Shown piece by piece: positions 1 through 64,000 of a stretch of DNA of 64,000 nt. Source of the stretch: Candidatus Bathyarchaeia archaeon (GTDB lineage Archaea > Thermoproteota > Bathyarchaeia > Bathyarchaeales > DTEX01); contig JAVZNR010000006.1 in NCBI GenBank assembly GCA_038882715.1, positions 1-64,000 of the forward strand. The letters are read 5' to 3'. A model generated the notes under the pieces. That model searched no databases and had not been told where the DNA came from. It saw only the letters and a program-made list of their open reading frames with translations. A program made the translations under genes and the position numbers. Numbering within the stretch: the first letter of the stretch is position 1; the number at the start of each line of letters is the position of its first letter.

Positions 1-33
1 CAGGACAGCAAGCCATCTTTCTCTAGGCGTCAT
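1..33 (-). CDS. UroD-family protein, N-terminal fragment (runs off the window)
   Basis: Only the first 11 codons lie in the window, reading MTPRERWLAVL, the usual opening of uroporphyrinogen-decarboxylase-fold proteins, many of which are corrinoid methyltransferases rather than haem enzymes. A GGAGG five bases before the ATG at 33 supports this start; an in-frame ATG at 45 is the alternative. It begins about 30 bases after the stop of the aminotransferase on the same strand, so the two are probably co-transcribed. A full-length relative lies at 9279. Confidence 0.6.
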   Translation of the reverse strand, partial: MTPRERWLAVL

Positions 34-64
34 ATAGTCCTCCATGATACCCACATGCACCTAG

Positions 65-1324
65 TTATTTACTACCAGACATATTTACAAGCTCTTCCAA
101 ATTATCTTTAAGTTTCTCGAAGGCTGTCACTATGTCATCCATGTCTTCTCTCGATCCTAAAAGGACGTATTGTGGAAACCACAGCCCCTCATAATAGCAG
201 GCTTTTTCAGCTGCGGGTGCTTTAACGCTGGAATAATCTATTTGTTTGCCGTAGTGTGGGCAGGAGAACGGGCATCTCCTAAAGTACTCTATGTAAGGCT
301 CTTTATATAGCGGCTTTGAGTAGCCGACGCTTGCAGGTATGCCTTCAGCCTGTAGAGCTCTAGCAATCGCAGCCTTGGATAATCCACCAAACGCCTCTGG
401 ATCAACCCTGAATATGTAGAGGTGGTAGGCGTGCCTAGTTACGCGTTCATCATTTTTAAGCGGTTTTACGCCGTCTATCTTAGAGAGCTTGCTATCCAGA
501 TATTGGGCGTTCTCCATTCTCCTCTCAGTTTGCTCATCAAGCCTCTCCATCTGAACTAAAAGTACAGCTGCCTGGAACTCGGTCATCCGGTAGTTTGCCC
601 CCGGAAGATAATGCTCATACCACGCTTTTTCCGGCATTCTACCGCAGTTATGCAGAGACCAAGCTTTAACATACAGTTCTTCATTGTTGGTGACTATTAT
701 GCCGCCTTCACCGCTAGTGATGTTCTTACTGGACTGGAAGCTGAAGGCTCCAATATCGCCTATCGCTCCAACCCTTCTACCCTTCCATTCAGCGCCCCAA
801 GCTTGGCACGCGTCCTCAATTATATGCAGCCCGTTCTTTTCAGCTATGGAGAGAAGCGCGTCCATGTCTGCTGGTCTACCGCCAATATGTACTGGCAGTA
901 TGGCTTTAGTTTTATCAGATATCAGCGATTCAATGCTTTTCGGATCAATAGTGTATGTTTCAGGATCTATGTCTGCGAAGATTGGGATGGCGTTCACGTA
1001 GAAAACCGCTATGGCCGTAGCCATAAACGTGTATGAGGGAACTATAACCTCGTCGCCGCAACCTATCCCAAGAGATCTGAGCGAGATTTCTAAGGCTGTT
1101 GTACCGCTGGTTACGGCAACGCCGTATTTAGCGTGCTGATATCTCGCAAATTTCTCTTCAAACTCCTTCTTTTTTGAGCCGCCTATTCCCCATAAACCGC
1201 TGTTTAAGACGTCTAGTAGGGCTTTAGCCTCCCTATCATCGAAAACGGGCCATTTTGGGAAAGGCTTGTCTCTAATCGGTTTTCCACCGGCTATAGCGAG
1301 CTTAGCCAACTCCTTTCCCTCCAC
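65..1324 (-). CDS. DegT/DnrJ/EryC1/StrS-family PLP aminotransferase
   Basis: A 419-residue fold-type-I PLP enzyme of the sugar aminotransferase family. The N-terminal part holds the GVAVTSGTTALEISLRSLG segment that binds the cofactor phosphate; the middle holds VEDACQAWGA-type (here IIEDACQAWGAEW) and the SFQSSKNITSGEGG segment, whose Lys forms the internal aldimine. Length is normal. The family transfers amino groups to keto-sugars or similar carbonyls; the exact substrate cannot be read from sequence. The GTG at 1324 is used, but a TTG at 1309 with a better-placed purine-rich GGAGGG is also possible. It precedes a UroD-family gene on the same strand and lies next to a divergent cyclase gene, in a set of small-molecule catabolic enzymes. 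Confidence 0.85.
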   Translation of the reverse strand: MEGKELAKLAIAGGKPIRDKPFPKWPVFDDREAKALLDVLNSGLWGIGGSKKKEFEEKFARYQHAKYGVAVTSGTTALEISLRSLGIGCGDEVIVPSYTFMATAIAVFYVNAIPIFADIDPETYTIDPKSIESLISDKTKAILPVHIGGRPADMDALLSIAEKNGLHIIEDACQAWGAEWKGRRVGAIGDIGAFSFQSSKNITSGEGGIIVTNNEELYVKAWSLHNCGRMPEKAWYEHYLPGANYRMTEFQAAVLLVQMERLDEQTERRMENAQYLDSKLSKIDGVKPLKNDERVTRHAYHLYIFRVDPEAFGGLSKAAIARALQAEGIPASVGYSKPLYKEPYIEYFRRCPFSCPHYGKQIDYSSVKAPAAEKACYYEGLWFPQYVLLGSREDMDDIVTAFEKLKDNLEELVNMSGSK

Positions 1325-1430
1325 TCAATACTTATCTACTGTCCAAGGGCGAATAAAACGGTTACCATCATGTTTTTGGAGGCGAAAAGCAAAATAATTG
1401 ATGCCGCTTCTATGTTACATGTGATCTAAA

Positions 1431-2090
1431 ATGGTTAAAGATATTGTTGAAGCCCTTAAAAAATATAGGATTATTGACTTGTCTATTGAGATCCAGCCAA
1501 ATGTCTTGAAGGTTAACGGTGAATATATTCGCGGTAATCAGATCAGAAGATTTAACCTACAACAGTTCATAAACGCTGAGGATGGAACCTACATGAATTT
1601 CATCGAGGCTGAATCTCACTTAGGTACCCACGTTGAAGGCCCGCTGCACTTAAAGGATGGGCTTAAGTCGCTTACGGATCTGCCGTTGGATAAGTTTATG
1701 GGTGAAGCGCTTGTCCTCAAGTTTGAGGCCAATAAGCCGATAAAACCAGAGCATCTCGACAGGGTTAGGGATGAGGATATAGTGCTCATGTGGAGCCCTG
1801 GAGGAGCCTATATAACGCCTGAAGCCGCCGAATACCTTGTTAAAAAGCGTATAAAAATGCTTGGTGTTCAGGGTGTTCATCCAGATGATCCGAGGGCCTA
1901 TCAACCCGGCTCAGGAGTTAAACCAGCGACGCATATGCTTCTGTTAGAAAATGATATACCGATAATTGAGGGGTTAATAAACCTAGATAAAATTGAATGT
2001 GAGCGGATCTTCTTCATAGGGCTACCATTAAAGATCGCCCACCTAGATTCGTCTTGGATAAGGGCTGTAGCGTTTGAGCCAAAGAGTTAA
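1431..2090 (+). CDS. Cyclase-family metal-dependent hydrolase (kynurenine formamidase-like)
   Basis: A 219-residue member of the cyclase superfamily (the kynurenine formamidase/KynB type). The segment ESHLGTHVEGPLHL carries the family's HxGTHxD/E-P metal-binding signature, with Glu in place of the usual Asp. The N-terminus (DLSIEIQPN) matches the family's opening strand. Known members hydrolyse amides or lactones with a divalent metal. The start ATG is followed closely by pfkB-like and trm5 genes in the same direction, so it may be the first gene of that run. Substrate is unknown. Confidence 0.8.
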   Translation: MVKDIVEALKKYRIIDLSIEIQPNVLKVNGEYIRGNQIRRFNLQQFINAEDGTYMNFIEAESHLGTHVEGPLHLKDGLKSLTDLPLDKFMGEALVLKFEANKPIKPEHLDRVRDEDIVLMWSPGGAYITPEAAEYLVKKRIKMLGVQGVHPDDPRAYQPGSGVKPATHMLLLENDIPIIEGLINLDKIECERIFFIGLPLKIAHLDSSWIRAVAFEPKS

Positions 2091-2130
2091 ATCAAGGATA
2101 TTATGTTAGCGGCATGAGAGGGATATACAT

Positions 2131-3144
2131 TTGATAGTAACCTGCGCAGGAATATTGGTTGCCGATATAATAGCTGCGGATTTGCCCAAAATCTCAGCTC
2201 CCGGCGAGTTAACTTTTACGCCTAAAGGTATTGAGGTTCATTTAGGCGGCCACTGCGGAAACGTTTCTATAGATTTGAGAAAGCTTGGTTTGAAGGCTGG
2301 CGACGTAAGTTCGATAGGCGCCGTTGGCCACGACATTTTTGGCGATTTCATTGAGGGTGAGCTTAAAAGGCATGGTGTGATAACCCATCTTCAAAGGGTT
2401 CCAAACGTCGGTACGTCAAAGGATTTAATCCTTGTAGTTAAAGGCGAGGACAGGAGATATCACGCTGATAGTGGAGCCAACTTATTCTTAGACCCTGAAT
2501 TCGTCCTCTCAATATTGAGTGAGGAGCGGCCGCTAATATTTTATGCTGGTGGAGTCGGCCTCACGGGTAGCTTTGATGATCAGCTACCGGAGGTACTGAG
2601 GAAAGCTAAAGATTTGGGCGCCTTAACTTTCGTTGATCCAGTTACACCATACATGCGTGAGTGGAGCTTTCTGATCCCGGCGATTAAGTGGACCGATATA
2701 TTTCACTGCAATGCCCACGAGGCTGAGCAGATAACTGGAAGAAAGAACCTCTATGAGGCTTGCGAATCCCTAATCAATATGGGAACCAACATGGCTATTA
2801 TAAGCATGGGAGATAGAGGGCTTATCGCGAGAACTAGAGAGAATATCTTCGAGCTACCAGCCTTTAAGGTTCCAGCAGTTGATCCTACAGGGGCGGGCGA
2901 CGCCCTCTGCGCCGGCGTGATAAGCGGGCTTGTGGAAAAGTGCGGCCACGGGAGATGCGATGTGGCGAACTTATCGGTTAACGATATTATAGATATTCTT
3001 ATGGTTGGTGAAGCCGCTGGAGCCGCATGCGTAACGATGGTTGGGACAACGACCGCTGTAACAAAAGAGAATGTTAAAAGAATTCTTGATGAGCAGGGCG
3101 CATATTTGAGGCGTAACGTTAAAGTTTCTTCGGCCAAAAAGTAA
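2131..3144 (+). CDS. PfkB-family carbohydrate/nucleoside kinase
   Basis: A 337-residue ribokinase-fold protein. The N-terminal HLGGHCGNVSIDLRKLG motif corresponds to PfkB signature 1 and the C-terminal VDPTGAGDALCAGVI to signature 2, whose Asp is the catalytic base and whose GAGD forms the anion hole. It starts at a TTG preceded by GAGAGGG at about 8 bases; the nearby ATG at 2114 is out of frame and closes at once. It phosphorylates a sugar or nucleoside hydroxyl using ATP; the specific substrate is not evident. It ends 14 bases before trm5. Confidence 0.9.
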   Translation: MIVTCAGILVADIIAADLPKISAPGELTFTPKGIEVHLGGHCGNVSIDLRKLGLKAGDVSSIGAVGHDIFGDFIEGELKRHGVITHLQRVPNVGTSKDLILVVKGEDRRYHADSGANLFLDPEFVLSILSEERPLIFYAGGVGLTGSFDDQLPEVLRKAKDLGALTFVDPVTPYMREWSFLIPAIKWTDIFHCNAHEAEQITGRKNLYEACESLINMGTNMAIISMGDRGLIARTRENIFELPAFKVPAVDPTGAGDALCAGVISGLVEKCGHGRCDVANLSVNDIIDILMVGEAAGAACVTMVGTTTAVTKENVKRILDEQGAYLRRNVKVSSAKK

Positions 3145-3158
3145 ATGTCGATATCAGC

Positions 3159-4244
3159 ATGGGTGAAGAGAAGCCCCTAGTAGAATCCTATTGCATTAGA
3201 GTCCCTAAAAGTTTGGGGGAGAAAGCTATAAGCGCAGTGGCTAGGCTCGGCCTCCTAAATAAGGATTTGAAGGTGCTTAAGGTTGAAGCGTATTTGCTTG
3301 TGCCGCTTAGAGAGAAGCCTTCAGAGGGGCAGGCCGCTAATATACGCGGGGAAATCGGGGAATTCGAGGTTTTAATCTCAAGCTTTCCGAAACGCGAGAA
3401 GCAGATTAAAAGTTTAATTGATTTCTTAGAGAATAGGCTGCCGCCGCATCTTTTAGCGAGCCTTCCAAGATCAATAGATTTCGTAGGCGACGTGGCTATC
3501 TTAGAGATTCCTGATGAGCTTGAAGGCTATAAGAATCTGGTTGGGGAAGCTGTTTTAAAGATGTTTAAGCGCGTGAGATCCGTTCTCGCCAAGTCCAGCG
3601 CGGTTAAGGGGGATTACCGTGTCAGGGAATATGAGCTTATGGCTGGTTCAGCGAACACCGAGACAGTGCATAAGGAGCATGGATGCAGATATTTTCTCGA
3701 TCCAAGAAAAGTTTACTTTTCGCCTAGACTATCCTACGAGCATTATAGGGTTGCATCCCAAGTTGCTGAGGGCGAAACCGTCGTGGATATGTTTGCTGGA
3801 GTCGGCCCATTCTCTATACTGATAGCGAAAATTCGAGAAAATGTGACGGTTTATTCAATCGACATAAACCCGGACGCTGTGGAATACTTGAAAAGAAACA
3901 TTTACGCGAACAATGTTCATGGAAAAGTTATTCCGTTTCTCGGCGATGCGAGAGAGATCATTAAGAGCAGGCTGCGCGGGGTAGCGGACCGAGTTATAAT
4001 GAACCTTCCAGAGAAAGCGATAGAGTATGTTGACGCAGCGTGCACGGCGCTTAAATCTTCGGGCGGCTTCATCCATTATTATGAGATTGCCGGCGGATCA
4101 GACGCCATGGAGCGCGTGAAGAGAAGGCTTATTGAGGCGATAGAAAGATCCGGAAGAAGCGTGGAGGCGCTGCTCTCGGAGAGAATCGTGAAAGAAGTTG
4201 CGCCATACAGGTGGCACATAGCTGTAGATGTAAAAGTAAAATAG
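3159..4244 (+). CDS. trm5: tRNA (guanine-37-N1)-methyltransferase, Trm5 family
   Basis: A 361-residue class I SAM methyltransferase. The SAM motif is DMFAGVGPFSILIAK, the acidic loop is YSIDINPDAVEYLKRN, and the catalytic NLPEKA tetrapeptide region (NLP in place of NPP) is diagnostic of Trm5. The family methylates N1 of G37 next to the anticodon, preventing frameshifting, and in archaea some members act in wyosine synthesis. The N-terminal ~120 residues form the D1 region that reads the tRNA elbow. It is the third gene of a co-directional run after the cyclase and PfkB genes, with which it shares no obvious pathway. Confidence 0.9.
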   Translation: MGEEKPLVESYCIRVPKSLGEKAISAVARLGLLNKDLKVLKVEAYLLVPLREKPSEGQAANIRGEIGEFEVLISSFPKREKQIKSLIDFLENRLPPHLLASLPRSIDFVGDVAILEIPDELEGYKNLVGEAVLKMFKRVRSVLAKSSAVKGDYRVREYELMAGSANTETVHKEHGCRYFLDPRKVYFSPRLSYEHYRVASQVAEGETVVDMFAGVGPFSILIAKIRENVTVYSIDINPDAVEYLKRNIYANNVHGKVIPFLGDAREIIKSRLRGVADRVIMNLPEKAIEYVDAACTALKSSGGFIHYYEIAGGSDAMERVKRRLIEAIERSGRSVEALLSERIVKEVAPYRWHIAVDVKVK

Positions 4245-4291
4245 AAAAACGCACAATTTTATAATAGCGCGGTATTGGTTGACGCAAATAA

Positions 4292-5497
4292 ATGCGAATT
4301 AAAGTTTTCACCGACGAGTCCTTATGTAGAAAATGCGGCTTTTGTAGAACGGTCAATAGATGCGTTAACCCTCGCTGTGTGGGTTGCCTGTCATGTTATT
4401 TTGCATGTCCCTACGAGGCAAAGAAGATTATTAAGGATGAGAACGGAGACAGGCGGATCATTAGGATAATGGTTGACGGCGTCCAATATGATGTTTCAGA
4501 GGACATAACTGTTAAAGAGGCTTTGAGACTAATTGGATACGAGGTCGGAGTCTACCCCGATGAGGGGCGCATTCAAGCGCCATGTGGATTGGGCGGCTGC
4601 TGGGCATGCATGGTTATGGCTGATGGAAAACCAGTTAGATCATGTATAACAGGCGTAAAAGACGGCATGACCATTGAAACAAACGCTGGTTCGATGCCCC
4701 CGTTAAGGATAATTCATGGTCCTAAGCCGCATTCTGTTGGCGGTAAGGCGACCCCGTGGACTGAGGGGAAGGGGACAAGATACATTGAGGTTGCTATATG
4801 GGCGGCTGGCTGCAATCTTAGGTGTCGGAGCTGCCAGAATTACAGCGTAACATACGATAATTCTTCGGAGCCTTTGACGCCTAGAGAAGCCGCTATAAGA
4901 TTAACCTACTATAGGAGGCTTTATGGCGTTAATGGTTTAGCGATTAGCGGTGGAGAACCCACATTAAATAAACGTTGGCTCATAGAATATTTCGCGGAGC
5001 TTAGAAGACTTAACCCGGACAAGAAGGCTAGGTTGCACCTTGACAGCAATGGCACTCTGCTAACGCCTCCATACATCGACGATCTTGTCGAGGCTGGAGC
5101 AAACAATATTGGTGTTGAGCCGAAGGGCATTCGCTTAGAGACCTTTATGAACATAAGTGGCATAGAAGACAGAGCGCTTGCCGAGCGATATTTAAAGACC
5201 AGCTGGGAGGCCCTAAAATACCTTATAGACAATTATAAGGATAGAGTTTACATCGGGGTCGGCATACCCTATAACCCGGCTTTCATGGGGTTTGATGAGC
5301 TTTTTGAAATTGGCGAGAAGATATTTTCTATGGATTCATCTGTCCAAGTATGCGTATTAGATTATTTTCCGACATTTAGGAGGAGGGATATGAGAAGGCC
5401 TAGTTATAGGGAGATGTTAAAGGTTAAGGATATACTGAATGGCGTGGGATTGAAATGCGTGATCGTTCAAACAGCGACAGGTCATGTGGGGCCATGA
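4292..5497 (+). CDS. Radical SAM protein fused to [4Fe-4S] and [2Fe-2S] ferredoxin-like modules
   Basis: A 401-residue protein with three visible modules. Residues 1-45 are cysteine rich (C12, C15, C18, C24, C29, C32, C35, C39), resembling a ferredoxin. Residues about 60-130 match a plant/SdhB-type [2Fe-2S] domain, with C98, C103, C106 and C118 in CGLGGCWAC...C. From residue 165 comes a radical SAM barrel with C174-x3-C178-x2-C181 (AAGCNLRCRSCQNY), close to pyruvate formate-lyase-activating enzymes, followed by a GGEPTL SAM-binding segment. The fused redox domains could feed electrons to the SAM cluster. The target is unknown; no glycyl-radical enzyme gene is adjacent. Confidence 0.85.
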   Translation: MRIKVFTDESLCRKCGFCRTVNRCVNPRCVGCLSCYFACPYEAKKIIKDENGDRRIIRIMVDGVQYDVSEDITVKEALRLIGYEVGVYPDEGRIQAPCGLGGCWACMVMADGKPVRSCITGVKDGMTIETNAGSMPPLRIIHGPKPHSVGGKATPWTEGKGTRYIEVAIWAAGCNLRCRSCQNYSVTYDNSSEPLTPREAAIRLTYYRRLYGVNGLAISGGEPTLNKRWLIEYFAELRRLNPDKKARLHLDSNGTLLTPPYIDDLVEAGANNIGVEPKGIRLETFMNISGIEDRALAERYLKTSWEALKYLIDNYKDRVYIGVGIPYNPAFMGFDELFEIGEKIFSMDSSVQVCVLDYFPTFRRRDMRRPSYREMLKVKDILNGVGLKCVIVQTATGHVGP

Positions 5498-5559
5498 TTA
5501 CTTTAAAACCGCTATCATCTACCCAGCCATAGGATCTTTAATATTAGGATTCGTAGTGA

Positions 5560-6750
5560 GTGGACATGGATAACCTGGTGAACATTGCTGAAAAACTCAT
5601 GTGGGAATTCGCCTATCAGACGGGGCTTATATCAGATCTGAAACCTAGGCGCTATCTATGGACCGATTCGTTCGCCGTATGTAATCTCATTGAGCTTCAC
5701 TATCGGAAAAAGGATGAGAAGTTTATGCGGATGGCGCTTAAACTTGTTGATCAAGTACACTTTGTGCTTGGAAGACACCGTGAAGGTGACTCTAAATCCG
5801 GCTGGATAAGCGGCTTAAGCGATGATGAGGGATGGAGGCATCCAACTGTAGGCGGCTTAAGGATAGGTAAACCTCTGCCGGAGCGAAAGCCGGATGAGCC
5901 GTTCGACGAAGTCTTGGAGTGGGAGCGTGACGGGCAATACTACCATTACCTAACAAAGTGGATGCATACGCTTAATGTCGTCGGCAAAGCCACGGGATGT
6001 TCCAACTATTATGTGTGGGCTGTTGAGCTCGCTAAAAGGGCGCATAGAGCGTTCGTCTATGAGGCGGCTGATGGGCGAAAACGCATCTACTGGAAGATGA
6101 GCGTAGATCTGTCATGGCCACTGGTTTCCTCTATGGGTCAGCTTGACCCGCTCGACGGGCTTATCACCTACATGGAGCTGCAAGCATCGGCAGGCAACTC
6201 GGTGGCGCCGAACCTCATCGAGGAGATTAGAGATATGGAGAACATATGCAGCGAGATGGTTTGGGTAACTGATGACCCGCTTGGCATTGGCGAGCTACTT
6301 ATATGCTCCTATAGACTTGCTGACTTGATTGCCAACGGGCATTCTAACCATCTAGATCTTTTAATAAACATTTTAAACGATTCCTTATTAAGCCTGGAAC
6401 TATATCTAGCCGGCAGATCAATGAAGCTGCCAGCTAACATGCGGCTAGCTTTCCGAGAGCTCGGCTTATCTATTGGTCTTAAAGCCGCCGTTAAACTCAG
6501 GGAACTGGTGGGAAGCAGCCAAAGGCTCTCCGAAAACATCGGTCTCGCCTCGGCCACAAGAGATTTATCAAGCTATGTCTGGCTAGCTGACAGGATAGAT
6601 GATTTCTGGCTTAATCCAAAAAACAGGGAAAACCAAACATGGTTAGAACACAAAGATATTAACGTGGTTATGTTGGCAACGAGCCTAATCCCAGACGCTT
6701 TTCTAGGATTGGTTGGAGATAAGCGAAAGCAGTCTTCTTTAACTGAATAG
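5560..6750 (+). CDS. Conserved-looking hypothetical protein, probable alpha/alpha-barrel
   Basis: A 396-residue soluble protein without signal peptide or membrane segments. It is rich in helices, Trp and His, with repeated patterns such as WDSF/WTDSF near the N-terminus, YYHYLTKWMHTLN and SWPLVSSMGQLDPLDGL, which resemble the inner helices of six-hairpin glycosidases and N-acylglucosamine epimerases. That similarity is by eye only. GTG at 5560 and ATG at 5566 are both possible starts. It follows the radical SAM gene by about 60 bases and belongs to a stretch of genes for small-molecule enzymes. No specific function is assigned. Confidence 0.6.
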   Translation: MDMDNLVNIAEKLMWEFAYQTGLISDLKPRRYLWTDSFAVCNLIELHYRKKDEKFMRMALKLVDQVHFVLGRHREGDSKSGWISGLSDDEGWRHPTVGGLRIGKPLPERKPDEPFDEVLEWERDGQYYHYLTKWMHTLNVVGKATGCSNYYVWAVELAKRAHRAFVYEAADGRKRIYWKMSVDLSWPLVSSMGQLDPLDGLITYMELQASAGNSVAPNLIEEIRDMENICSEMVWVTDDPLGIGELLICSYRLADLIANGHSNHLDLLINILNDSLLSLELYLAGRSMKLPANMRLAFRELGLSIGLKAAVKLRELVGSSQRLSENIGLASATRDLSSYVWLADRIDDFWLNPKNRENQTWLEHKDINVVMLATSLIPDAFLGLVGDKRKQSSLTE

Positions 6751-6860
6751 GCTAGGCGAGGCGCTAAAACACCATTAGCAGCCTGAAAAATAATTTTGAA
6801 AAAATAGTGGGGCCAGCATGGTCAGGTGGTAGTTTCGCTATATGAAGTCTCTAGTCTGAG

Positions 6861-7073
6861 TTAAACCTCGCTCTTTAATCCGCTTATCATCTCTAAGTAT
6901 TGCTTAAGTTTGCCGAATATTTCATTTGCCTTTATCTCTTCGGCGCTCTCCGGTAGCATAACCTGATATTTTCCCTGCCCAATGTCTCTGAGAATGAAGT
7001 ATTTTTTGCCAAATTCAAAATAGATGAAGTCTCTGCCGATCTCGATATCCCATTTCTTTGTTTCTTCCGACAT
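6861..7073 (-). CDS. Small hypothetical protein (70 aa)
   Basis: A 70-residue charged protein with a predicted beta-rich first half (DFIYFEFGKKYFILRDIG) and a helical C-terminus (KLKQYLEMISGL). I do not recognise the family. It starts with an ATG about 35 bases after the stop of the TIM-barrel isomerase on the same strand, which makes co-transcription plausible. The codon pattern and sensible amino-acid composition support that it is real. Confidence 0.5.
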   Translation of the reverse strand: MSEETKKWDIEIGRDFIYFEFGKKYFILRDIGQGKYQVMLPESAEEIKANEIFGKLKQYLEMISGLKSEV

Positions 7074-7107
7074 ACGGGTTCACAAAACTACTAAATATTA
7101 GCCATTA

Positions 7108-8085
7108 TTAAAGATTATTTTTCTTAAGACATGTTTTACAGTTTTCCAGAACTATTTTAAGCGCTCTAATATAGTTGTGTTCTCTCAGCTCTTCCAGTAC
7201 CCTATCCACACCAGCTTTTTGAAGCCCCTCAACAATTCCTCTTACATTTCTAATGCTCCGGCTTATAGCCTTAGCGGGGTCAACTCTAGAAGGATAAACG
7301 TCCATGAAAATCCATTCGCTGTATCCCACTTTAATCATCCAAGCCAATGATTCAATAAAATGCCAAAAGTTAATGGACGCCGGGATTAAATCCCAGTCCC
7401 AGTCTCTAAAATTATCGTTTAAATGCACGCTGAATAGTCGTTCTTCTTGAGCCGCTAAACATATTGCTTCAGCCGGATTTTCTCCGGCTAAAAGCGAGTG
7501 CCCAATATCTACAGTAACGCCTAGGTTTTCAGCCCCCACTTTCTCGCAAACCCAGAGGGCTCTGCCGATATCAGATATATAGATGTTCGCCCTAGGCTCC
7601 CTCCTCTTATACTCTAGAGATATCCTTACGTCGGATCGATATGAGCAAACCTCTTTCAGGCAGTTTATCAGCCAGCGCCAAGCTTTAGAGTAATCCTCCT
7701 GAAAAAGATAGTCATATCCGTCTCCCATTGGACACAAATTTACGAGTGAAACCCCCATTTTCTTAGAAGCATCCATGCAATCCTTAATGTGCTCTACGGC
7801 GAGCTCCCTTACTTTATGATTAGGAGAAGCTATCGAGCCAGTTAACCATTGCCGGTCTCTACTTAAATCAACCGTGAAATGCGAGAAGCCAACCCCATAT
7901 TTTTCCAGCAGATTTTTCAGCGGGGCTACATCCATTGAGAGGTAGTAAGTTACGCTAACCCCATCCAAACCCTCTATTTCTGACGCTACTTTAACCATTT
8001 CCTCTAGGCTAAGCCTTTCCCCATACTCGCAGAAGCGGTCTCTATGTAAGCCAAAGGCCCCTAAGGGAACAGAATACTTATACAT
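7108..8085 (-). CDS. Sugar phosphate isomerase/epimerase-like TIM-barrel protein
   Basis: About 325 residues of the xylose-isomerase-like TIM barrel (AP endonuclease 2) superfamily. Candidate metal ligands are spread as expected: Glu in SLEYKRREP, Asp and His in VTVDIGHSLL, and His in FSVHLNDN. Members isomerise or epimerise sugars and related polyols, or act as dehydratases. The start at ATG 8085 is preferred over TTG 8100 because GGTGGT sits about 7 bases before it. It is divergent from the nitrilase gene at 8153; their ~65-bp gap must hold both promoters. Confidence 0.8.
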   Translation of the reverse strand: MYKYSVPLGAFGLHRDRFCEYGERLSLEEMVKVASEIEGLDGVSVTYYLSMDVAPLKNLLEKYGVGFSHFTVDLSRDRQWLTGSIASPNHKVRELAVEHIKDCMDASKKMGVSLVNLCPMGDGYDYLFQEDYSKAWRWLINCLKEVCSYRSDVRISLEYKRREPRANIYISDIGRALWVCEKVGAENLGVTVDIGHSLLAGENPAEAICLAAQEERLFSVHLNDNFRDWDWDLIPASINFWHFIESLAWMIKVGYSEWIFMDVYPSRVDPAKAISRSIRNVRGIVEGLQKAGVDRVLEELREHNYIRALKIVLENCKTCLKKNNL

Positions 8086-8152
8086 CAAGCCGACCACCAA
8101 AAGTTCTATTAAAGGTTACCGACAATTAATCTTTAATGAAGATGAAGTTTTA

Positions 8153-9166
8153 ATGGTGCCACGTATGGGTAAAAGAGCGCGTATAGCCACAATCTGCCAA
8201 GCAAATAATTTCTACAGCACCATTAAAGGGAATCTTAAGCATGTTATGAATCTGCTGGAGATAGCGCTTAAAAATCAAGCGGATTTAGTATGTTTACCGG
8301 AGGCTTTCGCATCAGCATCCGTTAACAAACCCATTAAGGAGATCGCTGAGCATCCGCCTGGACTGATCACTGAAAGTGTCAGTAAAAAAGCGAGGGAATA
8401 CGGCTCCTATGTGATCTGCCCCCTATACACGAAGAGGGATGGAAAAATATGGAACTCTGCGGTTATCATAGATAGGTCGGGAGAAATCTGCGGGATCTAC
8501 GATAAGGCGCATCCAGTCACATCGTCAAGCGATTACACAGTGTTTGAGGATGGCGTGATGCCCGGCAGAGAGGTTCCAGTATTTGACTTAGATTTTGGGC
8601 GGATTGGCATACAGATATGTTTTGACATAGGTTTCCCTGAAATCTGGGAGGAATTGGCGAGAAAGAACGCTAAAATGGTTGTTTGGTGCTCCGCTTATAA
8701 CGGAGGTTTTGCTCTGCAGGTTTACGCTTACCTCCACCATTATTATGTTATATCTTCCGTTAGAACCGATAAATCCAAGATAATAGATCCTTTGGGAAAC
8801 ATCCTCGATGAAACAGACGCATTGAAAAACATTGTAATGCGTGACATAAACCTAGACTACGTGGTTTCACATTATGACTTCAATTACAGCATACCGGACA
8901 AACTGATGACACTGTATCCAAACCGCGTGGAGGTACGCTCAAAAAGAGACGACGCATTATTCCTCGTAGAGCCGATAGATCCAAACATATCGACCGAGCA
9001 GCTTAAGAAAGAGTTTGGCTTCGAATCAGCTTGGGAGTACTATCAGAGGCACAGAGCGGCTTACGCATATATTCATCAGGGTAAAAGCCCTCCACCACAG
9101 AGCGCAGCTCATGGAGATCGCCCCCAATACTCAAAGGTGGCAAATGATTTTTCTCCCGCACCATAG
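8153..9166 (+). CDS. Carbon-nitrogen hydrolase (nitrilase superfamily)
   Basis: A 337-residue protein with the full nitrilase Glu-Lys-Cys triad: Glu in CLPEAFA, Lys in IYDKAHPV and Cys in IQICFDIGFPE. It lacks a signal peptide and so acts in the cytoplasm. The family hydrolyses amides, carbamoyl groups or nitriles through a thioester intermediate. The last ~70 residues, rich in Pro, Gln and His, extend beyond the core fold and are of unknown role. ATG at 8153 or 8165 could be used. The neighbours suggest breakdown of a nitrogen-containing carbohydrate-like compound, which is only an inference. Confidence 0.85.
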   Translation: MVPRMGKRARIATICQANNFYSTIKGNLKHVMNLLEIALKNQADLVCLPEAFASASVNKPIKEIAEHPPGLITESVSKKAREYGSYVICPLYTKRDGKIWNSAVIIDRSGEICGIYDKAHPVTSSSDYTVFEDGVMPGREVPVFDLDFGRIGIQICFDIGFPEIWEELARKNAKMVVWCSAYNGGFALQVYAYLHHYYVISSVRTDKSKIIDPLGNILDETDALKNIVMRDINLDYVVSHYDFNYSIPDKLMTLYPNRVEVRSKRDDALFLVEPIDPNISTEQLKKEFGFESAWEYYQRHRAAYAYIHQGKSPPPQSAAHGDRPQYSKVANDFSPAP

Positions 9167-9278
9167 CAAAGCGATTAAACCTAGGTTTTCACCTTCTTTT
9201 CTGTTTTTCTTCATACTAAAAAGGTATTTTAGGTATACGGCACTATATTCTTATTCAAATCGGCGGGTGAATCTTTAG

Positions 9279-10352
9279 ATGAATTCAAGAGAGCGCGTGC
9301 TGGCCGCTATAAACCATGAGATTCCCGATAGAATCCCAACGGATATATGGGCCACCCCTGAAGTTTGGAGTAATCTCAAAGCGTATTTTGGTGAAAACGT
9401 CGATATTATGGAAGCCTTACATATAGATGGCATAATGTGGATGTCGCCTAAATATATAGGTCCAAAATTATCTGTGGATGAAGGGTGGAAGATTGATTAT
9501 TGGGGTATACGATATAAATTGGTTAACTATGGGCTGGGAGCATACGAGGAGCCTGTTGGCCCACCCCTAGCATACGCAAAGACTATAAGGGATTTAGAAG
9601 CATATCGGTGGCCTAAGGTTGACTGGTTCGACTTCTCAGAGATGCGGGAAGAAGCTAAAAGGGTTCGCCGGGAAAGAGTTGTTGGGGCAGGCTACGTGGC
9701 AGTATTCTTTCAGCATTGCCTTCTGAGGGGTTTCAAAAACGCTCTACTTGACCCAATTTTGAGACCTGAATTCACTAGGCGTCTATTAGATCTAATATCT
9801 GATTTCCTTTATGAACTGCATCTCCGCATGTTTGAAGCATGTGATGGACTTATAGATGTAACCCAGGTAACAGATGACTTCGGCACCCAGAATGGCCCCA
9901 TGATAAGCCTGAAGGTTTTCCGCGACTTCTATCGGCCACACATGAAAAAATTTATAGATTTAGCCCACAGCTTCGGGATAAAAGTTTTTCATCATGATGA
10001 TGGAGCAATACGAATATTTGTACCGGACTTGGTGGAGATGGGCATAGACATATTAAACCCGGTGCAATGGACATGTCCAGGAATGAATCTTGAAGAATTG
10101 AAGACGGAGTTCGGCAAACACCTATGTTTCCACGGCGGAATGGATAATCAACGCATACTATCCTTCGCAACGCCAGAGCAGGTTAGAGCCGAGGTTAGAA
10201 GGTGCATAGATACATTGGCGTCGGATGGAACAGGATATATTTTGGCACCATGCCACAATATACAGCCAGTATCGCCGATAGAAAATATAATAGCAATGTA
10301 CGATGAAGCATACAGATACGGTTCGAAATATTCTGAGAAAAGATTGATTTGA
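9279..10352 (+). CDS. Uroporphyrinogen-decarboxylase-fold protein (possible corrinoid methyltransferase)
   Basis: A 357-residue UroD-superfamily protein opening with MNSRERVLAAINHEIPDRIPTDIW, which is typical of the family. The C-terminal half includes HHDDGAI and LCFHGGMDNQ, resembling the His-x-Asp/Cys metal-site surroundings of MtaA/MtbA-like methyltransferases. Its Arg-rich N-terminal helix is not proof of haem function, and no other haem genes are near, so a methyltransferase or unknown role is more likely. It sits about 110 bases after the nitrilase. A second family member starts at the left edge of the window. Confidence 0.8.
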   Translation: MNSRERVLAAINHEIPDRIPTDIWATPEVWSNLKAYFGENVDIMEALHIDGIMWMSPKYIGPKLSVDEGWKIDYWGIRYKLVNYGLGAYEEPVGPPLAYAKTIRDLEAYRWPKVDWFDFSEMREEAKRVRRERVVGAGYVAVFFQHCLLRGFKNALLDPILRPEFTRRLLDLISDFLYELHLRMFEACDGLIDVTQVTDDFGTQNGPMISLKVFRDFYRPHMKKFIDLAHSFGIKVFHHDDGAIRIFVPDLVEMGIDILNPVQWTCPGMNLEELKTEFGKHLCFHGGMDNQRILSFATPEQVRAEVRRCIDTLASDGTGYILAPCHNIQPVSPIENIIAMYDEAYRYGSKYSEKRLI

Positions 10353-10382
10353 ACCCGCATATGAAATGAAAATTGGAAAAAT

Positions 10383-10400
10383 TGGCGCCCGGCCGAACCC
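10383..10400. repeat. Imperfect copy of the tRNA-Asp 3' end (possible old attachment site)
   Basis: The plus strand reads TGGCGCCCGGCCGAACCC. The reverse-strand 3' end of tRNA-Asp at 11650 reads, on the plus strand, TGGCGCCCTGGCCG followed by GGATTTGAACCC. The two match apart from a one-base and a roughly seven-base gap. Together with the integrase remnant between them this may mark the outer end of a decayed integrative element. The match is short and gapped. Confidence 0.35.
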
Positions 10401-10506
10401 CAAAACCCTAGTTCTGGTACCCTTCATCTTATGGGTATTTTCCTCATAGATTGGGGGTGGAAAGTTTAAATTATAGGTAAGACTTTTTCATACTTGGTGG
10501 TTAAAC

Positions 10507-10761
10507 TTGGAAATTAGGAGGAGAATGGGTCGGAAGGGGCAGCTTGTCATCCCAAAGATTATTAGGGAGTTTCTGGGGGTGGGTCCTGGAGACGAAGTAA
10601 TTATGGAGGTTAGGGGCAAGGAGGTTCTGATTAAGCCGAAGATAGATCCCGTAAAATTTGTTGAGGATTTCTGCTCGAGTGAAGGAAAGAAGTTGACTGA
10701 GAAAATAGATTTGGAAAGGATTCTTGAGGGGGAGGTTGAAGAGAGACTTGTATTACGTTGA
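10507..10761 (+). CDS. vapB: AbrB/MazE-type antitoxin, VapB
   Basis: An 84-residue protein with the swapped-hairpin AbrB DNA-binding domain at residues 5-45 (GRKGQLVIPKIIREFLGVGPGD, then EVIMEVRGKEVLIKPK). The C-terminal ~40 acidic residues would wrap the toxin. The TTG at 10507 is preceded by GGTGG at a normal distance; an ATG at 10525 sits too close to its AGGAGG. The gene overlaps the downstream vapC, the usual arrangement, and VapB is expected to repress the operon together with VapC. Confidence 0.85.
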   Translation: MEIRRRMGRKGQLVIPKIIREFLGVGPGDEVIMEVRGKEVLIKPKIDPVKFVEDFCSSEGKKLTEKIDLERILEGEVEERLVLR

Positions 10762-11155
10762 TTCAAACGTCTTCATATATTCAGTAATCTATGATGAAGT
10801 GTTTGTGCCGGAAGCGAGGAAATGTAGAGAATTCCTCCTGAAAATTGCTCTCGGCGAGATTGAAGCACACACATCGCTTATCACGTGGGACGAAGTCACA
10901 TGGATAGTTAAGAAGATTATGGGAGAAGAGTTATCAGTGGAGTATGGCAGGAAATTTCTTAGGTTTCCAAACCTAAGGTTTCTCGGAGTTAAAAGGACGA
11001 CAATTTTAAAGGCTCAGGATTTCATGGAGAAGTATAGGCTTAAACCCAGAGACGCAATACACGCGGCCACTGCACTTGAAAACAAGATAAACATAATAGT
11101 AAGCTACGATAGGGACTTTGACAGCCTTATCGAAGTAAAAAGAACCGAGCCATAA
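10724..11155 (+). CDS. vapC: PIN-domain ribonuclease toxin, VapC
   Basis: A PIN-domain protein of about 140 residues. The first acidic residue is in YYVDSNVFIYSVIYD, the second Glu in SLITWDEVTWIV, and the C-terminal cluster in KPRDAIHAATAL and IIVSYDRDFD, matching the four acidic metal ligands of VapC RNases. Several in-frame TTG codons (10724, 10736, 10748) could start it; all overlap the end of vapB. VapC toxins cut tRNA or rRNA when freed from the antitoxin. The pair lies beside an integrase remnant and may be left over from an integrated element. Confidence 0.85.
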   Translation: MRGRLKRDLYYVDSNVFIYSVIYDEVFVPEARKCREFLLKIALGEIEAHTSLITWDEVTWIVKKIMGEELSVEYGRKFLRFPNLRFLGVKRTTILKAQDFMEKYRLKPRDAIHAATALENKINIIVSYDRDFDSLIEVKRTEP

Positions 11156-11322
11156 ATGCTACCTTGCTAGACGAGACTCCTAGAAAGATTCGGACCAGTA
11201 AAAATGGCCTTGCTGTCATCGTAACGCTTACAAATACCGTCCCACTTTAAGAGGCAGGGCTACGAGACATTATTTCCCAAGGGCGGGATTCGTGTCAGGA
11301 ATGACATGGTTGATAGTGAGGT

Positions 11323-11592
11323 TTATGAGCGCGGGATCAGAGTTGCTGTCGAGTTGAAGAGCGACAACAACGACATGCTACACGGACTAGTTGCACCCTC
11401 TAGGTCGAAGTCTATGGCGCGCAGCAGAGCTGGAAGACGGCTCGCAACCTTACTCAGCCTAGCAGTCAAGAGCCCAAGGCTAGCCAAGTGATCCAAGAAG
11501 TGGAGGGCAACCTCGCCGTTATGCCCGAAGCCAGCGATTACCCGCCTGTACCGCTCAAGTCTCTCCTCATAATCATAGATTTCATTCTTCAC
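11323..11592 (-). pseudogene. Decayed tyrosine-recombinase N-terminus next to tRNA-Asp
   Basis: Residues 1 to about 68 resemble the N-terminal SAM-like core-binding domain of archaeal integrases (VALHFLDHLASLGLLTARLSKV, then LLRAIDFDLEGAT), and resemble the same region of the intact recombinase at 52343. After this the reading frame loses any family resemblance and no catalytic domain follows. The fragment points away from tRNA-Asp(GTC), whose 3' end lies 58 bases away, as left by integrative elements that target tRNA genes. The surrounding 11156-11649 region otherwise holds no gene I can support. Confidence 0.55.
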
Positions 11593-11629
11593 ACTAAACT
11601 CATTATTCCCAAATTTAAAAGAAGTGTAA

Positions 11630-11644
11630 GGGATTTGAACCCGG
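11630..11644. repeat. Duplicate of the tRNA T-arm sequence 33 bp from tRNA-Asp
   Basis: GGGATTTGAACCCGG occurs here and again at 11663-11677 inside tRNA-Asp, as direct repeats. The T-arm is conserved among tRNAs, so the extra copy may be a piece of another tRNA or an attachment-site remnant. Its position between the integrase fragment and the tRNA favours the latter. Confidence 0.5.
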
Positions 11645-11649
11645 AGAAC

Positions 11650-11727
11650 TGGCGCCCTGGCCGGGATTTGAACCCGGGTCGGGCGGGCGACAGCCGCCTA
11701 TACTAGACCGGACTATACTACCAGGGC
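11650..11727 (-). tRNA. tRNA-Asp(GTC)
   Basis: The reverse strand folds as a cloverleaf: acceptor GCCCTGG paired with CCAGGGC, anticodon stem GGCGG/CCGCC around the loop CTGTCGC (anticodon GTC), and T-arm CCGGG TTCAAAT CCCGG. Discriminator G, correct for Asp, is followed by a genome-encoded CCA at 11652-11650. There is no intron. The 3' end faces the integrase remnant, so this tRNA probably served as an attachment site. Confidence 0.95.
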
Positions 11728-11836
11728 TTTAACCAATATTTTCTGGTTTAAGTGTATTAATAAACGTTACGCTCGCAATCTCGGTGATGAGATTTATATA
11801 TTGAGAAAGCGTTTTTCATTTTGGAGGTATGCTGGA

Positions 11837-12487
11837 ATGGTTAATGTCAGCGTTAAATGGCTTGGGCACGCCAGCTTTCAAATAACTGCTGATGGAAAGA
11901 ACATTTATATCGACCCCTACGAGGGGAACTACGTTGATAAAGCGGATATTGTTCTCGTGACCCACTCTCACTATGATCATTGCGATACATCTAAGATTGA
12001 AAAAATACGGAAAAATGGAACCGTAATCGTTTCGCCACCAGACTGCGCAACAAAGATAAGAGGAAATGTTAGGGTTCTTAAGCCCGGGGAGAGCACGACG
12101 GTCGGCGATATAGTGATCGAAGCCGTCCACGCATATAACGTGAGGCGCTTTAGATCGCCTGGGGTACCGTTCCATCCGAAAGGTTTTGGTCTCGGCTACC
12201 TAATAAAAATAGGTGATAAAATCATCTATCATGCGGGAGACACTGATTTTATTCCAGAGATGAGGGAGCTCAAAAATAGGGGTATAACTCTTGCTCTGCT
12301 TCCAAGCGGCGGCACATACACCATGGATAATCCTGAGGCAGCTGAGGCAGCCATAGCCATAAGCCCCGAAATAGTTATCCCGATGCATAGATGGGATACA
12401 AGCCCGGAGGAATTCAAGAGGAGGGTTGAATCCACCTCAAATATTAAGGTTGTCTTACTTAAACCCGGGGAAAAATACAATCTCTAG
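11837..12487 (+). CDS. MBL-fold metal-dependent hydrolase (UlaG-like)
   Basis: About 216 residues of the metallo-beta-lactamase fold. The zinc motif is VTHSHYDHCD (HxHxDH), later His residues lie in AVHAYN, YHAGDTDF and IPMHRWD, and the opening is WLGHASFQI, as in UPF0173/UlaG-like hydrolases. The start chosen is ATG 11837, with GGAGG nine bases upstream; a TTG at 11801 would add 12 residues with no binding site. Some relatives hydrolyse ascorbate-6-phosphate lactone or cyclic phosphates, but the substrate here is unknown. Confidence 0.85.
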   Translation: MVNVSVKWLGHASFQITADGKNIYIDPYEGNYVDKADIVLVTHSHYDHCDTSKIEKIRKNGTVIVSPPDCATKIRGNVRVLKPGESTTVGDIVIEAVHAYNVRRFRSPGVPFHPKGFGLGYLIKIGDKIIYHAGDTDFIPEMRELKNRGITLALLPSGGTYTMDNPEAAEAAIAISPEIVIPMHRWDTSPEEFKRRVESTSNIKVVLLKPGEKYNL

Positions 12488-12573
12488 ACCCGCTAAAATA
12501 GATGGCGCATTTTTAAATGGGTTGATTAATCGGCTTAAAGTTAAAAAGTTAGAGGTAAATATCGTTTAGCTTG

Positions 12574-13200
12574 ATGGATATCGTGAGATTTTATAGCGAG
12601 AAAACTGGGAAATTTTATAGGCTTGTTGAAACGGATACTTGGCCTTATCTTGAGATATCTGGGATACGGATGCATAGAGCTGATGAGGTTGATCCTAAAA
12701 CTGATGCTATATTAAAGATTAAGGCTCTAGGTAAGATTTACGGCTCCATTCTAGACTGCTGCACCGGCCTAGGTTACACGGCCATCTTAGCGGCTCAAAA
12801 GAGAAGCGTTAGGGAAGTTATAACCATCGAGAAAGATGAAAATGTTATATTTATCGCTAAGCAGAACCCATTCTCGAAGGCTCTTTTCGAGAACGGTAAG
12901 ATTAAACTTATAGTCGGCGATGTTTTTGAGGAGATAAAGAATTTTAATAATGAGTATTTTAACTTTATAATTCATGACCCGCCTAGGATAAATGTTGCTC
13001 CAGAACTCTATTCACTGGAGTTTTATAAGCAGCTTTTCAGGGTTCTAAAGGGGAATGGAAGGATGCTGCATTATGTTGGAAGACCGGGCATAAGGCAGGG
13101 TAAAAGATACTTGAAGGGTATAATGGAGCGTTTAAGACTAGCGGGTTTCACGAGAATAAGGATGGTTGATTATGCTTTGAGCTTGGTAATTGAGAAATAG
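12574..13200 (+). CDS. Archaeal SAM-dependent methyltransferase (COG2521-like)
   Basis: A 209-residue Rossmann methyltransferase. Motif I is ILDCCTGLGYTAILAA, the acidic ribose contact is VITIEKDENVI, and motif IV is IIHDPPRINVA, a DPPR variant of the D/NPPY catalytic motif of N-methyltransferases. The N-terminal ~45 residues (ETDTWPYLEISGIRMHR) are conserved among archaeal COG2521 proteins. The substrate is not known. It lies between the MBL hydrolase and the GPN GTPase genes in the same direction. TTG 12571 directly before the ATG is an alternative start. Confidence 0.75.
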   Translation: MDIVRFYSEKTGKFYRLVETDTWPYLEISGIRMHRADEVDPKTDAILKIKALGKIYGSILDCCTGLGYTAILAAQKRSVREVITIEKDENVIFIAKQNPFSKALFENGKIKLIVGDVFEEIKNFNNEYFNFIIHDPPRINVAPELYSLEFYKQLFRVLKGNGRMLHYVGRPGIRQGKRYLKGIMERLRLAGFTRIRMVDYALSLVIEK

Positions 13201-13265
13201 AAAATGTTTTCTCTCAGTAGCATTTTTATCCCACCATTGCTTAACCTATAAGAAGGTTTCCTCAA

Positions 13266-13985
13266 ATGAACGTTCTTGTTTTAGGGCCAGCTGGATCTGG
13301 TAAAAGCCTATTTGTCAAAAACTTTTCAGCGTATTTGGCTAGCGAGGGCTATAGAGTCAGAACAATAAATCTAGATCCGGGGGTTTTAAATCCCGGATAT
13401 AGCCCGGATTTTGATGTGAGATCAGTGTTCACTGTCGAGAGCATAATGCGCGAGATGAATTTAGGGCCTAATGGAGCCATACTTGAAAGCATGGAAAGGT
13501 TAACGAGAATTAAGCTGCCGAAATTTAAGGATACGGATTACGTGTTGATTGACACACCTGGACAACTGGAGCCGTTCCTATTCAGGGAGACTGGAAGGAT
13601 TATAGCTAGCGGTTTTGAAGATAGATGTTGTCTTTTTCTCGGTGATCTTTCAGCGCTGAAAAGAAACCTTGTAAGCTTTTACCTCTATGCTCTAACGGTT
13701 TATTATACTCTTGAGACCGAGACCATAGCTATCTTGAATAAGGTGGATCTTCTCAACGAGAAGGAAATAGAAGAGATCAAAGATATCCTCAGAAACCCAA
13801 ACAGCCTCCTCACTAAAAAGCCAACAAACCTTAGAGAGGAAATGGATATGGAGCTGCTGAAATCTCTAAGAGCCTTCTTTCCACCCAAAAGAGTCCCACT
13901 AGTATCCGCTAGGACGGGAACAGGTTTCGAAGAAATCCTAACTATTCTACATGAGGTTAAATGCGCGTGTGGGGACTTAACATAA
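13266..13985 (+). CDS. GPN-loop GTPase
   Basis: A 239-residue GTPase: Walker A GPAGSGKSLF near the N-terminus, the family-defining Gly-Pro-Asn in LGPNGAILES, a G3 region DTPGQLEP, and G4 NKVD. Archaeal GPN proteins are homodimers; their eukaryotic relatives help assemble RNA polymerase II. It likely acts in the cytoplasm as a complex-assembly GTPase. Length is normal for the archaeal form. It begins about 65 bases after the methyltransferase gene. Confidence 0.9.
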   Translation: MNVLVLGPAGSGKSLFVKNFSAYLASEGYRVRTINLDPGVLNPGYSPDFDVRSVFTVESIMREMNLGPNGAILESMERLTRIKLPKFKDTDYVLIDTPGQLEPFLFRETGRIIASGFEDRCCLFLGDLSALKRNLVSFYLYALTVYYTLETETIAILNKVDLLNEKEIEEIKDILRNPNSLLTKKPTNLREEMDMELLKSLRAFFPPKRVPLVSARTGTGFEEILTILHEVKCACGDLT

Positions 13986-14031
13986 TCTTTATTTTATTTA
14001 TGCTGGAAAATGATATTTTGGGTGAATAATA

Positions 14032-15282
14032 TTGAAGAAGCTGGGCGTGGGTTTTATAGGCTCAGGTTTTGTAGCCAGGTTTCACGCGTTGTCTTGGACT
14101 GGTATAAGGGATGCGGAGATAACAGCCATTTACAATATAAGGGAGGAAAGCGCCCGTAAACTATCGAACCTTGTTGAAACGCTGGGTGTCGGTAAACCAA
14201 AAGTTTACACAGATTTAAGGAGCATGCTTTCAGACCCTTCGGTTAACGCTGTTTGGATACTTAACCCGAATTTCATGAGACTCGAAGTTGTAAAGGCTAT
14301 TGTGGAAGAGGTAACGCAGGGGAAAGCGAATATTGCCGGCGTGTGTTGTGAGAAGCCGCTTGCGAGAAACGTTGATGAAGCCGAAGAAATGGTTAAACTC
14401 GTTGAGAAAGCAGGCCTTCTTCATGGTTACTTGGAGGATCAGGTTTTTGCTCCCTCTGTCATCCGCGCAAAAGAAACTATATGGAAATATGGCGCCAAAT
14501 ATTCTGGCAGACCGTATCTGGCTAGGGCGGCTGAAGAGCATGGTGGGCCGCATTCAGCTTGGTTCTGGAACCCTCAGCTGTCTGGTGGCGGGGTACTATT
14601 AGACATGACTTGCCACAGCTTAGAGGCCAGTCGATATCTGCTTATGAATCCAGACAAACCTAAAGAGGCGCTTAAACCCATAACCGTTCAATCGGTTATA
14701 GCATCCCTTAAATGGACTAAGGAACCCTATGTTTCTACGCTCAAAAGGAACTTTAATGTTAACTACGAGAAGACCCCTGCCGAGGACTATGCCCTAACGC
14801 TTATAGTTTATGAGGATGAGGACGGCGGCTTAGTTCTCTCAGAGGCCAGAACCTCATGGAGCTTTGTTGGCCCCGGCTTAAGGTTAACGTTTGAGGTTCT
14901 TGGGCCAGAATACTCTGTAACTATAAACAGTTTGCAGCAGGAGCTTAACGTGTTTTTAAGCAGAAATGTTAAGATACCGCCAACTGAGGAGTTCGTTGAG
15001 AAGCAGGCGGCGGAGCAGGGTTTAATGCCAATAATACCGAACGAGGCGATAACCTATGGCTATCAAGATGAAAATCGGCATATGGTTGAATGCTTCTTGA
15101 AGGGCAAGCTGCCTGAGGAGAATTGGAGAGATGGGCTTTTAGTAACGCAGCTTATGATGGCAGCCTACATGTCGGCTGAAAAAGGCAGAAAAATAAAGTT
15201 TAACCCTGAAGTCTTAAAAGGGTATAGGCCAAAAGTATGTTTGGGCGAGTGGAATCCTAAATCCATCGCTGAAACCGAGTAA
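14032..15282 (+). CDS. Gfo/Idh/MocA-family oxidoreductase
   Basis: A 416-residue NAD(P)-dependent dehydrogenase. The N-terminal Rossmann fold starts GVGFIGSGFVARFHA and includes the CCEKPLARNVDEAEEMV motif, in which EKP carries the conserved Lys. The C-terminal alpha/beta domain includes GGGVLLDMTCHSLE, whose His fits the catalytic position. Members oxidise or reduce sugars and polyols. The TTG start at 14032 has GGTGA upstream at a normal distance. No sugar partner gene is directly adjacent, so the substrate is unknown. Confidence 0.85.
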   Translation: MKKLGVGFIGSGFVARFHALSWTGIRDAEITAIYNIREESARKLSNLVETLGVGKPKVYTDLRSMLSDPSVNAVWILNPNFMRLEVVKAIVEEVTQGKANIAGVCCEKPLARNVDEAEEMVKLVEKAGLLHGYLEDQVFAPSVIRAKETIWKYGAKYSGRPYLARAAEEHGGPHSAWFWNPQLSGGGVLLDMTCHSLEASRYLLMNPDKPKEALKPITVQSVIASLKWTKEPYVSTLKRNFNVNYEKTPAEDYALTLIVYEDEDGGLVLSEARTSWSFVGPGLRLTFEVLGPEYSVTINSLQQELNVFLSRNVKIPPTEEFVEKQAAEQGLMPIIPNEAITYGYQDENRHMVECFLKGKLPEENWRDGLLVTQLMMAAYMSAEKGRKIKFNPEVLKGYRPKVCLGEWNPKSIAETE

Positions 15283-15372
15283 GAAACAATGGCGGCAACA
15301 TGGCGAAACAGACACAAATTTTTCAATTTTTTGAAAATCGTTAAATAGATCTTAGCTAAAAATAGCTAATCT

Positions 15373-16047
15373 ATGATATCTATTGAAGAGATAGCTGCAG
15401 CATCCATGTTGCTCATATGGGTAATCTTTGTGGTTATGGTTTTAACCAAAAAACTTTATAATTTTATGATTGGGAGGGGTTTTGAAACAAACGTGGCCGT
15501 TTACTATAATAGGAAAGTGATACATATATTAACTGGAGGATTATGCGCCTCACTCATACCGCTAATATTTAGGTCCTTTATCCTCCCGTTAATTATGAGC
15601 CTTCTCCTCGCAGCCTTCCTATTTTCCTATCATAGGAAGAGGCAATTAATGTATTGGTTTCAAACAAGCGACAATTCATATGAAGTTTCCTTCTGTATTA
15701 TGTGGGGATTAATTATATCTTTAGGCTGGATATTGACCGGCGGCGACTTCCGCATCGGTGTACTGCCAGTTATCTTCATGTCGGTCGGAGACGCAATAAC
15801 GGGCATTGTGAGAAACGCGATTTACAGGAGAAGAACCAAATCTTGGTGGGGTAACCTTGCAATGGCATCATTCTCGATAAGCGTGGGCGCAATAGTTGGG
15901 CTCGCAGGAATAATTGCCGGAGCCGCGGCCTCGCTAGTTGAACACTTTGAATTTAAGCCAATAGACGACAATGTGCTTGTGCCAGCGACATCCTTCTTAA
16001 TCCTTCTGTTGGCTAGGATACTTGCACCCTGGTCCCTTGCGTTGTAA
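15373..16047 (+). CDS. Integral membrane dolichol kinase/CTP-transferase-like protein
   Basis: A 224-residue protein with about six hydrophobic segments. The RKVIHILTGG opening, the GDAITGIVRN segment, the KSWWGNLAMA segment and the C-terminal IDDNVLVP motif match the SEC59/DGK (polyprenol kinase) family pattern, in which CTP phosphorylates a lipid alcohol at the membrane. This would fit archaeal lipid or glycan-carrier recycling. It stands alone between the oxidoreductase and the por operon. Confidence 0.7.
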   Translation: MISIEEIAAASMLLIWVIFVVMVLTKKLYNFMIGRGFETNVAVYYNRKVIHILTGGLCASLIPLIFRSFILPLIMSLLLAAFLFSYHRKRQLMYWFQTSDNSYEVSFCIMWGLIISLGWILTGGDFRIGVLPVIFMSVGDAITGIVRNAIYRRRTKSWWGNLAMASFSISVGAIVGLAGIIAGAAASLVEHFEFKPIDDNVLVPATSFLILLLARILAPWSLAL

Positions 16048-16112
16048 ACGTGAAAAATTGCTAAAATGTTAGATTTTATCAGCTGGTTTTAAACTGAGGA
16101 TAGAATAAAGAT

Positions 16113-16126
16113 AAAGTTATATTTAT
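16113..16126 (+). promoter_or_regulatory. Probable TATA box of the porGDAB operon
   Basis: AAAGTTATATTTAT fits an archaeal TATA box. It lies about 60 bases before the porG start and is followed by a GGAGGT ribosome-binding site at 16169-16174, eight bases from the TTG, implying a leadered operon transcript. Confidence 0.5.
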
Positions 16127-16182
16127 CAATTGTAATTTAGACATAATTCCTGCAGATGAGTGAACTTTGGAGGTAGTCATAC

Positions 16183-16740
16183 TTGCTTATTGAGGTGCGC
16201 TGGCATGGTAGGGGTGGACAGGGAGTAGTTACCGTGAGCCGACTCCTAGCTCAAGCAGCCCTATTAGATGGAAAATACGTTCAAGCTTTCCCAGAGTTTG
16301 GGCCGGAAAGAAGGGGTGCTCCTGTAACCGGGTATACAAGGATATCTGATGAACCTATATCTCTGCATAGCCAAATATATAATCCGAACATCGTTGTCGT
16401 CGTCGACCCTACGCTTATCGGCAGGGTTAATGTTACTGCTGGACTCGCCCCGAAAGGGTTTGTTGTAGCTAACTCTGAGAGAAAACCGGGGGAGCTTAAG
16501 GAGATCTTAGGTATTAAGGATGCTGGAGTTTACGCTGTTAATGCGACAAGAATAGCTCTGGAGATTCTCGGAAGACCAATATATAACACAGCCATGCTTG
16601 GAGCGCTTCTGAAGGCGGCTCCCTTAACCACAATGAATTCGCTATTAAAAGTCATATCTGAGAGGTTTCCCGGAGCCGTTGGCGAAAAAAACATAGCGGT
16701 TATAAAGAGGGCTTATGAGGAGGCGGTAGGAGTTGAGTGA
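16183..16740 (+). CDS. porG: Pyruvate (2-oxoacid):ferredoxin oxidoreductase, gamma subunit
   Basis: A 185-residue gamma subunit opening VRWHGRGGQGVVTVSRLLA and containing FPEFGPERRGAPVTGYTRI, both family hallmarks. It is first in the order G-D-A-B, the standard four-subunit archaeal arrangement. The enzyme oxidatively decarboxylates pyruvate to acetyl-CoA with ferredoxin, or runs in reverse in carbon fixation. The TTG start is set by GGAGGT eight bases upstream. Its end overlaps the start of porD by a few bases. Confidence 0.92.
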   Translation: MLIEVRWHGRGGQGVVTVSRLLAQAALLDGKYVQAFPEFGPERRGAPVTGYTRISDEPISLHSQIYNPNIVVVVDPTLIGRVNVTAGLAPKGFVVANSERKPGELKEILGIKDAGVYAVNATRIALEILGRPIYNTAMLGALLKAAPLTTMNSLLKVISERFPGAVGEKNIAVIKRAYEEAVGVE

Positions 16741-17017
16741 AAAGAAGCTTGGATGGAAGTCTCTCTCGATCGGCGGATATCTGCTTGAACCCGGTTCCGC
16801 CATGAAATATAAAACTGGCGACTGGAGAGCCTTTAAGCCAGTTATAGACCAGAAAAAATGCATAAACTGCCTTCTATGCTGGATTTACTGTCCAGACTCT
16901 GCGATAATTAGGCTTGAAAAATATGTTGAAGTAAACTACGATTACTGTAAAGGCTGCGGCATCTGCGCAAATGAGTGCCCAGTAAAATGTATAACCATGG
17001 TTGAGGAGGAGAGGTGA
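16733..17017 (+). CDS. porD: Pyruvate:ferredoxin oxidoreductase, delta (ferredoxin) subunit
   Basis: A 94-residue 2[4Fe-4S] protein. The clusters are bound by CINCLLCWIYCPDS and CKGCGICANECPVKC. It carries electrons between the catalytic core and free ferredoxin. The TTG start overlaps the porG stop, and porA begins 7 bases after its stop, so the operon is tightly coupled. Confidence 0.92.
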   Translation: MSEKKLGWKSLSIGGYLLEPGSAMKYKTGDWRAFKPVIDQKKCINCLLCWIYCPDSAIIRLEKYVEVNYDYCKGCGICANECPVKCITMVEEER

Positions 17018-17024
17018 TAATTAG

Positions 17025-18203
17025 ATGGGTAAGGTGACGGGGTTAACTGGCAACGAGGCAATAGCTTACGCCGTTAAACAGTGCAACGTTGATGTTGTGG
17101 CAGCCTACCCAATTACGCCACAGACCATAATGGTTGAAGTGATAAGCGAATACGTTTACAACGGCGAAATCGACGCGGAATACGTGTGCGTTGAATCAGA
17201 GCACTCCGCCCTATCCGCGTGCATCGGTGCAAGCCTAACTGGCGCAAGAGTTTTCACGGCAACAGCGAGCCAAGGCTTAGCCCTAATGCACGAGATTCTT
17301 TATGTTGCTTCTGGCTTAAGGTGCCCTATAGTTATGGGCGTCGCAAACAGGGCGCTTTCAGCGCCGCTTAATATTCATGGCGACCACTCTGATATGATGG
17401 GGTCTAGAGACTGCGGTTGGATACAGATATATGCTGAGAGCCCTCAGGAGGCGTATGACTGGATTATTCAGGCGTTTAAGATAGCAGAGGATCACAGGGT
17501 GCTGCTTCCAGTAAGTGTAAATATTGACGGGTTCATACTTTCCCATTCGATGGAGAGGGTTGAGATTCTAGAGGATGGAGATGTCTCCAAATTTCTTCCA
17601 CCTAGGAAACCATTTATAACTATTGATCCAACTAAGCCAATAACTGTTGGGGCGCTATGCCTTCCAGACTACTATTTCGAAGTAAAGTTCCAGCAAATAC
17701 AAGCCTTAAAAGAATCTTTTAATGTTATACGTGAAGTTAACGCGGAGTATGAGACTTTAGCTGAAAGAAAGTATGGTTTCCTAGAAACTTATGCTATGGA
17801 CGATGCTGAAGCCGCGATAATATGTCTTGGAAGCACGGCTGGAACAGCTAAAGCCGTTGCAATGGATCTTAGAAGCAAAGGGAAAAAGGTTGGCGTAATA
17901 AAGCCGTGGGTTTACAGGCCGTTTCCGGAAGAAGAGTTAATTAAGGCTGTTGGAGACGTTAAGGCCATAGCTGTCCTCGATAGAGCGTGCAGTTTCGGCG
18001 CGCCTTTCAACGCACTGTGCAGCGATATTATAGCGACGCTTTATCGCCATGGGAAAGATTTAAGGGTCTTCAACTGCCTATATGGTTTGGGTGGAAGGGA
18101 CATTACGCCAAACGATTTAAAAATCATTTTTGAAGAGGCGCTCGAGGTTGCCAAGACTGGGAAAGTAAAAGAATATGTAAAGTATGTGGGGGTGAGGGAG
18201 TAG
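17025..18203 (+). CDS. porA: Pyruvate:ferredoxin oxidoreductase, alpha subunit
   Basis: A 392-residue alpha subunit. The N-terminal domain carries GNEAIAYAVKQ and AAYPITPQTIM, the family signature near the thiamine pyrophosphate site, and VESEHSALSACIGASLTGAR follows. The transketolase C-terminal-like domain occupies roughly residues 250-385. GAGGAGAGGTGA sits just before the ATG. It is followed after one base by porB. Sequence alone does not fully exclude another 2-oxoacid as substrate, but the size and order fit pyruvate. Confidence 0.92.
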   Translation: MGKVTGLTGNEAIAYAVKQCNVDVVAAYPITPQTIMVEVISEYVYNGEIDAEYVCVESEHSALSACIGASLTGARVFTATASQGLALMHEILYVASGLRCPIVMGVANRALSAPLNIHGDHSDMMGSRDCGWIQIYAESPQEAYDWIIQAFKIAEDHRVLLPVSVNIDGFILSHSMERVEILEDGDVSKFLPPRKPFITIDPTKPITVGALCLPDYYFEVKFQQIQALKESFNVIREVNAEYETLAERKYGFLETYAMDDAEAAIICLGSTAGTAKAVAMDLRSKGKKVGVIKPWVYRPFPEEELIKAVGDVKAIAVLDRACSFGAPFNALCSDIIATLYRHGKDLRVFNCLYGLGGRDITPNDLKIIFEEALEVAKTGKVKEYVKYVGVRE

Positions 18204-18204
18204 A

Positions 18205-19128
18205 ATGGTTAGGCTTCAGGATTTGCCCGTTGAGGAATTGTTCACGTCCGGCCACAGGCTGTGTGCCGGATGCGGTGCCGGAACAGTGATGAGGATGACT
18301 ATGAAGGCTCTTCGCGGACCAACGGTTGTGGTGAACGCTACTGGCTGCGTTGAGGTTGCATCAACAATATATCCGTACACCTCTTGGAAGGTTTCATGGG
18401 TTCATATCGCTTTCGAGAACGCTGCCGCAGTTGCCTCGGGGATTGAGGCGGCTTACAAGGTTTTAAGGCGGAAAGGTTTATGGGATAAGTATGTCGATGT
18501 CATCGCTATAGCCGGCGACGGCGGAACATTTGATATCGGTATTCAAGCGCTTTCAGGCGCACTTGAGAGGGGACATGACTTCCTATACATATGCTATGAT
18601 AATGAGGCTTACATGAACACGGGGATACAGCGCTCCGGCGCAACCCCTCATGGCGCAGCTACAACTACAAGCCCAGCTGGCAGAAAGATTCCGGGTAAGC
18701 CGGAATTCAAGAAGGATTTGATTGGAATATGTGTGGCCCATGGAATTGAGTACGCGGCAACGGCTTCTCCAGCCTACTGGAACGATTACATAACGAAGGT
18801 TCGGAAAGCCTTGGAGGTTGATGGCCCGGCGGTCATACATGTCTTCGCTCCGTGTCCAACAGGTATGAGGTTTGACCCATCTAAAAGCATTGAGGTCGCT
18901 AGGTTAGCTGTCCAAACCCGGTATTGGCCAGTATATGAGGTTGAGAGAGGCAAGTATAAACTTAACATTAAGGTTCCGCAGCCGAAGCCGCTGTTAGAGT
19001 TCCTGAAAATGCAGGGGAGATTCACGCATTTATTCCAGCCGGAAGCCCAGCGTGAGCTTGAGGCGCTGCAAATGTGGGTTGAAGAGAACTGGAAGAGAAT
19101 AGCGACGCTTTGCGGTGAAAAAACTTAA
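18205..19128 (+). CDS. porB: Pyruvate:ferredoxin oxidoreductase, beta subunit
   Basis: A 307-residue TPP-binding subunit. GHRLCAGCGAGTVMR and further cysteines supply ligands of the proximal [4Fe-4S] cluster; the TPP motif runs from AGDGGTFDIGIQALSGA to the YDNEAYMNTGIQRSG segment; and the cofactor-proximal SGATPHGAATTTSPAG is the standard beta-subunit sequence. It closes the porGDAB operon and ends close to the convergent amidohydrolase gene. Confidence 0.92.
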   Translation: MVRLQDLPVEELFTSGHRLCAGCGAGTVMRMTMKALRGPTVVVNATGCVEVASTIYPYTSWKVSWVHIAFENAAAVASGIEAAYKVLRRKGLWDKYVDVIAIAGDGGTFDIGIQALSGALERGHDFLYICYDNEAYMNTGIQRSGATPHGAATTTSPAGRKIPGKPEFKKDLIGICVAHGIEYAATASPAYWNDYITKVRKALEVDGPAVIHVFAPCPTGMRFDPSKSIEVARLAVQTRYWPVYEVERGKYKLNIKVPQPKPLLEFLKMQGRFTHLFQPEAQRELEALQMWVEENWKRIATLCGEKT

Positions 19129-19149
19129 ACATCTATTAGTGTCCTTTAA

Positions 19150-20520
19150 CTATCCCCTTTTATGAAAACCACTTTTCTTTATGCATTTCCAAGCCAAGTC
19201 TTTTATGGGGTCTTTTCGGCTTAGCAAATCGTAAGCGGTTTTCTCAGCCTTATCCATGACCTCATTTTCATCCACGCTTATCACGCGCCTTTCATCCATA
19301 ACTACTTTTCCGTCAATGATGACGGTACTGACGTCGCTTCCACGCGCCGAATAGACAAGCGCCGCATAAACGTCGTGTAGCGGAGCTAAATGAGGCTTAC
19401 TGAAGTCTATCAATATTATGTCGGCTCTCCTGCCGACCTCAATTGAACCGATCAAGTCGCCTAGACATAGGGCCTTAGCACCATCCCTTGTAGCCATCTC
19501 AACAACCTTTCTAGCCGGCAGAACACGCGGGTCTCCGTACCTAGATTTCTGAAGTAACGCAGCGATCTTCATGGTGTCAAACATATCTAGAATGTTGTTG
19601 CTGGCAGGCCCATCAGTTCCAAGCCCAACAGTTACCCCGGCATCCAAAAGGTCTTTAATTCTAGGCGCCCCTGAAGACAGCTTCATGTTGGATACTGGAT
19701 TGTAAACGGCTTTAACATCATGTTTAGCCATAAGCATAATGTCTGCATCTGAGAGATGGATGCAGTGAGCCGCCAACAAGTTGGGTCTGAGGAGACCTAG
19801 CTCACTTAACAGTTCAACCTCGCTTTTGCCGAAAGTCTCCCTTATCTTGGCGGACTCGCTCTCCGATTCCGCTAGATGTATATGTATGCCAATATTAAGG
19901 GCGCTCGCTTTCTCGCCAACCTGCCTAAGTAATTTTGGGCTGCAGGAATATAATGCATGAGGCCCAAGCATAACAAATATCCTACTATTTGCGCTTCGAT
20001 CATATTTTCTAGCGATCCTCACGGCTTCTTTGAGAAGGATTTCACCGAGCAGTCCACCCCCAGCATCGATTATTCCAGGCGATAGGACGCATCTCATTCC
20101 AGTCTCCTCAACGGCTTTTGCAACCATATCCTCATGGAAGTACATGTCTGAAAAACAAGTTGTTCCACTCTTAATCATTTCAACACAGCTGAGGAGCGAA
20201 CCATAGTAGATGTCTTCAGGCTTAAGCCTTGATTCAAGCGGCCATATGGTTTCCCTCAACCAAGAATTTAGATCCTTGTCTTCCGCAACCCCCCTGAAAA
20301 GCGACATCGCTGCATGGGTGTGGCAGTTAATTAGGCCGGGCATAGCGATCTTTTTGCTTCCATCGAGGAAAACATCGGCCTCGAATGTCGGGGCCTCAGA
20401 TGTCTTTCCAACATAGGTTATCAAGCCATCTTTTATGGCGATTAGCCCCTGCTTTATTAAATCCGCTGTTCTATTCATCGTCACTATCATGCAATTACGT
20501 ATAACTATATCAGCCCTCAT
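19150..20520 (-). CDS. Amidohydrolase, TrzF/MtaD-like (S-adenosylhomocysteine/methylthioadenosine/cytosine deaminase group)
   Basis: About 456 residues from the preferred ATG at 20520 (MRADIVIRNCMIVTMN); a longer form from 20595 adds 25 residues without family resemblance. The metal site is visible: INCHTHAAMSLFRG, HIHLAESESE, AAHCIHLSDAD and GTDGPASNNILD. Together these are characteristic of the MtaD/DadD group, which deaminates 5'-deoxyadenosine, methylthioadenosine or S-adenosylhomocysteine. It would recycle by-products of SAM chemistry, sensible in a genome rich in radical SAM proteins and methyltransferases. It is convergent with porB. Confidence 0.85.
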   Translation of the reverse strand: MRADIVIRNCMIVTMNRTADLIKQGLIAIKDGLITYVGKTSEAPTFEADVFLDGSKKIAMPGLINCHTHAAMSLFRGVAEDKDLNSWLRETIWPLESRLKPEDIYYGSLLSCVEMIKSGTTCFSDMYFHEDMVAKAVEETGMRCVLSPGIIDAGGGLLGEILLKEAVRIARKYDRSANSRIFVMLGPHALYSCSPKLLRQVGEKASALNIGIHIHLAESESESAKIRETFGKSEVELLSELGLLRPNLLAAHCIHLSDADIMLMAKHDVKAVYNPVSNMKLSSGAPRIKDLLDAGVTVGLGTDGPASNNILDMFDTMKIAALLQKSRYGDPRVLPARKVVEMATRDGAKALCLGDLIGSIEVGRRADIILIDFSKPHLAPLHDVYAALVYSARGSDVSTVIIDGKVVMDERRVISVDENEVMDKAEKTAYDLLSRKDPIKDLAWKCIKKSGFHKRG

Positions 20521-20689
20521 ATGGAAATGCACCTTACAAACAAATTTTATGTATCTTTGAGGCATAATATCTGGCTTTAGGTTTAGGTAAGGCATCCCCC
20601 ACTCAGCCGAAAAGCGAGGTTTCCTAAATTCTTAAATACTCCAAAAATACGTAAAATATATAGGGCTGTGAGGGGTCAAGATATACATA

Positions 20690-20998
20690 ATGGTGGATAT
20701 TTGCTCGATATGCGGGCTTCCAAAAGATATATGTGTTTGTGGAGAGATCCATAAAGAGCAGCAGAAGATTAAGATCCGGCTGGAAACAAGGAAATTTCGG
20801 AAAGCAATGACGTTGATTGAGGGCTTAGACAGCAAAGACATAGATCTTAGCCGTTTAGCGCAAAAAATGAAAACTCACTGCGCATGTGGCGGCACAGCTA
20901 AGAATGGGCAAATAATGCTGCAGGGAGATCAGAGGGAGAAGGTTTATCAGCTGCTAATTCAGATGGGTTATCCGAAAGAGAATATTGAAGTGCAGTAA
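20690..20998 (+). CDS. Translation initiation factor aIF1 (SUI1)
   Basis: A 102-residue SUI1-domain protein. The N-terminal CSICGLPKDICVCGE is the four-Cys zinc element seen in many archaeal aIF1s, and the core includes MKTHCACGGTAKNGQIMLQGDQREKV with the conserved Gly-Gly loop. It works on the small ribosomal subunit in start-codon selection. It is followed three bases later by a zinc-ribbon gene in the same direction. Confidence 0.92.
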   Translation: MVDICSICGLPKDICVCGEIHKEQQKIKIRLETRKFRKAMTLIEGLDSKDIDLSRLAQKMKTHCACGGTAKNGQIMLQGDQREKVYQLLIQMGYPKENIEVQ

Positions 20999-21001
20999 AT
21001 T

Positions 21002-21220
21002 ATGGAGAAAATTAGAGCCCTCAACAGAATACTTTATAGCATTGGGCTACACCCTCCGCGCGCCGGAAATAGGATTCTAGTCTGCCCTAGATGCGGGAGC
21101 AAAAACATAAAGCTATCCAGTAGGTTTGATGCTTGGCTGATGCCTAAAAGATATGTTTGCGAAGACTGCGGCTACATTGGGCCGATAGTTTTGGAAATCG
21201 ATGTAGAAGAGCAGCAATGA
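21002..21220 (+). CDS. Small zinc-ribbon protein
   Basis: A 72-residue protein with one C4 zinc ribbon: CPRCGSKNIKL and CEDCGYIG. The acidic C-terminus follows a hydrophobic strand (GPIVLEIDVEEQ). The start is 3 bases after the aIF1 stop, so the two share a transcript. Archaeal genomes often carry such short ribbons next to translation or transcription genes. I cannot name a precise role. Confidence 0.7.
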   Translation: MEKIRALNRILYSIGLHPPRAGNRILVCPRCGSKNIKLSSRFDAWLMPKRYVCEDCGYIGPIVLEIDVEEQQ

Positions 21221-21236
21221 AGAAGGATCTCTAGAA

Positions 21237-22184
21237 CTAGTCAGGTATCTCTAAATGTAGCTGCTTCTTTAAAGTCTTATAGCGATTTCTAACCGTGACT
21301 TCGGTTACGCCAGCGGCGTCAGCTATCTCCTTCTGAGTCTTTTTCTCCCCAGATAAGTAGGCTGCGATATAGATCGCTGCCGCAGCCAAACCTATAGGGT
21401 CTTTACCGGCTGAAATATGCTTTCTTTTCGCTTCGTTCAGTATTTTCAGTGCTGTTGTTTGCACATGGCCTGAAACGCTGGCTTTTTCAGCTATCTTCGG
21501 TATGTATATGGTTGGGTCAGCTATCGGCATTGCTAAGTTAAGCTCACGTAGAAGTAGCCTATAGCATCTGGCAACATCTTTTCTTCCAACTAGGCTAGCC
21601 TCAGATATCTCCCTAAGGTTTCTTGGTGTGCCAGTTAATCTGCATGCAGCATAGAGGGAGGCTGCCGCTATAGCCGCTATTGATCTGCCTCTGACCAGCC
21701 CTTGATCTAGAGCTTTGCGATATATTACAGCGGCTTTCTCTTTGACTGAAGATGGGATAGCGAGTTTATCTGATAGCCTATCGATTTCAGTCATAGCTTG
21801 AGCTAGATTCCTATCAATTGATGAGTGAACCCTTGACCTTATCTGCCACTTCCTTAACCGCCACATCTGCAGCCTAACGTTCAAAGGAAGTTTCCGACCT
21901 AATGCGTCGCGATTAATCTTATCGATCGCGGTGGATAATCCCTTATCATGAACCGAGAAGGACGTTGGTATGCCAACTCGGCTACGGCTCTCCTTCTCCT
22001 CTTGCGTGAAAGCCCTCCATTCAGGGCCTTTATCCATAATGGACTCCTGGATAACTAAACCGCAATTACTACAAATAATCTCGCCAGTGTCAGGGTCACT
22101 AATAAGATTAGTGCTACCGCATTCAGGACACTTATCTACCACAACCATCTGCACGGGTCTTACCTCAACATTTTCTTCCTCCAT
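21237..22184 (-). CDS. tfb: Transcription initiation factor TFB
   Basis: A 315-residue TFIIB homologue. The N-terminal zinc ribbon is CPECGSTNLISDP...CSNCG (residues ~19-41), the B-finger region follows (GPEWRAFTQEEKESRSRVG), then two cyclin folds (about 125-210 and 220-310). The last helix-turn-helix (QKEIADAAGVTEVTVRNRYK) contacts the BRE upstream of the TATA box. It recruits RNA polymerase to the TBP-promoter complex. The upstream non-coding stretch is unusually long. Confidence 0.95.
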   Translation of the reverse strand: MEEENVEVRPVQMVVVDKCPECGSTNLISDPDTGEIICSNCGLVIQESIMDKGPEWRAFTQEEKESRSRVGIPTSFSVHDKGLSTAIDKINRDALGRKLPLNVRLQMWRLRKWQIRSRVHSSIDRNLAQAMTEIDRLSDKLAIPSSVKEKAAVIYRKALDQGLVRGRSIAAIAAASLYAACRLTGTPRNLREISEASLVGRKDVARCYRLLLRELNLAMPIADPTIYIPKIAEKASVSGHVQTTALKILNEAKRKHISAGKDPIGLAAAAIYIAAYLSGEKKTQKEIADAAGVTEVTVRNRYKTLKKQLHLEIPD

Positions 22185-22593
22185 ACCTCACCCTCCTATC
22201 CACCATATGAGGAAACCTAGCTTACACGGGAAACCTCACAAAAACGATTCCTCATAATGATCTCGGAATCGATTAGATCATCAGCCCGTAAAAACTTTTA
22301 AAGAGCAGTTTAACTATATAAGCCTTTTGTCCTTCAAAACATTTATTTAAGCCCGGATTCTATAATATTACTTTAACACTTCATGTAGAAAACATAGAAA
22401 ATATTAAAAATCATCCATTTACATTCTTATAAATTTATCAATTTTCTCCCTGCCTCTTATTTCCGCTAATTTTAAGCCTAAAATCAGGCTGAAAGCGCTC
22501 CGCAGATTAACGTCGCTGAAACTGAATCCAATAAAAGATAAATAGTCGCTATAGAAATTTATTAGTTACAGAACTATTTTATGGGGTGGTTCA
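22185..22593. other. 409-bp A/T-rich intergenic region between divergent tfb and ferredoxin genes
   Basis: No gene is supportable here. It must hold the promoters of tfb (minus) and of the ferredoxin-AOR operon (plus). TATA-like candidates are the minus-strand GCTTATATAGTTA near 22311-22323 and an A/T-rich box near 22550-22560. A 7-bp inverted repeat at 22245-22271 is listed separately. The rest is A/T-rich without repeats I could detect. Confidence 0.5.
22245..22271. promoter_or_regulatory. Inverted repeat in the tfb leader
   Basis: CGATTCC and GGAATCG form perfect 7-bp arms separated by 13 bases, about 60-90 bases upstream of the tfb start codon and downstream of its candidate TATA boxes. 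It could be an operator or a leader hairpin. No regulator is identified. Confidence 0.3.
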
Positions 22594-23121
22594 ATGAGCG
22601 AAACTAACCTAATTTGGATTTACAGGGATTATCAACGCTGTAGCGGCTGCAGAAGATGCGAAGTAGTCTGCTCAATTAAGCATGAAGGGAAAATATGGCC
22701 TGAAGCGTCAAGAGTCAGGGTTTTCATGCTTATTCCGGGAATAGAGGTGCCTCATCTATGCTCCCAATGCCACGATTATCCGTGCGTTGAAGCTTGCCCA
22801 GTCGGAGCCTTATCGGCGAGCAAAGAGACCGGTGCTGTTCTAGTTGACAGGGAGAAATGTATTGCTTGTGGCCGATGCATCGACGCTTGCCCCGGCAAGA
22901 TTCCATATATTCATCCAACTGATAATTACGCCGTTATATGCGACCTATGCGGTGGAGATCCGGAGTGCGTTAAAGCCTGCAGCGAGGGCGGCTGGAACGC
23001 GTTACAGCTCGTTAGGGGGTCTGCTGGCTATAACGCTAAACTATATGCGAGAACCCCGGAAGAGATAACTAGGGATTTAGCTAGAGTCATATATGGTGAG
23101 GAGATAGCGGAGGAGATTTGA
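22594..23121 (+). CDS. Polyferredoxin electron-transfer subunit paired with AOR
   Basis: A 175-residue iron-sulfur protein with cysteine groups for four [4Fe-4S] clusters: CSGCRRCEVVC, CSQCHDYPCVEACP, CIACGRCIDACPG and CDLCGGDPECVKAC. This is the HycB/DmsB-like layout found next to tungsten aldehyde oxidoreductases. It ends one base before the AOR gene, so it is probably the dedicated electron-transfer partner, passing electrons from aldehyde oxidation to ferredoxin or a quinone-like carrier. GGGGTGG precedes the ATG. Confidence 0.9.
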   Translation: MSETNLIWIYRDYQRCSGCRRCEVVCSIKHEGKIWPEASRVRVFMLIPGIEVPHLCSQCHDYPCVEACPVGALSASKETGAVLVDREKCIACGRCIDACPGKIPYIHPTDNYAVICDLCGGDPECVKACSEGGWNALQLVRGSAGYNAKLYARTPEEITRDLARVIYGEEIAEEI

Positions 23122-23122
23122 G

Positions 23123-25000
23123 ATGAAGGGGTACGCTGGCAAGTTTCTCGAAGTCGACCTCTCTTCAGGAAACATAAGGGAGACTAGGATCAGCGAAGAT
23201 GTTCTCAGACAATATATAGGCGGAAGGGGGTTAGCGTCCAAAATCCTTTGGGATCGCCTCGGAAACAGATGGAGCGAGGTAGATCCATTAGGTCCAGAGA
23301 ATATTCTTCTGGTGCTCACTGGTCCGCTCACCGGCTTCGCTCCAGGAGGCAGGATCTGCGTTTCAGGCAAATCGCCGCAGAGTAACGGTATAGTCGGCTC
23401 AACAGTTGGAGGCGAGTTTCCAATAGACCTTAGGTGCGCTGGCTACGATGGGATAATATTCACCGGTAAATCTGAGAAGCCAGTTTATCTACTGATTAAG
23501 GATTCAGATATCGAGTTGAAGGATGCAAGCCACGTTTGGGGCAAGGGCGCAAAGGAAACAGTGTTAACTTTAGTTAAGGAGGCCAGAAAAGAATTTGAGA
23601 GTAGATATCGTGGCCGCGGCCTCTTAAAGGAGTCGTCGATGCTGTATATCGGTCCCGCTGGTGAAAGGCTATGTAGAGCCGCGGCGGTTCTAGCTAAGTG
23701 GTCGCATGCAGCCGGATATGGCGGTTATGGAGCGGTTATGGGATCAAAGGGGCTTAAGGCGATTTTAGCTAAGGGGACAGGGCCTCTTCCAGAAGTGCAT
23801 GACGCGGAGAAAACCATGGAGTGTATCAATAGGATCATTAAGGCTTCTCTCAGCGCGGAGTTCTTTAGGCGATGGGGCACTGGCTCCGGCGGCTACGCTG
23901 TCGGCGCAGAGACGAGCTCAGAGCCAATTATGAATTGGCAGGAAGAGTGGCATGACGAGAAGAGCTTCGGCGTCGACAAATTTGAGCCTTTCTGGGTTAA
24001 GAAGTTCTGGGGCGACTACGGTTGCGCCACAACATGCCTAAAGCTTGCTGTCATTAATTTTGGGCCGTTTAAAGGCTCTATAACCGATAACCCCGACTAT
24101 GAGAATCAGGCTTATCTTGGCCCGAACCTTGGCATATTTAAGCCTGAGGGAAACATTTATTTGACGGCGCTTATAGATGAGCTGGGCTTCTGCGGGATCC
24201 AAGCTGGCAACCTGCTGGCCTTCGCCGCCGAGCTTTATCAGAGGGGCATATTAACTAGGGAAGATTTAGGGGGCATAGAGCTTAATTGGGGTGACGCTAA
24301 GGCGTTCTCAGACCTGCTGAAAATGATTATTGAGCGAAGAGGCATAGGAGATGTTCTCGCCGAGGGAACATATAGGGCTGCGTTGAAGATCAGTAAGATG
24401 AAGGGCGTGGACGTTACGAAATATGCTGTAACATCTAAGGGCATAGCCATAGGCGCACACGGCATAAGGAGCGAAAAAGATTATCCACACTACGTGTCTT
24501 ATCCATGCTCAGTTCAGGGAGGAGACCACACTTCTGTCGCCTACATACCGCTGGACCATGGAAACAGCGAGCTTAATTCGATCCTATATGATTCGGGTGT
24601 CGTATGCTGGTTCAACTTCTTCAGCAAAGAGGCGCAAGAAGCATTATGGGGATTAATGGAGGCCGTCACAGGCTGGAAGATCACCCCGGATGAATGGTTT
24701 AACGTGATGTCCCGTAGGATACTGAATATCCAGAGGGCTGTGCTCCTTCTCGGAGGGCCGGATTTAAGGTGGGATCCGAGAATCCATGATGATGTCCCGC
24801 AGAGGTGGTATGAGCCGCTGAGTAGGGGTCCTTACAGCGGGAAAGCTGTGGATAAGACGAGAATAGAGGAGAGCGTGAAGGAGTACTATAGGGCTGCTGG
24901 ATGGGATGAGAGAGGCATACCGACAACCGAGGAGCTTAAACGTTTAGGATTAGACGACGTGGATAAAAAGCTGGAGGAAATTAGGCGGGCGCTCAGCTAA
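23123..25000 (+). CDS. Tungsten-type aldehyde:ferredoxin oxidoreductase
   Basis: A 625-residue AOR. The N-terminal domain opens GKFLEVDLSSGNIRE and YIGGRGLASKILWD, then GPLTGFAPGGRICVSGKSP; the C-terminal domain carries the DxxGxC-like EDLGG and GMRSEKDYP-type (here GIRSEKDYPHY) cofactor segments. Cluster cysteines include CATTCLKLA. The enzyme holds a tungstopterin and one [4Fe-4S] cluster and oxidises aldehydes to acids with ferredoxin. moaD-moaE at 40.9 kb would supply pterin assembly. It is second in an operon with the polyferredoxin. Confidence 0.92.
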   Translation: MKGYAGKFLEVDLSSGNIRETRISEDVLRQYIGGRGLASKILWDRLGNRWSEVDPLGPENILLVLTGPLTGFAPGGRICVSGKSPQSNGIVGSTVGGEFPIDLRCAGYDGIIFTGKSEKPVYLLIKDSDIELKDASHVWGKGAKETVLTLVKEARKEFESRYRGRGLLKESSMLYIGPAGERLCRAAAVLAKWSHAAGYGGYGAVMGSKGLKAILAKGTGPLPEVHDAEKTMECINRIIKASLSAEFFRRWGTGSGGYAVGAETSSEPIMNWQEEWHDEKSFGVDKFEPFWVKKFWGDYGCATTCLKLAVINFGPFKGSITDNPDYENQAYLGPNLGIFKPEGNIYLTALIDELGFCGIQAGNLLAFAAELYQRGILTREDLGGIELNWGDAKAFSDLLKMIIERRGIGDVLAEGTYRAALKISKMKGVDVTKYAVTSKGIAIGAHGIRSEKDYPHYVSYPCSVQGGDHTSVAYIPLDHGNSELNSILYDSGVVCWFNFFSKEAQEALWGLMEAVTGWKITPDEWFNVMSRRILNIQRAVLLLGGPDLRWDPRIHDDVPQRWYEPLSRGPYSGKAVDKTRIEESVKEYYRAAGWDERGIPTTEELKRLGLDDVDKKLEEIRRALS

Positions 25001-25155
25001 ATAACTATTTAAAACTCCTTTCTTTATCTTTTGTTTCATTTTTCACCAAAGAAAACCCCTCAACATTGTTTTTCTCGCGGAAACTTATGGATTCTACAAA
25101 ACATTTATGTGAGGTTCTATCCATTATTAAGTCAATTAGTTACCCCTGGTGCAAC

Positions 25156-28100
25156 ATGATGAATATTTTGATTAAGACACGCTCCCGGAGAAAAACTCTT
25201 TCGCTTATCTCTCTCATGTTTTATATTACATTGATTTTGGCCTGCCAAGCGAGATTGATTTATGCTAAAGAATCCTATAAAACAAGGGTGCATGGTTTTG
25301 TCATGGAGTTCGGCAGCAATCGAAAGTTATGCGGGGCTAAAATCGGCATGATTGCTAGATCTGAAGTCGGTGGACGAATATCTGAGCAACAAATAATTGT
25401 AGCTGAAACGGATCCCTACGGATTTTTCGAGATTTATCTAGATGGCCCCCAAGACTACACGCTCTTCGCGTATTACAATGATGATTCAACACCGGGAATA
25501 GATTATCTTCCAGCATACAGGATTGTGTCTTTGAGGGAAGAGCCACAGTACGTAAACTTTTCGCTTCTACCGGGAGCCTCGGTTAATCTAGTTGGGGATC
25601 CGTTCTTTTCACCGGATGAGAACGCATTTCTAATTGAAGTGAAGGATGAGGGTGATCTTTTAGAGACCGTTAGCTCAAACATTGAGGGTAGGCTTCTAGA
25701 ATCTCTTGGTTCAAGCATACGGGTATTTGAGACAAGGTTCACGTTAAGGGACAGCAGGGTTGTTTTCGCCCCCTCGGGTGTAAAAGTGAAGATAGAGGTT
25801 AACGTATTTAGGAGGATTGGTATGGGAATTATTAGAACAGCGAATTTCACGGTTCCATTCGACGGATACTTGAATCTTAGCAGAGGGAGCCAAACCACAA
25901 TAGACCTAAAATCTCAGAGATTAAACATCGAAGCCTACATCAGCATACCGGCTCTAATTGATGAAGTTAGGTTGCTGACTGAGAAAATAGGTGTTCTCTC
26001 CACATATGAGAGATCTAAGCTCTCTGATGCGGAAAAGCTTCTAGCTGAAGCGAGGGCGTTCATTGAGCAAAAGAATTATGTTGATGCGCAAGCGAATCTC
26101 TACGAATCGTATTTACTGCTTACGGATGCGAGAGCCGCGCTCATAGACATATTTCAGAACTCAGCGTCTTCAACAATATTTGTCACCTTGCTTATCGGAA
26201 TCTCTTCTTCGGCTATAGGAGCAATCATGTTTAAAGATAGATTTAGGAGGGTTTTAGCGAGCTCAGCGGCGTATATTCTTCTCGTCTCGGTGCTATACTA
26301 CATGTATCCAGGCTACGTTTTTATTCAGGACCCAGCTTACAGTTTTCTAGCTAAATCGATTGGCAGCCCTATAACAGTCCTCGTAATACTATTTTCCTCT
26401 TTTGCCGTAGGCTTCATTCTAGTTAACGCGCCTTACAATTACGGGGAGAGAAGCGATAGGAGAACATTATCTATTAGAAGCGCAATCATCGCTGTTTTCT
26501 CAATAGCCGCCGAGAACTTGAAGAGAAGAAGGTTCAGAACCCTTCTAGTAATGACTATAGTTCTGGTTTCCGTTACTGCATTCATATCACTAACATCAAT
26601 ATCCTATGAGGGCGGCTTCATAACTGATAGAATTCGGAAAAAAGCCCCTTCACAAGGCATTCTACTATTCCAGCGTTCAAATAACAGCGAGACTCACCCC
26701 TTCGGTCCCATTGAGCCATACATCTTAGAGTGGCTTGGTAAGAGTGATAAAGTGCGTTTAATGTCAGTTCTACTGAAAAATTTCCCGCAGGTAAGCCCCC
26801 GCGCTTATGTTTCGCCTCCGCCCCTCGGTGAAATCATAAACCCGAAGCTTAAACTTAACTATAGTGCAACGGGCGTTATAGGCTTAAAACCTAGCTTGGA
26901 ATCCGAGTTAATAGGGATAAACCGTATTGTCGGCGAAGGTGACGGAAGATTCCTAGAGGATGATGATTTAGACGGCGTGTTAATCAGCAGGGAGGCGAGC
27001 GAGCATCTGAATGTTAAAGCAGGCGATAGGGTAGTTTTTTGCGGAATCAACTTTACCGTTATAGGTATATTTGATAGCGCAAAACTAAGGGATATTATTG
27101 ACCTGGACGGCGACCCTGTTCTTCCAAAGGAGGTTTTTGCAATATCCCTCGACGGCGGCTTAGCCCATATTCCCAGATATGTGGCTCCAGAGAGCACTGT
27201 GATAATGGTTAGCGAGGCGGCTTCTAAGCTCCCGTTGAAAATCGTCGCGGCAAGAGCTATTGTCCGAACCCAGAGGATTGAGGATATGGTTCCTTTAGCC
27301 CGCGCCCTAGCGCTCACTTTTCAGAGGGTTGAAACGTTTGTCTCGTTTGGCGACGAAATAATACATTTCTACATAGGCAACAGGCTGGTTAGCTACGGGT
27401 TCACCGAGAGCCTTATGCTTTTGATTCTAGCTTCACTAAACATTGGGGTCACATTACTCAACTCTGTTTACGAGCGTAGGCGTGAAATAATGACCCTATC
27501 GACAATAGGCTTAAATCCCACGCAGATATCCGCCGTGTTTATGGCGGAAGCGCTTATAATAGCTTTCATAGCTGGAAGCCTAGGCTACCTGCTCGGCCTA
27601 GTGGGCTACTATATTTTCTTCAGCCTCTCCCTATCAAGCCTCGTGGTCAAATATAAGGTTGAGGCTATTTGGGGAGCCTTCGCGCTACTCTTCTCAGCCT
27701 CCTCCTCGATGATTGGGGCATTACTGCCTTCATTAAAAGCATCAATTATGGCAACCCCCTCGCTGCTCAGAAAATTCGTTGTGCCCGGCGAAAGCGAGAA
27801 GAAAGATAAATGGTGCCTTGAAATCCCCATAAAGATCGTTAACGACGAGGAGCTGCTAAAATTCACGGATTTCATGGAGACTAGGCTCAGAGAGTACGGT
27901 GAACCCGTCTATCTTGAGGAGAGAGTGGACGGCGTTGTTCTTGAAGGAGAAAGAAGCGTCCCGGAGAGCCTAAGCATAAAATTCCACTATAAGTATGGAT
28001 CCGACGACGTGAACACGAGAAATAAGCTTTTTGCCGTAAAAAATGAGGACGGCACCTACACGATAAATCTATCTGTAGAAAGCCTGCTACCCCATAAAAG

Positions 28101-28188
28101 GAGAAATGTCTGGCAGACGGCAGCGTTCATTAGGCGCTTAGCACTAGAGTACACGGAGACGGGGAAAGGGGGAAAGGAGCAGCAATAG
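25156..28188 (+). CDS. Large FtsX/MacB-like membrane permease with extracellular N-terminal domain
   Basis: About 1010 residues. A signal-peptide-like segment (residues ~15-40: LSLISLMFYITLILACQARL) leads to an extracellular ~300-residue region, the first ~70 residues of which look like a carboxypeptidase-regulatory beta fold (DPYGFFEIYL). Membrane helices follow near 350-440, then an FtsX-type unit: a helix at ~480, a periplasmic-side MacB-like domain, and three helices near the C-terminus, the first followed by YERRREIMTLSTIGLNPTQI, the hallmark coupling segment. No ATPase gene is adjacent. ATG 25156/25159 is preferred over TTG 25066 because it places the signal peptide normally. Confidence 0.75.
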   Translation: MMNILIKTRSRRKTLSLISLMFYITLILACQARLIYAKESYKTRVHGFVMEFGSNRKLCGAKIGMIARSEVGGRISEQQIIVAETDPYGFFEIYLDGPQDYTLFAYYNDDSTPGIDYLPAYRIVSLREEPQYVNFSLLPGASVNLVGDPFFSPDENAFLIEVKDEGDLLETVSSNIEGRLLESLGSSIRVFETRFTLRDSRVVFAPSGVKVKIEVNVFRRIGMGIIRTANFTVPFDGYLNLSRGSQTTIDLKSQRLNIEAYISIPALIDEVRLLTEKIGVLSTYERSKLSDAEKLLAEARAFIEQKNYVDAQANLYESYLLLTDARAALIDIFQNSASSTIFVTLLIGISSSAIGAIMFKDRFRRVLASSAAYILLVSVLYYMYPGYVFIQDPAYSFLAKSIGSPITVLVILFSSFAVGFILVNAPYNYGERSDRRTLSIRSAIIAVFSIAAENLKRRRFRTLLVMTIVLVSVTAFISLTSISYEGGFITDRIRKKAPSQGILLFQRSNNSETHPFGPIEPYILEWLGKSDKVRLMSVLLKNFPQVSPRAYVSPPPLGEIINPKLKLNYSATGVIGLKPSLESELIGINRIVGEGDGRFLEDDDLDGVLISREASEHLNVKAGDRVVFCGINFTVIGIFDSAKLRDIIDLDGDPVLPKEVFAISLDGGLAHIPRYVAPESTVIMVSEAASKLPLKIVAARAIVRTQRIEDMVPLARALALTFQRVETFVSFGDEIIHFYIGNRLVSYGFTESLMLLILASLNIGVTLLNSVYERRREIMTLSTIGLNPTQISAVFMAEALIIAFIAGSLGYLLGLVGYYIFFSLSLSSLVVKYKVEAIWGAFALLFSASSSMIGALLPSLKASIMATPSLLRKFVVPGESEKKDKWCLEIPIKIVNDEELLKFTDFMETRLREYGEPVYLEERVDGVVLEGERSVPESLSIKFHYKYGSDDVNTRNKLFAVKNEDGTYTINLSVESLLPHKRRNVWQTAAFIRRLALEYTETGKGGKEQQ

Positions 28189-28353
28189 AAAGATAAAAGG
28201 GAATGCGGAGTGACCGAATACAAAAACCTTAAATCACCCTTAAGGGTCTATGAAATCTTAAGTTCTAAGGTTACTTAACCTTCCCAAATCTTAGATGTCT
28301 AGCTTTGACTCCTTTTTCACTTCATAAAAAATAATAAAAAAGTAAGTGGATTT

Positions 28354-28998
28354 TTAATGATTTTTAAGGATCGCTCTCTTTTTAGCGAATATCGTTGCCG
28401 CTGTAATGATCGCAGTGGTTACTGCTAAAAGTTGCCATTGAGAGGTGAGAGCACTGGGATATGCTTCTGCGGTAGCCAGCTCTACTATTATTCCGCCTAC
28501 TGGGGGAGGAATGGAGCATATTGTAATTGAGCCGCTTCCCTCATAATCATAGTAGTTTGGCGGATTTTTGAACGTTCCTTGGAATGTTCCTACGATGAAT
28601 TTGCCAGCAAATGCTCCTGTTCCAGAGACGCCGACAATATATCCGTTGTGAACACCATAATTTGAGTTGTCAAGAACTAGGAAACCATCCAACGTATCTG
28701 AGCCGGTGAACGTGAACCTCGCTATACTATACCCTCTCCCCGCATTTATTCCAGATGTTATTATGAAGGCGTTTGAGTCAAGGGTGAATGAGTCAGATAT
28801 ATAACCAGATGAGGCTCCAGTAAGCTTCTGCCTTGTAGTGAATTCTGCTGTAGCGCTCGCTGGAAGCGTTATATCAGACGTTACAAATTGAACCACTGTG
28901 TCAGAAGATTGTAAACTCAAGGATCTTACCACTCCTGGCGCATTCTGTCTCGAGCCGATAACGTTAAAGGTTTTTCTAGGCATTCTGCCCGTAAACAT
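28354..28998 (-). CDS. Hypothetical surface protein with C-terminal membrane anchor
   Basis: A 214-residue protein rich in Ser, Thr and Gly with beta-strand patterns throughout. Residues ~187-205 (WQLLAVTTAIITAATIFA) form one membrane helix followed by KKRAILKNH, as in cell-surface anchors whose N-terminal bulk is outside. No signal peptide is visible at the ATG used, so the start may be wrong or the gene truncated at its 5' end near tRNA-Pro. I do not recognise the family. Confidence 0.55.
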   Translation of the reverse strand: MFTGRMPRKTFNVIGSRQNAPGVVRSLSLQSSDTVVQFVTSDITLPASATAEFTTRQKLTGASSGYISDSFTLDSNAFIITSGINAGRGYSIARFTFTGSDTLDGFLVLDNSNYGVHNGYIVGVSGTGAFAGKFIVGTFQGTFKNPPNYYDYEGSGSITICSIPPPVGGIIVELATAEAYPSALTSQWQLLAVTTAIITAATIFAKKRAILKNH

Positions 28999-29177
28999 AT
29001 GTAGTCTTCCCCTTTAAAGCTCCACCTATTTGCGCCTGTTAGAGAACCCTCCAGCTCTACAAATAATATTTTACCCGCGCAAACTGGGCCTGAATATCTC
29101 AAGAGTCTGCGAAAACGCTTTGATCCAAGAAATAAACCGTTTTTCACAGGCAAAAGCAGGAAATGGGAGAAACCTTT

Positions 29178-29190
29178 GGGGCGAAGCCCC
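29178..29190 (-). terminator. GC hairpin just downstream of tRNA-Pro
   Basis: GGGGC-GAA-GCCCC forms a tight 5-bp hairpin 6 bases beyond the CCA end of tRNA-Pro on the minus strand. It could mark the 3' processing or termination region, although no T-run follows directly. Confidence 0.3.
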
Positions 29191-29195
29191 CGGTT

Positions 29196-29273
29196 TGGTG
29201 GGGCTGCCAGGATTTGAACCTGGGTCACGGGCGCCCGAGGCCCGTAGCCTAGACCAAGCTAGCCCACAGCCCC
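29196..29273 (-). tRNA. tRNA-Pro(CGG)
   Basis: On the reverse strand the acceptor GGGGCTG pairs with CAGCCCC, anticodon stem CGGGC/GCCCG encloses loop CTCGGGC (anticodon CGG), and the T-arm is CCAGG TTCAAAT CCTGG. Discriminator A and an encoded CCA follow. No intron is seen. Confidence 0.95.
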
Positions 29274-29428
29274 TTTATCCTTGTCTATTTTATTGTTTGC
29301 GGACAATAAAAATTTAACCCCTTAGAGCGAATAGCGTTTGCTTAAACTGTTTATTCTCCTTGTTTGGGCTTGGTGAATTAAAAGTTTAATTTTAGAATGC
29401 CTTTTTATCTTAAATTGGTGGTTCTGAT

Positions 29429-30046
29429 TTGACTATGCGTTTTAAAGAGATCTTTTATGGAGGGTTGAGTTTCCTCGTGTTTGATGGGGTTTATGAGCCT
29501 GCTGAGGATACTTTTCTCCTTGCTAGGAACCTCGTTGTCCATGATGGTGAAAGAGTTTTGGATGTGGGGACTGGGTGCGGCATGCTGGCCATTCTAGCAG
29601 CCTTTAAGGCCTCGCGTGTTTTAGCCATCGACATAAATCCTTACGCCGTTAGATGCGCGAGGGAGAATGCTAGGAGAAACGGCGTTCTTGGAAAAATTGA
29701 TTTTATATGTGGGAGCCTATTTGAGCCTCTCAGAGCAAACTTATTGTTCGACCTCATATTGTTTAACGCGCCCTACCTGCCCGTGGAAGAAGAGCCTGTG
29801 AGCTGGCTTGAGTACGCTTGGGCTGGTGGAAGAGATGGGCGGAAAATTATAGACGCTTTCCTCGAGCGCTTCTCTGAACACTTGAAGCCGGGCGGAAGGC
29901 TTCTCTTAGTTCAATCCTCATTATCAGGAGTAGAGAAGACCATATCAACGCTAGCGGATAAAGGTTATAGGGTTGAGGTTACTGACACTGTTAAATCGTT
30001 TTTTGAGACCATAGTGCTAATAAAAGCTGTAAAGCCTCAGCGTTAA
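29429..30046 (+). CDS. HemK2/Mtq2-type glutamine methyltransferase
   Basis: A 205-residue SAM methyltransferase. EPAEDTFLLARNL is the HemK2 opening, VLDVGTGCGMLAILAA is motif I, AIDINPYAVRCARENARRN binds the ribose, and the catalytic motif is FNAPYLP, with Ala replacing the first Pro of NPPY. HemK2 proteins methylate the GGQ glutamine of release factor aRF1. The final SFFETIVLIK strand is typical. TTG 29429 is supported by GGTGG seven bases upstream. Confidence 0.8.
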   Translation: MTMRFKEIFYGGLSFLVFDGVYEPAEDTFLLARNLVVHDGERVLDVGTGCGMLAILAAFKASRVLAIDINPYAVRCARENARRNGVLGKIDFICGSLFEPLRANLLFDLILFNAPYLPVEEEPVSWLEYAWAGGRDGRKIIDAFLERFSEHLKPGGRLLLVQSSLSGVEKTISTLADKGYRVEVTDTVKSFFETIVLIKAVKPQR

Positions 30047-30061
30047 AAGCTCCAGCTCGCT

Positions 30062-30643
30062 TCATCTTGGTTTACATATTATCTCCTTAATTTTTCTTCT
30101 CTCCTCCTTCTTACCGAAGATTGTTTCTAGGTTAAGGAAGTCTTTGCTCTTAATCGCCTCAATAATTATCGCTGTGTCTAGTCCACCGCCCCTCTCGTAT
30201 CCAAGCCTACCGGTTCCGCCTAAAGCTATAACCTCTTCCCTCGGCTGAAGGAAGCCCGCATCTGTCGCTATAAGCGTCACTTCAACGCAGACCTTCAGCC
30301 CCTCAGAGAACCTGCAGAGAGCCTTCTGAACATCCTCTGGAAAATGATACTTAATGTCTGACGCATAACAGAAGTTGTGCCCCTCCCCCAAAAGCCTTAA
30401 CCTCAAACTTTCAGGGAAACCTGGGAAAGGTGAACCTGGCGGACCCCTTAAACTCACAACAGTTAGCTTGACGCCCGTGTCCTTGAAGGCTTCTAGGGCT
30501 TTTTCGGCTGAAAAACCTGTGATTGAGGCTAACACAACGTTTTTTATGCCTTTCTCGGCGGCTTTTTCCCTAGCCAGCTTAAGCGTATCATCGGTATTAT
30601 GCTTCCCGCCACTCTCAAAATAAACGATCTTCTCAACGATCAT
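30062..30643 (-). CDS. Pyruvate-kinase alpha/beta-domain-like protein (COG1751-like)
   Basis: About 193 residues resembling the stand-alone PK C-terminal domain family. Visible are FESGGKHNTDDTLKLAREKA, VVLASITGFSAEKALEAF, VTLIATDAGFL and GTGRLGYERGGGLDTAIII, the last containing a Gly-rich phosphate-binding-like loop. The ATG at 30643 is preceded by GGGAGGG at 6 bases, which decides the start over the GTG at 30658. The biochemical role of this family is not established. It is convergent with the HemK2-like gene. Confidence 0.7.
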   Translation of the reverse strand: MIVEKIVYFESGGKHNTDDTLKLAREKAAEKGIKNVVLASITGFSAEKALEAFKDTGVKLTVVSLRGPPGSPFPGFPESLRLRLLGEGHNFCYASDIKYHFPEDVQKALCRFSEGLKVCVEVTLIATDAGFLQPREEVIALGGTGRLGYERGGGLDTAIIIEAIKSKDFLNLETIFGKKEERRKIKEIICKPR

Positions 30644-30786
30644 TGCTAACCCTCCCACATAGCTAAAATTTATCTTTTCTTTAAGTATCTTTTAGGTTTT
30701 CTCAGCGATAACGGTTCACCGCAACTATTTATTCCCCTACAAACCCATATTTATTCTGATCGTGGAGCCCTCGGAGAACTATTTGA

Positions 30787-31644
30787 ATGGATAGGTTAAT
30801 GTTTAGAATCGTTGTCTTCTACGCAGCGTCTTCCTTGGCTGCGCTACTATTAGACATTCTGACTCTTTATGGATTGTTGCCGTCGATTCTATGGGGCTTC
30901 ATCAGGATGTGGAGCGTAGCCCTATCGGCCACATTATGTCTAGCCATGTTTAAGGATGGCGTCCACGCTAAGATGAGAAAGTTTCTGTCTTTCCCAGCCT
31001 CTCTCTTCAAACTATACTTGGTGGCGCCGCTCACAGTTTACGCGGCTCTAGGAATTTATATCGCCTTAGCTAACTTTTTCGGGCTATTCGACTTCTCCGC
31101 CTACATCGACTTAATTGCTGAAGCAGCCGGATCCAGCGTAACAGGAGGGCAGGCGGAGGCTCTGGCATACGTCCAGATAGCTGTAGCATATTTGGCCGCG
31201 GTAACATTGAACATGGTCTTCGCGCTGGGAGAAGAGATTGGTTGGAGAGGCTACCTCTATGACCTGCTTGGCTCTAAGCCCACCGCTACTACGGCCTTAA
31301 TTATAGGTGTCTTATGGGGGCTATGGCACTCCCCGGCAACAATCCTCTTAGGCTACAATTATCAGGTTAACAGGCTTATTGGCATGTTTCTCTTCACAAT
31401 ACTGGCAATATTATTCACCTATCCTCAAATATTGATAACCAGTAGGGCTGAGGGAAGCGTTCTTCCAGCCTCCTCGCTCCACGGGGCCATAAATTCAATA
31501 TGGGGTTTAACCCTAGTCGCGTCAAGGGCGCTGAGTGAGACTAGAGAAATATTGCTGGGTTTAGGTTTTATGGGCATAGCGGCATGGACTATATTGGACG
31601 CTGCGCTTTACATGCTTAAACTCAGATCCTTTAGGCGTAAATGA
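30787..31644 (+). CDS. CPBP-family intramembrane metalloprotease
   Basis: A 285-residue protein with about seven or eight hydrophobic helices. Motif 1 GEEIGWRGYLY supplies the EExxxR pair, motif 2 GVLWGLWHSPATIL the first His, and SLHGAINSIWG the later His, together the ABI/CAAX-protease site within the membrane. Archaeal members may process prenylated or small membrane peptides; no substrate gene is adjacent. Confidence 0.88.
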   Translation: MDRLMFRIVVFYAASSLAALLLDILTLYGLLPSILWGFIRMWSVALSATLCLAMFKDGVHAKMRKFLSFPASLFKLYLVAPLTVYAALGIYIALANFFGLFDFSAYIDLIAEAAGSSVTGGQAEALAYVQIAVAYLAAVTLNMVFALGEEIGWRGYLYDLLGSKPTATTALIIGVLWGLWHSPATILLGYNYQVNRLIGMFLFTILAILFTYPQILITSRAEGSVLPASSLHGAINSIWGLTLVASRALSETREILLGLGFMGIAAWTILDAALYMLKLRSFRRK

Positions 31645-31664
31645 CGAAAACTCATAGTTAAAGG

Positions 31665-32870
31665 TTAAGCGCGTGGTCTCTTTCGCGGAGCATAAACTAT
31701 GGCTTCGGCTGGGCACAGCGAGAAGCAGAGCCCGCAGTTATCGCATCTCTTTACATCTATTTCGGCTATTCCAAAGGGGTTTAATCGTATCGCGTCGTAG
31801 GGGCAGGTTTTCACGCATATCCCGCACCCAGCACATTTCTCGGTTACCGAAAGCCTATAAATCCTCTTCCTATTCAGGTCTTCAAGCCTAACAACCCTGT
31901 TGAGGACGAGTCCTTTAAAGTCGCTTATCTTCGTGAAACCATGCCTATCCATCCAGCCCTTTAGCTCCGAGATCATTTTTGGGATGATCTCCCGACCTCT
32001 AAGCATGATCGCCGTGCAGCACTGCGCTGCCTCAGCACCCACAAGTATAAACCTCACCATATCTTCGCCCGAGGATACTCCGCCTGAACCTATCACTGGA
32101 ACACCGAGTCTTTCGCCAACTATTTTAGCTGTCCATGAGAGGCTTATCGGCAACTGCCATGGCCCCCCGTAACCACCGTAGCCTCCCCATGAGACAACGC
32201 TTAAGGCCTCAACATCTATAACTAGCCCTTGGAACCTTGCAGTAGAAACCAAAGAGTCCACTCCGGCGGAGACCATGAGCCTCGCTAATTCGAGCGGGTT
32301 TGCGCCGTGAGGCGTTAATTTTCCGATGACTGGGAGGCTTGAGTTCTCCTTCACAACCCTTATTATGTTCCTTATTGCCTCCGGGCTTCTCGCCACAGCC
32401 CTCCCCATGAGCTCATCGCCCTCTATATGTGGGCAGGAAAGGTTTAGTTCTATGGCGTCTGCGCCAGCATCCCCCATCATGGCTGCGAGCTTACCCCACT
32501 CATCGTAGCTTCTGCCGGCGACGCTTGCGATTAGGCCTCCGCTGACCCCCCGCCTCCTCATCTCCCGTTTTACCTCTCTTATGAACTTAACCCATTTTTC
32601 AGGCTTATGCTCCGACATTAGATCTATGGAGTAGAACGAGTAGAATTTACCCGCGAAGACATCCCTCTTCCCCATAACGTACATGCGGGGCTTAGGCTGA
32701 GACTGCTGCATAGGGTCATAGGTTATCGTCTTCGTTACTACGCCTCCGGCAGAGCTCTCAAAACACTTCATTATGGCATTAGAGTTTAATGTTGATGGGC
32801 CGGACGCAACTATAAGCGGGTTCGGGTAGAAAACGCCGTTTATGGTGACCGATAAATCTATATCCGCCAT
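31665..32870 (-). CDS. Dihydroorotate dehydrogenase-like flavoprotein with C-terminal 2[4Fe-4S] domain (PreA-like)
   Basis: A 401-residue fusion. Residues 1-300 are the FMN TIM barrel (NPLIVASGPSTLN, LNLSCPH, PVIGKLTPHG, PVIGSGGVSSGEDMVRFI). Residues ~335-395 are a bacterial-type ferredoxin (CAGCGICVKTCPYDA and CDNCGLCFSLCPAEA). The order matches the catalytic half of dihydropyrimidine dehydrogenase/PreA. It could reduce pyrimidines or another substrate with ferredoxin. It lies just upstream of a DapA-like aldolase on the same strand. Confidence 0.85.
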   Translation of the reverse strand: MADIDLSVTINGVFYPNPLIVASGPSTLNSNAIMKCFESSAGGVVTKTITYDPMQQSQPKPRMYVMGKRDVFAGKFYSFYSIDLMSEHKPEKWVKFIREVKREMRRRGVSGGLIASVAGRSYDEWGKLAAMMGDAGADAIELNLSCPHIEGDELMGRAVARSPEAIRNIIRVVKENSSLPVIGKLTPHGANPLELARLMVSAGVDSLVSTARFQGLVIDVEALSVVSWGGYGGYGGPWQLPISLSWTAKIVGERLGVPVIGSGGVSSGEDMVRFILVGAEAAQCCTAIMLRGREIIPKMISELKGWMDRHGFTKISDFKGLVLNRVVRLEDLNRKRIYRLSVTEKCAGCGICVKTCPYDAIRLNPFGIAEIDVKRCDNCGLCFSLCPAEAIVYAPRKRPRA

Positions 32871-32886
32871 CCTACATCAGCCGCAG

Positions 32887-33810
32887 CTAAATCATTTTTA
32901 AAGATTTTAATATGCTACGAATCCTTTCGCGTTCATCTGCCGATACGGGCATTAAAGGCGGCCTGACATACGATGTTTTCAGGACGCCCATCATGACCAG
33001 AGCCTCCTTTAAGCGCGCCCTATAGTTTCTAACCGGCGGAGCGAAGATCGCCTCCTCTAAAGGCAGAACCCTATCCCAGATCTCATAAGCTTCCTCATAC
33101 CTGCCTTCGCCCGCAAGATCAAACATCTCTACCTGCTCCCCGACGGCGATCGTGCCGAAGCCGAGCAATCCTCCCTCGGCTCCCAGAACCAGCGACTCAT
33201 ATATGAAGTTGTCGTTGCCTGTTAGAAGCGTTATTTTCCTAGGGAGCTGCCTCAGCATTCTAGCGATCTCCACAAACTTTCTCGCGTCGAAGGAGGCTTC
33301 TTTCAACGCGACGACATTCTTTATCTCAGAGAGCTTCTGGAGCGCTGAGCGCGTATACTCTACGCCGCCGAGCGCCGGCTGCAAATTAAACAGTATTAGG
33401 GGGATATCTGCGCTCCTCGATATAGCGTTATGATACTCGTAGACAACATCCTCAGAGGGCTGTCCTATAAAGGCTGGATGCGGGAAGACAAGCAGCCCGT
33501 CGGCTCCAGCCTCCTTATATTTCTTCGCTGAAGCCGCAGCCTCCATAGTGTTTCTGGCATGTAACCCAGCAACTATTGGAACCTTTCCCTTAACAACGTT
33601 GGAAACCGTTCTTATTATCTCGATTTTCTCCTCCTCGAAGAGCTGCGGCCCTTCGCCTGTGTCGACGTTAACCGCTAGGCCCCCTATGCCGAATGATAGC
33701 AGCCACTTAATGTAGTCTTCTAGCTGCTCGTAATCCACGTTAAAGTCTCTATCCATAGGCGTGAGGGTTGCTGGAATTAACCCGAATGGCCGGCAAGGTA
33801 TCATAACCAT
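32887..33810 (-). CDS. DapA/NAL-family aldolase
   Basis: About 307 residues of the class I aldolase TIM barrel (dihydrodipicolinate synthase/N-acetylneuraminate lyase family). VNVDTGEGPQLFEEEKIEIIR is a variant of the GTTGE substrate loop, VALKEASFD holds the Schiff-base Lys, and FNLQPALGG holds a position where the Tyr usually sits. The lysine-pathway motif GTTGE is altered, so a 2-keto-acid aldolase of sugar-acid metabolism is as likely as DapA. ATG 33810 is chosen for the GGTGGTGA five bases before it. It precedes the PreA-like gene by ~16 bases. Confidence 0.8.
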   Translation of the reverse strand: MVMIPCRPFGLIPATLTPMDRDFNVDYEQLEDYIKWLLSFGIGGLAVNVDTGEGPQLFEEEKIEIIRTVSNVVKGKVPIVAGLHARNTMEAAASAKKYKEAGADGLLVFPHPAFIGQPSEDVVYEYHNAISRSADIPLILFNLQPALGGVEYTRSALQKLSEIKNVVALKEASFDARKFVEIARMLRQLPRKITLLTGNDNFIYESLVLGAEGGLLGFGTIAVGEQVEMFDLAGEGRYEEAYEIWDRVLPLEEAIFAPPVRNYRARLKEALVMMGVLKTSYVRPPLMPVSADERERIRSILKSLKMI

Positions 33811-34041
33811 ACGGTTCACCACCTTCCCAAAAGGCTTAACGCATCTCAAATCAACCTTAATTTCAAGTTAATGTTAAAGTTAAAGATAAAAAGTTCTTCC
33901 ACAATAAAATGTTTTTGGCGATGAAGTATAGTGCTGCTCCCGGCGCTGATCTTAAGGGATGAGGAGCCCGCGAACCTTTGAGCCTAACCCCATCAACATT
34001 TCATGCTCTAGAAGCCGCTTAACCCTAGCCTATAAAGCGTT

Positions 34042-35130
34042 TTAAACACTGTGCTGGCTTGTCACGGCCCATATTTTGCAGGTTCCCTCTACGCCAACCA
34101 TGCATGGCCCCACGGGTCTTTGAGGCGTGCAAGCCTTCATGAAAAGTGGGCACTCGGTAGGCTTAATCTTCCCAACTATGACGAGGTGGCATTGGCATCC
34201 GGGCCTAATGTCTCTTCCGCCGCTAATTTTAACGCTGTGTCTTTCATGCGCATCGTATTTTAAGTATTCTTCTTTAAGCGCCAGCGTCGAGTCGGGTATT
34301 CTTCCAATTCCACGCCAGTTTCCACCCACAACCTTGAAAACTCTCCCCATAAGCTCCTTGGCTTTAATGTTTCCCTCCCATCTAACAGCCCTCTTATACT
34401 CGTTCTCTAGGGCTGCCGTGCGATTTTTAATCTGCTTTAAAGCCATATATATTGCGAGTAGAACATCCACGGGTTCGAAGCCGGCGACTATTGTCGGCAT
34501 ACGGTAAGCCTTGGGAAAAATCTCGTATGGCTCCAAACCTATAATTGTGCTGACGTGCCCCGGAGCTATGAAGGCATCTATCTGAAGGTCACCTATGCCG
34601 AGCATGAGCTCCATAGCCGGGGGAATAAGCCTATGGGAAACTAGAAAGCTGAGGTTTCTCGGAGACCCCTTAACTATTTCGGCCGCGGTTGAGGGCGCTG
34701 TCGTTTCAAAGCCTATCGCGAAGAAGACAAACTCCCTGTTAGGCTCCCTCTCAGCCATCCTCACAGCGTCGATAACGCTGTAGACTACGCGGACATCAGC
34801 ACCCTTAACCTTAGCCTCAAGAGGAGACATGCTGGATCCCGGAACACGGACAACGTCGCCGAAGCATGTCAGCACAGCGCCTTTAAGCGCAACTTGAATC
34901 GCTTCGTCTACTTCAGCCGCTGGCACAATGCAGACCGGGCATCCCGGACCAGCTATAACGTCAACTGTTTCAGGCAGCATGCTCCTTATGCCGTAATGCG
35001 ATATAACCCATTCGTGGGTTCCGCAGACGTGACATATCTTAACGACATCTTTTTTCGGCGCAACCTCATGGATCTTCTCAACGATTCTTTTCGCGAGTTT
35101 AGGGTCTCTAAAGCCCTTCTCCCAACGCAT
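34042..35130 (-). CDS. hypD: [NiFe]-hydrogenase maturation protein HypD
   Basis: A 362-residue HypD. CHVCGTHEW, GPGCPVCIVP and IGFETTAPS are the three HypD signatures, and the C-terminal CxC...C...C group (PGCQCH, TECPLF, GPCMVG, GTCKIW) binds the [4Fe-4S] cluster. With HypC it holds the Fe(CN)2CO unit during assembly. It starts six bases after hypC. HypF and the hydrogenase itself are not in the window. Confidence 0.93.
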   Translation of the reverse strand: MRWEKGFRDPKLAKRIVEKIHEVAPKKDVVKICHVCGTHEWVISHYGIRSMLPETVDVIAGPGCPVCIVPAAEVDEAIQVALKGAVLTCFGDVVRVPGSSMSPLEAKVKGADVRVVYSVIDAVRMAEREPNREFVFFAIGFETTAPSTAAEIVKGSPRNLSFLVSHRLIPPAMELMLGIGDLQIDAFIAPGHVSTIIGLEPYEIFPKAYRMPTIVAGFEPVDVLLAIYMALKQIKNRTAALENEYKRAVRWEGNIKAKELMGRVFKVVGGNWRGIGRIPDSTLALKEEYLKYDAHERHSVKISGGRDIRPGCQCHLVIVGKIKPTECPLFMKACTPQRPVGPCMVGVEGTCKIWAVTSQHSV

Positions 35131-35136
35131 GAGCCA

Positions 35137-35370
35137 TCATCTTTCGCTTTGTTCTTCCTCTAACGCTAGAATCTCCCTCCACAGTTCTAGGGTTTCATTG
35201 GCTTCCTTCTCGTCTAGAACCTGTATGGCGTAGCCGGCGTGCACGAGGATGTAGTCGCCAACCTTAGCGTCTACGAGAGATATATTAACTTCTCTAACTA
35301 CTCCGCCAAAATCGGCTTTGGCCAAGTCTCCGTTAACCTCAATAACCCTAGCTGGGATCGCTAAGCACAT
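35137..35370 (-). CDS. hypC: [NiFe]-hydrogenase maturation chaperone HypC
   Basis: A 77-residue HypC with the essential N-terminal MCLAIPARV, whose Cys2 binds the iron unit, and the OB-fold DYILVHAGYAIQVLDE. It is first in hypC-hypD. The DUF5131 gene diverges from it with ~160 bases between. Confidence 0.93.
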   Translation of the reverse strand: MCLAIPARVIEVNGDLAKADFGGVVREVNISLVDAKVGDYILVHAGYAIQVLDEKEANETLELWREILALEEEQSER

Positions 35371-35529
35371 GCTCTCAGTCTCTCAAAAATGGAAGAAGAC
35401 AAATAAATACTTTCCCCAGCCTCTTCGCATGAAGCCCGAGAATGCTGGAAAAACAGGCGTCAAGTATAGGGATGGATCGATAAGTTAAAGAGGGGCTATA
35501 TTCAATTTGTTCTCTGGAGAACGCGAGAC

Positions 35530-36213
35530 TTGACTGCCGGTAAGAGATTCGGCGAAATAAACTCCTCATGGAACCCTATAACCGGCTGCCTACACATGTG
35601 CTCCTACTGTTGGGCTAGAATGTTCGCTAAGAGGCTTGCCTCCATGGGCGTTGAACCCTATAGGACGCACGGCTTTAATCCAACCTTAGCCGAGTGGAGG
35701 CTTAGAGATAGGATTCCAAGTGGAAAATTTATTTTTGTTTCAGATATGAGCGATATGTGGGGTGACTGGGTTCCGGAGGAATGGATTGAGAAGGTTCTGA
35801 GGGTTGTTAGATCGAGGCCTAAGTCAAAATTCTTCTTTCTAACAAAGAACCCTAAGAGATACTTGGAGTTTGAGGACAGGTTCAGCGAGAACGTTGTTTT
35901 GGGCGTAACGCTGGAGACCAATAGGGATTATGGGTTAAGCAGGGCGCCGAAGCCTAAGGAAAGGTATGAGGCTATGGTTAAGCTCAACTGGAGGTGGAAG
36001 GCTGTCGTCGTTGAGCCGATCCTAGACTTCGACGAGGAGTTCATAGACTGGATATACGATATTTCGCCGGAGATAGTTTACGTCGGCTACGATAATTATG
36101 GAAACAGGCTCCCGGAGCCGAAGCTGGAGAAGACGATGATACTTCTAGAAGCCTTAAGGGGCATCACGGATCTGAGGCCGAAAACTATAAGGAAAGCTTG
36201 GAGCGAAGCATGA
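35530..36213 (+). CDS. DUF5131-like radical-SAM-type protein
   Basis: A 227-residue protein with C20-x3-C24-x2-C27 (PITGCLHMCSYCWARMFAKR), the opening of the phage Gp37/Gp68-like (DUF5131) proteins, which look like small radical SAM enzymes. Conserved-looking FVSDMSDMWGDWVP and FFLTKNPKRYLEF segments follow. The TTG start is preceded by GGAGAACGCGA. The gene lies between hypC and hypE on the opposite strand and is convergent with hypE (9-base gap). A link to hydrogenase maturation is only positional. The substrate is unknown. Confidence 0.75.
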   Translation: MTAGKRFGEINSSWNPITGCLHMCSYCWARMFAKRLASMGVEPYRTHGFNPTLAEWRLRDRIPSGKFIFVSDMSDMWGDWVPEEWIEKVLRVVRSRPKSKFFFLTKNPKRYLEFEDRFSENVVLGVTLETNRDYGLSRAPKPKERYEAMVKLNWRWKAVVVEPILDFDEEFIDWIYDISPEIVYVGYDNYGNRLPEPKLEKTMILLEALRGITDLRPKTIRKAWSEA

Positions 36214-36221
36214 TATCCTAG

Positions 36222-37295
36222 CTAGCATATTCTTGGGACGGGGTCTCCAAGAGGCCTCGGAATAATCCTTTTACCGCCTATAACCGTCTCCATCGCCACC
36301 CCTATGAAGCTGTCTGTGACTTCACCTATTATGGCGGCGTCCCTGCCCTCCTCAGTCCCCTTAAGAAGCTCAAGAGCTTCCTCAGCCTTCTCCCTAACTA
36401 CGCCAATAACCACTTTACCTTCATTACCTATCTCAAGGGGGTCTAGTCCAAGCATCTCACACGCAGCCTTAACCGGCTCCCTTATAGGAATCCTATCCTC
36501 ATATATGAGCACGCCAAGCCTAGATTTCTCGCTAAACTCGTTCAACGCGTCGGCTAGCCCACCGCGGGTCGGATCTTTCATGGCGACAACCCCGCCGACC
36601 TCGCTGAGCAGGCGTCTAATCATCTTGTTCAGCGGCTTAACATCTGACTTTACTTCGCCGCTGAAGTTTAGGCCCTCCTGAGCCGAGAGGACTGCTACTC
36701 CATGGTCGCCGATCGTCCCTGAAACTATTATTTTATCTCCAGCCTTCAGGTTTGAGTCCAGCAGCCACCGGCCCCTAAAGTCCGCTCGATACCTTTTAAC
36801 CACGCTGATGTTCTTTCTTAAGACCTCTGTTTCAAACCCTATGCCAGAAGTGTTTATTACGCATCCGCCCAGAGAACCCTTCTCAACAACCTTAGTATCC
36901 CCCGTAACGATTGCGACGCCAGCTTCAATGCAGGTTTCACGAATACTATTCAATATGCGCTCCAAGTCTCTGAGCGCCAAACCTTCTTCGAGAATCAGGC
37001 CGCAGGCTAAGGCTACCGGCTCAGCCCCCATAACAGCGATATCATTAACGGTCCCTGAAACCGCTAAACGGCCTATGTCTCCTCCCGGAAAGAAGATTGG
37101 TTTAACGACATGAGAGTCGCTCTTCAAAACTACGCCGTTAACTACGGCGGCGTCATCTAGATCCCTGAGCGAAACCTCTAGGCCGCTTCTCTCTAAATCG
37201 CCGAAAAACCTAATTATATATTTTCTGATGAAGTCATGCATGACTGAGCCGCCGGCACCATAAAGCATGGTTACATACTCACTTCCAACGCTCAT
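36222..37295 (-). CDS. hypE: [NiFe]-hydrogenase maturation protein HypE
   Basis: About 357 residues of the AIR-synthase/ThiL fold: AVSGTVNDIAVMGAEP, VTGDTKVVEKG, SGTIGDHGVAVL and DPTRGGLADALNE are the PurM-like motifs. The protein ends PVPRIC; the last Cys is thiocarboxamidated and dehydrated to cyanide for the hydrogenase iron. It is divergent from hypA, with under 60 bases between start codons. ATG 37295 is preferred; TTG 37307 is an alternative. Confidence 0.93.
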   Translation of the reverse strand: MSVGSEYVTMLYGAGGSVMHDFIRKYIIRFFGDLERSGLEVSLRDLDDAAVVNGVVLKSDSHVVKPIFFPGGDIGRLAVSGTVNDIAVMGAEPVALACGLILEEGLALRDLERILNSIRETCIEAGVAIVTGDTKVVEKGSLGGCVINTSGIGFETEVLRKNISVVKRYRADFRGRWLLDSNLKAGDKIIVSGTIGDHGVAVLSAQEGLNFSGEVKSDVKPLNKMIRRLLSEVGGVVAMKDPTRGGLADALNEFSEKSRLGVLIYEDRIPIREPVKAACEMLGLDPLEIGNEGKVVIGVVREKAEEALELLKGTEEGRDAAIIGEVTDSFIGVAMETVIGGKRIIPRPLGDPVPRIC

Positions 37296-37354
37296 CTTCC
37301 ACACCAAGCCGCACTTAGATATTCTTAAATCTATGCTTCATCTAAACTTTTCCT

Positions 37355-37753
37355 ATGCATGAATGGGCTCTGGCAGAAGCCATAATCTCAACAGTCACTC
37401 AATTTGCTGAGAAAGAAGGCTTAAAAGAGGTTAGCGAAGTCCATTTAAAAGTCGGAGAACTCCAGCAGGTTGACAGAGAAATCCTGGAGTTCGCTCTAAA
37501 GGAGATAAAGTCCGGAAAACTCGCCAACACGAAGTTCATTATACGGGTTTCTAGGGCAACATTTAAGTGCAGGGTATGCGGCCACAAATGGTTTTTCAGG
37601 GATATTAAAGCCTCCGACGAGATCATGGAGTCGATACATTTTATTCCTGAGGTAGCCTACGCTTATGTGAGGTGCCCTAAATGCGGCAGCCCGGACTTCA
37701 GCTTATCAGGCGGGAGAGGGGTTTGGGTTGCAGGCATACGGGGTGTAAAATAG
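37355..37753 (+). CDS. hypA: Hydrogenase nickel-insertion protein HypA
   Basis: A 132-residue HypA. MHEWALAEAI supplies His2 for nickel; the C4 zinc site is CRVCGHKW and CPKCGSPD, with an insertion between the pairs (FRDIKASDEIMESIHFIPEVAYAYV region) as in Thermococcus-type HypA. It ends three bases before the Mrp/MinD-type ATPase, matching the archaeal pair HypA with mmHypB. Confidence 0.92.
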   Translation: MHEWALAEAIISTVTQFAEKEGLKEVSEVHLKVGELQQVDREILEFALKEIKSGKLANTKFIIRVSRATFKCRVCGHKWFFRDIKASDEIMESIHFIPEVAYAYVRCPKCGSPDFSLSGGRGVWVAGIRGVK

Positions 37754-37756
37754 CTT

Positions 37757-38488
37757 ATGCTTGACCCTAGGAAAAATATTATAGATGAGCGGATGAGCGG
37801 CATAAAAAAGATAATTGTTGTTTCAAGCGGTAAAGGTGGTGTTGGGAAAAGCGTAATAGCTTCGACCATGGCACTGCTGCTCGCTGGCAGAGGCTTTAAA
37901 ACCGGTCTATTAGACTTAGATTTCACGAGTCCGACAACCCATGTTATTTTAAATGCTAAGAACTTTAAGCCCATCGAGGATAGGGGCATTGTTCCGCCCG
38001 AAGTTTATGGCGTAAAATACATGTCGCTAATATTTTATCTTGGGGATCAGGCTTCGCCTCTAAGGGGAAATGAGCTCTCTAACGCCCTGCTGGAGCTGCT
38101 TGCTATCACACGTTGGGGCAGCCTTGACATTTTATTGATCGATATGCCTCCGGGGATAAGCGACTTGATGCTAGATGTGCTAAAGTATGTTAGGGGGGCA
38201 GGCTTCATTGTGGTTACAACGCCTTCAAGAATGGCTTTTGAGACCGTTAGGAAGCTTCTGATTTTATTGAAGAGCCTTAAAGCCCCGATAATTGGCGTAA
38301 TAGAGAACATGAAGATGAATGAATCAGCGTACATTAAACGTGAGGTTGAGACTTTAGGCGAAAGATTTCTCGGAGAGATACGCTTCGACGAAAACCTTGA
38401 GGAAGCCCTTGGAAGCATAGAGAAACTCCTTAAAACCAGTTTCGCCAAAGAGGTGGAAAACATTCTTCTGAGAATCAAGAACCCTTAA
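37757..38488 (+). CDS. hypB: Mrp/MinD-family ATPase, probable archaeal mmHypB
   Basis: A 243-residue P-loop ATPase with deviant Walker A SSGKGGVGKSVIA, Walker B DILLIDMPPG and the switch LLDLDFTSPTTH. It is not a classical GTPase HypB (no His-rich stretch, no NKxD). Thermococcus kodakarensis uses a Mrp/MinD-family ATPase as HypB for nickel insertion with HypA, and the gene here follows hypA by three bases, so that role is likely. The alternative is a general NBP35-type iron-sulfur carrier, but the Cys-x-x-Cys of that group is not seen. Confidence 0.8.
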   Translation: MLDPRKNIIDERMSGIKKIIVVSSGKGGVGKSVIASTMALLLAGRGFKTGLLDLDFTSPTTHVILNAKNFKPIEDRGIVPPEVYGVKYMSLIFYLGDQASPLRGNELSNALLELLAITRWGSLDILLIDMPPGISDLMLDVLKYVRGAGFIVVTTPSRMAFETVRKLLILLKSLKAPIIGVIENMKMNESAYIKREVETLGERFLGEIRFDENLEEALGSIEKLLKTSFAKEVENILLRIKNP

Positions 38489-38568
38489 AAACACTAAAAA
38501 GAAAGAGAGGGAAAGAAAGGGAAGCGCGTTTTAAGGGGGTTGAGGCCGCGCGTTTTATCGCTGCAGCG

Positions 38569-40065
38569 CTATGATACCTGTTTCCAAATAGGCTTAGCGT
38601 ACTTCTGCCCTTCTGGGCCTAGGATAATCGGCTCTATGCCAGCTATTTCGCAGAGATATTTAAGCGCTCTAACATGGTTTCCGGCGACGCCGAGAATATG
38701 GTTGCATGGAAAAACCTCAATAAACTCATCGAAGCTACAGTGCAGTTTAGCGTGAACATGAGGCCACGTTGGGTTTGTCTGCTCATTTATCCTCCTCCGC
38801 TCTTCCGGAGGCAACTCAACGGCCTCGCCTTGCACAATAACCATATAGAGCCTATCCTCCCACAACCCAAGCCTAGCGAACGTTATCGGCCCAGGCGCGG
38901 CGTCGAACTCAACGGATGCGCCGCCAGCCTTAAAGTAGAATTCTAGGGCTGGGTGGAGGGTTACTTTCTTGAGGTTTTCTTTTGGATCCATGCTTCTCGA
39001 AGCATACCAGCTTGCGTGGTTGCCTGAGTTGCAGAAGTCCCATAGGTCTTTGTCCGGATGGTATAGGCGGACGTCCATGAATAGGACTGGAAGCCCGCCG
39101 CTAACGTATTTGAGCAGTTGCATTGTTACTGCTGCCAGGGAGTCGGCTTCTGTTGCGCAGACGGTTGGCTCTTTAGGTCCATTCCAGTCGTATGGGTCGT
39201 TCATAAGCATTTCGGCGACATCTGTTATACAAACATGCTCCGACAGCTCCCTCTGCCCCTTTATGCCGCAGAAGTCAAAGCCCATCTCCTCATTAATCGC
39301 TCTCATGGCTAAATATAGGCGTATCTGCTTCTTCAGGGTCTCAGGTATGAGCATCTTTCCATCATACTTTATTCTCTCACCGAGCATCTCAGTAAACCAT
39401 TTCATAGCCTTCTCGACTTCCTTCTCGTCAACCTCCTTCATCCTCTCAACCAGAAGAAGCTGATCTATCTGGTAGGCGGTTACGCCGAAAGTCTTTATTA
39501 TTGGGATTAGGTGGAAGTATCCTGTCTCCATACCCATCGAGTGCCCGCCATACATACCGTAAACCTCGTTCTGGATCGCCGTATATGCTTGAGCAGCCCT
39601 AACCCAATCTATAACCTTAGCCTGAACCTCCGGATCATTCATATCGCCGACTATTCTATGGGTTCTTAACCCAGCCTGCCGCAGCGCCCCGTCTGTAGCG
39701 AGTAAGCCAACGTTCCCGGGATATTTCCCGCTGTTGTTTGATAGGCAGAGGATCGGTTTACCTCTGCCAACGCTGTTAATGAATGGCCACACGAGATATG
39801 GGAAGTTCCAGACGTAGAAGCATAATATTATCTGCTTGCAGTTCGCTCGGGCAAGCTCCTCTCCAACCTTCTGAGCAACCCTAATGGATGTTATAGTGTC
39901 TGAGCCGACGACGACTTCCGGCGACGACCCATCAATGTTTTTAGCGCCCCTCCTAATGATTTCAGCCCATTTATGGACAACCTCCATGCATTCATCCCTG
40001 TTTGCCCTCCAGACATGCTCCCTCTCATCGTTGATTAGGGCTATACCTATAGGGGTACTCTTCAC
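38569..40065 (-). CDS. L-fucose/L-arabinose isomerase-family protein
   Basis: A 498-residue protein of the FucI/AraA-like superfamily. The N-terminal domain includes VVVGSDTITSIRVAQKVGEEL and CFYVWNFPYLVWP; the central part holds YGGHSMGMETGY and the active-site-like Glu and Asp residues (DFCGIKGQREL, VCATEADSLAAVTM), and the C-terminal beta domain ends in HVRALKYLCEIAGIEP. Some relatives isomerise ketose/aldose sugars with Mn2+; many homologues in archaea are uncharacterised. It is monocistronic and convergent with the mmHypB gene. Confidence 0.8.
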   Translation of the reverse strand: MKSTPIGIALINDEREHVWRANRDECMEVVHKWAEIIRRGAKNIDGSSPEVVVGSDTITSIRVAQKVGEELARANCKQIILCFYVWNFPYLVWPFINSVGRGKPILCLSNNSGKYPGNVGLLATDGALRQAGLRTHRIVGDMNDPEVQAKVIDWVRAAQAYTAIQNEVYGMYGGHSMGMETGYFHLIPIIKTFGVTAYQIDQLLLVERMKEVDEKEVEKAMKWFTEMLGERIKYDGKMLIPETLKKQIRLYLAMRAINEEMGFDFCGIKGQRELSEHVCITDVAEMLMNDPYDWNGPKEPTVCATEADSLAAVTMQLLKYVSGGLPVLFMDVRLYHPDKDLWDFCNSGNHASWYASRSMDPKENLKKVTLHPALEFYFKAGGASVEFDAAPGPITFARLGLWEDRLYMVIVQGEAVELPPEERRRINEQTNPTWPHVHAKLHCSFDEFIEVFPCNHILGVAGNHVRALKYLCEIAGIEPIILGPEGQKYAKPIWKQVS

Positions 40066-40173
40066 AAGTATTCCTCCATCAACAAAAATATTGTCTGAGC
40101 AAGATTAAAAAATTAATTAAACCCTCACTATATCTGAATAGTTAAGCACGAAGAATGCTGGGAAAGGAGGATC

Positions 40174-40818
40174 TTGAAGGCTAAGAGGATCTTTCAGGTC
40201 AATAACGTTTGCGCCCTCTGTGAGGAAACCTATCCAAGAAGCCTGCTTTACGTTTGCCATCGCTGTGGAATGACCTACTGCGGGAACTGTGTTCTCTTTG
40301 AGGGCGGCAAGACAATATGTTTAAGGTGCGCGGTTAAAGACGTGTCGCCTAAAGTCTCCAGAAACAAATACATGGAGCTCAGCGTGTTCCTCGCTAAAAA
40401 AGCCAAGTTTCTAAGTGAGTTAACGCTATCCTTCTCAGAGATAGAGGAGATTATAGGCGACAGGCTTCCGGATTCAGCCTACGAGCAGAAGGGTTGGTGG
40501 AACAATATTAGGGGACGCCTACCCTCAGAAGCTTGGCTGACAGTCGGCTGGATGGTTAAAGAAGTAAATTTGGAGGAAAGAATAGTTGTGTTTATTAGGG
40601 AAAAGCCGCCAACGCCAGCTAAAGACTATAATAGGGCGAATAGGCGCACAATGGAGAGAAACAAGCCATTTAAAACCCTAGCTCTGAAGGCTAGGGCGCG
40701 TCTCAGAAAACCGGGCAAAATATCTAAAACCAAGATAGCTATGCTGCAGGCGCGCCTAAAAAACATTGAGCGCGCCAAACAAGCCAAGAACAGAAAAAGG
40801 AAAATACATGGTGTTTAA
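40174..40818 (+). CDS. Zinc-finger protein with DUF7662-like domain and basic tail
   Basis: A 214-residue protein in three parts. Residues 10-60 carry a B-box/RING-like zinc element (CALCEE, CHRCGMTYCGNCVLF, CLRC). Residues ~75-145 resemble the DUF7662 module (LSFSEIEEIIGDRLPDSAY, WWNN, AWLTVGWMVKEVNL). Residues ~150-214 are strongly basic and helical. The combination suggests nucleic-acid binding. AAAGGAGG lies just before the TTG start. I do not know this architecture. Confidence 0.6.
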   Translation: MKAKRIFQVNNVCALCEETYPRSLLYVCHRCGMTYCGNCVLFEGGKTICLRCAVKDVSPKVSRNKYMELSVFLAKKAKFLSELTLSFSEIEEIIGDRLPDSAYEQKGWWNNIRGRLPSEAWLTVGWMVKEVNLEERIVVFIREKPPTPAKDYNRANRRTMERNKPFKTLALKARARLRKPGKISKTKIAMLQARLKNIERAKQAKNRKRKIHGV

Positions 40819-40826
40819 TTCTTCAA

Positions 40827-40843
40827 CCCCACAGAGCGTGGGG
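40827..40843. terminator. Hairpin after the zinc-finger gene
   Basis: CCCCAC-AGAGC-GTGGGG forms a perfect 6-bp stem with a 5-base loop, nine bases after the stop. An A-rich stretch follows, with T-runs only further on, so it may stabilise the transcript end rather than terminate. Confidence 0.35.
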
Positions 40844-40912
40844 AAAGATTAATTTTCGACATTCAATTATTGGTAGTTAAATTGATCGTCAAAAATGTTG
40901 AGGGCGGTTTTC

Positions 40913-41230
40913 ATGGTTAAGGTCAAGGTTAAGTATTTTGGTAGGCTACGTGAGCTGCTGGGCGTCAAAGAGGAAGAATATGAGGTTGAGGGCGCCACCC
41001 TTGCAGACCTCCTCCTGAAACATATACCTAGCAGACACAGCGACGCCGCCGATGAGTGGAGGCAATCGATCTTCGTAACCATTAGGGGCGAGGTGGCTGT
41101 GAACAGGGAGGGGATCCCCGCGCTTAAAAACTACTTTATATTGGTCGGCGGCAGGAGCCCTGAAATAACCTACAGGCTTAAAGATGGCGACGAGGTGGCT
41201 ATTCTCCCACCCGTTGGAGGCGGAAGATAA
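40913..41230 (+). CDS. moaD: MoaD-family sulfur carrier
   Basis: About 105 residues of the beta-grasp fold (VKVKYFGRLRELLGVKEEEY, then VAVNREGI and LKDGDEVAILPPVGGGR). The usual C-terminal Gly-Gly, which is adenylated and thiocarboxylated, is followed here by one Arg before the stop. The stop overlaps the moaE start (TAATG), so translation is coupled. The ATG at 40895 would add six residues. With MoaE it makes the dithiolene of molybdopterin, needed for the tungsten AOR. Confidence 0.88.
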   Translation: MVKVKVKYFGRLRELLGVKEEEYEVEGATLADLLLKHIPSRHSDAADEWRQSIFVTIRGEVAVNREGIPALKNYFILVGGRSPEITYRLKDGDEVAILPPVGGGR

Positions 41231-41649
41231 TGAAAGTCAAGATATCGGAGAAACTCGATGAACTAAACAGTCTTTTAAGCGAGGTTAAGGGGGCATCTAA
41301 TGAGATAGGTGCTGTTACAGTCTTTATTGGGGTCGTTAGAGGCGTGGGCAAGGATGAAGGAAAGGTCTTAAGGCTCGAATATGAAGCCTACGAGGAAGCC
41401 GCTAAAAAGGCTCTGGAGAATATAATTGAGGACTTGAAGAGGAAGTATGGGATAATCGACGCCATAGTTGAGCATAAGGTTGGGTCAGTTGGTGTCGGCG
41501 AGGACACCGTGTACGCTTTAGTAGCCTCAAAACATAGGGAGGAAGCCTTCAAATCCATAGTTGAATTAATTGAGAGATTAAAGCATGAAGTCCCAATATG
41601 GAAGAAGGAAGTGACCGAGAAAGGCTCACAATGGATAGAAAACCCATAA
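41230..41649 (+). CDS. moaE: Molybdopterin synthase catalytic subunit MoaE
   Basis: A 139-residue MoaE. GAVTVFIGVVRG, LEYEAYEEAAKKAL and HKVGSVGVGEDTVYALVASKHREEAF are family motifs, and the catalytic Lys lies in VPIWKKEV. The N-terminal ~20 residues are a little longer than in bacterial MoaE. It works as a heterotetramer with MoaD, to which it is translationally coupled. Confidence 0.92.
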   Translation: MKVKISEKLDELNSLLSEVKGASNEIGAVTVFIGVVRGVGKDEGKVLRLEYEAYEEAAKKALENIIEDLKRKYGIIDAIVEHKVGSVGVGEDTVYALVASKHREEAFKSIVELIERLKHEVPIWKKEVTEKGSQWIENP

Positions 41650-41681
41650 AACCATTAAGTGACAAATAGGTTGGAAAGACA

Positions 41682-41697
41682 AGCCTAAAAAAAGGCT
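41682..41697. terminator. Small hairpin downstream of moaE
   Basis: AGCCT-AAAAAA-AGGCT forms a 5-bp stem in the gap between convergent moaE and the secreted-protein gene. It may act at transcript ends, but the stem is weak. Confidence 0.25.
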
Positions 41698-41766
41698 CAT
41701 ATACTCAATAAATAAAATAAAAGAGAGGAGATTTCGGCTTAACCTCATGCCTTCTAGTCTTATATC

Positions 41767-42327
41767 TTATTTAACGGTTATCGTGAATTCGCCGATAGTG
41801 ACGCCGCCTGCGGTTAGGGTGAATTTGTATTCGCCAGCCATGTCAACTAGGCACACAACGTTACCGGTCCATCCGGCTATGTCGCCGAGCTTGCTGACAG
41901 CCTCATCATACTCCATCGAATAAATATAAACCGTATATTCATCTCCGCTATCCGGCGTTCCATCCGGATCCATTGAGACTTCATTTGGGGCTACGATAAG
42001 ATCATCCCCTGGATCAATCGTTTCTCCTAGAAATTCAAACCAGTCATTCCACATGATGCAGGTCCCTGGCCCGGAAACTGAAATGTATAGTTCGGCTAGA
42101 TCGTAGTCTCCTCCAGAGCCATCTTCCGAATTTGTTTCAACCAAGCTGTCAGCCACGTATATGCCTATGTTAAAGTTTTTGCCCACAAAGGCCTTCTGCG
42201 GAAGCCTAACAACCAACCCACCATCCATAGCTATGAATTTTCCGAGCGGGGCTGCGAGCGTAGGCGTTACTGTTAGAGCTGCCAGTATGACCGCCATTAT
42301 TATGGGTGCAATAAACTTTGTTTTCAT
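41767..42327 (-). CDS. Small secreted hypothetical protein
   Basis: A 186-residue protein with a clear signal peptide: MKTKFIAPIIMAVILAAL, with cleavage likely after TLAA near residue 26. The mature part is acidic (many Asp and Glu) and beta-rich, with an Ig-like opening (RLPQKAFVGKNFNIGIYVAD) and a closing strand (GEYKFTLTAGGVTIGEFTITV). It may bind calcium or act on the surface. No anchor is present. I do not recognise the family. Confidence 0.7.
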   Translation of the reverse strand: MKTKFIAPIIMAVILAALTVTPTLAAPLGKFIAMDGGLVVRLPQKAFVGKNFNIGIYVADSLVETNSEDGSGGDYDLAELYISVSGPGTCIMWNDWFEFLGETIDPGDDLIVAPNEVSMDPDGTPDSGDEYTVYIYSMEYDEAVSKLGDIAGWTGNVVCLVDMAGEYKFTLTAGGVTIGEFTITVK

Positions 42328-42408
42328 CCAATAATTCTATCCAAGTAGGAGGAAGTATAGCCCCCGGTTAAACTGTCCAAAAGGCAGAAAAGGGAGCTCA
42401 TATCTTTC

Positions 42409-42702
42409 ATGAAGAGGCTGAGGGAGGAGCTTGGGGCCAGCGAGGTTTATCTTTTCGGCTCAAGGGTCTACGGCGTCCCATTAAAGGATAGCGACCTCGA
42501 CATGATAGTTATCTCAGAGAAATTTAGGGAGCGGGGCTTCATTGAAAACATGGAGTTGCTTAGCAGGCTCTGGAATGGCTCCTTCACTATAGAGATGTTC
42601 CCATACACACCGGAGTAAATAAGGAGATATAATGGCAGAAAGATTATCGTGACAGAAGCGCTCGAGAAGGGTATAAAAATAGACCTAGACAAAATTGCTT
42701 AG
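42409..42702 (+). pseudogene. MNT-type nucleotidyltransferase with in-frame stop
   Basis: The first 69 codons encode a minimal nucleotidyltransferase: VYLFGSRVYGVPLKDSDLDMIVIS has the GSxxxG and DxD motifs. A TAA at 42616-42618 follows PYTPE, but the same frame continues with IRRYNGRKIIVTEALEKG and on to a TAG at 42700-42702, giving the usual ~97 residues and the expected C-terminal helix. So a single base change appears to have truncated it. No HEPN partner gene is adjacent. It lies just outside the left end of the rnpB element. Confidence 0.6.
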
Positions 42703-42772
42703 GGAATTTCTTTTAAGAAAGCCCAAAAACATGCTTTCATATTATTTTTGTTAGAGAAGAGAAACAGCGTTA

Positions 42773-42792
42773 GGGGCTGGTGTGCTGGCCGT
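42773..42792. repeat. Left attachment site (attL) of the rnpB element
   Basis: GGGGCTGGTGTGCTGGCCGT is identical to the rnpB 3'-end copy at 60881. On the element side it is followed by an imperfect palindrome centred on TCTAGA (42793-42818), which could be an integrase arm site. Confidence 0.8.
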
Positions 42793-42857
42793 TCCCAACC
42801 TCTAGAGGCGGGTTACTTTAACCAGTAGTTTTTAATTGAGTCTTTCTCTAATGGCGG

Positions 42858-43121
42858 TTACTGGTAAATTCTTTTTCTGGTGTCTATTTTGGCGATAACT
42901 ATGATTTTCTCTTGCTCATAAACTTTGAATAGCGCTCTATATTTTCCAACTCGTAGTCTGAATGTGTTTGCTTCGCCAGCGATCTTAACAATATCGAGTT
43001 GAATGTCTGGGAAGTCTTCCAATTGCTTAAGTTTATCGATTATGCGCCTCCTGTCTTCGGGGTTAAGTTCGCTCAAATATTCATGTGCTCTTCTGTGGAG
43101 AAGGATCCTAAATTTCGTCAA
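42858..43121 (-). CDS. relE: RelE/ParE-family toxin
   Basis: An 87-residue RelE-fold protein: LLHRRAHEYLSELNPEDRRRIIDKL is the helical pair, TFRLRVGKYRALFKV the core strand with conserved Arg, and IIVIAKIDTRKRIY the closing strand, ending in a Tyr as many RelE toxins do. RelE cuts mRNA in the ribosomal A site. The TTG start lies within the end of the antitoxin gene (14-base overlap). It sits just inside attL, which fits an element-maintenance role. Confidence 0.82.
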   Translation of the reverse strand: MTKFRILLHRRAHEYLSELNPEDRRRIIDKLKQLEDFPDIQLDIVKIAGEANTFRLRVGKYRALFKVYEQEKIIVIAKIDTRKRIYQ

Positions 43122-43281
43122 GGGGCTTCAGCTCACTGAAGCGCTTATCCTTAACTATTTTGTCAATCTCTTTTAGTAGCAGGTATTCTTCGGTTGTTAG
43201 GAATATGTCTTCGAGAAAGCCCTTAAGCTCATCAATCTTCTTACCGATCTCCTCAATCTTCTCAAGAACAGCCTCGCCCAA
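43108..43281 (-). CDS. Short antitoxin partner of RelE
   Basis: A 57-residue protein starting at TTG 43281 (MGEAVLEKIEEIGKKIDELK), highly helical and charged, ending FSELKPLDEI. It overlaps relE by 14 bases and precedes it, the standard antitoxin-toxin order in archaea. The helical N-terminus would wrap the toxin. It has no evident DNA-binding domain. The 262 bp upstream (43282-43543) hold no gene I can support. Confidence 0.6.
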   Translation of the reverse strand: MGEAVLEKIEEIGKKIDELKGFLEDIFLTTEEYLLLKEIDKIVKDKRFSELKPLDEI

Positions 43282-43543
43282 AAAGTTTCACCTAAAACAA
43301 TGAAAATAAACATTACCCTAATAACATTTACCTCTCATTACCACTTTCAACTTTCTTACAGGGATAACGCCACTTTTCCGAGTTGAGAGAACTGTTTTCC
43401 CATGGTTTATGTGGGGATTAAGCACAAGAGGATCTCTCCCATATCAATAATGCTTGAATCCCCTTTGCTCAACCATGATTTCCTCTAAGCACTAGGAGTG
43501 ATTTTCTAAATAATTTTCGCTTGAATTTAAAGTCTATGCTAAT

Positions 43544-43885
43544 CTATTTTATTGTTTCTACTATAGCTGGCTTTTGCATCTTAGCTTTTTCTTTTTCCGC
43601 TATTTGTAGGGAGAGTTGCCTCTCATACTCAATGAGCATTTTTATGATTGGGTTCTCAAGGTTGACCTTATATAAGGTGGCGCGTCCAATTTTTCTTGAT
43701 GCTACGACTAGGCCGAGCTCCTCTAAATCTTTAAAGTACTTATAAAATGTAAGCTTGCTCATTCCTAGGGCTTCCACTATTTCCTTCTTGGTGAAGTCGT
43801 TTAGCTTAAAGTCTAATAGGTAGTCTAGGATCCTAAGCTTTGGTGAGTTGCCTAAGGCTTTGATTAAGAGCGATTCACACTCCAT
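43544..43885 (-). CDS. Winged-helix transcriptional regulator
   Basis: A 113-residue protein. Residues ~12-75 form a winged helix: LRILDYLLDFK, FTKKEIVEALGMSKLTFYKYFKDLEELGLV, then the wing RKIGRATLYKV. The C-terminal helix (IIKMLIEYERQLSLQIAEKEK) probably dimerises. Similar regulators are common on archaeal plasmids and viruses. It is divergent from the 91-residue gene at 43959 across ~70 bp, so it may control both. Confidence 0.7.
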   Translation of the reverse strand: MECESLLIKALGNSPKLRILDYLLDFKLNDFTKKEIVEALGMSKLTFYKYFKDLEELGLVVASRKIGRATLYKVNLENPIIKMLIEYERQLSLQIAEKEKAKMQKPAIVETIK

Positions 43886-43958
43886 TTTTTATCAAGTTAT
43901 ATCCTGTGAGTAAAGGCATATATAGTTAACTGTCAAAAGGTATCATTAGTGTACCTAT

Positions 43959-44234
43959 ATGAGAAGAGATTACTCTGACCACGAAGTTAAAGCTTTGATT
44001 TTAGATTGGCTGGTAAGGCATGGGAGGTGGGGTTCCCACTACTTCCCCATTGATACGCTTGTCAATAAACTTTCCCATGCTGTCAAAAACAACGGAAAGA
44101 GGATAAGAAAGTTTGTAAGAGAGCTCGTCAAAGAGAACTACCTACTACTTCATAAGGGAGGAGAAACCGTATCCTTAAACCCGCATAAAAACATAGATAT
44201 TCTAGAATACATTAAAAAAGTTTTAAAAGTTTAA
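43959..44234 (+). CDS. Small winged-helix-like protein
   Basis: A 91-residue basic protein: YSDHEVKALILDWLVRHGRWGSHYFPIDTLVNKL, then VRELVKENYLLLHKGGETVSLNP, which fits a winged helix with wing and final strand. It may bind DNA and help replicate or regulate the element. I do not recognise a named family. It is divergent from the regulator at 43885. Confidence 0.55.
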   Translation: MRRDYSDHEVKALILDWLVRHGRWGSHYFPIDTLVNKLSHAVKNNGKRIRKFVRELVKENYLLLHKGGETVSLNPHKNIDILEYIKKVLKV

Positions 44235-44405
44235 TTGAATAGGATAAGGATAAACCTGGTTGTGATATTTTTCAGAGTCACTTTGGTTATATTGCTGACG
44301 GGGCATGTTAGGCATAGATTGCTACATTAAAAGGAGAGGTGGAGGCTATTAGTACCTTTGTTTTTGGAAGCCAAGAATAGGGGAATGTGCATGTAAAGCA
44401 TTTGT

Positions 44406-44879
44406 TTGCAATTCTGGAAATTGCGGAAAAGTTTTTCAAGTGGAGAGCTTTGGAAAGCATTCAGATGTGTTTATGACAACTCGTGGAAATGGGTTGAAAG
44501 TTCTCCCAATAATCAAGTACCAACAAACTTTTGTTGCTCTGATGCTGATTGCACCGCATATAAATGCGACACTACTAACTACAGGTGTAAACAATCATGT
44601 ATTAGTGATGCTGATTGTCAACCTGGTTATTACTGTTATTGCTATGTTTGCAGTTCTACTTTTACTTCAGCGGGCTGTGCAGCTGGTAAATGTTGTAATA
44701 GAGGTTATGGTGGAACTGGTATAGGAAGTTGCGTGGATGCTGGAAGTATCACTTCAGATAAAAAATATCTTTGCGATCCCCCAGAATGGGGAAGCAACGA
44801 GCTCAATCAAAAAAACCTAAGCAACAATACTATTTTTGATTTAATTTTCAATTTCTTCTTTCATTTCTTCCAGAGATAA
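44406..44879 (+). pseudogene. Cysteine-rich SDADC-repeat protein, probably truncated
   Basis: The frame contains two repeats of the type CCSDADCTAYKC and SCISDADCQPGYYC followed by more Cys (CAAGKCCNRG), a disulfide-rich pattern frequent in secreted proteins of DPANN and some TACK archaea. No signal peptide precedes it at the TTG start. Further Cys-rich sequence (GECACKAFVCNSGNCG) lies in another frame at about 44380-44430, suggesting a frameshift within a once longer gene. Its end overlaps the convergent gene at 44861 by 19 bases. Confidence 0.45.
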
Positions 44880-45868
44880 ATCTTCTTGGCTTGAGTTTCA
44901 GGAATCATAATATTTGGCCTTATAACTTGGTAAATTTCCGCATGCGCCAAGTAAGGCTCTACATTGGGATGTTGAGCCCCTTCTTCCAAATCTTTTTCCA
45001 AGCCATCAACACAACTGAATAAACAGAAAATGTTGCCATAACCAATTACAACATTCCCATATTCACCACTTTTTAAAGCATTCACTATATTGTCAGGAAG
45101 CGATGTTGCACCTTCCCAACCCCATGCTGTTTTTCCTTTATCTCCTATGTAATGAGCAGACTCAAAAGCAGGATGAGTGTAAGGCACTCCAAAAGCTTTA
45201 AACAAGAGCGGGAAAGCATACCTTTCACCTTCAAGTTCAGGCTCAGGAAATTCTCCAATCGCATGCAAATACCTTCCATAAGCATATATAACTCTAATCA
45301 AATCCCATTTGTCCCAAGTCCTGTTTAAAAACTCATCAATTGTTCCTGGCTGGCAAAAAGGCCATTTTCCGCTGAATTGCTTAACAGCATTTCTTAAGCC
45401 GTGTATTGCCCTGTCTTGAAGAAACATTTGAAAGCGTCCTCTCACTTCATCATATCCAAAGTAAGGATTTATTATTGGATTTTTGTGAACTTCTAATACT
45501 TCTTTATACCTTCTGTCCAAATCTTGAACGAAAAGCTTAGTCCCGTTTATTCCATAAACATATTTGTTGGTTTCTTTGTCGTAAGCTATGGCTGGCAAAG
45601 TTGCCAAATAAATCAAAGCAACGCTTCTGTTTGTTTTGTCTGAGATGTAATCTTTAAGCAAGTTAGAATCATGATAAGGAAATATTACACCAATCCCATC
45701 TCTTTCTAGCTTTGCTGGCAAATGTTTTTCTTCTCTAGTACCAGGTTTAATCCATTCAGCGTTTGGGCCGCATGGACTGTCAAAAATATCATAAGCTACT
45801 TCTTGAACCATCCTGTTTATCCATTCATACTTTTGAGGTTGAGGCAAAATTTCTGGCCTTTCTTTCAA
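44861..45868 (-). CDS. Unrecognised 335-residue protein
   Basis: A soluble protein with no signal peptide or membrane segment. Notable stretches are DIFDSPCGPNAEWIKPGTREE, NPYFGYDEVRGRFQMFLQDRAIHGLRNAV and TAWGWEGATSLPDNI. Composition and frame length argue it is real, but I cannot name a family. The TTG start at 45868 overlaps the stop of the upstream regulator-like gene and lies within a 12-bp perfect hairpin, so its translation may be controlled. The regulator upstream is frameshifted. Confidence 0.6.
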   Translation of the reverse strand: MKERPEILPQPQKYEWINRMVQEVAYDIFDSPCGPNAEWIKPGTREEKHLPAKLERDGIGVIFPYHDSNLLKDYISDKTNRSVALIYLATLPAIAYDKETNKYVYGINGTKLFVQDLDRRYKEVLEVHKNPIINPYFGYDEVRGRFQMFLQDRAIHGLRNAVKQFSGKWPFCQPGTIDEFLNRTWDKWDLIRVIYAYGRYLHAIGEFPEPELEGERYAFPLLFKAFGVPYTHPAFESAHYIGDKGKTAWGWEGATSLPDNIVNALKSGEYGNVVIGYGNIFCLFSCVDGLEKDLEEGAQHPNVEPYLAHAEIYQVIRPNIMIPETQAKKIYLWKK

Positions 45869-46255
45869 AAGAATCTTTGGGAAAGATTCTTTTTGAATAA
45901 ACCTCTAGATAAACCCTTCAAAATTTTAATGAATTGCTTCAGGGCTCTGCTCTCATCATTTATAACATAAACTTTCTTGAAGACTTTGGTGAACCTTCTA
46001 AGCTTAATTTCGCCCTTAGAATCAACCAGATTATTGCTAACAACTCCTTTAATCAAATCGCTCTTAAGAAAACCTTTCTCCTCAAGAGTACTCAGCCTTT
46101 TCCTTACAGCACTGTAGCATAACTCTTGATTGAAAACTCTTTTAAGATCCCTGTGATAGTCTGATATACTTGGCTCTAACCCCCCTAAACTTTGCTCTCA
46201 AAGCTAAAAGAATAAAGGGCTTATCCCTCCAATTCAAAGCATTCTCTATCTTCAT
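45865..46255 (-). pseudogene. Winged-helix-like regulator broken by a frameshift
   Basis: The first part (MKIENALNWRDKPFILLALRAKFRG) and the second (PSISDYHRDLKRVFNQE, then AVRKRLSTLEEKGFL, the recognition-helix and wing pattern) are in different frames joined at a run of six Cs on the plus strand (46180-46185). Removing one base restores a continuous ~130-residue protein ending SQRFF. It would be the first gene of an operon with the 335-residue protein. It may be a pseudogene or a homopolymer error. Confidence 0.55.
45867..45893. promoter_or_regulatory. Perfect 12-bp hairpin covering the start of the 335-residue gene
   Basis: AAAAGAATCTTT-GGG-AAAGATTCTTTT is a perfect inverted repeat with a 3-base spacer. 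On the minus strand it encodes the last codons of the regulator and includes the TTG start of the next gene, so it could occlude initiation, terminate upstream transcription or be a DNA-binding palindrome. Confidence 0.5.
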
Positions 46256-46561
46256 GAAATCACTTAGAAAAAGAAGTTGAGACGTTAAGATTTTGTTTAT
46301 CGATTAATAAAATTTCCGTAATCCGTAATTGGAGAGAAGGCTCATTAGCAGACATATTCCGGGTTTCACCCTGCTCCTTACCTCAACCCATTAACATTTT
46401 TAAAAGATTCTCTTAAACATGAATTTAAGATCCTTATAAAGTTCTTCGTCATCAAAACTCTTCCATGTGTTTAAAAAGAAGAGGTAAACGAATGGGTTTA
46501 CTGGTGCGCAGAAATTCCGTCAGTGCCAAAGAGCCTTTTATAGCTAGAGTGGAATGCGGAG
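46256..46561. other. 306-bp non-coding stretch between divergent genes
   Basis: No gene is supportable. It should contain promoters for the broken regulator (minus) and the giant surface protein (plus). The A/T-rich stretch around 46395-46440 has TATA-like sequences (TTTTTAAAAG, CTTATAAAG). No repeat of note was seen. Confidence 0.4.
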
Positions 46562-49500
46562 TTGAATCGAGTAGCCCTCGCTTTGGGTTTAATCATTCTG
46601 GTATTCTTTCAGGTTTTAACCTCTATGCTAGTTCAAGCGCTGGATTACGCTTGGAAAGATAATTTCAGTTACCAAAATCTGAATGAATCGCAGTCGGCAG
46701 AAGGTAGTGCAAACCGAAACGTACCGATTGCTATCATCTATGAAAACCCAAAATCGATGCATGCTAACTTGAAGATTCTCGGTATTAAATATGATGCATA
46801 TGATAGAAGCAATTTAACTAACTTAAATATAGAAAACTACTCCATTATTCTCATCGATTATAATGTGGGAATTAGAGGCCAAGGTATTCAACCGTCCTTC
46901 GATATTACTGACTGGATACAAATCAATAAAGATGAGCTTATTAAATGGATTCACGAGGGGGGTCACTAATAGACTTCTCATCTGGAGAAGGCTTTGTCTT
47001 ATTCGACTTAGTTGTGCAAGATGCACACAAAGAGGAAAACCTTAAGTGGATTAAAGAGGAAGACGCATTATTCCGGTCGCCAAACATATTCAAAAATGAT
47101 AATTTCACGTTCATAATGTTTGCTGATGCCTATGTAATCGGTGGAGTAGACCTGAGTTCTTTTAATGTCATGGCAAATGGAACAGAGGGAGCTGTTATTC
47201 TCACTAGAAACATTGGCGATGGTAAAGTTTTACTTTGCACAATTGCACAGCATAGATCTATTTTTAGGCGAGGGTTCCTTGAAAACATCCTTTATTGGGC
47301 GGCCAAAGGCTCGGTTAGGAATGTGCCCTTCACAACACAAGAGCTTACTACAAAATATTTCAGGCTTATATACCCATCTTTCGCCCAATCCATCCCGGCG
47401 TTAAAGGAGACGTTAGATGTTATCTATGAGAGGCTTATATGGGTTGCAGGTCGCAAACCTTTTGATGGTGAAAGAATCACTCTAGACTTTACTAAAGATT
47501 TAGATTGGGATATGAAGATCTGGGCGGCTGGCATAGCTGGGAATCCAATTTATATTGATGTGTGGCAACTTCCTGAAGTGTTAGGAAACGACAGAGTTCT
47601 GAGTAGCATTATATACCATGAATTAGGGCACGTCATATTCGGTTGGGCAGACTTCCTTAAAGGTCCCTTCGGCGAAGCGTTCGCAGACATCGGCAAGTAC
47701 TATGCTTTTGATATTCTTGGACTAAGGGAATGGTATAGCTTTGATGAGCAAATAGTCAAAAACGAATTGAAAAAATATGTTGAACAAGGCACAAAATTTA
47801 CTGAGTTGACGAGTAGTGTAGTATCAGGTATTTTCTTAACACTTAAGGATCGGTATGGATGGAATATATTTAAATACTATTTTAAAATCGTAAATTCTTC
47901 CTCAATTAACTACGAGAAATTTCCTTACAATGAAAGGCTCAGCATATTCATATATTATCTAAGCGTATCTGCAGGACACGATTTAGTACCGACATTTAAA
48001 AATTGGGGCTTTCCCATAAGTTACTATTTCTCATTACCCACAATTAATGTGACTTCTATCTTTGCAATTGGAATACCAGGACCTTTATTAGCTTTAAATG
48101 TAGAGTCAGTCCCCATGGTTGCAGGAGACGATGACACGACACCAATCCCCTCGGTTGTCGCCATAGCATCTACTAAGGGTCAAGGGCGCATTATAGCCTT
48201 AGGACATGAAGGCTTCTTAACCAATGAAGCATTAGACCTCTTTGATAATAGAGAGTTTGGCAACAATTTAATAGACTGGTTAGACAAGCTGAATAAAAAG
48301 AAGGTTTTAGTCACGATGGGACATCGCGAAGTGTATGGTGGTGATAACTTCGATAACTTCAAAAGGGAACTAGAGAAACGTGGGTATATTGTCACAAGAT
48401 TCTACGGAGAACTTACTACATCTGTCCTTACTGATGTAAGCATTGTTTTAATTGGTAATGCTTGGGGCGGTTTCTCTAAATTGGAAATCGATGCCTTAGA
48501 AAATTTTGTCGTTAATGGTGGTGGACTCCTTCTTATGGGATTAGGCTGGTCATGGAAGTCTCACAATCAAGGAAAAACTCTTGATGAATATCCAATGAAT
48601 AGAATTGGAGAGATCTTTGGCATTCGGTGGATAGATGGCTATGTTTACGATCCTACAAATAGTTATAATGGATACCCTGTATTCCATACTTTTTATCCTA
48701 ATATTGAGCTGCAAACATTCTCTTCAGTATTTTCATTTATTGAAAACGTTACAGGGGCTCATCCGAATGATCTTCCTTCCCTTCTACAAGATGATGTTAT
48801 TATTCGTAATAAGTACATTAAAGCGCATCTGTTTCTCGCCACAGCTACAATAGAATTAAGTAATTCAAGTATACTGCGAAATGAAATATATAGCTTTTAC
48901 AAGAATCTAATTAACTCTAACCCTCAATATTTCAAGAAATCTGTAGTCTATAATAAAGATGCTCAAAGCGTGATAGCTTGGGTTCGTGAACGAATATATC
49001 GGAGTTTTGTTGATGCATTACCACTAACTTCTGATAGGAAAGAGGAGATAGCTTCCACTATTGGGCTTACAGGGCGGTACTTAGACATTTGGAACGAATT
49101 CTCCGTGTTGCTTTTAGATAACTCTTATCTAAGTCAAAGACAGTTGGACTTTATATATAATTACCTTAGTTCAATTTCGAGAAAACTTCATAATCTTCGA
49201 TCGATCTCCGTGGTGGATAACCTCGGCAAGCCTCCACCCTTTACCTTTGGAATCGACTATGTTTCATTATCTGGTAAGGATGGTAGCATTAACATCTTTG
49301 GACTTGATATAGGCATAATGCAGGAAAATGCATTCCCAAATGATGTTCCGCCAAAATATACAGATGTATTTTGTCTCGTAGTGGTTCATGAAATAAACCA
49401 TGTTGTAGATAGCTATTACATCTCTCACGATGAATTTCTCAGAAACAGAAAGTATGAGCTCATAAAGCGAGCTGGAGACAACTCTATGAACTACCTAAGA

Positions 49501-50880
49501 AGCATGTTTCCTGGCGGCTTCTTCGTAACATATCCCCAAGAGTTCTTTGCTTCAATAGCGAACCAGTGGTTCTCTGATACTGTCTTAACACTAAAGTTGG
49601 CATTAGCTCGATTCGATAAAGGTTACAGGGAACCATTAAACCAATTCCTATTTTTTGCAGAAGTGTATTCCATGGGTGGCAGTATGGCTCCCTTCTATAC
49701 TATTGATACGAAGGGGAACATCGTGAAAAGGGAGGTACCAATTGTTAGAGATGAAAATGGACGTATCATAGCAATAGTAGATAATGGAACTATGTACAGC
49801 TTTACCCTCGATGAACAGGGAAACGTAATTTCCTACTATATTGGCAAACCTATATTCACAGTCACCTTTGATCTTGAGCCCAGGATATATGGACTTACTA
49901 TTGATGGCATACAGTATGAGGCCGAGAACCTACCTTTACATTTTAACTGGTTATATGGGTCTAAGCATTTAATCGAGATCCCTACCATAATTCAGACCCA
50001 GCCCAAAATCCGTTACGTCTTTAAAGGATGGAATGATGGAGAAACCTCTGAGAAAAAAATAGTAATTGTATCATCTTCAACCTCTTTTATTGCAAAATAT
50101 GAAGTAGAATATTTGGTCTCGATATCATCGCCTTATGGCACTTCTTCAGGAGGTGGTTGGTATAAAGCAGGAACAAATGCAACACTCTCGATTAGCCCGA
50201 CTATAATAGATTTTGGGAATAAGACAAGGCTTATCTTTGAACGTTGGACGGGAGATTTAACATCCGAAAATACATCTCTTACAGTTGAAATCAAATCTCC
50301 TATCGCTCTAAACGCTAACTGGAAAACTCAGTATTATCTCAATATCGTATCTCCATATGAGAAGACCATCAGTTCAGGATGATATGATAAGGGCTTAACA
50401 ATTGTAGTAACTGTAAGTTACTTGGTTGAAGTGGCGCAGCAATTAAGATATATGGTTGACTCCTACATACTCGATGGGAAAGCTGTAAAAATACCACGAG
50501 CTGAATCTGGAACTTACTCTTTAACCGTAACTATGAATGCTCCTCACACAATAACTTTTAACTATACTATTCAATACTACTTAACTGTTAAATCTGAATA
50601 TGGTAACCCTCAAGGTGAAGGATGGTATGATGCTAACTCAAAAGCAACCTTCTCGGTCTCACCAACGGCCATAGGTTTTCTTATCCAACAAGTATTTACT
50701 GGATGGAGCGGGGATTCAACAGCAACTTCTCCCTCTGCCACCATTGTAATGAATGGTCCAAAGATTGTTATAGCAAACTGGAAGACAGACTATACTCAAC
50801 TTTACGTGACCATAATTGGAATTGTAGTTATGGGAACCATTTCCTTCATCGCGTTAAAACGAAGAAAGAGGGTTAAATAG
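46562..50880 (+). pseudogene. Giant secreted, membrane-anchored metallopeptidase with two HExxH sites, interrupted twice
   Basis: Reading through one frameshift and one stop gives ~1440 residues. The N-terminus has a signal-anchor (LALGLIILVFFQVLTSMLV). Two glutamine-amidotransferase-like segments (near 46.73 and 48.29 kb) alternate with two zinc-peptidase-like segments: HELGH at ~47618 with GEAFAD downstream, and HEINH at ~49387 with PQEFFASIANQWF downstream. The C-terminus has InlB-type repeats and a final helix with RRKRVK. A G6 run at 46957-46962 breaks the frame (seven Gs would restore it), and TGA at 50380 replaces the Trp of the repeated GWY motif. It may be M60/gluzincin-like. Confidence 0.65.
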
Positions 50881-50976
50881 GCAAAAGGCTTAATCATTTT
50901 TAAGACTTTCTTATCGGAATTATCGGCAATCTACACACTCGCAACCCATTTAGCTTCTTCAAGAAAAATTTAAACC

Positions 50977-51935
50977 ATGAACTCTCAAATTCTCATCAAC
51001 TCAGAAGTGCTTAGTCGATCCTACTTACCAGAAAAATCTTGCATAGAGAAAAGGAAAAGGTAGAATTAACAAATAATCTTAAAAATTTCATAAATACTTT
51101 TATTTGTGGACCCTGCGGTTCTGGAAAAACAACTTTAGTTAAGCACGTAATACATAATCTTAACAAGAAAGTAAGTGTTGCATATGTGGATTGCTCTATA
51201 TTCCAAACTACTTACAGTATACTAAAGGAGATTCTTCCAAGAAGTGAGTTCGTTCTTTATAGAAGCAACTATGAGCTAATCAAAGAACTCTTGAAATACG
51301 CTAAGGAAAGAAAGTTTGCTGTTTGCTTCGATAACTTTGAAAAATTGAAGGAAAAAGATCTAATCGCAAGGCTAATGAGCCTAAACCTTTGTGTTATTTT
51401 GATTTCAGATAATGAAGAGAACATTTCTCTCTTAAGTGAAAGCGTTAGGTCAAACATCCCAAGCATCATAAGACTTCAAGCTTATACAACTGAGCAAAGC
51501 TTCGATATTCTTAAAGATAGAGCAGAGAAAGCGTTAGCCAAGGGGAGCTATACAGATGCAGTAATTAAGAAAATTGCTGAGAAAATTAAGGGTAATCTCG
51601 CTTTAGGAATCAACACGTTAAAAGTTTCCGCTCTAAAAGCTGAAAGCGAAAACAAGAATGCGATAGAAGAATCTGATGTTCAAATCAATAATGATTGCCC
51701 AATAAAGTTAAATCAGGATGAGAAAGTCCTTTTGAAAATCTTAGAAGAGCGGAAGAGCTTACCAGCGAGTAGATTATACGACTTCTACATTCAGAGTACA
51801 AGACATCCGAAAAGTGAGAGGTCTTTCAGAAATTACATGGAGAGCTTATGTTCAAAAAATTTAGTCAGAGCGATTGGGGAGAAGAAGGGAAGGATCTACG
51901 AAATCGTTGGTGTTAATGTTAAGAGTAATGCTTGA
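50977..51935 (+). pseudogene. Orc1/Cdc6-like ATPase, frameshifted near its N-terminus
   Basis: From TTG 51039 a 298-residue AAA+ protein can be read: CGPCGSGKTTLVK is Walker A and FAVCFDNFEKL is a Walker B with Asn in place of the catalytic Glu; a C-terminal winged helix ends the protein. The natural N-terminus (MNSQILINSEVLSRSYLPEK, from ATG 50977) lies in another frame and joins if one A is added to the run at 51032-51036, giving the family's YLPEKxxHRE motif. It resembles element-borne Orc1/Cdc6 paralogues and the intact gene at 54652. Confidence 0.65.
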
Positions 51936-52155
51936 ATGTAAGAATGTGAGAAGTGAAAAAGTTGCGAAGTATCTAGCTAAGCTTACTGATGGCTTTAGCC
52001 TTTGGATGCATGATAATTCTGTTTACGCTTTGTTCGATGTTAATTCATTGATTGAGTTAAAGGAGATAGGTAAAAGGTTGAAGCGTATTAGAGGCGTTGA
52101 GTTTAGGTTCATTAAGATAAGGAGTTTACAAAATTCTGAGGCTTTAGGTGTTTGA
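51916..52155 (+). CDS. Small basic protein (about 79 aa)
   Basis: The frame opens MLRVMLECKNVRSEKVAKYL and ends RSLQNSEALGV; it is basic and has a mixed alpha/beta pattern (SVYALFDVNSLIELKEIGKRLKR). It overlaps the end of the Orc1/Cdc6-like gene by 20 bases and precedes the recombinase. ATG 51916 or 51928 may start it. No family is recognised; it could be a recombination accessory protein. Confidence 0.45.
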   Translation: MLRVMLECKNVRSEKVAKYLAKLTDGFSLWMHDNSVYALFDVNSLIELKEIGKRLKRIRGVEFRFIKIRSLQNSEALGV

Positions 52156-52264
52156 ATTGGATGTAAACTTAGCGCAGAGAATATCCAGAATTTGTGAGTT
52201 GCTTAAGCAAGGTTACAAAGAATTGGAAGAAGCGAAAAGGGACGGGAAAGAAGCTATTCCCTAA
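52148..52264 (+). CDS. Possible 38-residue helical protein before the recombinase
   Basis: A GTG-started frame encoding MFELDVNLAQRISRICELLK and a charged helical tail ending KEAIP. It overlaps the stop of the preceding gene, consistent with coupled translation. Short helical proteins often sit next to integrases, but coding status is uncertain. Confidence 0.3.
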   Translation: MFELDVNLAQRISRICELLKQGYKELEEAKRDGKEAIP

Positions 52265-52270
52265 ATTCTT

Positions 52271-52321
52271 AACTATCGATTATTAACCCAGACGGGGCAT
52301 TTAACTGATAGTTATATAAAT
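52271..52321 (+). promoter_or_regulatory. Promoter and inverted repeat before recombinase 1
   Basis: AACTATC (52271-52277) and GATAGTT (52307-52313) form perfect 7-bp arms. The right arm merges into the TATA-like AGTTATATAAAT (52310-52321), whose distance to the GTG start at 52343 predicts a leaderless or nearly leaderless transcript. A protein bound to the repeat would block TATA access. Confidence 0.45.
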
Positions 52322-52342
52322 GGGGATTAGCTAATTTTAATA

Positions 52343-53545
52343 GTGGTTGACACAATTCATAATTTCTCAAAGCAGCTGGAAAGATTAGAATTAAGGTTAA
52401 GCAAGCAAGAAAGCTTGAGCAAGAGAAATAGGAAGATGCTTCAAGATTTCGCTAGCTTTTTGATAGCTTCTGGCATATCAAAAGGGAGGGTTGCAAAATA
52501 TCTCAGCCATCTTCTTAGCATATCAAAGCTTCTCAATAAAGACTTGGATAAGATTGAAAAAGAAGAGTTGATAAAGGTTGTTGGTGAAATAGAAGGAAGT
52601 GAAAAATATACGGCTTGGACTAAGCATGATTACAAAGTAACTTTAAAGAAGTTTTATAAGTGGCTGTTGGGAGAGCAGGAAGGAAGAAATTTTACAGATT
52701 GGTTTAAAGTAACAGTTAAAAATAATAACAAAACGCTGCCTGAGGAACTTTTAACACCAAGCGATATTGAGAAGCTAGCTTCAGCTTCCACCAATTTGAG
52801 GGATAAAGCCTTTGTTTTAGCTTTATATGAGTCTGGAGCTAGAATCGGCGAATTCCTGCCGATAAAAATCAAGCAGATAGAGTTTGATAAGCATGGTGCT
52901 CTACTAACTCTTCATGGGAAAACTGGCTCTAGGAAGATTAGGCTGATAACTTCTGTCCCAGCTTTAATTCAATGGCTTGACTCACATCCATATAAAAGCG
53001 ATAAAGAAGCGTTTGTTTGGATTAAGATGAAGTTTAATGATGGAAATGAAATGATAACTTATGCTGAAGCATGCAAGATTTTAAGGGAACTTGCTAAAAA
53101 AGCAAATTTGAATAAGCCTGTTAATCCGCATCATTTTCGCCACTCAAGAGCTACTGAGCTGGCTAAGCATTTGACTGAAGCTCAACTTTGCGAATACATG
53201 GGGTGGGTTCAAGGAAGTGATGAAGCCTCAACTTACGTTCATTTAAGCCAAAGAGATATAGAGTCAGCGATACTGAAAATGCATGGGATTAAGGTTGAAG
53301 AAGAGAGGGAAGTAGAGTTTAAACCCATAGTCTGCCCAAGATGTAGGAGAGAAAACTCTCCAGGCAGCAAGTTTTGCTCTTTATGTGGATTAGCCTTAGA
53401 CTTAAAGACTGCAATTGAGCTTGACTCTAAGATGGAGGTTATAACAGATTTGTTCGTGGAAATGCTTGAAGACCCTAAAAGCAGGAGGGTGATAATTAAG
53501 GAAGCGTTGAGAAAAGGGTTAAAGGATAAGCTAAAGGGACTATAA
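52343..53545 (+). CDS. Tyrosine recombinase/integrase 1 with C-terminal zinc ribbon
   Basis: A 400-residue archaeal integrase. The N-terminal core-binding domain (DFASFLIASGISKGRVAKYL) leads to a catalytic domain with Arg I in ESGARIGEFLPI, the His-x-x-Arg box in HHFRHSRATEL and the nucleophile in STYVHLS. Residues ~330-355 form a zinc ribbon (CPRCRRENSPGSKFCSLCG), an add-on seen in archaeal XerA-like and plasmid integrases. The GTG start is preceded by a leaderless-type promoter. It borders the left side of the defence cargo. Confidence 0.88.
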   Translation: MVDTIHNFSKQLERLELRLSKQESLSKRNRKMLQDFASFLIASGISKGRVAKYLSHLLSISKLLNKDLDKIEKEELIKVVGEIEGSEKYTAWTKHDYKVTLKKFYKWLLGEQEGRNFTDWFKVTVKNNNKTLPEELLTPSDIEKLASASTNLRDKAFVLALYESGARIGEFLPIKIKQIEFDKHGALLTLHGKTGSRKIRLITSVPALIQWLDSHPYKSDKEAFVWIKMKFNDGNEMITYAEACKILRELAKKANLNKPVNPHHFRHSRATELAKHLTEAQLCEYMGWVQGSDEASTYVHLSQRDIESAILKMHGIKVEEEREVEFKPIVCPRCRRENSPGSKFCSLCGLALDLKTAIELDSKMEVITDLFVEMLEDPKSRRVIIKEALRKGLKDKLKGL

Positions 53546-53728
53546 AGGCTATTGTCCTGTCGGAATTCTATTGTAAAATTAATTATTTGAATTTATGCCG
53601 AATAATAGTTAATAGCGACTCAATTTTATGATGAAGGTATGAAAGTTTTCTGAAACTTCAGTTGTTATTGATGGAATAATCGCTTAAACTTAAATAGTTA
53701 TCACCTTTTAAGCTTCTGTTGTGGATTA

Positions 53729-54259
53729 ATGGGCATCACTAAGAACATTAAGAAGTGGATTCATGAAGAAAGGAAGAGAATTGAAGGCCTGCTAAAAGAA
53801 ACGCTGATAATTGTGGTTCTTCTTGGAGCTGGTGGAAAAGGAGTTGAGAAAAGAAGGGAAATAGCCAAAAAGTTAGAGGAAAACGGAGTAATTGCACTTA
53901 TACCTGAAGATGATTTCGCTCCAGATATTGCTCCAAGCCTAATAGAAGAAGCAGTTTTTAAAGAGGCTGACGTAGATTTAATTTTCATTAACGTTGAATC
54001 ATGGGGTTCAGCCACAGAGTTTGCTCAGTTTTATGATAAAGCGATTATCGCACCCAAACTCAGAATATTAACTCATTATAAGTATCATCCAATCTATGGG
54101 AGTTCTCATAGCTACTTGACAGACCTCTACCTATCATTCATGGCAAAACATGGGCACGTTTACGCTTATGGTGAAGAAGATAATTTTCCAGACCCGGAGA
54201 AAATAATCTTGGTTTTATCACTTCGTTACAAGTTCCTTAAAGCTTTGGGAAGGGTTTAG
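53729..54259 (+). CDS. Nucleoside deoxyribosyltransferase/TIR-like protein
   Basis: A 176-residue alpha/beta protein. TLIIVVLLGAGGKGVEKRREIAKKL opens the fold, GVIALIPEDDFAPDIAPSL follows, VDLIFINVESWGSATEFAQF places Glu97 at the position of the catalytic Glu of deoxyribosyltransferases and TIR NADases, and the C-terminus holds Tyr/His-rich helices. It would cleave or exchange an N-glycosidic bond if active. The location beside the pAgo cargo suggests a defence-related nucleotide enzyme, which is an inference. Start ATG 53729 lies ~33 bases after CTTAAATAG. Confidence 0.55.
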   Translation: MGITKNIKKWIHEERKRIEGLLKETLIIVVLLGAGGKGVEKRREIAKKLEENGVIALIPEDDFAPDIAPSLIEEAVFKEADVDLIFINVESWGSATEFAQFYDKAIIAPKLRILTHYKYHPIYGSSHSYLTDLYLSFMAKHGHVYAYGEEDNFPDPEKIILVLSLRYKFLKALGRV

Positions 54260-54294
54260 GTAAAGATTTATTTACCTGTTAAAACTATTTTTAC

Positions 54295-54597
54295 TTGATT
54301 AAGATGGAAGAATTAAGAAGAATGCTCAAAATATATAGCGTATTAGACAACGATTACAGACTTAACATTCTGTTTACCATAGCTGATGAGCCAGATATAT
54401 CTTTCAACGATATTGCGAGAAAAACTGGGATTGAAAAAGGACTTTTGGCTTATCACCTTGGAGTATTAAAACATGTGGGCTTAGTTGAGATAGAATATTC
54501 AAAGAGGAGCAAGAAAATAACGAAGTATAAGCTTACAGATGAGGGAAAGAGAGTTCTGGAAAAGCTGAAGTTAGCAGAAAAACCTGCTAATTTATAG
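54295..54597 (+). CDS. ArsR-like winged-helix regulator
   Basis: A 100-residue protein with a winged helix: YRLNILFTIADEPDISFNDIARKTGIEKGLLAYHLGVLKHVGLVEI, then wing residues KRSKKITKYKLT and a final helix. TTG 54295 or ATG 54304 starts it; a TATA-like GATTTATTTA lies ~25 bases upstream, implying a leaderless message. It is between the DRT-like and Orc1/Cdc6-like genes and may regulate this block. Confidence 0.75.
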   Translation: MIKMEELRRMLKIYSVLDNDYRLNILFTIADEPDISFNDIARKTGIEKGLLAYHLGVLKHVGLVEIEYSKRSKKITKYKLTDEGKRVLEKLKLAEKPANL

Positions 54598-54651
54598 CGG
54601 AATTTCTATCGGAACGAAAATCACTTGAATTTATTCCATTAAAAATTAATC

Positions 54652-55650
54652 ATGAATTGTAGTGGCGATTCAATTATCTACAATGAAATGCCTTTAACAG
54701 AAGCTTTCATTCCAAGCAGGCTTTTGCATAGAGAAGGACAGCTGAGAGAGTTGGAGAGATGTCTTAAGCCTATTTTGAGAGGAAGTTTAATAGAAAATGT
54801 TTTTCTCGTTGGCCCTCCGGGTACTGGTAAAACAACTTTGGTGAAATGGGTTCTTGAAAGCTATTTCAAAGAGATTTCATGCTACATTAACTGCTGGAAG
54901 TATAGGAGCACGCATGAAGTCTTAAAGGAAGTTTTGCTTAGCTTTCAGATTCCAGTGCATGGGAGAGAGCCGACAGGCGAACTCATAGATAAAATTGAGA
55001 ATCTAGCTAAGAAAAAGAGGCTTATAATATGCTTAGATGAGGTTGATCAACTAGAAGACTTTGATGTTCTCTACATTCTTTCAAGGAACAGGTTTGGATT
55101 AATTCTTGCTTCAACAAGATACCATGCTCTAATAAATTTACCGTCGAGGATTAAGAGCAGCTTGGCGCTGACTGAAATAGAGTTTCCAGCATACAAGCCA
55201 GATGAGCTTTACGATATTTTAAAAGATAGGGTTCAGTTCTCCTTCAAGCCCAATTCAATAAGCAATGAATTAATTAGAATAATTTCTGTCATGGCTGAGG
55301 GAGACGCAAGAGTTGGGCTTGAAATCTTGAGAAGGGCGGGAAAGAAGGCTGAGGATAAAGGCTTAAGTAAAGTTACGATCGAAGAGGTTAAGCAGGCTGC
55401 AAAGGAAGCAAGAAGGCTGAAGGCTTCTTTCTTCCTCTCAAAGCTGAATGAGCATCAGAAGATAATTTACGAAATACTTGGAAAAAAGAAGAGAATGCCA
55501 TCAGGCCTACTTTACAGAGAATATTGCAAGATGGTTAAAAACCCTGTTGTTGACAGAGCCTACAGAAATTACATGAAGAAGATGGTTGATATGGGATTGG
55601 TAAAAGTTGAGGGATTTGGAAGATGGAAAGTTTATGAAATAATTAGCTAG
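54652..55650 (+). CDS. Orc1/Cdc6-like AAA+ ATPase
   Basis: A 332-residue ATPase: FIPSRLLHREGQLRELERCL is the Orc1/Cdc6 N-terminal motif, FLVGPPGTGKTTLVK Walker A, LIICLDEVDQL Walker B with intact Glu, SRNRFGLILAST sensor 1, and the lid region contains EGDARVGLEILRRAG with sensor 2 Arg. A C-terminal winged helix follows (SGLLYREYCKMVK, DRAYRNYMKKM). It may initiate replication of the element or act as an ATPase switch in the cargo block. It is convergent with the nuclease gene. Confidence 0.82.
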   Translation: MNCSGDSIIYNEMPLTEAFIPSRLLHREGQLRELERCLKPILRGSLIENVFLVGPPGTGKTTLVKWVLESYFKEISCYINCWKYRSTHEVLKEVLLSFQIPVHGREPTGELIDKIENLAKKKRLIICLDEVDQLEDFDVLYILSRNRFGLILASTRYHALINLPSRIKSSLALTEIEFPAYKPDELYDILKDRVQFSFKPNSISNELIRIISVMAEGDARVGLEILRRAGKKAEDKGLSKVTIEEVKQAAKEARRLKASFFLSKLNEHQKIIYEILGKKKRMPSGLLYREYCKMVKNPVVDRAYRNYMKKMVDMGLVKVEGFGRWKVYEIIS

Positions 55651-55772
55651 TCTTATCTTCGTATTACCTTGAATGTTCTTCAACTCATCTATAGCGGTCT
55701 TCATGGCTTAAATGAATGTGTAATTCATAACAAAGTATAATACTAAAAAGTCAAGATTTCCTAACGGTTAGT

Positions 55773-56717
55773 TTAACGAAGCATTTGGCTAACTTGCTTT
55801 ACCAAGTGGGTTGTCGAAGGGATATCTTTCAACGATATAACACGTAAAGTGTTAGTGGGTTTTAACTTTGTACCATCATAAGAAAGAATTATTTTGTACA
55901 TTTTCACAGAAGGATATTTTTCTTTTATCTTGAGAAGGAGATTCTCAGAGATGTTAAGAAAATCCTTAACATCATTATAAGTGGTTTCATTAAATTTACA
56001 TTCAATAGCTATTAAGGAGTTATTTATTAAACCAAGAACATCTATTTCTCCATTTTCTCTATCTCCCACACCTATACCGGCATACTCTATGCTTGTATAC
56101 ACACATTTTTCTTCTCTTTCCCCGATACCCATCCCGATGAGTTTTACACCATTCACCATCCTCATGATATGTGATGCATATATCTCTAACAAATGACCAT
56201 TAATTATTCCTTCCATGAGTTTTCCAGTAATCGATGCTAAGAAGAATTTAAAATCAAACTGCGACCCGCAACTACATTCATCATTTTCATCAAATCTATT
56301 TGTCAAAATTGTCCTTCCACATTCAGAACAAAATAACATGCATTCATTCTTTGGTTCTAAAAAGTTCTGGCTTAAAGCTGCTTTTAAAAATTCATTAATT
56401 CTCCTTATTTTATGATCGTCTGTTTCAAGCGCTTCATACTGTTCAAAAAAGGAGTATGCAAATTCTCTTAAGTAATGTGATCCTGAAACTGTTGCTAAAA
56501 TTTTTGATTTCAGTTTCGTGAAATCAAAATGAGGGGGGTCAACTATGACTAAAGGCTTTGGTCTTCCCTTCCAATAAAAGAGGATGTCCCATGCCTCTAT
56601 ATACTCAGATAAAAGTTTTATAAAAAGTTGAACTCTCTGGTCTAGTTCTAAAGTCGCCTTTCTTCTATCTATTTTTAGCTGAAGAGATTTGATTGTTTCT
56701 TCTATGTCTTCCTTCAT
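55773..56717 (-). CDS. PD-(D/E)XK nuclease with zinc ribbon, partner of the Argonaute
   Basis: A 314-residue protein. Residues 1-120 are helical and unassigned. A zinc ribbon follows (C130-x2-C133 and C148-x-C150). From ~160 comes a restriction-endonuclease fold: Glu178 in GHLLEIYASHI, Asp226 in GEIDVLGL and Glu239-x-Lys241 in IAIECKF, the standard active site, similar to the nuclease domain of Card1/Can2-like proteins. The ATG is 2 bases after the pAgo stop, so both come from one transcript. By analogy with long-B pAgo-associated nucleases it is probably the effector that cuts DNA (or RNA) on guide-dependent activation. Confidence 0.8.
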   Translation of the reverse strand: MKEDIEETIKSLQLKIDRRKATLELDQRVQLFIKLLSEYIEAWDILFYWKGRPKPLVIVDPPHFDFTKLKSKILATVSGSHYLREFAYSFFEQYEALETDDHKIRRINEFLKAALSQNFLEPKNECMLFCSECGRTILTNRFDENDECSCGSQFDFKFFLASITGKLMEGIINGHLLEIYASHIMRMVNGVKLIGMGIGEREEKCVYTSIEYAGIGVGDRENGEIDVLGLINNSLIAIECKFNETTYNDVKDFLNISENLLLKIKEKYPSVKMYKIILSYDGTKLKPTNTLRVISLKDIPSTTHLVKQVSQMLR

Positions 56718-56719
56718 CT

Positions 56720-59374
56720 TTATACCACCAAATAGGTAAAGTCTTGCGTAATTTCCACTTCTCTTGTGATCTCAGCTATGTTCTGAGAAATATTCAGTTC
56801 TGGAGGATACTTGCTTAAAGTTACTGGTGCTATCCAATTTAAGAAAGTCCTATCATAGTATTCCCTTACTATCTCTTTAATCTCTGCTTTTGATTCTAAC
56901 AACTCAACCCTTATATGCATTAGTTTAGCAGTTCCTTGTTTGATACCAATTTCTGGGTGACCTGAAACACAAATTAACGCTTCTTGGTCATTCTTAATGA
57001 TAACTAAACCAGAATCAACATTCAAGATAGTATTATTTTTGATTTTAAATAGTCTGTATATGTCTTCTTCGACCGTGATGAAATCTATCTGTTTATTTTT
57101 CCAATACTCGGTTTCCTTAATTTTATTTATGAACCCCTTAAGAACTATTATTTCATTTTGTTTAAGATGCCCCTTCTTATAAATAACCATTCTTTGAAAT
57201 GGAATTTCAGAAGTCTTATCGCGAACAAAATTGAATAACTTTTGTAACATCTCTTCCGAAAGATAATCTGTAGCTTTGCTGAGTGGTAGATGCTTTTGGT
57301 GAACAAATTTTCCTTGAGCATCGCATATAGCGAGAACGCCTACCGCTTTTCTAATTTCTGAATCTTTTACTTGCATTGAAAAGCCGATTCCACAGTAGAC
57401 TGTTTTAGCTGCCTTATATGATGGGTATCTTAAGATCCATGGGGGTTCATGTGGTTTAAGAGATTTTACATACAAATGCAGTGCAAATCCTCGTAGCAAC
57501 GGTAAATCTCTCTTCATTATTCTTTCGAATTTCCCAATTTTGATGTGTTGATCTGGGATTCTCCATGAATTGTTTATGATGCTTTTTATGATATAATATA
57601 TGAGATGTTGATAGTTTGGTTCCACGAATATAACAATTGATGTTGATGAATCTTGTTTAGGGATCGAAATGGGTTCAAGTTTACTTTTCATTTTTTCCTC
57701 AATTTTTGGATATCTCTCATTCAAAATTGTTGAGCTATAAGGTATTCGAACCCCCTCGGAAGCATACTCTAAAGTTCCAAAAATGCTGTCATAAGTTCTT
57801 TTCAATGCTATTAAAAATTCTTCACATTCTCTTTCAGAGATAAATGATGGACATATAATTTTAGGTATAAAAATTGCTTTATTTCCAGCGTAGCCCCCGT
57901 ACTTGAAAATAGCTCGTGTATCAGTGCTTTGTTGTCTTATATCCTTCTGCGAAAAGACCAAACGTGGAGGAAGTAACCTACAAGATGATTTGAAAATTTC
58001 TTTAATTTCATCTAGACTTGCCATATCTTCTTTAAATTCTATTTTACAAAATGGTGTTTCCACATATGGCATGCAATATGCTATAAACCATTCTCTTATT
58101 TTCTCATATCTTTCTTGCGGAGAAAGCGTAGGAGCCTCTTTCATCATAAATCCTATATTATGTTCAATCCACTTTTTCTCAAAACATAATGTCTCAAGTG
58201 GATAGGAAAAAGGCTTTCCTTGTTTGAACGATATTTCAGCCATACCTGTTTTTGTTGTTAAATCAAGATTATATTTGTTCTTCCAGTAATTTCTTATCTC
58301 GTCTGGTATTCGCTCTTTCAAATCGATTTTACTGATTTTTCCTTTTCGTTTTGTAGGCAATACGCAGATATCTCCAATAAGATGAAGTATTTCTTCGGGT
58401 GTTTCCACACCTAGAGATTCGATCCATTTATCCATGGTGAGGAATTGTACGTAAGTCGGATCTATCCAGAGTATGAATTTCGAATTATTGATCTTGTTAA
58501 CTTTAATATTGAATCCATAGAAAATTGTAAGAGGAAAATTCAGTTGACCAATAGTCACTTTTTTAACTTGCCGTCTTGAAAAATCAATAAATTTAGGTTG
58601 ATCTCTTATTTTGATCAACTTTTTAGAAATAAAATAATCAGATAATATTTTAGTTAACAAATACTCGAATTCACTTACTTCTAAATCAGAGATATTTATC
58701 CTCTTTGCTTCATCTACGAGATTAAAGTTGTTCTCTTTAATGAAACTTATTATGTCGTTCTCTGGCTTTCTATCAAGGAAGAATGTGACTCTATCATAGT
58801 GAAGGTTATAAATGCAATTATATCCACTATTAACAAGCTTCTCAACAAATTTTTTAATGAGCACATATTTTGCACTAAAATCTTGTTTAGTTACGTATTC
58901 GCTACTTGAAATAGAAAATATCCAGACACTTCCTTCTAGTGCCCCAATATAACCGTTAACTAGTATGCGCTCTGAGATTGCAATTTCTCTTCTTTTCTGG
59001 GAATATTCTAACGTATCTGCTAATTCATTCTCTAAAGATTTGATATATTCTTTTCGTTTATCATCTTCAATTAAATCACGTATTCGCATGGCTTGATATT
59101 TTATTTCATCAGCAAATTTTAAGGTAGGTAAAATATAATTAAGATGAACTCTCCCACTAGGTGTTAATTTAATCTCACCATTTTCAGCCATTAAAAAACC
59201 TTCTTCAATACCCTTCTTTACGAGAACTTCAAAACCAAGCTCATTTATAAGCTCTTTACGAATAATGCTGCTCAAGAGAATTCTAGCAGCATATTTCCAA
59301 ATTCCCCTAAGCTTACCATCAATAAGGCTAGTTATGTAAAGTAGATAATTCAAGTCTTCATTTTCATCTGACAT
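56720..59374 (-). CDS. Long prokaryotic Argonaute, catalytically inactive, with N-terminal winged-helix-like extension
   Basis: An 884-residue protein. Residues ~20-95 look like a winged helix and 95-135 like a helical linker. N/L1/PAZ-like sequence spans ~140-400, with FILWIDPTYVQFL at 300 and YPLETLCFEKKW at 391. The MID domain (~575-640) has YYIIKSIINNSWRIPDQ, the Tyr/Lys/Gln 5'-end pocket, then ALHLYVKSLKPHEPPW. PIWI runs 655-884: CGIGFS (Gly663 instead of Asp), IYKKGH (Lys instead of the RDG Asp) and IKQGTAKLMHIRV, LNWIAPVTLSKYP near the end. The tetrad is lost, so target slicing is not expected. It is first in an operon with the nuclease. Confidence 0.88.
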   Translation of the reverse strand: MSDENEDLNYLLYITSLIDGKLRGIWKYAARILLSSIIRKELINELGFEVLVKKGIEEGFLMAENGEIKLTPSGRVHLNYILPTLKFADEIKYQAMRIRDLIEDDKRKEYIKSLENELADTLEYSQKRREIAISERILVNGYIGALEGSVWIFSISSSEYVTKQDFSAKYVLIKKFVEKLVNSGYNCIYNLHYDRVTFFLDRKPENDIISFIKENNFNLVDEAKRINISDLEVSEFEYLLTKILSDYFISKKLIKIRDQPKFIDFSRRQVKKVTIGQLNFPLTIFYGFNIKVNKINNSKFILWIDPTYVQFLTMDKWIESLGVETPEEILHLIGDICVLPTKRKGKISKIDLKERIPDEIRNYWKNKYNLDLTTKTGMAEISFKQGKPFSYPLETLCFEKKWIEHNIGFMMKEAPTLSPQERYEKIREWFIAYCMPYVETPFCKIEFKEDMASLDEIKEIFKSSCRLLPPRLVFSQKDIRQQSTDTRAIFKYGGYAGNKAIFIPKIICPSFISERECEEFLIALKRTYDSIFGTLEYASEGVRIPYSSTILNERYPKIEEKMKSKLEPISIPKQDSSTSIVIFVEPNYQHLIYYIIKSIINNSWRIPDQHIKIGKFERIMKRDLPLLRGFALHLYVKSLKPHEPPWILRYPSYKAAKTVYCGIGFSMQVKDSEIRKAVGVLAICDAQGKFVHQKHLPLSKATDYLSEEMLQKLFNFVRDKTSEIPFQRMVIYKKGHLKQNEIIVLKGFINKIKETEYWKNKQIDFITVEEDIYRLFKIKNNTILNVDSGLVIIKNDQEALICVSGHPEIGIKQGTAKLMHIRVELLESKAEIKEIVREYYDRTFLNWIAPVTLSKYPPELNISQNIAEITREVEITQDFTYLVV

Positions 59375-59400
59375 ATCAAACTATTATTTAAAGTAAGCAT

Positions 59401-59410
59401 TAATATAAAA
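59401..59410 (-). promoter_or_regulatory. TATA box of the pAgo-nuclease operon
   Basis: The minus strand reads TTTTATATTA, centred about 31 bases upstream of the pAgo ATG at 59374. That spacing predicts initiation at or next to the start codon (leaderless transcript), common for archaeal first genes. No Shine-Dalgarno sequence is seen before the ATG. Confidence 0.5.
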
Positions 59411-59486
59411 GTGTTCATAAGTAATCCTCGGGCTTATACTTAGTCTAGTATGCCAGTATAGATCTCATAGCATCTTTGACATCAAC

Positions 59487-60827
59487 TCAATGATTCTGTT
59501 TTCTGATCAGAAACTTTCCATTTCTTAATTCTCTTACTATTTCCCAGCCTTCCTCTACATGCTGAACAAGTTCTTTCTCTTCGATTATTTTACTTCTATA
59601 TGGCTTTTCATCGCAATCTGTATCTTCGTTCCTACGCTTGACAATCCTTGATTCTAAAGGTTTTATTCCCAACTCTTCCCTAATGATTCTTCCTAAGGCC
59701 TCCATTTCATCCAGCTCAGGCTGCTTTTCACGAACCTTCTGAATTTTCACCTCAATATTCTCTATTCCAAGAGTTTTCGCGAAAGCCTTTATCATCTCAA
59801 TCCTCGCTTCCTTCGTCATTTGGCCGGCTGGCGCCCAATTGAGCCTCATATATCTTTGAGCTAGCAATTCTACGTTAGCGTTATGGTATGGTGCCTTTGC
59901 TCCTGGAAGCCTATGTCCCATCAGGTATTCCTTGTCGTCTTCAGCCATCTGCCCCCCATCAACATATCCCATGTCAAGAACAGCTCTGAAGGTTTTCCTT
60001 AAAGAGTGGGCTCTCACATTCCTCCACCCCTTTATTCCAGCTTTTTTCGCAGCCTTCTTCACGATTCTAGTTAAATGCCATTGGCTTATAGGCTCCCTAA
60101 GCCTCTCATGTAAGCTTAAGCTTCTAGATTCAGATGGGAAGAGGAGCTCATCATCTTGGATTCCACCATACTTCTCCTTTCTCCAATTAATGTATTGTCT
60201 AAGGGCCTCTGAAGCCTCAGCACCAAAGAAAGTCCAGTAGTCAACATCCTCTTTACAAGCGTCTGGAAGAACATTCCTCAACTCACTTGTAACATGAACC
60301 CTTATGGGGATAACACCGCTTTCTATCTGATCCTTCAGCATGCCATAAGTCAAAGCCCTCAAAGCACTATTCCTAAGCCCAGACTGAAAGAGGCAGAGGA
60401 TTATCGCCCTCCACTTCAAGTCGCAAACAGAAGCCATCTTATACACTTCCTCTTTAGTCGGCACATACTCAGGCCTCTTCATGGCTTTGTAGGAAGCGTC
60501 GAGATCAAGCTCCTCAACCTTAAACTTGTTAGCCTTTAAAAAGCTCCGCAGGGCCTTCATAGCATTCAAAGCTGTACTCTTCTTACCCTCATCACTCCAC
60601 TTGTCACAGAAAGCCTGAACCATCTCAACAATCTCATCCTTAGGCAACTTAATGAAATCATCCGGAGAAAGATTCACAAACTGAACAAACCAGGCTAAAA
60701 GCTTAAAGTAAGCCTTCATCGTTGAGAGAGAGCCCTTACGCTGCAAGCTCCTTAACCAACGTTGAACGCTAACATACTCAGAATTCTTCCATTCTTCATC
60801 TAGCTTAAGTATCTCCTCGAAGAACAT
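59487..60827 (-). CDS. Tyrosine recombinase/integrase 2, element integrase next to attR
   Basis: A 446-residue recombinase. The N-terminal SAM-like domain contains VQRWLRSLQRKGSLSTMKAY; the catalytic domain contains FQSGLRNSALRAL (Arg I), RAHSLRKTF (His-x-x-Arg) and GHRLPGAKAPYHNAN followed by LAQRYMRLN, supplying the second His and the nucleophilic Tyr. A charged ~120-residue C-terminal extension follows. The start lies ~55 bp from attR in rnpB, the usual place for the integrase of such elements. Confidence 0.88.
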   Translation of the reverse strand: MFFEEILKLDEEWKNSEYVSVQRWLRSLQRKGSLSTMKAYFKLLAWFVQFVNLSPDDFIKLPKDEIVEMVQAFCDKWSDEGKKSTALNAMKALRSFLKANKFKVEELDLDASYKAMKRPEYVPTKEEVYKMASVCDLKWRAIILCLFQSGLRNSALRALTYGMLKDQIESGVIPIRVHVTSELRNVLPDACKEDVDYWTFFGAEASEALRQYINWRKEKYGGIQDDELLFPSESRSLSLHERLREPISQWHLTRIVKKAAKKAGIKGWRNVRAHSLRKTFRAVLDMGYVDGGQMAEDDKEYLMGHRLPGAKAPYHNANVELLAQRYMRLNWAPAGQMTKEARIEMIKAFAKTLGIENIEVKIQKVREKQPELDEMEALGRIIREELGIKPLESRIVKRRNEDTDCDEKPYRSKIIEEKELVQHVEEGWEIVRELRNGKFLIRKQNH

Positions 60828-60879
60828 TTACCATCAGGATAACTAAAAATGATCTTGTATTTAAATGTTACCCACCTTA

Positions 60880-61192
60880 GGGGGCTGGTGTGCTGGCCGT
60901 AACCCGCCTTCTGTTCTAGACGGCATTCAACTGAACGGGCTACCCGCGCCTCACGCAGCCTTCATAGGCGCCTACTTGCCCTTTCACCCCGCGGGACGGC
61001 CGTTTCACCGCTCCCACTAAGCCTACTCGGCGACTTAGCACGCCTCAGCGTCACTGGCTTAGTGGGCGTTCCGTTTCTGTTCCGGAGCCGGGGCTCTCGC
61101 CCCACGCCTTGCGGCGTTGCGGGCTGCGTGGTGGGCGGAGTTTCCTCAGGCGCATAGATGCGCCCGAAAGCCGTCCGCCAGCTCACCAGCCC
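60880..61192 (-). ncRNA. rnpB: RNase P RNA
   Basis: About 313 nt on the minus strand. P1 forms between GGGCTGGTG at the 5' end (61192) and CACCAGCCC at the 3' end (60882-60890). The universal CR-I motif is GAGGAAACTCCGCCC and CR-V is ACAGAAGGCGGGTTA (60900-60914), which pair to make helix P4; further stem-rich GC blocks fit an archaeal type A RNA. It is the catalytic RNA that removes 5' leaders from tRNA precursors. It lies ~37 bases after the NrdD-like gene on the same strand, and its 3' end is the insertion site of the element. Confidence 0.92.
60881..60900. repeat. Right attachment site (attR) in the rnpB 3' end
   Basis: The 20-bp copy identical to 42773-42792. It encodes the 3' strand of rnpB helix P1 and adjoining bases, so insertion regenerates an intact RNA gene. 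Confidence 0.8.
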
Positions 61193-61229
61193 AAAAATAT
61201 ATTGGCTTAACTTTCGGATAAGGGTTTTG

Positions 61230-63458
61230 CTAGTAAAAAACTACTTTATATCTTGTGGATTCGCGGATGAACTTTGTTATTGCGCCTGTTGACCCGCATA
61301 TGGGGCATTTTGACCGGTCTCCGCGTAAGGTTTTATGGCAGTTACTGCAGTATACGACTGCTGTGTCGAAAGCGTACAGCGGTATTTTGAAGCTTCCTAC
61401 AATTTTCTTTGACAGTGATAATAGTTCTTCTGGGGTATGCTCCTCCACCGGTATTTTAATGAGGTGGCTTCCAGAGAAGAATGGATGTAGCCGCTCCTCT
61501 ATGCTTAGGTATTTTTCTAGCGGGATGTCGGCGGCATACAGTAGACTGCTTAAGTCGCTGTAATACGGCTTGTCTTTAGTGCCGCTAACATTCACTTCAG
61601 CTAAACCATAATGCTCTACATCTAAAGCCGCCATCCTCCTTGAAGCCTCGCTATCCAATATTAGGGATAAAGCGCAGCGCATCTCTCTTCTCTTCGAGAA
61701 ATCGCTGGTAGTCTTCATGAGGTACGAGGACAATTCCTCGGCGAATTTTAGCGGTCCATCCCCCTCATAAATCGCGTTTCCAGTTGCCAGCTTAACGGTC
61801 TCATTCAACCCAGCTACGCTTATCAGAAAAAGCGAATTATTTAGCCTGCAATACGGGTCTCTTCTCCCGCCATAGTGTAGGAATGGCAGTAAACCCTCAT
61901 ATGCGCGTTGCCTTATCGTTAAATACTTTATCTCCAGCGCTCTAATAGCTTTTTCCAGAAAATCGTATATGTTGCCGAAGAAAACTTCCCTATTGCCCCT
62001 AGACTCGTAGAAGGCTCTTGGAAGATTAACTGTGACGCTGCCCACGCATCCAACCCGAATGGTGTCGAGCTCCCAATCCCTTCTCCAATCGTCTGAAAAC
62101 CTTTCCCCAGTAGCTAGGTAAGACGCCCTCTCCTCAACCTCAGAAAACATGTTTGCGAAGTATGGGAGACCGTAGGTCGCAAGCGAATGAGCATTATAGA
62201 GAATGCTTTCCCCCTCACTGGAGCTCAAGCTTTCAGGACGGATCTTAACTATTAGGCTGGGATTAAACATGACTTTAGACTTACATATTTCGCTTAAGGC
62301 CTCAATGATCAGCGACGCTAAAGTTAAGCTCTCCTCAGCGAAATCGCGATAGGCTTCAAGGACGTCTCCCCCCGGACCTATAGCCTTATATTCGGATAAG
62401 AATTCAGGCATACTCGTCTCGATGCCTATTGACACCCCTATCGGAACAGTTAAATTAACTGAGGAGATAAAGAGCGCAATTTCATCTTTAATCTCATCCC
62501 TCGATAAGCCTCTAATGAACGGCGCCAAGAAAACGTTGAAGTGCTCTAAGCCCTGCTCATACGATACTTCCGCGGATGCAAGCCTCAGAATGTTCGTCAC
62601 AAGATTTAGCGCTGCCCTTAAGCTTTTAGGCGGCTGAATAGGCGTGTAATCAGAGTACTGCTCCTTAAACACTAGGCCATACTTTAGAAAGAACCTTAAG
62701 TCATGCACGAAGCTATCCATCTTTAGAACCCAGCACGCGAGATTGTTTAAGTTTAATGCGCCTGAGAGATGCGCATCCGCAATATCCCTTGGAAGCGTGT
62801 TTAAAAGCGTGTATTCTTCAATAACGCGGTTACCGGCTGCTAAACGTATAGCTTCAACATTCGCAGACAGCGAACTCATAAACTTTATCAGTTGCGTCAC
62901 ATCGTAAACCGGAAGCCCCAGACGCGTCAGCTTATGCCTATATTCCTCTAGGCCGCGTTCTATGAGAAGCGCATTCACAAACTCCCTAATTAATGGGGCC
63001 GTCAAGTACTTTGTGTCGAGCTTAAGTAAACGCTCTTCAGCCTCCCTAGATATTTTTTGGGCTAAATCCGATGGGACCCCTGCCTCCCTAACCAATGACT
63101 CAGCGATTTTATTCCTGTCGAAAGGTTCAATTGCCAAACGTGATGTTCTTACAAGCATCCTTCTCCTAGAGGCTCTCTCCTCAAGCCGGCTTGCGAAATC
63201 AACTAGAGACTTACCTATATCGGTTAACACGTATTTTTTCGATTCCACATCAGGCTCTATGAGATCCATACTTAAAAGAACCTTAAGATGATAGGCAAAC
63301 CTACCAGCATCCTTGGTTGGGCTCAGCTTTAAAAGCTTCATGATCTCCGTGTAGGATAGGGGGCCCCTATCAAACAGCAATTTAAGTATGTTTAATCTTA
63401 GACTTGACGATACAGCCTTTAGGACTCTAGTGCCGGTTCTTTTACTTGATGGAGGCAA
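61230..63458 (-). CDS. Winged helix - ATP cone - NrdD-like protein without reductase residues
   Basis: A 742-residue fusion. Residues ~10-95 are an ArsR-like winged helix (LRLNILKLLFDRGPLSYTEI, GRFAYHLKVLLSMDLIEP). Residues ~100-185 are an ATP cone (LAIEPFDRNKIAESLVREAG). The rest is a class III ribonucleotide reductase fold: GSVTVNLPRAFY, SVAGLNETVKLATG, and a C-terminal zinc site C704, C707, C718, C721. After the zinc site the RVxGY glycyl-radical segment is missing (sequence ends TRYKVVFY), and the CCRL-type thiyl region reads WRRDWEL. It is therefore probably a dNTP-sensing regulator. A 17-bp palindrome lies 26 bases upstream of the start. Confidence 0.75.
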   Translation of the reverse strand: MPPSSKRTGTRVLKAVSSSLRLNILKLLFDRGPLSYTEIMKLLKLSPTKDAGRFAYHLKVLLSMDLIEPDVESKKYVLTDIGKSLVDFASRLEERASRRRMLVRTSRLAIEPFDRNKIAESLVREAGVPSDLAQKISREAEERLLKLDTKYLTAPLIREFVNALLIERGLEEYRHKLTRLGLPVYDVTQLIKFMSSLSANVEAIRLAAGNRVIEEYTLLNTLPRDIADAHLSGALNLNNLACWVLKMDSFVHDLRFFLKYGLVFKEQYSDYTPIQPPKSLRAALNLVTNILRLASAEVSYEQGLEHFNVFLAPFIRGLSRDEIKDEIALFISSVNLTVPIGVSIGIETSMPEFLSEYKAIGPGGDVLEAYRDFAEESLTLASLIIEALSEICKSKVMFNPSLIVKIRPESLSSSEGESILYNAHSLATYGLPYFANMFSEVEERASYLATGERFSDDWRRDWELDTIRVGCVGSVTVNLPRAFYESRGNREVFFGNIYDFLEKAIRALEIKYLTIRQRAYEGLLPFLHYGGRRDPYCRLNNSLFLISVAGLNETVKLATGNAIYEGDGPLKFAEELSSYLMKTTSDFSKRREMRCALSLILDSEASRRMAALDVEHYGLAEVNVSGTKDKPYYSDLSSLLYAADIPLEKYLSIEERLHPFFSGSHLIKIPVEEHTPEELLSLSKKIVGSFKIPLYAFDTAVVYCSNCHKTLRGDRSKCPICGSTGAITKFIRESTRYKVVFY

Positions 63459-63483
63459 AATGCACGACCCAAACAGTATTATC

Positions 63484-63500
63484 TTAAATCTCAGATTTAA
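63484..63500. promoter_or_regulatory. Palindromic operator candidate upstream of the NrdD-like gene
   Basis: TTAAATCT-C-AGATTTAA is a perfect palindrome with 8-bp arms, centred ~34 bases before the start codon at 63458 and overlapping the TATA-box position. The downstream gene encodes a winged helix, so autoregulation is plausible. Confidence 0.5.
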
Positions 63501-63674
63501 AACTTAATCTCTAAGCGAAATAATTCTCGATTCTTTTTGCTCCCGATCGCTTCTATGGCTTCTCAACACGCTTCTCAATATGCCTAGGAGTTTAGGTGTA
63601 AGGACTGGTTAAAAGCCTTTATTTTAGAAAAACCTCTATCAGAGCTGATTAAAACTTAGGTAGAGTGACGTGTA

Positions 63675-64000
63675 GTGGGCGAGAGAAAGGTTGCATGTGT
63701 TGGGGTTGGGCTTATAGGTCATAGCTGGGCAACTCTTTTCGCTTGGAAGAGATGCAGCGTAACCTTATATGACGTAAATAGAGCGCAGTTGGAGAACGCT
63801 CTAGAGAGGATAAAGAACAACTTGCTTTTACTTGCAAAGCACGATATCCTTAAGGATGATGTTAATGAGGTGCTTAAGAGAATCGAGGTGAAGAGCGATT
63901 TATCCGCCGCCGTGGCAGAAGCCGACTATATTCAAGAATCAGTTGTTGAAAGCTACGAAGTTAAAAAACATGTGTTTAGAGAAATAAGCGAGTTCTGTAA
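63675..64000 (+). CDS. 3-hydroxyacyl-CoA dehydrogenase NAD-binding domain (partial, runs off the window)
   Basis: The first 108 codons are present from a GTG at 63675: VACVGVGLIGHSWATLFAWK is the dinucleotide-binding GxGxxG segment, YDVNRAQLENALERIKNN follows, and ADYIQESVVESYEVKKHVFREI matches the family's conserved ESVxExxxxK region. Members oxidise 3-hydroxyacyl-CoA or related hydroxy acids such as L-gulonate. It is divergent from the NrdD-like gene, with ~215 bp between starts. Confidence 0.88.
   Translation, partial: MGERKVACVGVGLIGHSWATLFAWKRCSVTLYDVNRAQLENALERIKNNLLLLAKHDILKDDVNEVLKRIEVKSDLSAAVAEADYIQESVVESYEVKKHVFREISEFC

Follow-up and report, generated by a model that had tools for sequence, protein, structure and literature searches.

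A predicted winged-helix module ahead of the N domain of a catalytically inactive archaeal Argonaute

We confirmed an extension of ~134 residues at the N-terminus of a catalytically inactive long prokaryotic Argonaute (pAgo) from Candidatus Bathyarchaeia archaeon (assembly GCA_038882715.1, contig JAVZNR010000006.1, positions 1-64,000; the whole stretch of 64,000 nt is hereafter called the window). The Argonaute gene (56720..59374, minus strand) encodes 884 amino acids, and the extension (residues 1-134; 58973..59374, minus strand) is coding and absent from full-length relatives. It would represent an added module, in which a winged helix (residues ~3-86) is followed by a helical linker (residues 87-134) and then by a normal Argonaute N domain. 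On balance, we favour reading the whole as a dead pAgo, carried by a mobile element, that resembles those of BPAN (long-B pAgo plus bAgaN nuclease; Song et al., 2023, PMC10620215) and bears an added winged-helix module.

The sequence-only reading had remarked that 884 residues exceed the usual length of long pAgos, and a landmark motif confirms this. The landmark (FYGFNIKVNKINNSKFILWIDP, residues 285-306; 58457..58522, minus strand) follows the N/L1 region and is common to the relatives. It begins at residue 285 here, whereas its counterpart starts at positions 122-187 of the open frames in 14 relatives, as counted in stop-to-stop frames of 668-822 aa. In most of the full-length pAgos from archaea of this phylum it lies at 143-187, and in one divergent pAgo at 122. 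Given this offset, the protein carries ~130 extra N-terminal residues. In a MAFFT alignment with the pAgo of a Halorientalis plasmid (L080, 728 aa) and a second relative (L051), Argonaute residues 1-122 remained unpaired and the N domain began at ~138-140. This agrees with the landmark offset and with the earlier claim that the module precedes a normal N domain. Other row sets gave conflicting placements of the N domain; because the MAFFT result varies with the rows included, we consider the landmark offset the firmer evidence. When the Argonaute was compared with its relatives by hhalign, the landmark alone was matched.

It is highly improbable that the extension is an artefact, either of a translation start located further downstream or of an assembly error that fused a small upstream gene to the Argonaute gene. 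Internal ATGs are present at codons 62 and 96, and genes for winged helix-turn-helix (wHTH) proteins do occur separately ahead of pAgos, as at locus L073. However, residues 1-134 are coding in the Argonaute frame (0.248 bits per codon versus at most 0.114 in the other frames, which hold 5-23 stops across this stretch), with a signal as strong as that of the Argonaute body. Moreover, a start-codon scan from codon 97 to codon 170 found no ATG, GTG or TTG; part of the extension must therefore be translated. A TATA-like box of the Argonaute-nuclease gene pair (ttttatatta; 59401..59410, minus strand) also appears to be placed to suit a near-leaderless start at 59374, that is, at codon 1. Alternatively, the extension could be a divergent Argonaute N domain swollen by an insertion, with no separate module. 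Conservation within pAgos is lowest in the N domain (Ryazansky et al., 2018, PMC6299218), and several MAFFT runs placed the N-domain start of other pAgos at query residues 32-41 or 105-120. These placements disagree among themselves, however, and in the alignment with L080 and L051 the N domain falls past the extension. Residues 138-284 alone hold every N/L1 element of L051, in order, and the predicted helix-hairpin order of the extension is unlike the strand with which an N domain starts. We regard a swollen N domain as improbable, and an added module as the better account of residues 1-134.

As to the fold of this module, it is quite likely a winged helix, judging from single-sequence models of moderate confidence. 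Two AlphaFold models were made from the single sequence, one of residues 1-90 and one of residues 1-141, which includes the linker. The shorter model has helices at residues 3-21, 26-37, 43-46 and 48-57, strands at 61-64 and 67-70, and a helix at 72-85; the longer one adds, at low confidence, helices at 88-101 and 105-140. The predicted winged-helix core would span residues 3-86 (59117..59368, minus strand) and the predicted wing hairpin residues 61-70 (LMAENGEIKL; 59165..59194, minus strand), directly before TPSG, while the low-confidence helical linker occupies 58973..59116 on the minus strand. Confidence in the models peaks at the hairpin and the helix after it, with a pLDDT of ~73 (72-74) over residues 51-80 of the shorter model. 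Mean pLDDT is 51 for the longer model and 57 for the shorter, and residues 35-45 fall below 50. A Foldseek search of the PDB with the 1-90 model returned a top list made up mostly of winged helices, but with E values of at least 0.13 throughout; no PDB match of this model reached an E value of 0.001. The list is led by HucR (probability 0.97), the DNA-binding domain of CggR, an archaeal MarR, LmrR, MhqR and MarR. BpsA, a protein with an N-terminal winged helix, matched with an rmsd of 0.8 over 34 residues. The Foldseek list for the 1-141 model, in which winged helices are mixed with ferritin-like proteins, was set aside. The structure prediction and fold comparison called for by the sequence-only reading have thus yielded winged-helix-like models and neighbours, but no significant match.

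Profile comparisons were negative. Against the HTH_45, PadR and DUF7347 (ArsR-like) profiles the extension scored no better than its own shuffles, and Pfam, NCBIfam and PADLOC gave no match within it. A regular expression for the wing, chosen after viewing the sequence, was found in only 4 of the 88 members of three winged-helix families. The order of elements described from sequence (helices, a wing of the NGEIKLTPSG type, a helical linker) was reproduced by AlphaFold. Homologues with the same extension, the search for which had also been proposed, did not turn up when the whole protein, its extension or alignments served as queries against phages, plasmids, viral contigs, a set of 85,000 genome contigs and the whole class (257 genomes); one alignment, A1, was too divergent to serve as a scan query. 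The extension was recognised by none of the profiles tested, and no homologue of it was found. Scanning the 257 genomes with the extension gave nine other matches, individually insignificant (E values of 0.017-0.07 per genome). Four of the nine (L056, L057, L060 and L063) coincide with a Pfam winged-helix match; four others (L058, L059, L061 and L062) are not winged helices, and L064 looks winged-helix-like by eye, without a Pfam match. Against the TrmB-like family of L057 the extension again did no better than its shuffles. A gapless scan with residues 46-86 ranked L063 (58), L056 (39) and L057 (36) first, against a background of 25, and all three are winged-helix wings. As these loci had been selected as matches to the extension, the ranking does not count as independent of that selection.

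Alternatively, residues 1-134 might form a helical or coiled-coil module for protein contact that does not bind DNA, any wing being incidental. The longer model has long helices across residues 88-140, the first Foldseek list contained ferritin-like helical proteins, and the extension as a whole is acidic (net charge -3), all of which would suit such a module. Many winged helices serve protein contacts. Yet the most confident part of the models is precisely the hairpin with its following helix, and once the linker was trimmed the ferritin-like matches disappeared and mostly winged helices remained. We consider a protein-contact module unlikely, and retain the winged helix as our reading of the fold.

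The protein that carries the extension is a very divergent Argonaute, as no confident Pfam match was obtained for its 884 residues and a PDB sequence search recovered the PIWI part of VbAgo alone (3.3e-4); identity to the relatives is 20-25%. The PADLOC pAgo profile covers residues 462-879 (3.8e-36), a MID-PIWI homology that identifies it as a prokaryotic Argonaute. The ~740 residues past the extension align end to end with the L080 and L051 pAgos, from which the Argonaute is judged to be full-length, with an N region and a presumed PAZ region. Its catalytic residues are lost. Ser666 (codon 57377..57379, minus strand) occupies the position of the first catalytic Asp of active relatives, and Lys734 (codon 57173..57175, minus strand) that of a catalytic Asp in an active relative, leaving a PIWI domain without the catalytic tetrad, as is characteristic of the long-B pAgos of BPAN. 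The MID pocket retains Tyr593, Lys597 and Gln609. From established Argonaute motifs, the protein probably keeps guide binding and should not cut. Other arrangements exist among the relatives: at L002 and L053 the pAgo is split into a gene for the N-terminal half and a MID-PIWI gene, followed by a gene of ~420 aa.

Two bases downstream of the Argonaute gene lies a gene for an associated nuclease of 314 aa (55773..56717, minus strand), and the two form a gene pair. By sequence, the putative nuclease combines a zinc ribbon with a PD-(D/E)XK-like motif, GEIDVL...IAIECK (GEIDVLGLINNSLIAIECKF); its family matches, to Card1_endonuc and to CARF-PDDEXK/Csx1 (PADLOC), are weak or below threshold. With this gene directly downstream of that of an inactive pAgo, the arrangement resembles that of BPAN, in which an inactive pAgo that recognises its target switches on a DNase (Song et al., 2023, PMC10620215). 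By analogy, the catalytically dead long pAgo would act as a guide-loaded sensor and the PD-(D/E)XK-like nuclease as the effector.

The pair lies within an integrated element of 18.1 kb (42773-60900), as established by direct repeats, the end of an RNase P RNA gene and G+C content. A perfect 20-nt direct repeat marks both ends (attL, 42773..42792; attR, 60881..60900). The archaeal RNase P RNA gene (60888-61186, 210.7 bits) has its 3' end inside the right-hand copy, and this end is kept in the relatives (18-20 of the 20 bases in most genomes of the same genus). Between the repeats, G+C is mostly 32-39%, versus 43.5% for the window. The element holds two tyrosine recombinases, one of them beside attR (59487..60827, minus strand; Pfam Phage_integrase, 1.1e-8), and two Orc1/Cdc6-like AAA+ ATPase genes (51039-51935 and 54652-55650), which suggest a replicon origin. 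The Argonaute-nuclease pair adjoins the integrase, as cargo of the element. Among the other genes of the element is a stand-alone winged-helix regulator of 100 aa (54295-54597, plus strand; HTH_34, 4.7e-9). A 176-aa protein (53729-54259, plus strand) resembles PADLOC NDT_II-A (3.4e-8) and may be a second defence component. A protein of 1145 aa (46945-50382, plus strand) has only weak DUF4350/IFT52-like matches; after it comes a protein of 152 aa whose match is InlB-repeat-like. At 61230-63458 (minus strand) lies a gene for an anaerobic ribonucleotide reductase whose ATP cone is preceded by an ArsR-like winged helix; this winged helix is ordinary, as the same DUF7347 match recurs in the ~750-aa frames of most relatives.

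What could the extension contribute to such a system? The simplest reading, drawn by analogy, would be a fused regulator or DNA-contact module, and we infer that it is a DNA-binding appendage that replaces the separate helix-turn-helix (HTH) gene common beside long-B pAgos. Net charge is +3 over residues 22-86, which makes this part only mildly basic, and -3 over the whole extension. Autoregulation of a toxic operon may be its job, as a tentative first choice. No palindrome or inverted repeat was found in the promoter of the Argonaute-nuclease pair, so autoregulation stands as no more than the foremost of three candidate roles. Keeping target DNA close to the Argonaute is a rather doubtful second, and protein contact, that is, dimerisation or docking of the nuclease, is somewhat less likely still. 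More speculatively, one polypeptide might combine a guide-directed sensor with a transcriptional regulator of its own nuclease operon, although we deem this unlikely: the winged helix would keep the operon off, and binding of guide or target by the Argonaute would release it. If true, effector expression on a mobile element would be tied to detection.

Operons of long-B pAgos often encode a separate HTH protein, and a natural fusion suggests that the two work together. The fusion also offers one compact protein in which the cooperation of HTH and pAgo could be tested. In addition, its location on an element integrated in an RNase P RNA gene adds to the case for a role of pAgos in conflicts between mobile elements.

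The fusion of a DNA-binding module to the Argonaute had been thought unusual, but it is less so than claimed, since N-terminal DNA-binding domains on long pAgos were already reported in 2018 (Ryazansky et al., 2018, PMC6299218). Long pAgos that begin with a DNA-binding-type domain are, as a kind, already published. The fused domains described there are Schlafen AlbA_2 (PF04326), lambda-repressor-like (SSF47413) and OB-fold domains, of which the first two occur as fusions on several long-B pAgos; DNA-binding proteins are moreover encoded in 33% of long-B operons (PMC6299218). Like these fusions, the Argonaute studied here has a putative nucleic-acid-binding domain added at its N-terminus; it differs in that the domain is a predicted winged helix, and residues 1-141 lack any Pfam match and hence PF04326. 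A winged helix at the N-terminus of a long pAgo was not found in the open-access literature searched. Two loci of the same taxonomic order offer further comparisons. At L073 (G071; 688-3757) the gene of a wHTH protein overlaps the start of a long pAgo gene. Here too a winged-helix protein is linked to a long pAgo, but as separate overlapping genes rather than as a fusion, and its wHTH protein shows no significant similarity to the extension. At L074 (G125; 1586-4561) a DNA-binding-type domain is fused before an archaeal pAgo, as in our case, but it is a Schlafen AlbA_2 domain (6.7e-11) in a frame of 992 aa. The gene pair as a whole, from the genes alone, is comparable to BPAN: in both, the gene of a full-length pAgo that lacks catalytic activity comes first and a nuclease gene follows directly, of PD-(D/E)XK type in BPAN and putatively so here (Song et al., 2023, PMC10620215). 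It differs from BPAN in being archaeal and very divergent, in the zinc ribbon of its nuclease and in the extension of its pAgo.

Follow-up and report, generated by a model that had tools for sequence, protein, structure and literature searches.

A winged helix joined to a catalytically dead class III ribonucleotide reductase in archaea, a likely nucleotide-responsive regulator of reductase genes

The stretch of DNA examined here (the window) comprises 64,000 nucleotides, positions 1 to 64,000 of contig JAVZNR010000006.1 from a Candidatus Bathyarchaeia archaeon. On its minus strand at 61230–63458 lies an open reading frame that starts with TTG and encodes 742 amino acids. It is a real gene and not a chance frame, because 58 of the 61 genomes examined in its order, its own included, carry an ortholog. 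Among these 61 genomes no copy was found in G010, G012 and G053, and G009 yielded only a fragment of 84 residues. We use the label W for the clade of this protein, which combines a winged helix, an ATP-cone, a catalytically dead fold of the class III ribonucleotide reductase (RNR) NrdD and a zinc ribbon. A TATA-like sequence, TTTTAAAT, is present upstream of the gene on the same strand at 63495–63502, as read by eye only.

All features of the gene described below are on the minus strand. The winged helix domain occupies residues 12–87 (63198–63425) and scored above the Pfam cut-offs for both DUF7347 (28.6 bits, cut-off 27.6) and HTH_5 (24.4 bits, cut-off 22), with the recognition helix at approximately residues 50–61 (DAGRFAYHLKxL). 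It is followed by the ATP-cone at residues 102–173 (62940–63155; PF03477, 26.6 bits, cut-off 25.8) and by the NrdD-like domain at residues 198–727 (61278–62867), which is supported by the Pfam NRDD model at 193.5 bits and by a match to the class III RNR fold. The NCBIfam model scored W as NrdD at 192 bits, far below the TIGR02487 equivalog cut-off of 326. Profile–profile comparison by hhalign showed W to be homologous to NrdD (PF13597, TIGR02487) across 657 aligned columns. An AlphaFold model of W, built from 50 orthologs, had a mean pLDDT of 86.4, and its top structural matches were solved class III NrdDs, with 8p2s_B found by VIA at a Z of 35.6 and an rmsd of 2.5 Å over 526 residues. The VIA list was filled by the barrel, and the winged helix and most of the ATP-cone gave no informative rows. 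The model of a W protein from family f15 was of lower confidence (mean pLDDT 78.5) and still matched class III reductases (8p2s_A, Z 28.3, 3.0 Å over 430 residues).

The part of the window next to the W gene contains several other genes of note. A prokaryotic Argonaute gene at 56720–59374 (PADLOC pAgo, E 4e-36) has beside it a PD-(D/E)XK/CARF-like nuclease candidate at 55773–56717, the latter on a weak match. A tyrosine integrase is encoded at 59487–60827 and a Cdc6/Orc protein at 54652–55650. The Argonaute, nuclease candidate, integrase and Cdc6/Orc genes fall within a low-GC stretch at about 42–60 kb (GC 0.34–0.41), the end of which is close to the W gene. This stretch looks like an integrated element with defence genes. 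The same stretch encodes a 176-residue protein at 53729–54259 that PADLOC matched weakly to NDT_II-A (E 3e-8), a name that we take to mean nucleoside deoxyribosyltransferase.

The catalytic residues of a class III reductase are missing from W. A segment at residues 441–468 (62055–62138) stands in place of the thiyl-Cys loop in alignments against 21–32 reductases. This loop has a Cys-Cys pair in 27 of 27 reductases, whereas the window protein has no Cys at all between residues 434 and 470. The comparison across the clade was based on 153 distinct W proteins, which remained from 201 after removal of repeats sharing the same 300-residue core; W proteins under 540 residues were left out. Of the 153, 141 have Gly in the first thiyl Cys column. 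The second column is variable, with Cys in 24 of the proteins but not in that of the window. In the profile–profile alignment, Ala-Thr occupies the two columns in the window protein. The register of the loop differs by one to two residues among alignments, and the window protein lacks Cys in every one of them. Similarly, 21 of 22 f15 rows (alignment A3) contain no Cys in the 45 residues preceding NLPR.

The glycyl radical site is absent as well. The RxxGY motif occurs in 25 of 27 reductases and in none of the 153 W proteins, the two exceptions among the reductases being a truncated protein, B_L241, and B_L244, in which the site reads RVTGFF. In the window protein, a short C-terminal tail (residues 726–742 and the stop codon, 61230–61283) replaces the glycyl-radical loop. 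The tail after the last CxxC has a median length of 15 residues in W as compared to 37–71 in 26 of 27 reductases; the remaining one, a cut-off protein, has 11. The zinc ribbon, on the other hand, is retained. Its four cysteines (C704, C707, C718 and C721; 61296–61349) are invariant in the alignment of 50 orthologs, and two CxxC motifs are found within the final 120 residues of 141 of the 153 W proteins. An earlier sequence-only reading of this gene had claimed that the C-terminal zinc site is kept, that RVxGY is absent and that the CCRL-like thiyl region is replaced, and all three claims held. Its further claim of an N-terminal DNA-binding domain with an ATP-cone held as far as the Pfam domains are concerned; DNA binding itself is inferred. 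As a separate observation, the B-type NrdD beside W in genome G118 (L241, 7889–9931) lacks the C-terminal radical tail, which may reflect a truncation, a frameshift or a second dead copy.

We searched the genome of the window (G000) for other reductases. A second PF13597 protein scored fully, at 681 bits, and is a canonical NrdD with the MCCRL and RVVGYL motifs and a strong ATP-cone (92 bits). Its gene is on a contig other than that of W and is followed on the same strand, nine bases downstream, by a radical-SAM NrdG-like gene. No radical-SAM activase was seen near W among the open reading frames at 54–64 kb of the window, which were read by eye. A PF02867 search also revealed a class II NrdJ with an ATP-cone (C9:7630–9027). 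Since G000 has an intact NrdD with its NrdG-like partner as well as NrdJ, W is not needed for ribonucleotide reduction there. The sequence-only reading would have been refuted by a Cys and a Gly at the catalytic positions or by the absence of any other reductase from the genome, and neither was the case for the window protein and its genome. Two side observations were made in these searches. PF00590 (tetrapyrrole methylases, diphthine synthase) found no match in G000, which is 95% complete, despite its B12-dependent NrdJ, and 14 of 14 control genomes gave a match. Some NrdD proteins lie within long open frames, namely 2826 residues in G073 (C7:309471–317543), where the NRDD matches are split in pieces, 1018 residues in L101 and 1084 residues in L102; these long frames likely contain inteins.

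The nucleotide site of the ATP-cone was compared with that of NrdR, the bacterial RNR repressor. In NrdR, the inner nucleotide is contacted by K50, R51 and E56 and the outer one by K62 (PMC9110341). By motif spacing, we map these positions to Thr105, Ser106, Glu111 and Lys117 in the window protein. Across the clade, the NrdR Lys-Arg pair is replaced, as 137 of 153 W proteins have Thr in its first column and 148 have Ser in its second, whereas the NrdDs of the same type as the window genome's own have Lys and Arg in 9 of 9. The Glu is retained in 148 of 153 and a Lys or Arg at the last position in 150 of 153. The loss of the Lys-Arg pair is no proof of a dead cone because active B-type and F-type reductases are likewise without it. 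With Thr-Ser in place of this pair, however, W may differ from NrdR in its ligand and in how the ligand is bound.

W is widespread in its phylum. Among 200 sampled phylum genomes, at least 112 gave a W-type match. These matches comprise 57 of near full length, 3 partial ones cut before the winged helix and 53 to the N-terminal part only; the classes overlap, as one genome has both kinds of match. The 80 named W loci come from Candidatus Bathyarchaeota/Bathyarchaeia, Hecatellales, Bathyarchaeum, Bathycorpusculum, one "Crenarchaeota archaeon" and one "uncultured archaeon". Family f15 is a family of ammonia oxidisers, since archaeal AmoA was present in 7 of the 7 genomes tested. In a 57-protein tree, a branch with 100/100 support set the 30 W sequences apart from the remaining proteins, showing that W is a single clade with one old origin. 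A viral origin or spread was rejected; a profile search with the W alignment found no relative among the viral contigs searched.

The clade is under purifying selection. The dN/dS of W was 0.016–0.17 in 12 gene pairs. For the window gene and its G004 ortholog it was 0.058, a rough estimate as this is the most distant pair, with a dS of 2.28. Columns identical in at least 90% of sequences make up 11 of 12 in the recognition-helix region and 39 of 81 in the ATP-cone. For the reductase fold, counted in two parts, the values are 34 of 148 and, in the barrel, 47 of 369. The most conserved parts of W are thus the recognition helix and the ATP-cone, that is, its DNA-reading and nucleotide domains. 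The C-terminal half is shortened in families f21, f25 and f37.

We examined the genes downstream of W at the named loci. After exclusion of 20 loci with less than 1.5 kb of downstream sequence, 60 of the 80 remained, and in 13 of these an RNR gene on the strand of W is among the next three genes 3′ of it, namely 6 F-type NrdDs, 4 B-type NrdDs, 2 NrdJs and 1 C-type NrdD. The other 47 have none. A further set of 66 fetched loci had been picked in part for a tandem already seen and was not used as a rate. A B-type NrdD follows W directly on the same strand in L033–L043 without L040, and in L241. A glutaredoxin-like gene and then an F-type NrdD follow in L045–L048, L051, L061 and L066, and the intervening gene matched PF00462 in the one case tested (L048); in L044 and L050 the gene picker placed an opposite-strand open reading frame between W and the F-type NrdD. 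A C-type NrdD follows W in L052 and a class II NrdJ in L222–L225 and L251. W is therefore linked, depending on the lineage, to RNRs of different kinds, either one of three NrdD types or NrdJ. In L052 (genome G044, 5948–8056), the C-type nrdD sits behind W and an apparent glutaredoxin remnant, in the slot held by an F-type nrdD in sister genomes, and it still has its promoter element upstream. This arrangement looks like a swap of the reductase with the regulator unchanged.

In the ammonia-oxidising family f15, W precedes NrdJ in 28 of 29 genomes, with match starts 3.1–3.9 kb apart, and the 29th has the two on split contigs. The gap between W and nrdJ, read directly in 24 of these genomes, measures 98–435 bp. 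NrdD (PF13597) was absent from all 29, where the search returned just W and three weak matches of about 60 residues. The possibility that W is confined to organisms with class III reductases was rejected, as genomes with only class II retain it. The window gene itself has no RNR neighbour, and none of the W genes of f21, f25 and f37 was seen to adjoin an RNR among the fetched loci. In f8, W is convergent with an aspartate carbamoyltransferase-like gene and NrdR adjoins nrdD; such a convergent carbamoyltransferase gene adjoins W throughout f8 and also in further families. The name pyrB was assigned to this gene from its sequence by eye, and Pfam supports only the aspartate/ornithine carbamoyltransferase family.

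The promoters of the reductase genes were analyzed for shared elements. A conserved stretch lies 5′ of the C-type nrdD in f1, and its G000 version, TTTTTTGATAAATAAATTTAAGTTTCTGTA, starts 111 bases before the start codon. With up to 3 mismatches, it had a single site in the G000 genome, that of its own nrdD. A wider exact pattern found sites solely in G006 and G010 among 101 genomes of the class, one in each and both where the C-type nrdD is placed; this pattern is genus-bound because of the 3-mismatch limit. A matrix was then built from 14 C-type nrdD promoters and compared against 728 other upstream regions, the null excluding the training rows and any row that had a training element in common with a divergently transcribed gene (score of at least 25). 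The 11 upstream regions of B-type nrdD (p = 8e-6) and the 7 F cassettes (p = 3e-5) scored above the 728 others. The evidence for NrdJ is thin (n = 5, p = 0.005), with two of the five regions scoring above 8. All B-type and most F matches are in reverse orientation. Since the promoter groups contain related genomes and the DNA is AT-rich, these p values overstate the support. In the other NrdJ upstream regions, that of G000 included, no element was seen in a reading by eye only.

Short words were counted over five promoter groups. The top 8-mer was TCTAAAAA, and none of 60 shuffles reached as high. It is present in 6 of 13 C-type, 6 of 9 B-type and 3 of 8 F-type promoters, in 11 of 24 f15 W promoters and in 4 of 24 f15 NrdJ promoters, as compared to 16 of 728 control upstream regions and 9 of 135 AT-rich ones. 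The 7-mer TCTAAAA did not exceed all shuffles when set against the AT-rich control, its value of 8.06 being below the shuffled maximum of 8.14. In f15, GATC occurs 68 times in the 120 bases upstream of 24 W genes against a shuffle mean of 12.1, and 73 times in 24 W–nrdJ gaps against a mean of 20.4. At four f15 loci, the promoters of W and nrdJ contain 12.8 GATC per kb and the other intergenic DNA 1.7 per kb. One conserved palindrome at all promoters was not found; what recurs is TCTAAAA(A), with TGATC arrays in f15 in addition. The promoter of the window gene shows no clear element and only one TCTAAAA at −170, and autoregulation of W in the window was rejected for want of a convincing promoter element. 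The elements shared among RNR promoters may be the operators of W, for which there are no binding data, and another regulator might use them.

The architecture of W was compared with those of known systems. Both NrdR (TIGR00244) and W have an ATP-cone and a DNA-binding domain, their genes are often near those of RNRs, and both are presumed to control RNR transcription. NrdR, however, consists of a zinc ribbon followed by an ATP-cone in about 150 residues (PMC9110341), whereas in W the cone is preceded by a winged helix and followed by a whole NrdD fold, the zinc ribbon is at the far C-terminus, and the Lys-Arg pair is missing from the cone. TIGR00244 was not among the NCBIfam matches of W at E values up to 1, and the idea that W is NrdR under another name was rejected on this ground and on architecture. 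True NrdR scored over the TIGR00244 cut-off in 13 of 200 phylum genomes, every one of them from f8, and in all 13 sampled f8 genomes; a replacement of NrdR by W everywhere was rejected, as f8 carries both. W shares with NrdD the homologous RNR/glycyl-radical barrel fold and the C-terminal zinc site, but it has no thiyl Cys, no glycyl radical loop and no adjoining NrdG, and it carries an extra winged helix. Regulators of the ArsR type (HTH_5, HTH_20, DUF7347) resemble W in the winged helix at residues 12–87. The effector part of ArsR-type regulators is a metal site; that of W is a dead RNR with an ATP-cone. The inactive RNR large-subunit homologues of cytomegaloviruses, M45 and UL45, are like W in having an RNR fold that has lost catalysis and taken a regulatory role. 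M45 and UL45 are viral, of class I type, act on host signalling and are not known to have a DNA-binding domain. In the best reading, W is analogous to NrdR in logic; it is neither a member of NrdR nor a functional NrdD. The earlier claim of an NrdR-like logic in a different protein is thus supported.

We consider it likely that W is a nucleotide-responsive transcriptional regulator of RNR genes. Its architecture, the loss of catalytic residues, a single origin, purifying selection, the linkage to RNRs of several classes and the shared promoter elements are shown; DNA binding, the ligand, an oligomer switch and the sign of control are inferred. The claim that a reductase was recycled as a transcriptional sensor of dNTPs is thus supported, with added support from the linkage to RNRs of unrelated classes, the common promoter elements, purifying selection and the conservation of the recognition helix and ATP-cone, and its DNA-binding and dNTP-sensing parts are still inference. 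We propose that an ArsR-like winged helix was fused to a class III reductase and that radical chemistry was lost later. A dimer or higher oligomer of W would bind AT-rich operators of RNR promoters through the winged helix, and the ATP-cone, perhaps along with the barrel's former specificity or substrate pocket, would read nucleotide levels. The nucleotide state would alter the oligomer such that RNR transcription tracks the demand for dNTPs, most likely by repression when dNTPs are plentiful. The NrdD of P. copri, which changes its oligomer with ATP or dATP on the cone (PMC11226230), is a precedent for the proposed switch.

There are points against this proposal. It must contend with the 47 of 60 named loci that are unlinked, with the window gene, which has no RNR neighbour either, and with f8, where W faces the carbamoyltransferase gene and coexists with NrdR. 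Also against it are the loss of the Lys-Arg pair, the lack of a clear element in the promoter of the window gene and the thin evidence from NrdJ promoters. A bolder reading is that W forms a phylum-wide family in which the entire dead RNR, barrel and cone, senses nucleotide balance, including dNTPs at the specificity site, and drives the winged helix on and off the promoters of RNRs of any class, ammonia-oxidising archaea included. We would give this version slightly less than even odds of being right.

Other explanations were considered. W could be a pseudoenzyme subunit that forms a heterodimer with an active NrdD and tunes its activity or specificity, the winged helix serving for contact only. 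The shared fold favors this idea, as does the direct tandem of W in several families with an NrdD of type B, F or C. We nevertheless regard it as unlikely: all 29 genomes of the AmoA family f15 keep W without any NrdD, 28 of them beside a class II NrdJ, so a class III pseudo-subunit would lack a partner there. Moreover, no stretch of W is better conserved than the recognition helix, and nrdD is located away from W in the window genome and in f8. It is similarly improbable that W binds DNA and chiefly regulates genes other than those of RNRs, for example genes of pyrimidine synthesis or replication, with RNRs as part of a wider regulon. The convergent carbamoyltransferase-like gene in f8 and other families and the presence of W together with NrdR in 13 f8 genomes are in its favor, but convergent genes have no common promoter and the linkage of W to four kinds of RNR would be hard to explain otherwise.

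Two further possibilities have even less to recommend them. That W is an active radical enzyme of other chemistry, borrowing its glycyl radical from a separate spare-part protein, finds some support in the retained barrel and zinc ribbon and in the second-column Cys of a minority of W proteins. It is very unlikely, as there is no conserved loop Cys, with none in the window protein and none before NLPR in the f15 rows save one, and class II-only genomes retain W. A decaying or misassembled fusion without function could account for the shortened C-terminal half in f21, f25 and f37, but it is all but excluded by the low dN/dS in all 12 pairs, the 57 open frames of near full length, the single old origin and the occurrence in 58 of 61 genomes of the order.

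The preferred reading remains that of a regulator of RNR genes. The literature searched, which largely did not cover subscription papers, contained no published description of a W-like protein, and it held no account of how archaea without NrdR fit RNR expression to dNTP demand. W is one candidate for that control, both in Bathyarchaeia, which are uncultured, and in ammonia-oxidising archaea, of which some are in culture. If this is true, an essential enzyme would have become the regulator of its own replacement, with the class of the downstream reductase varying while the dead reductase persists.
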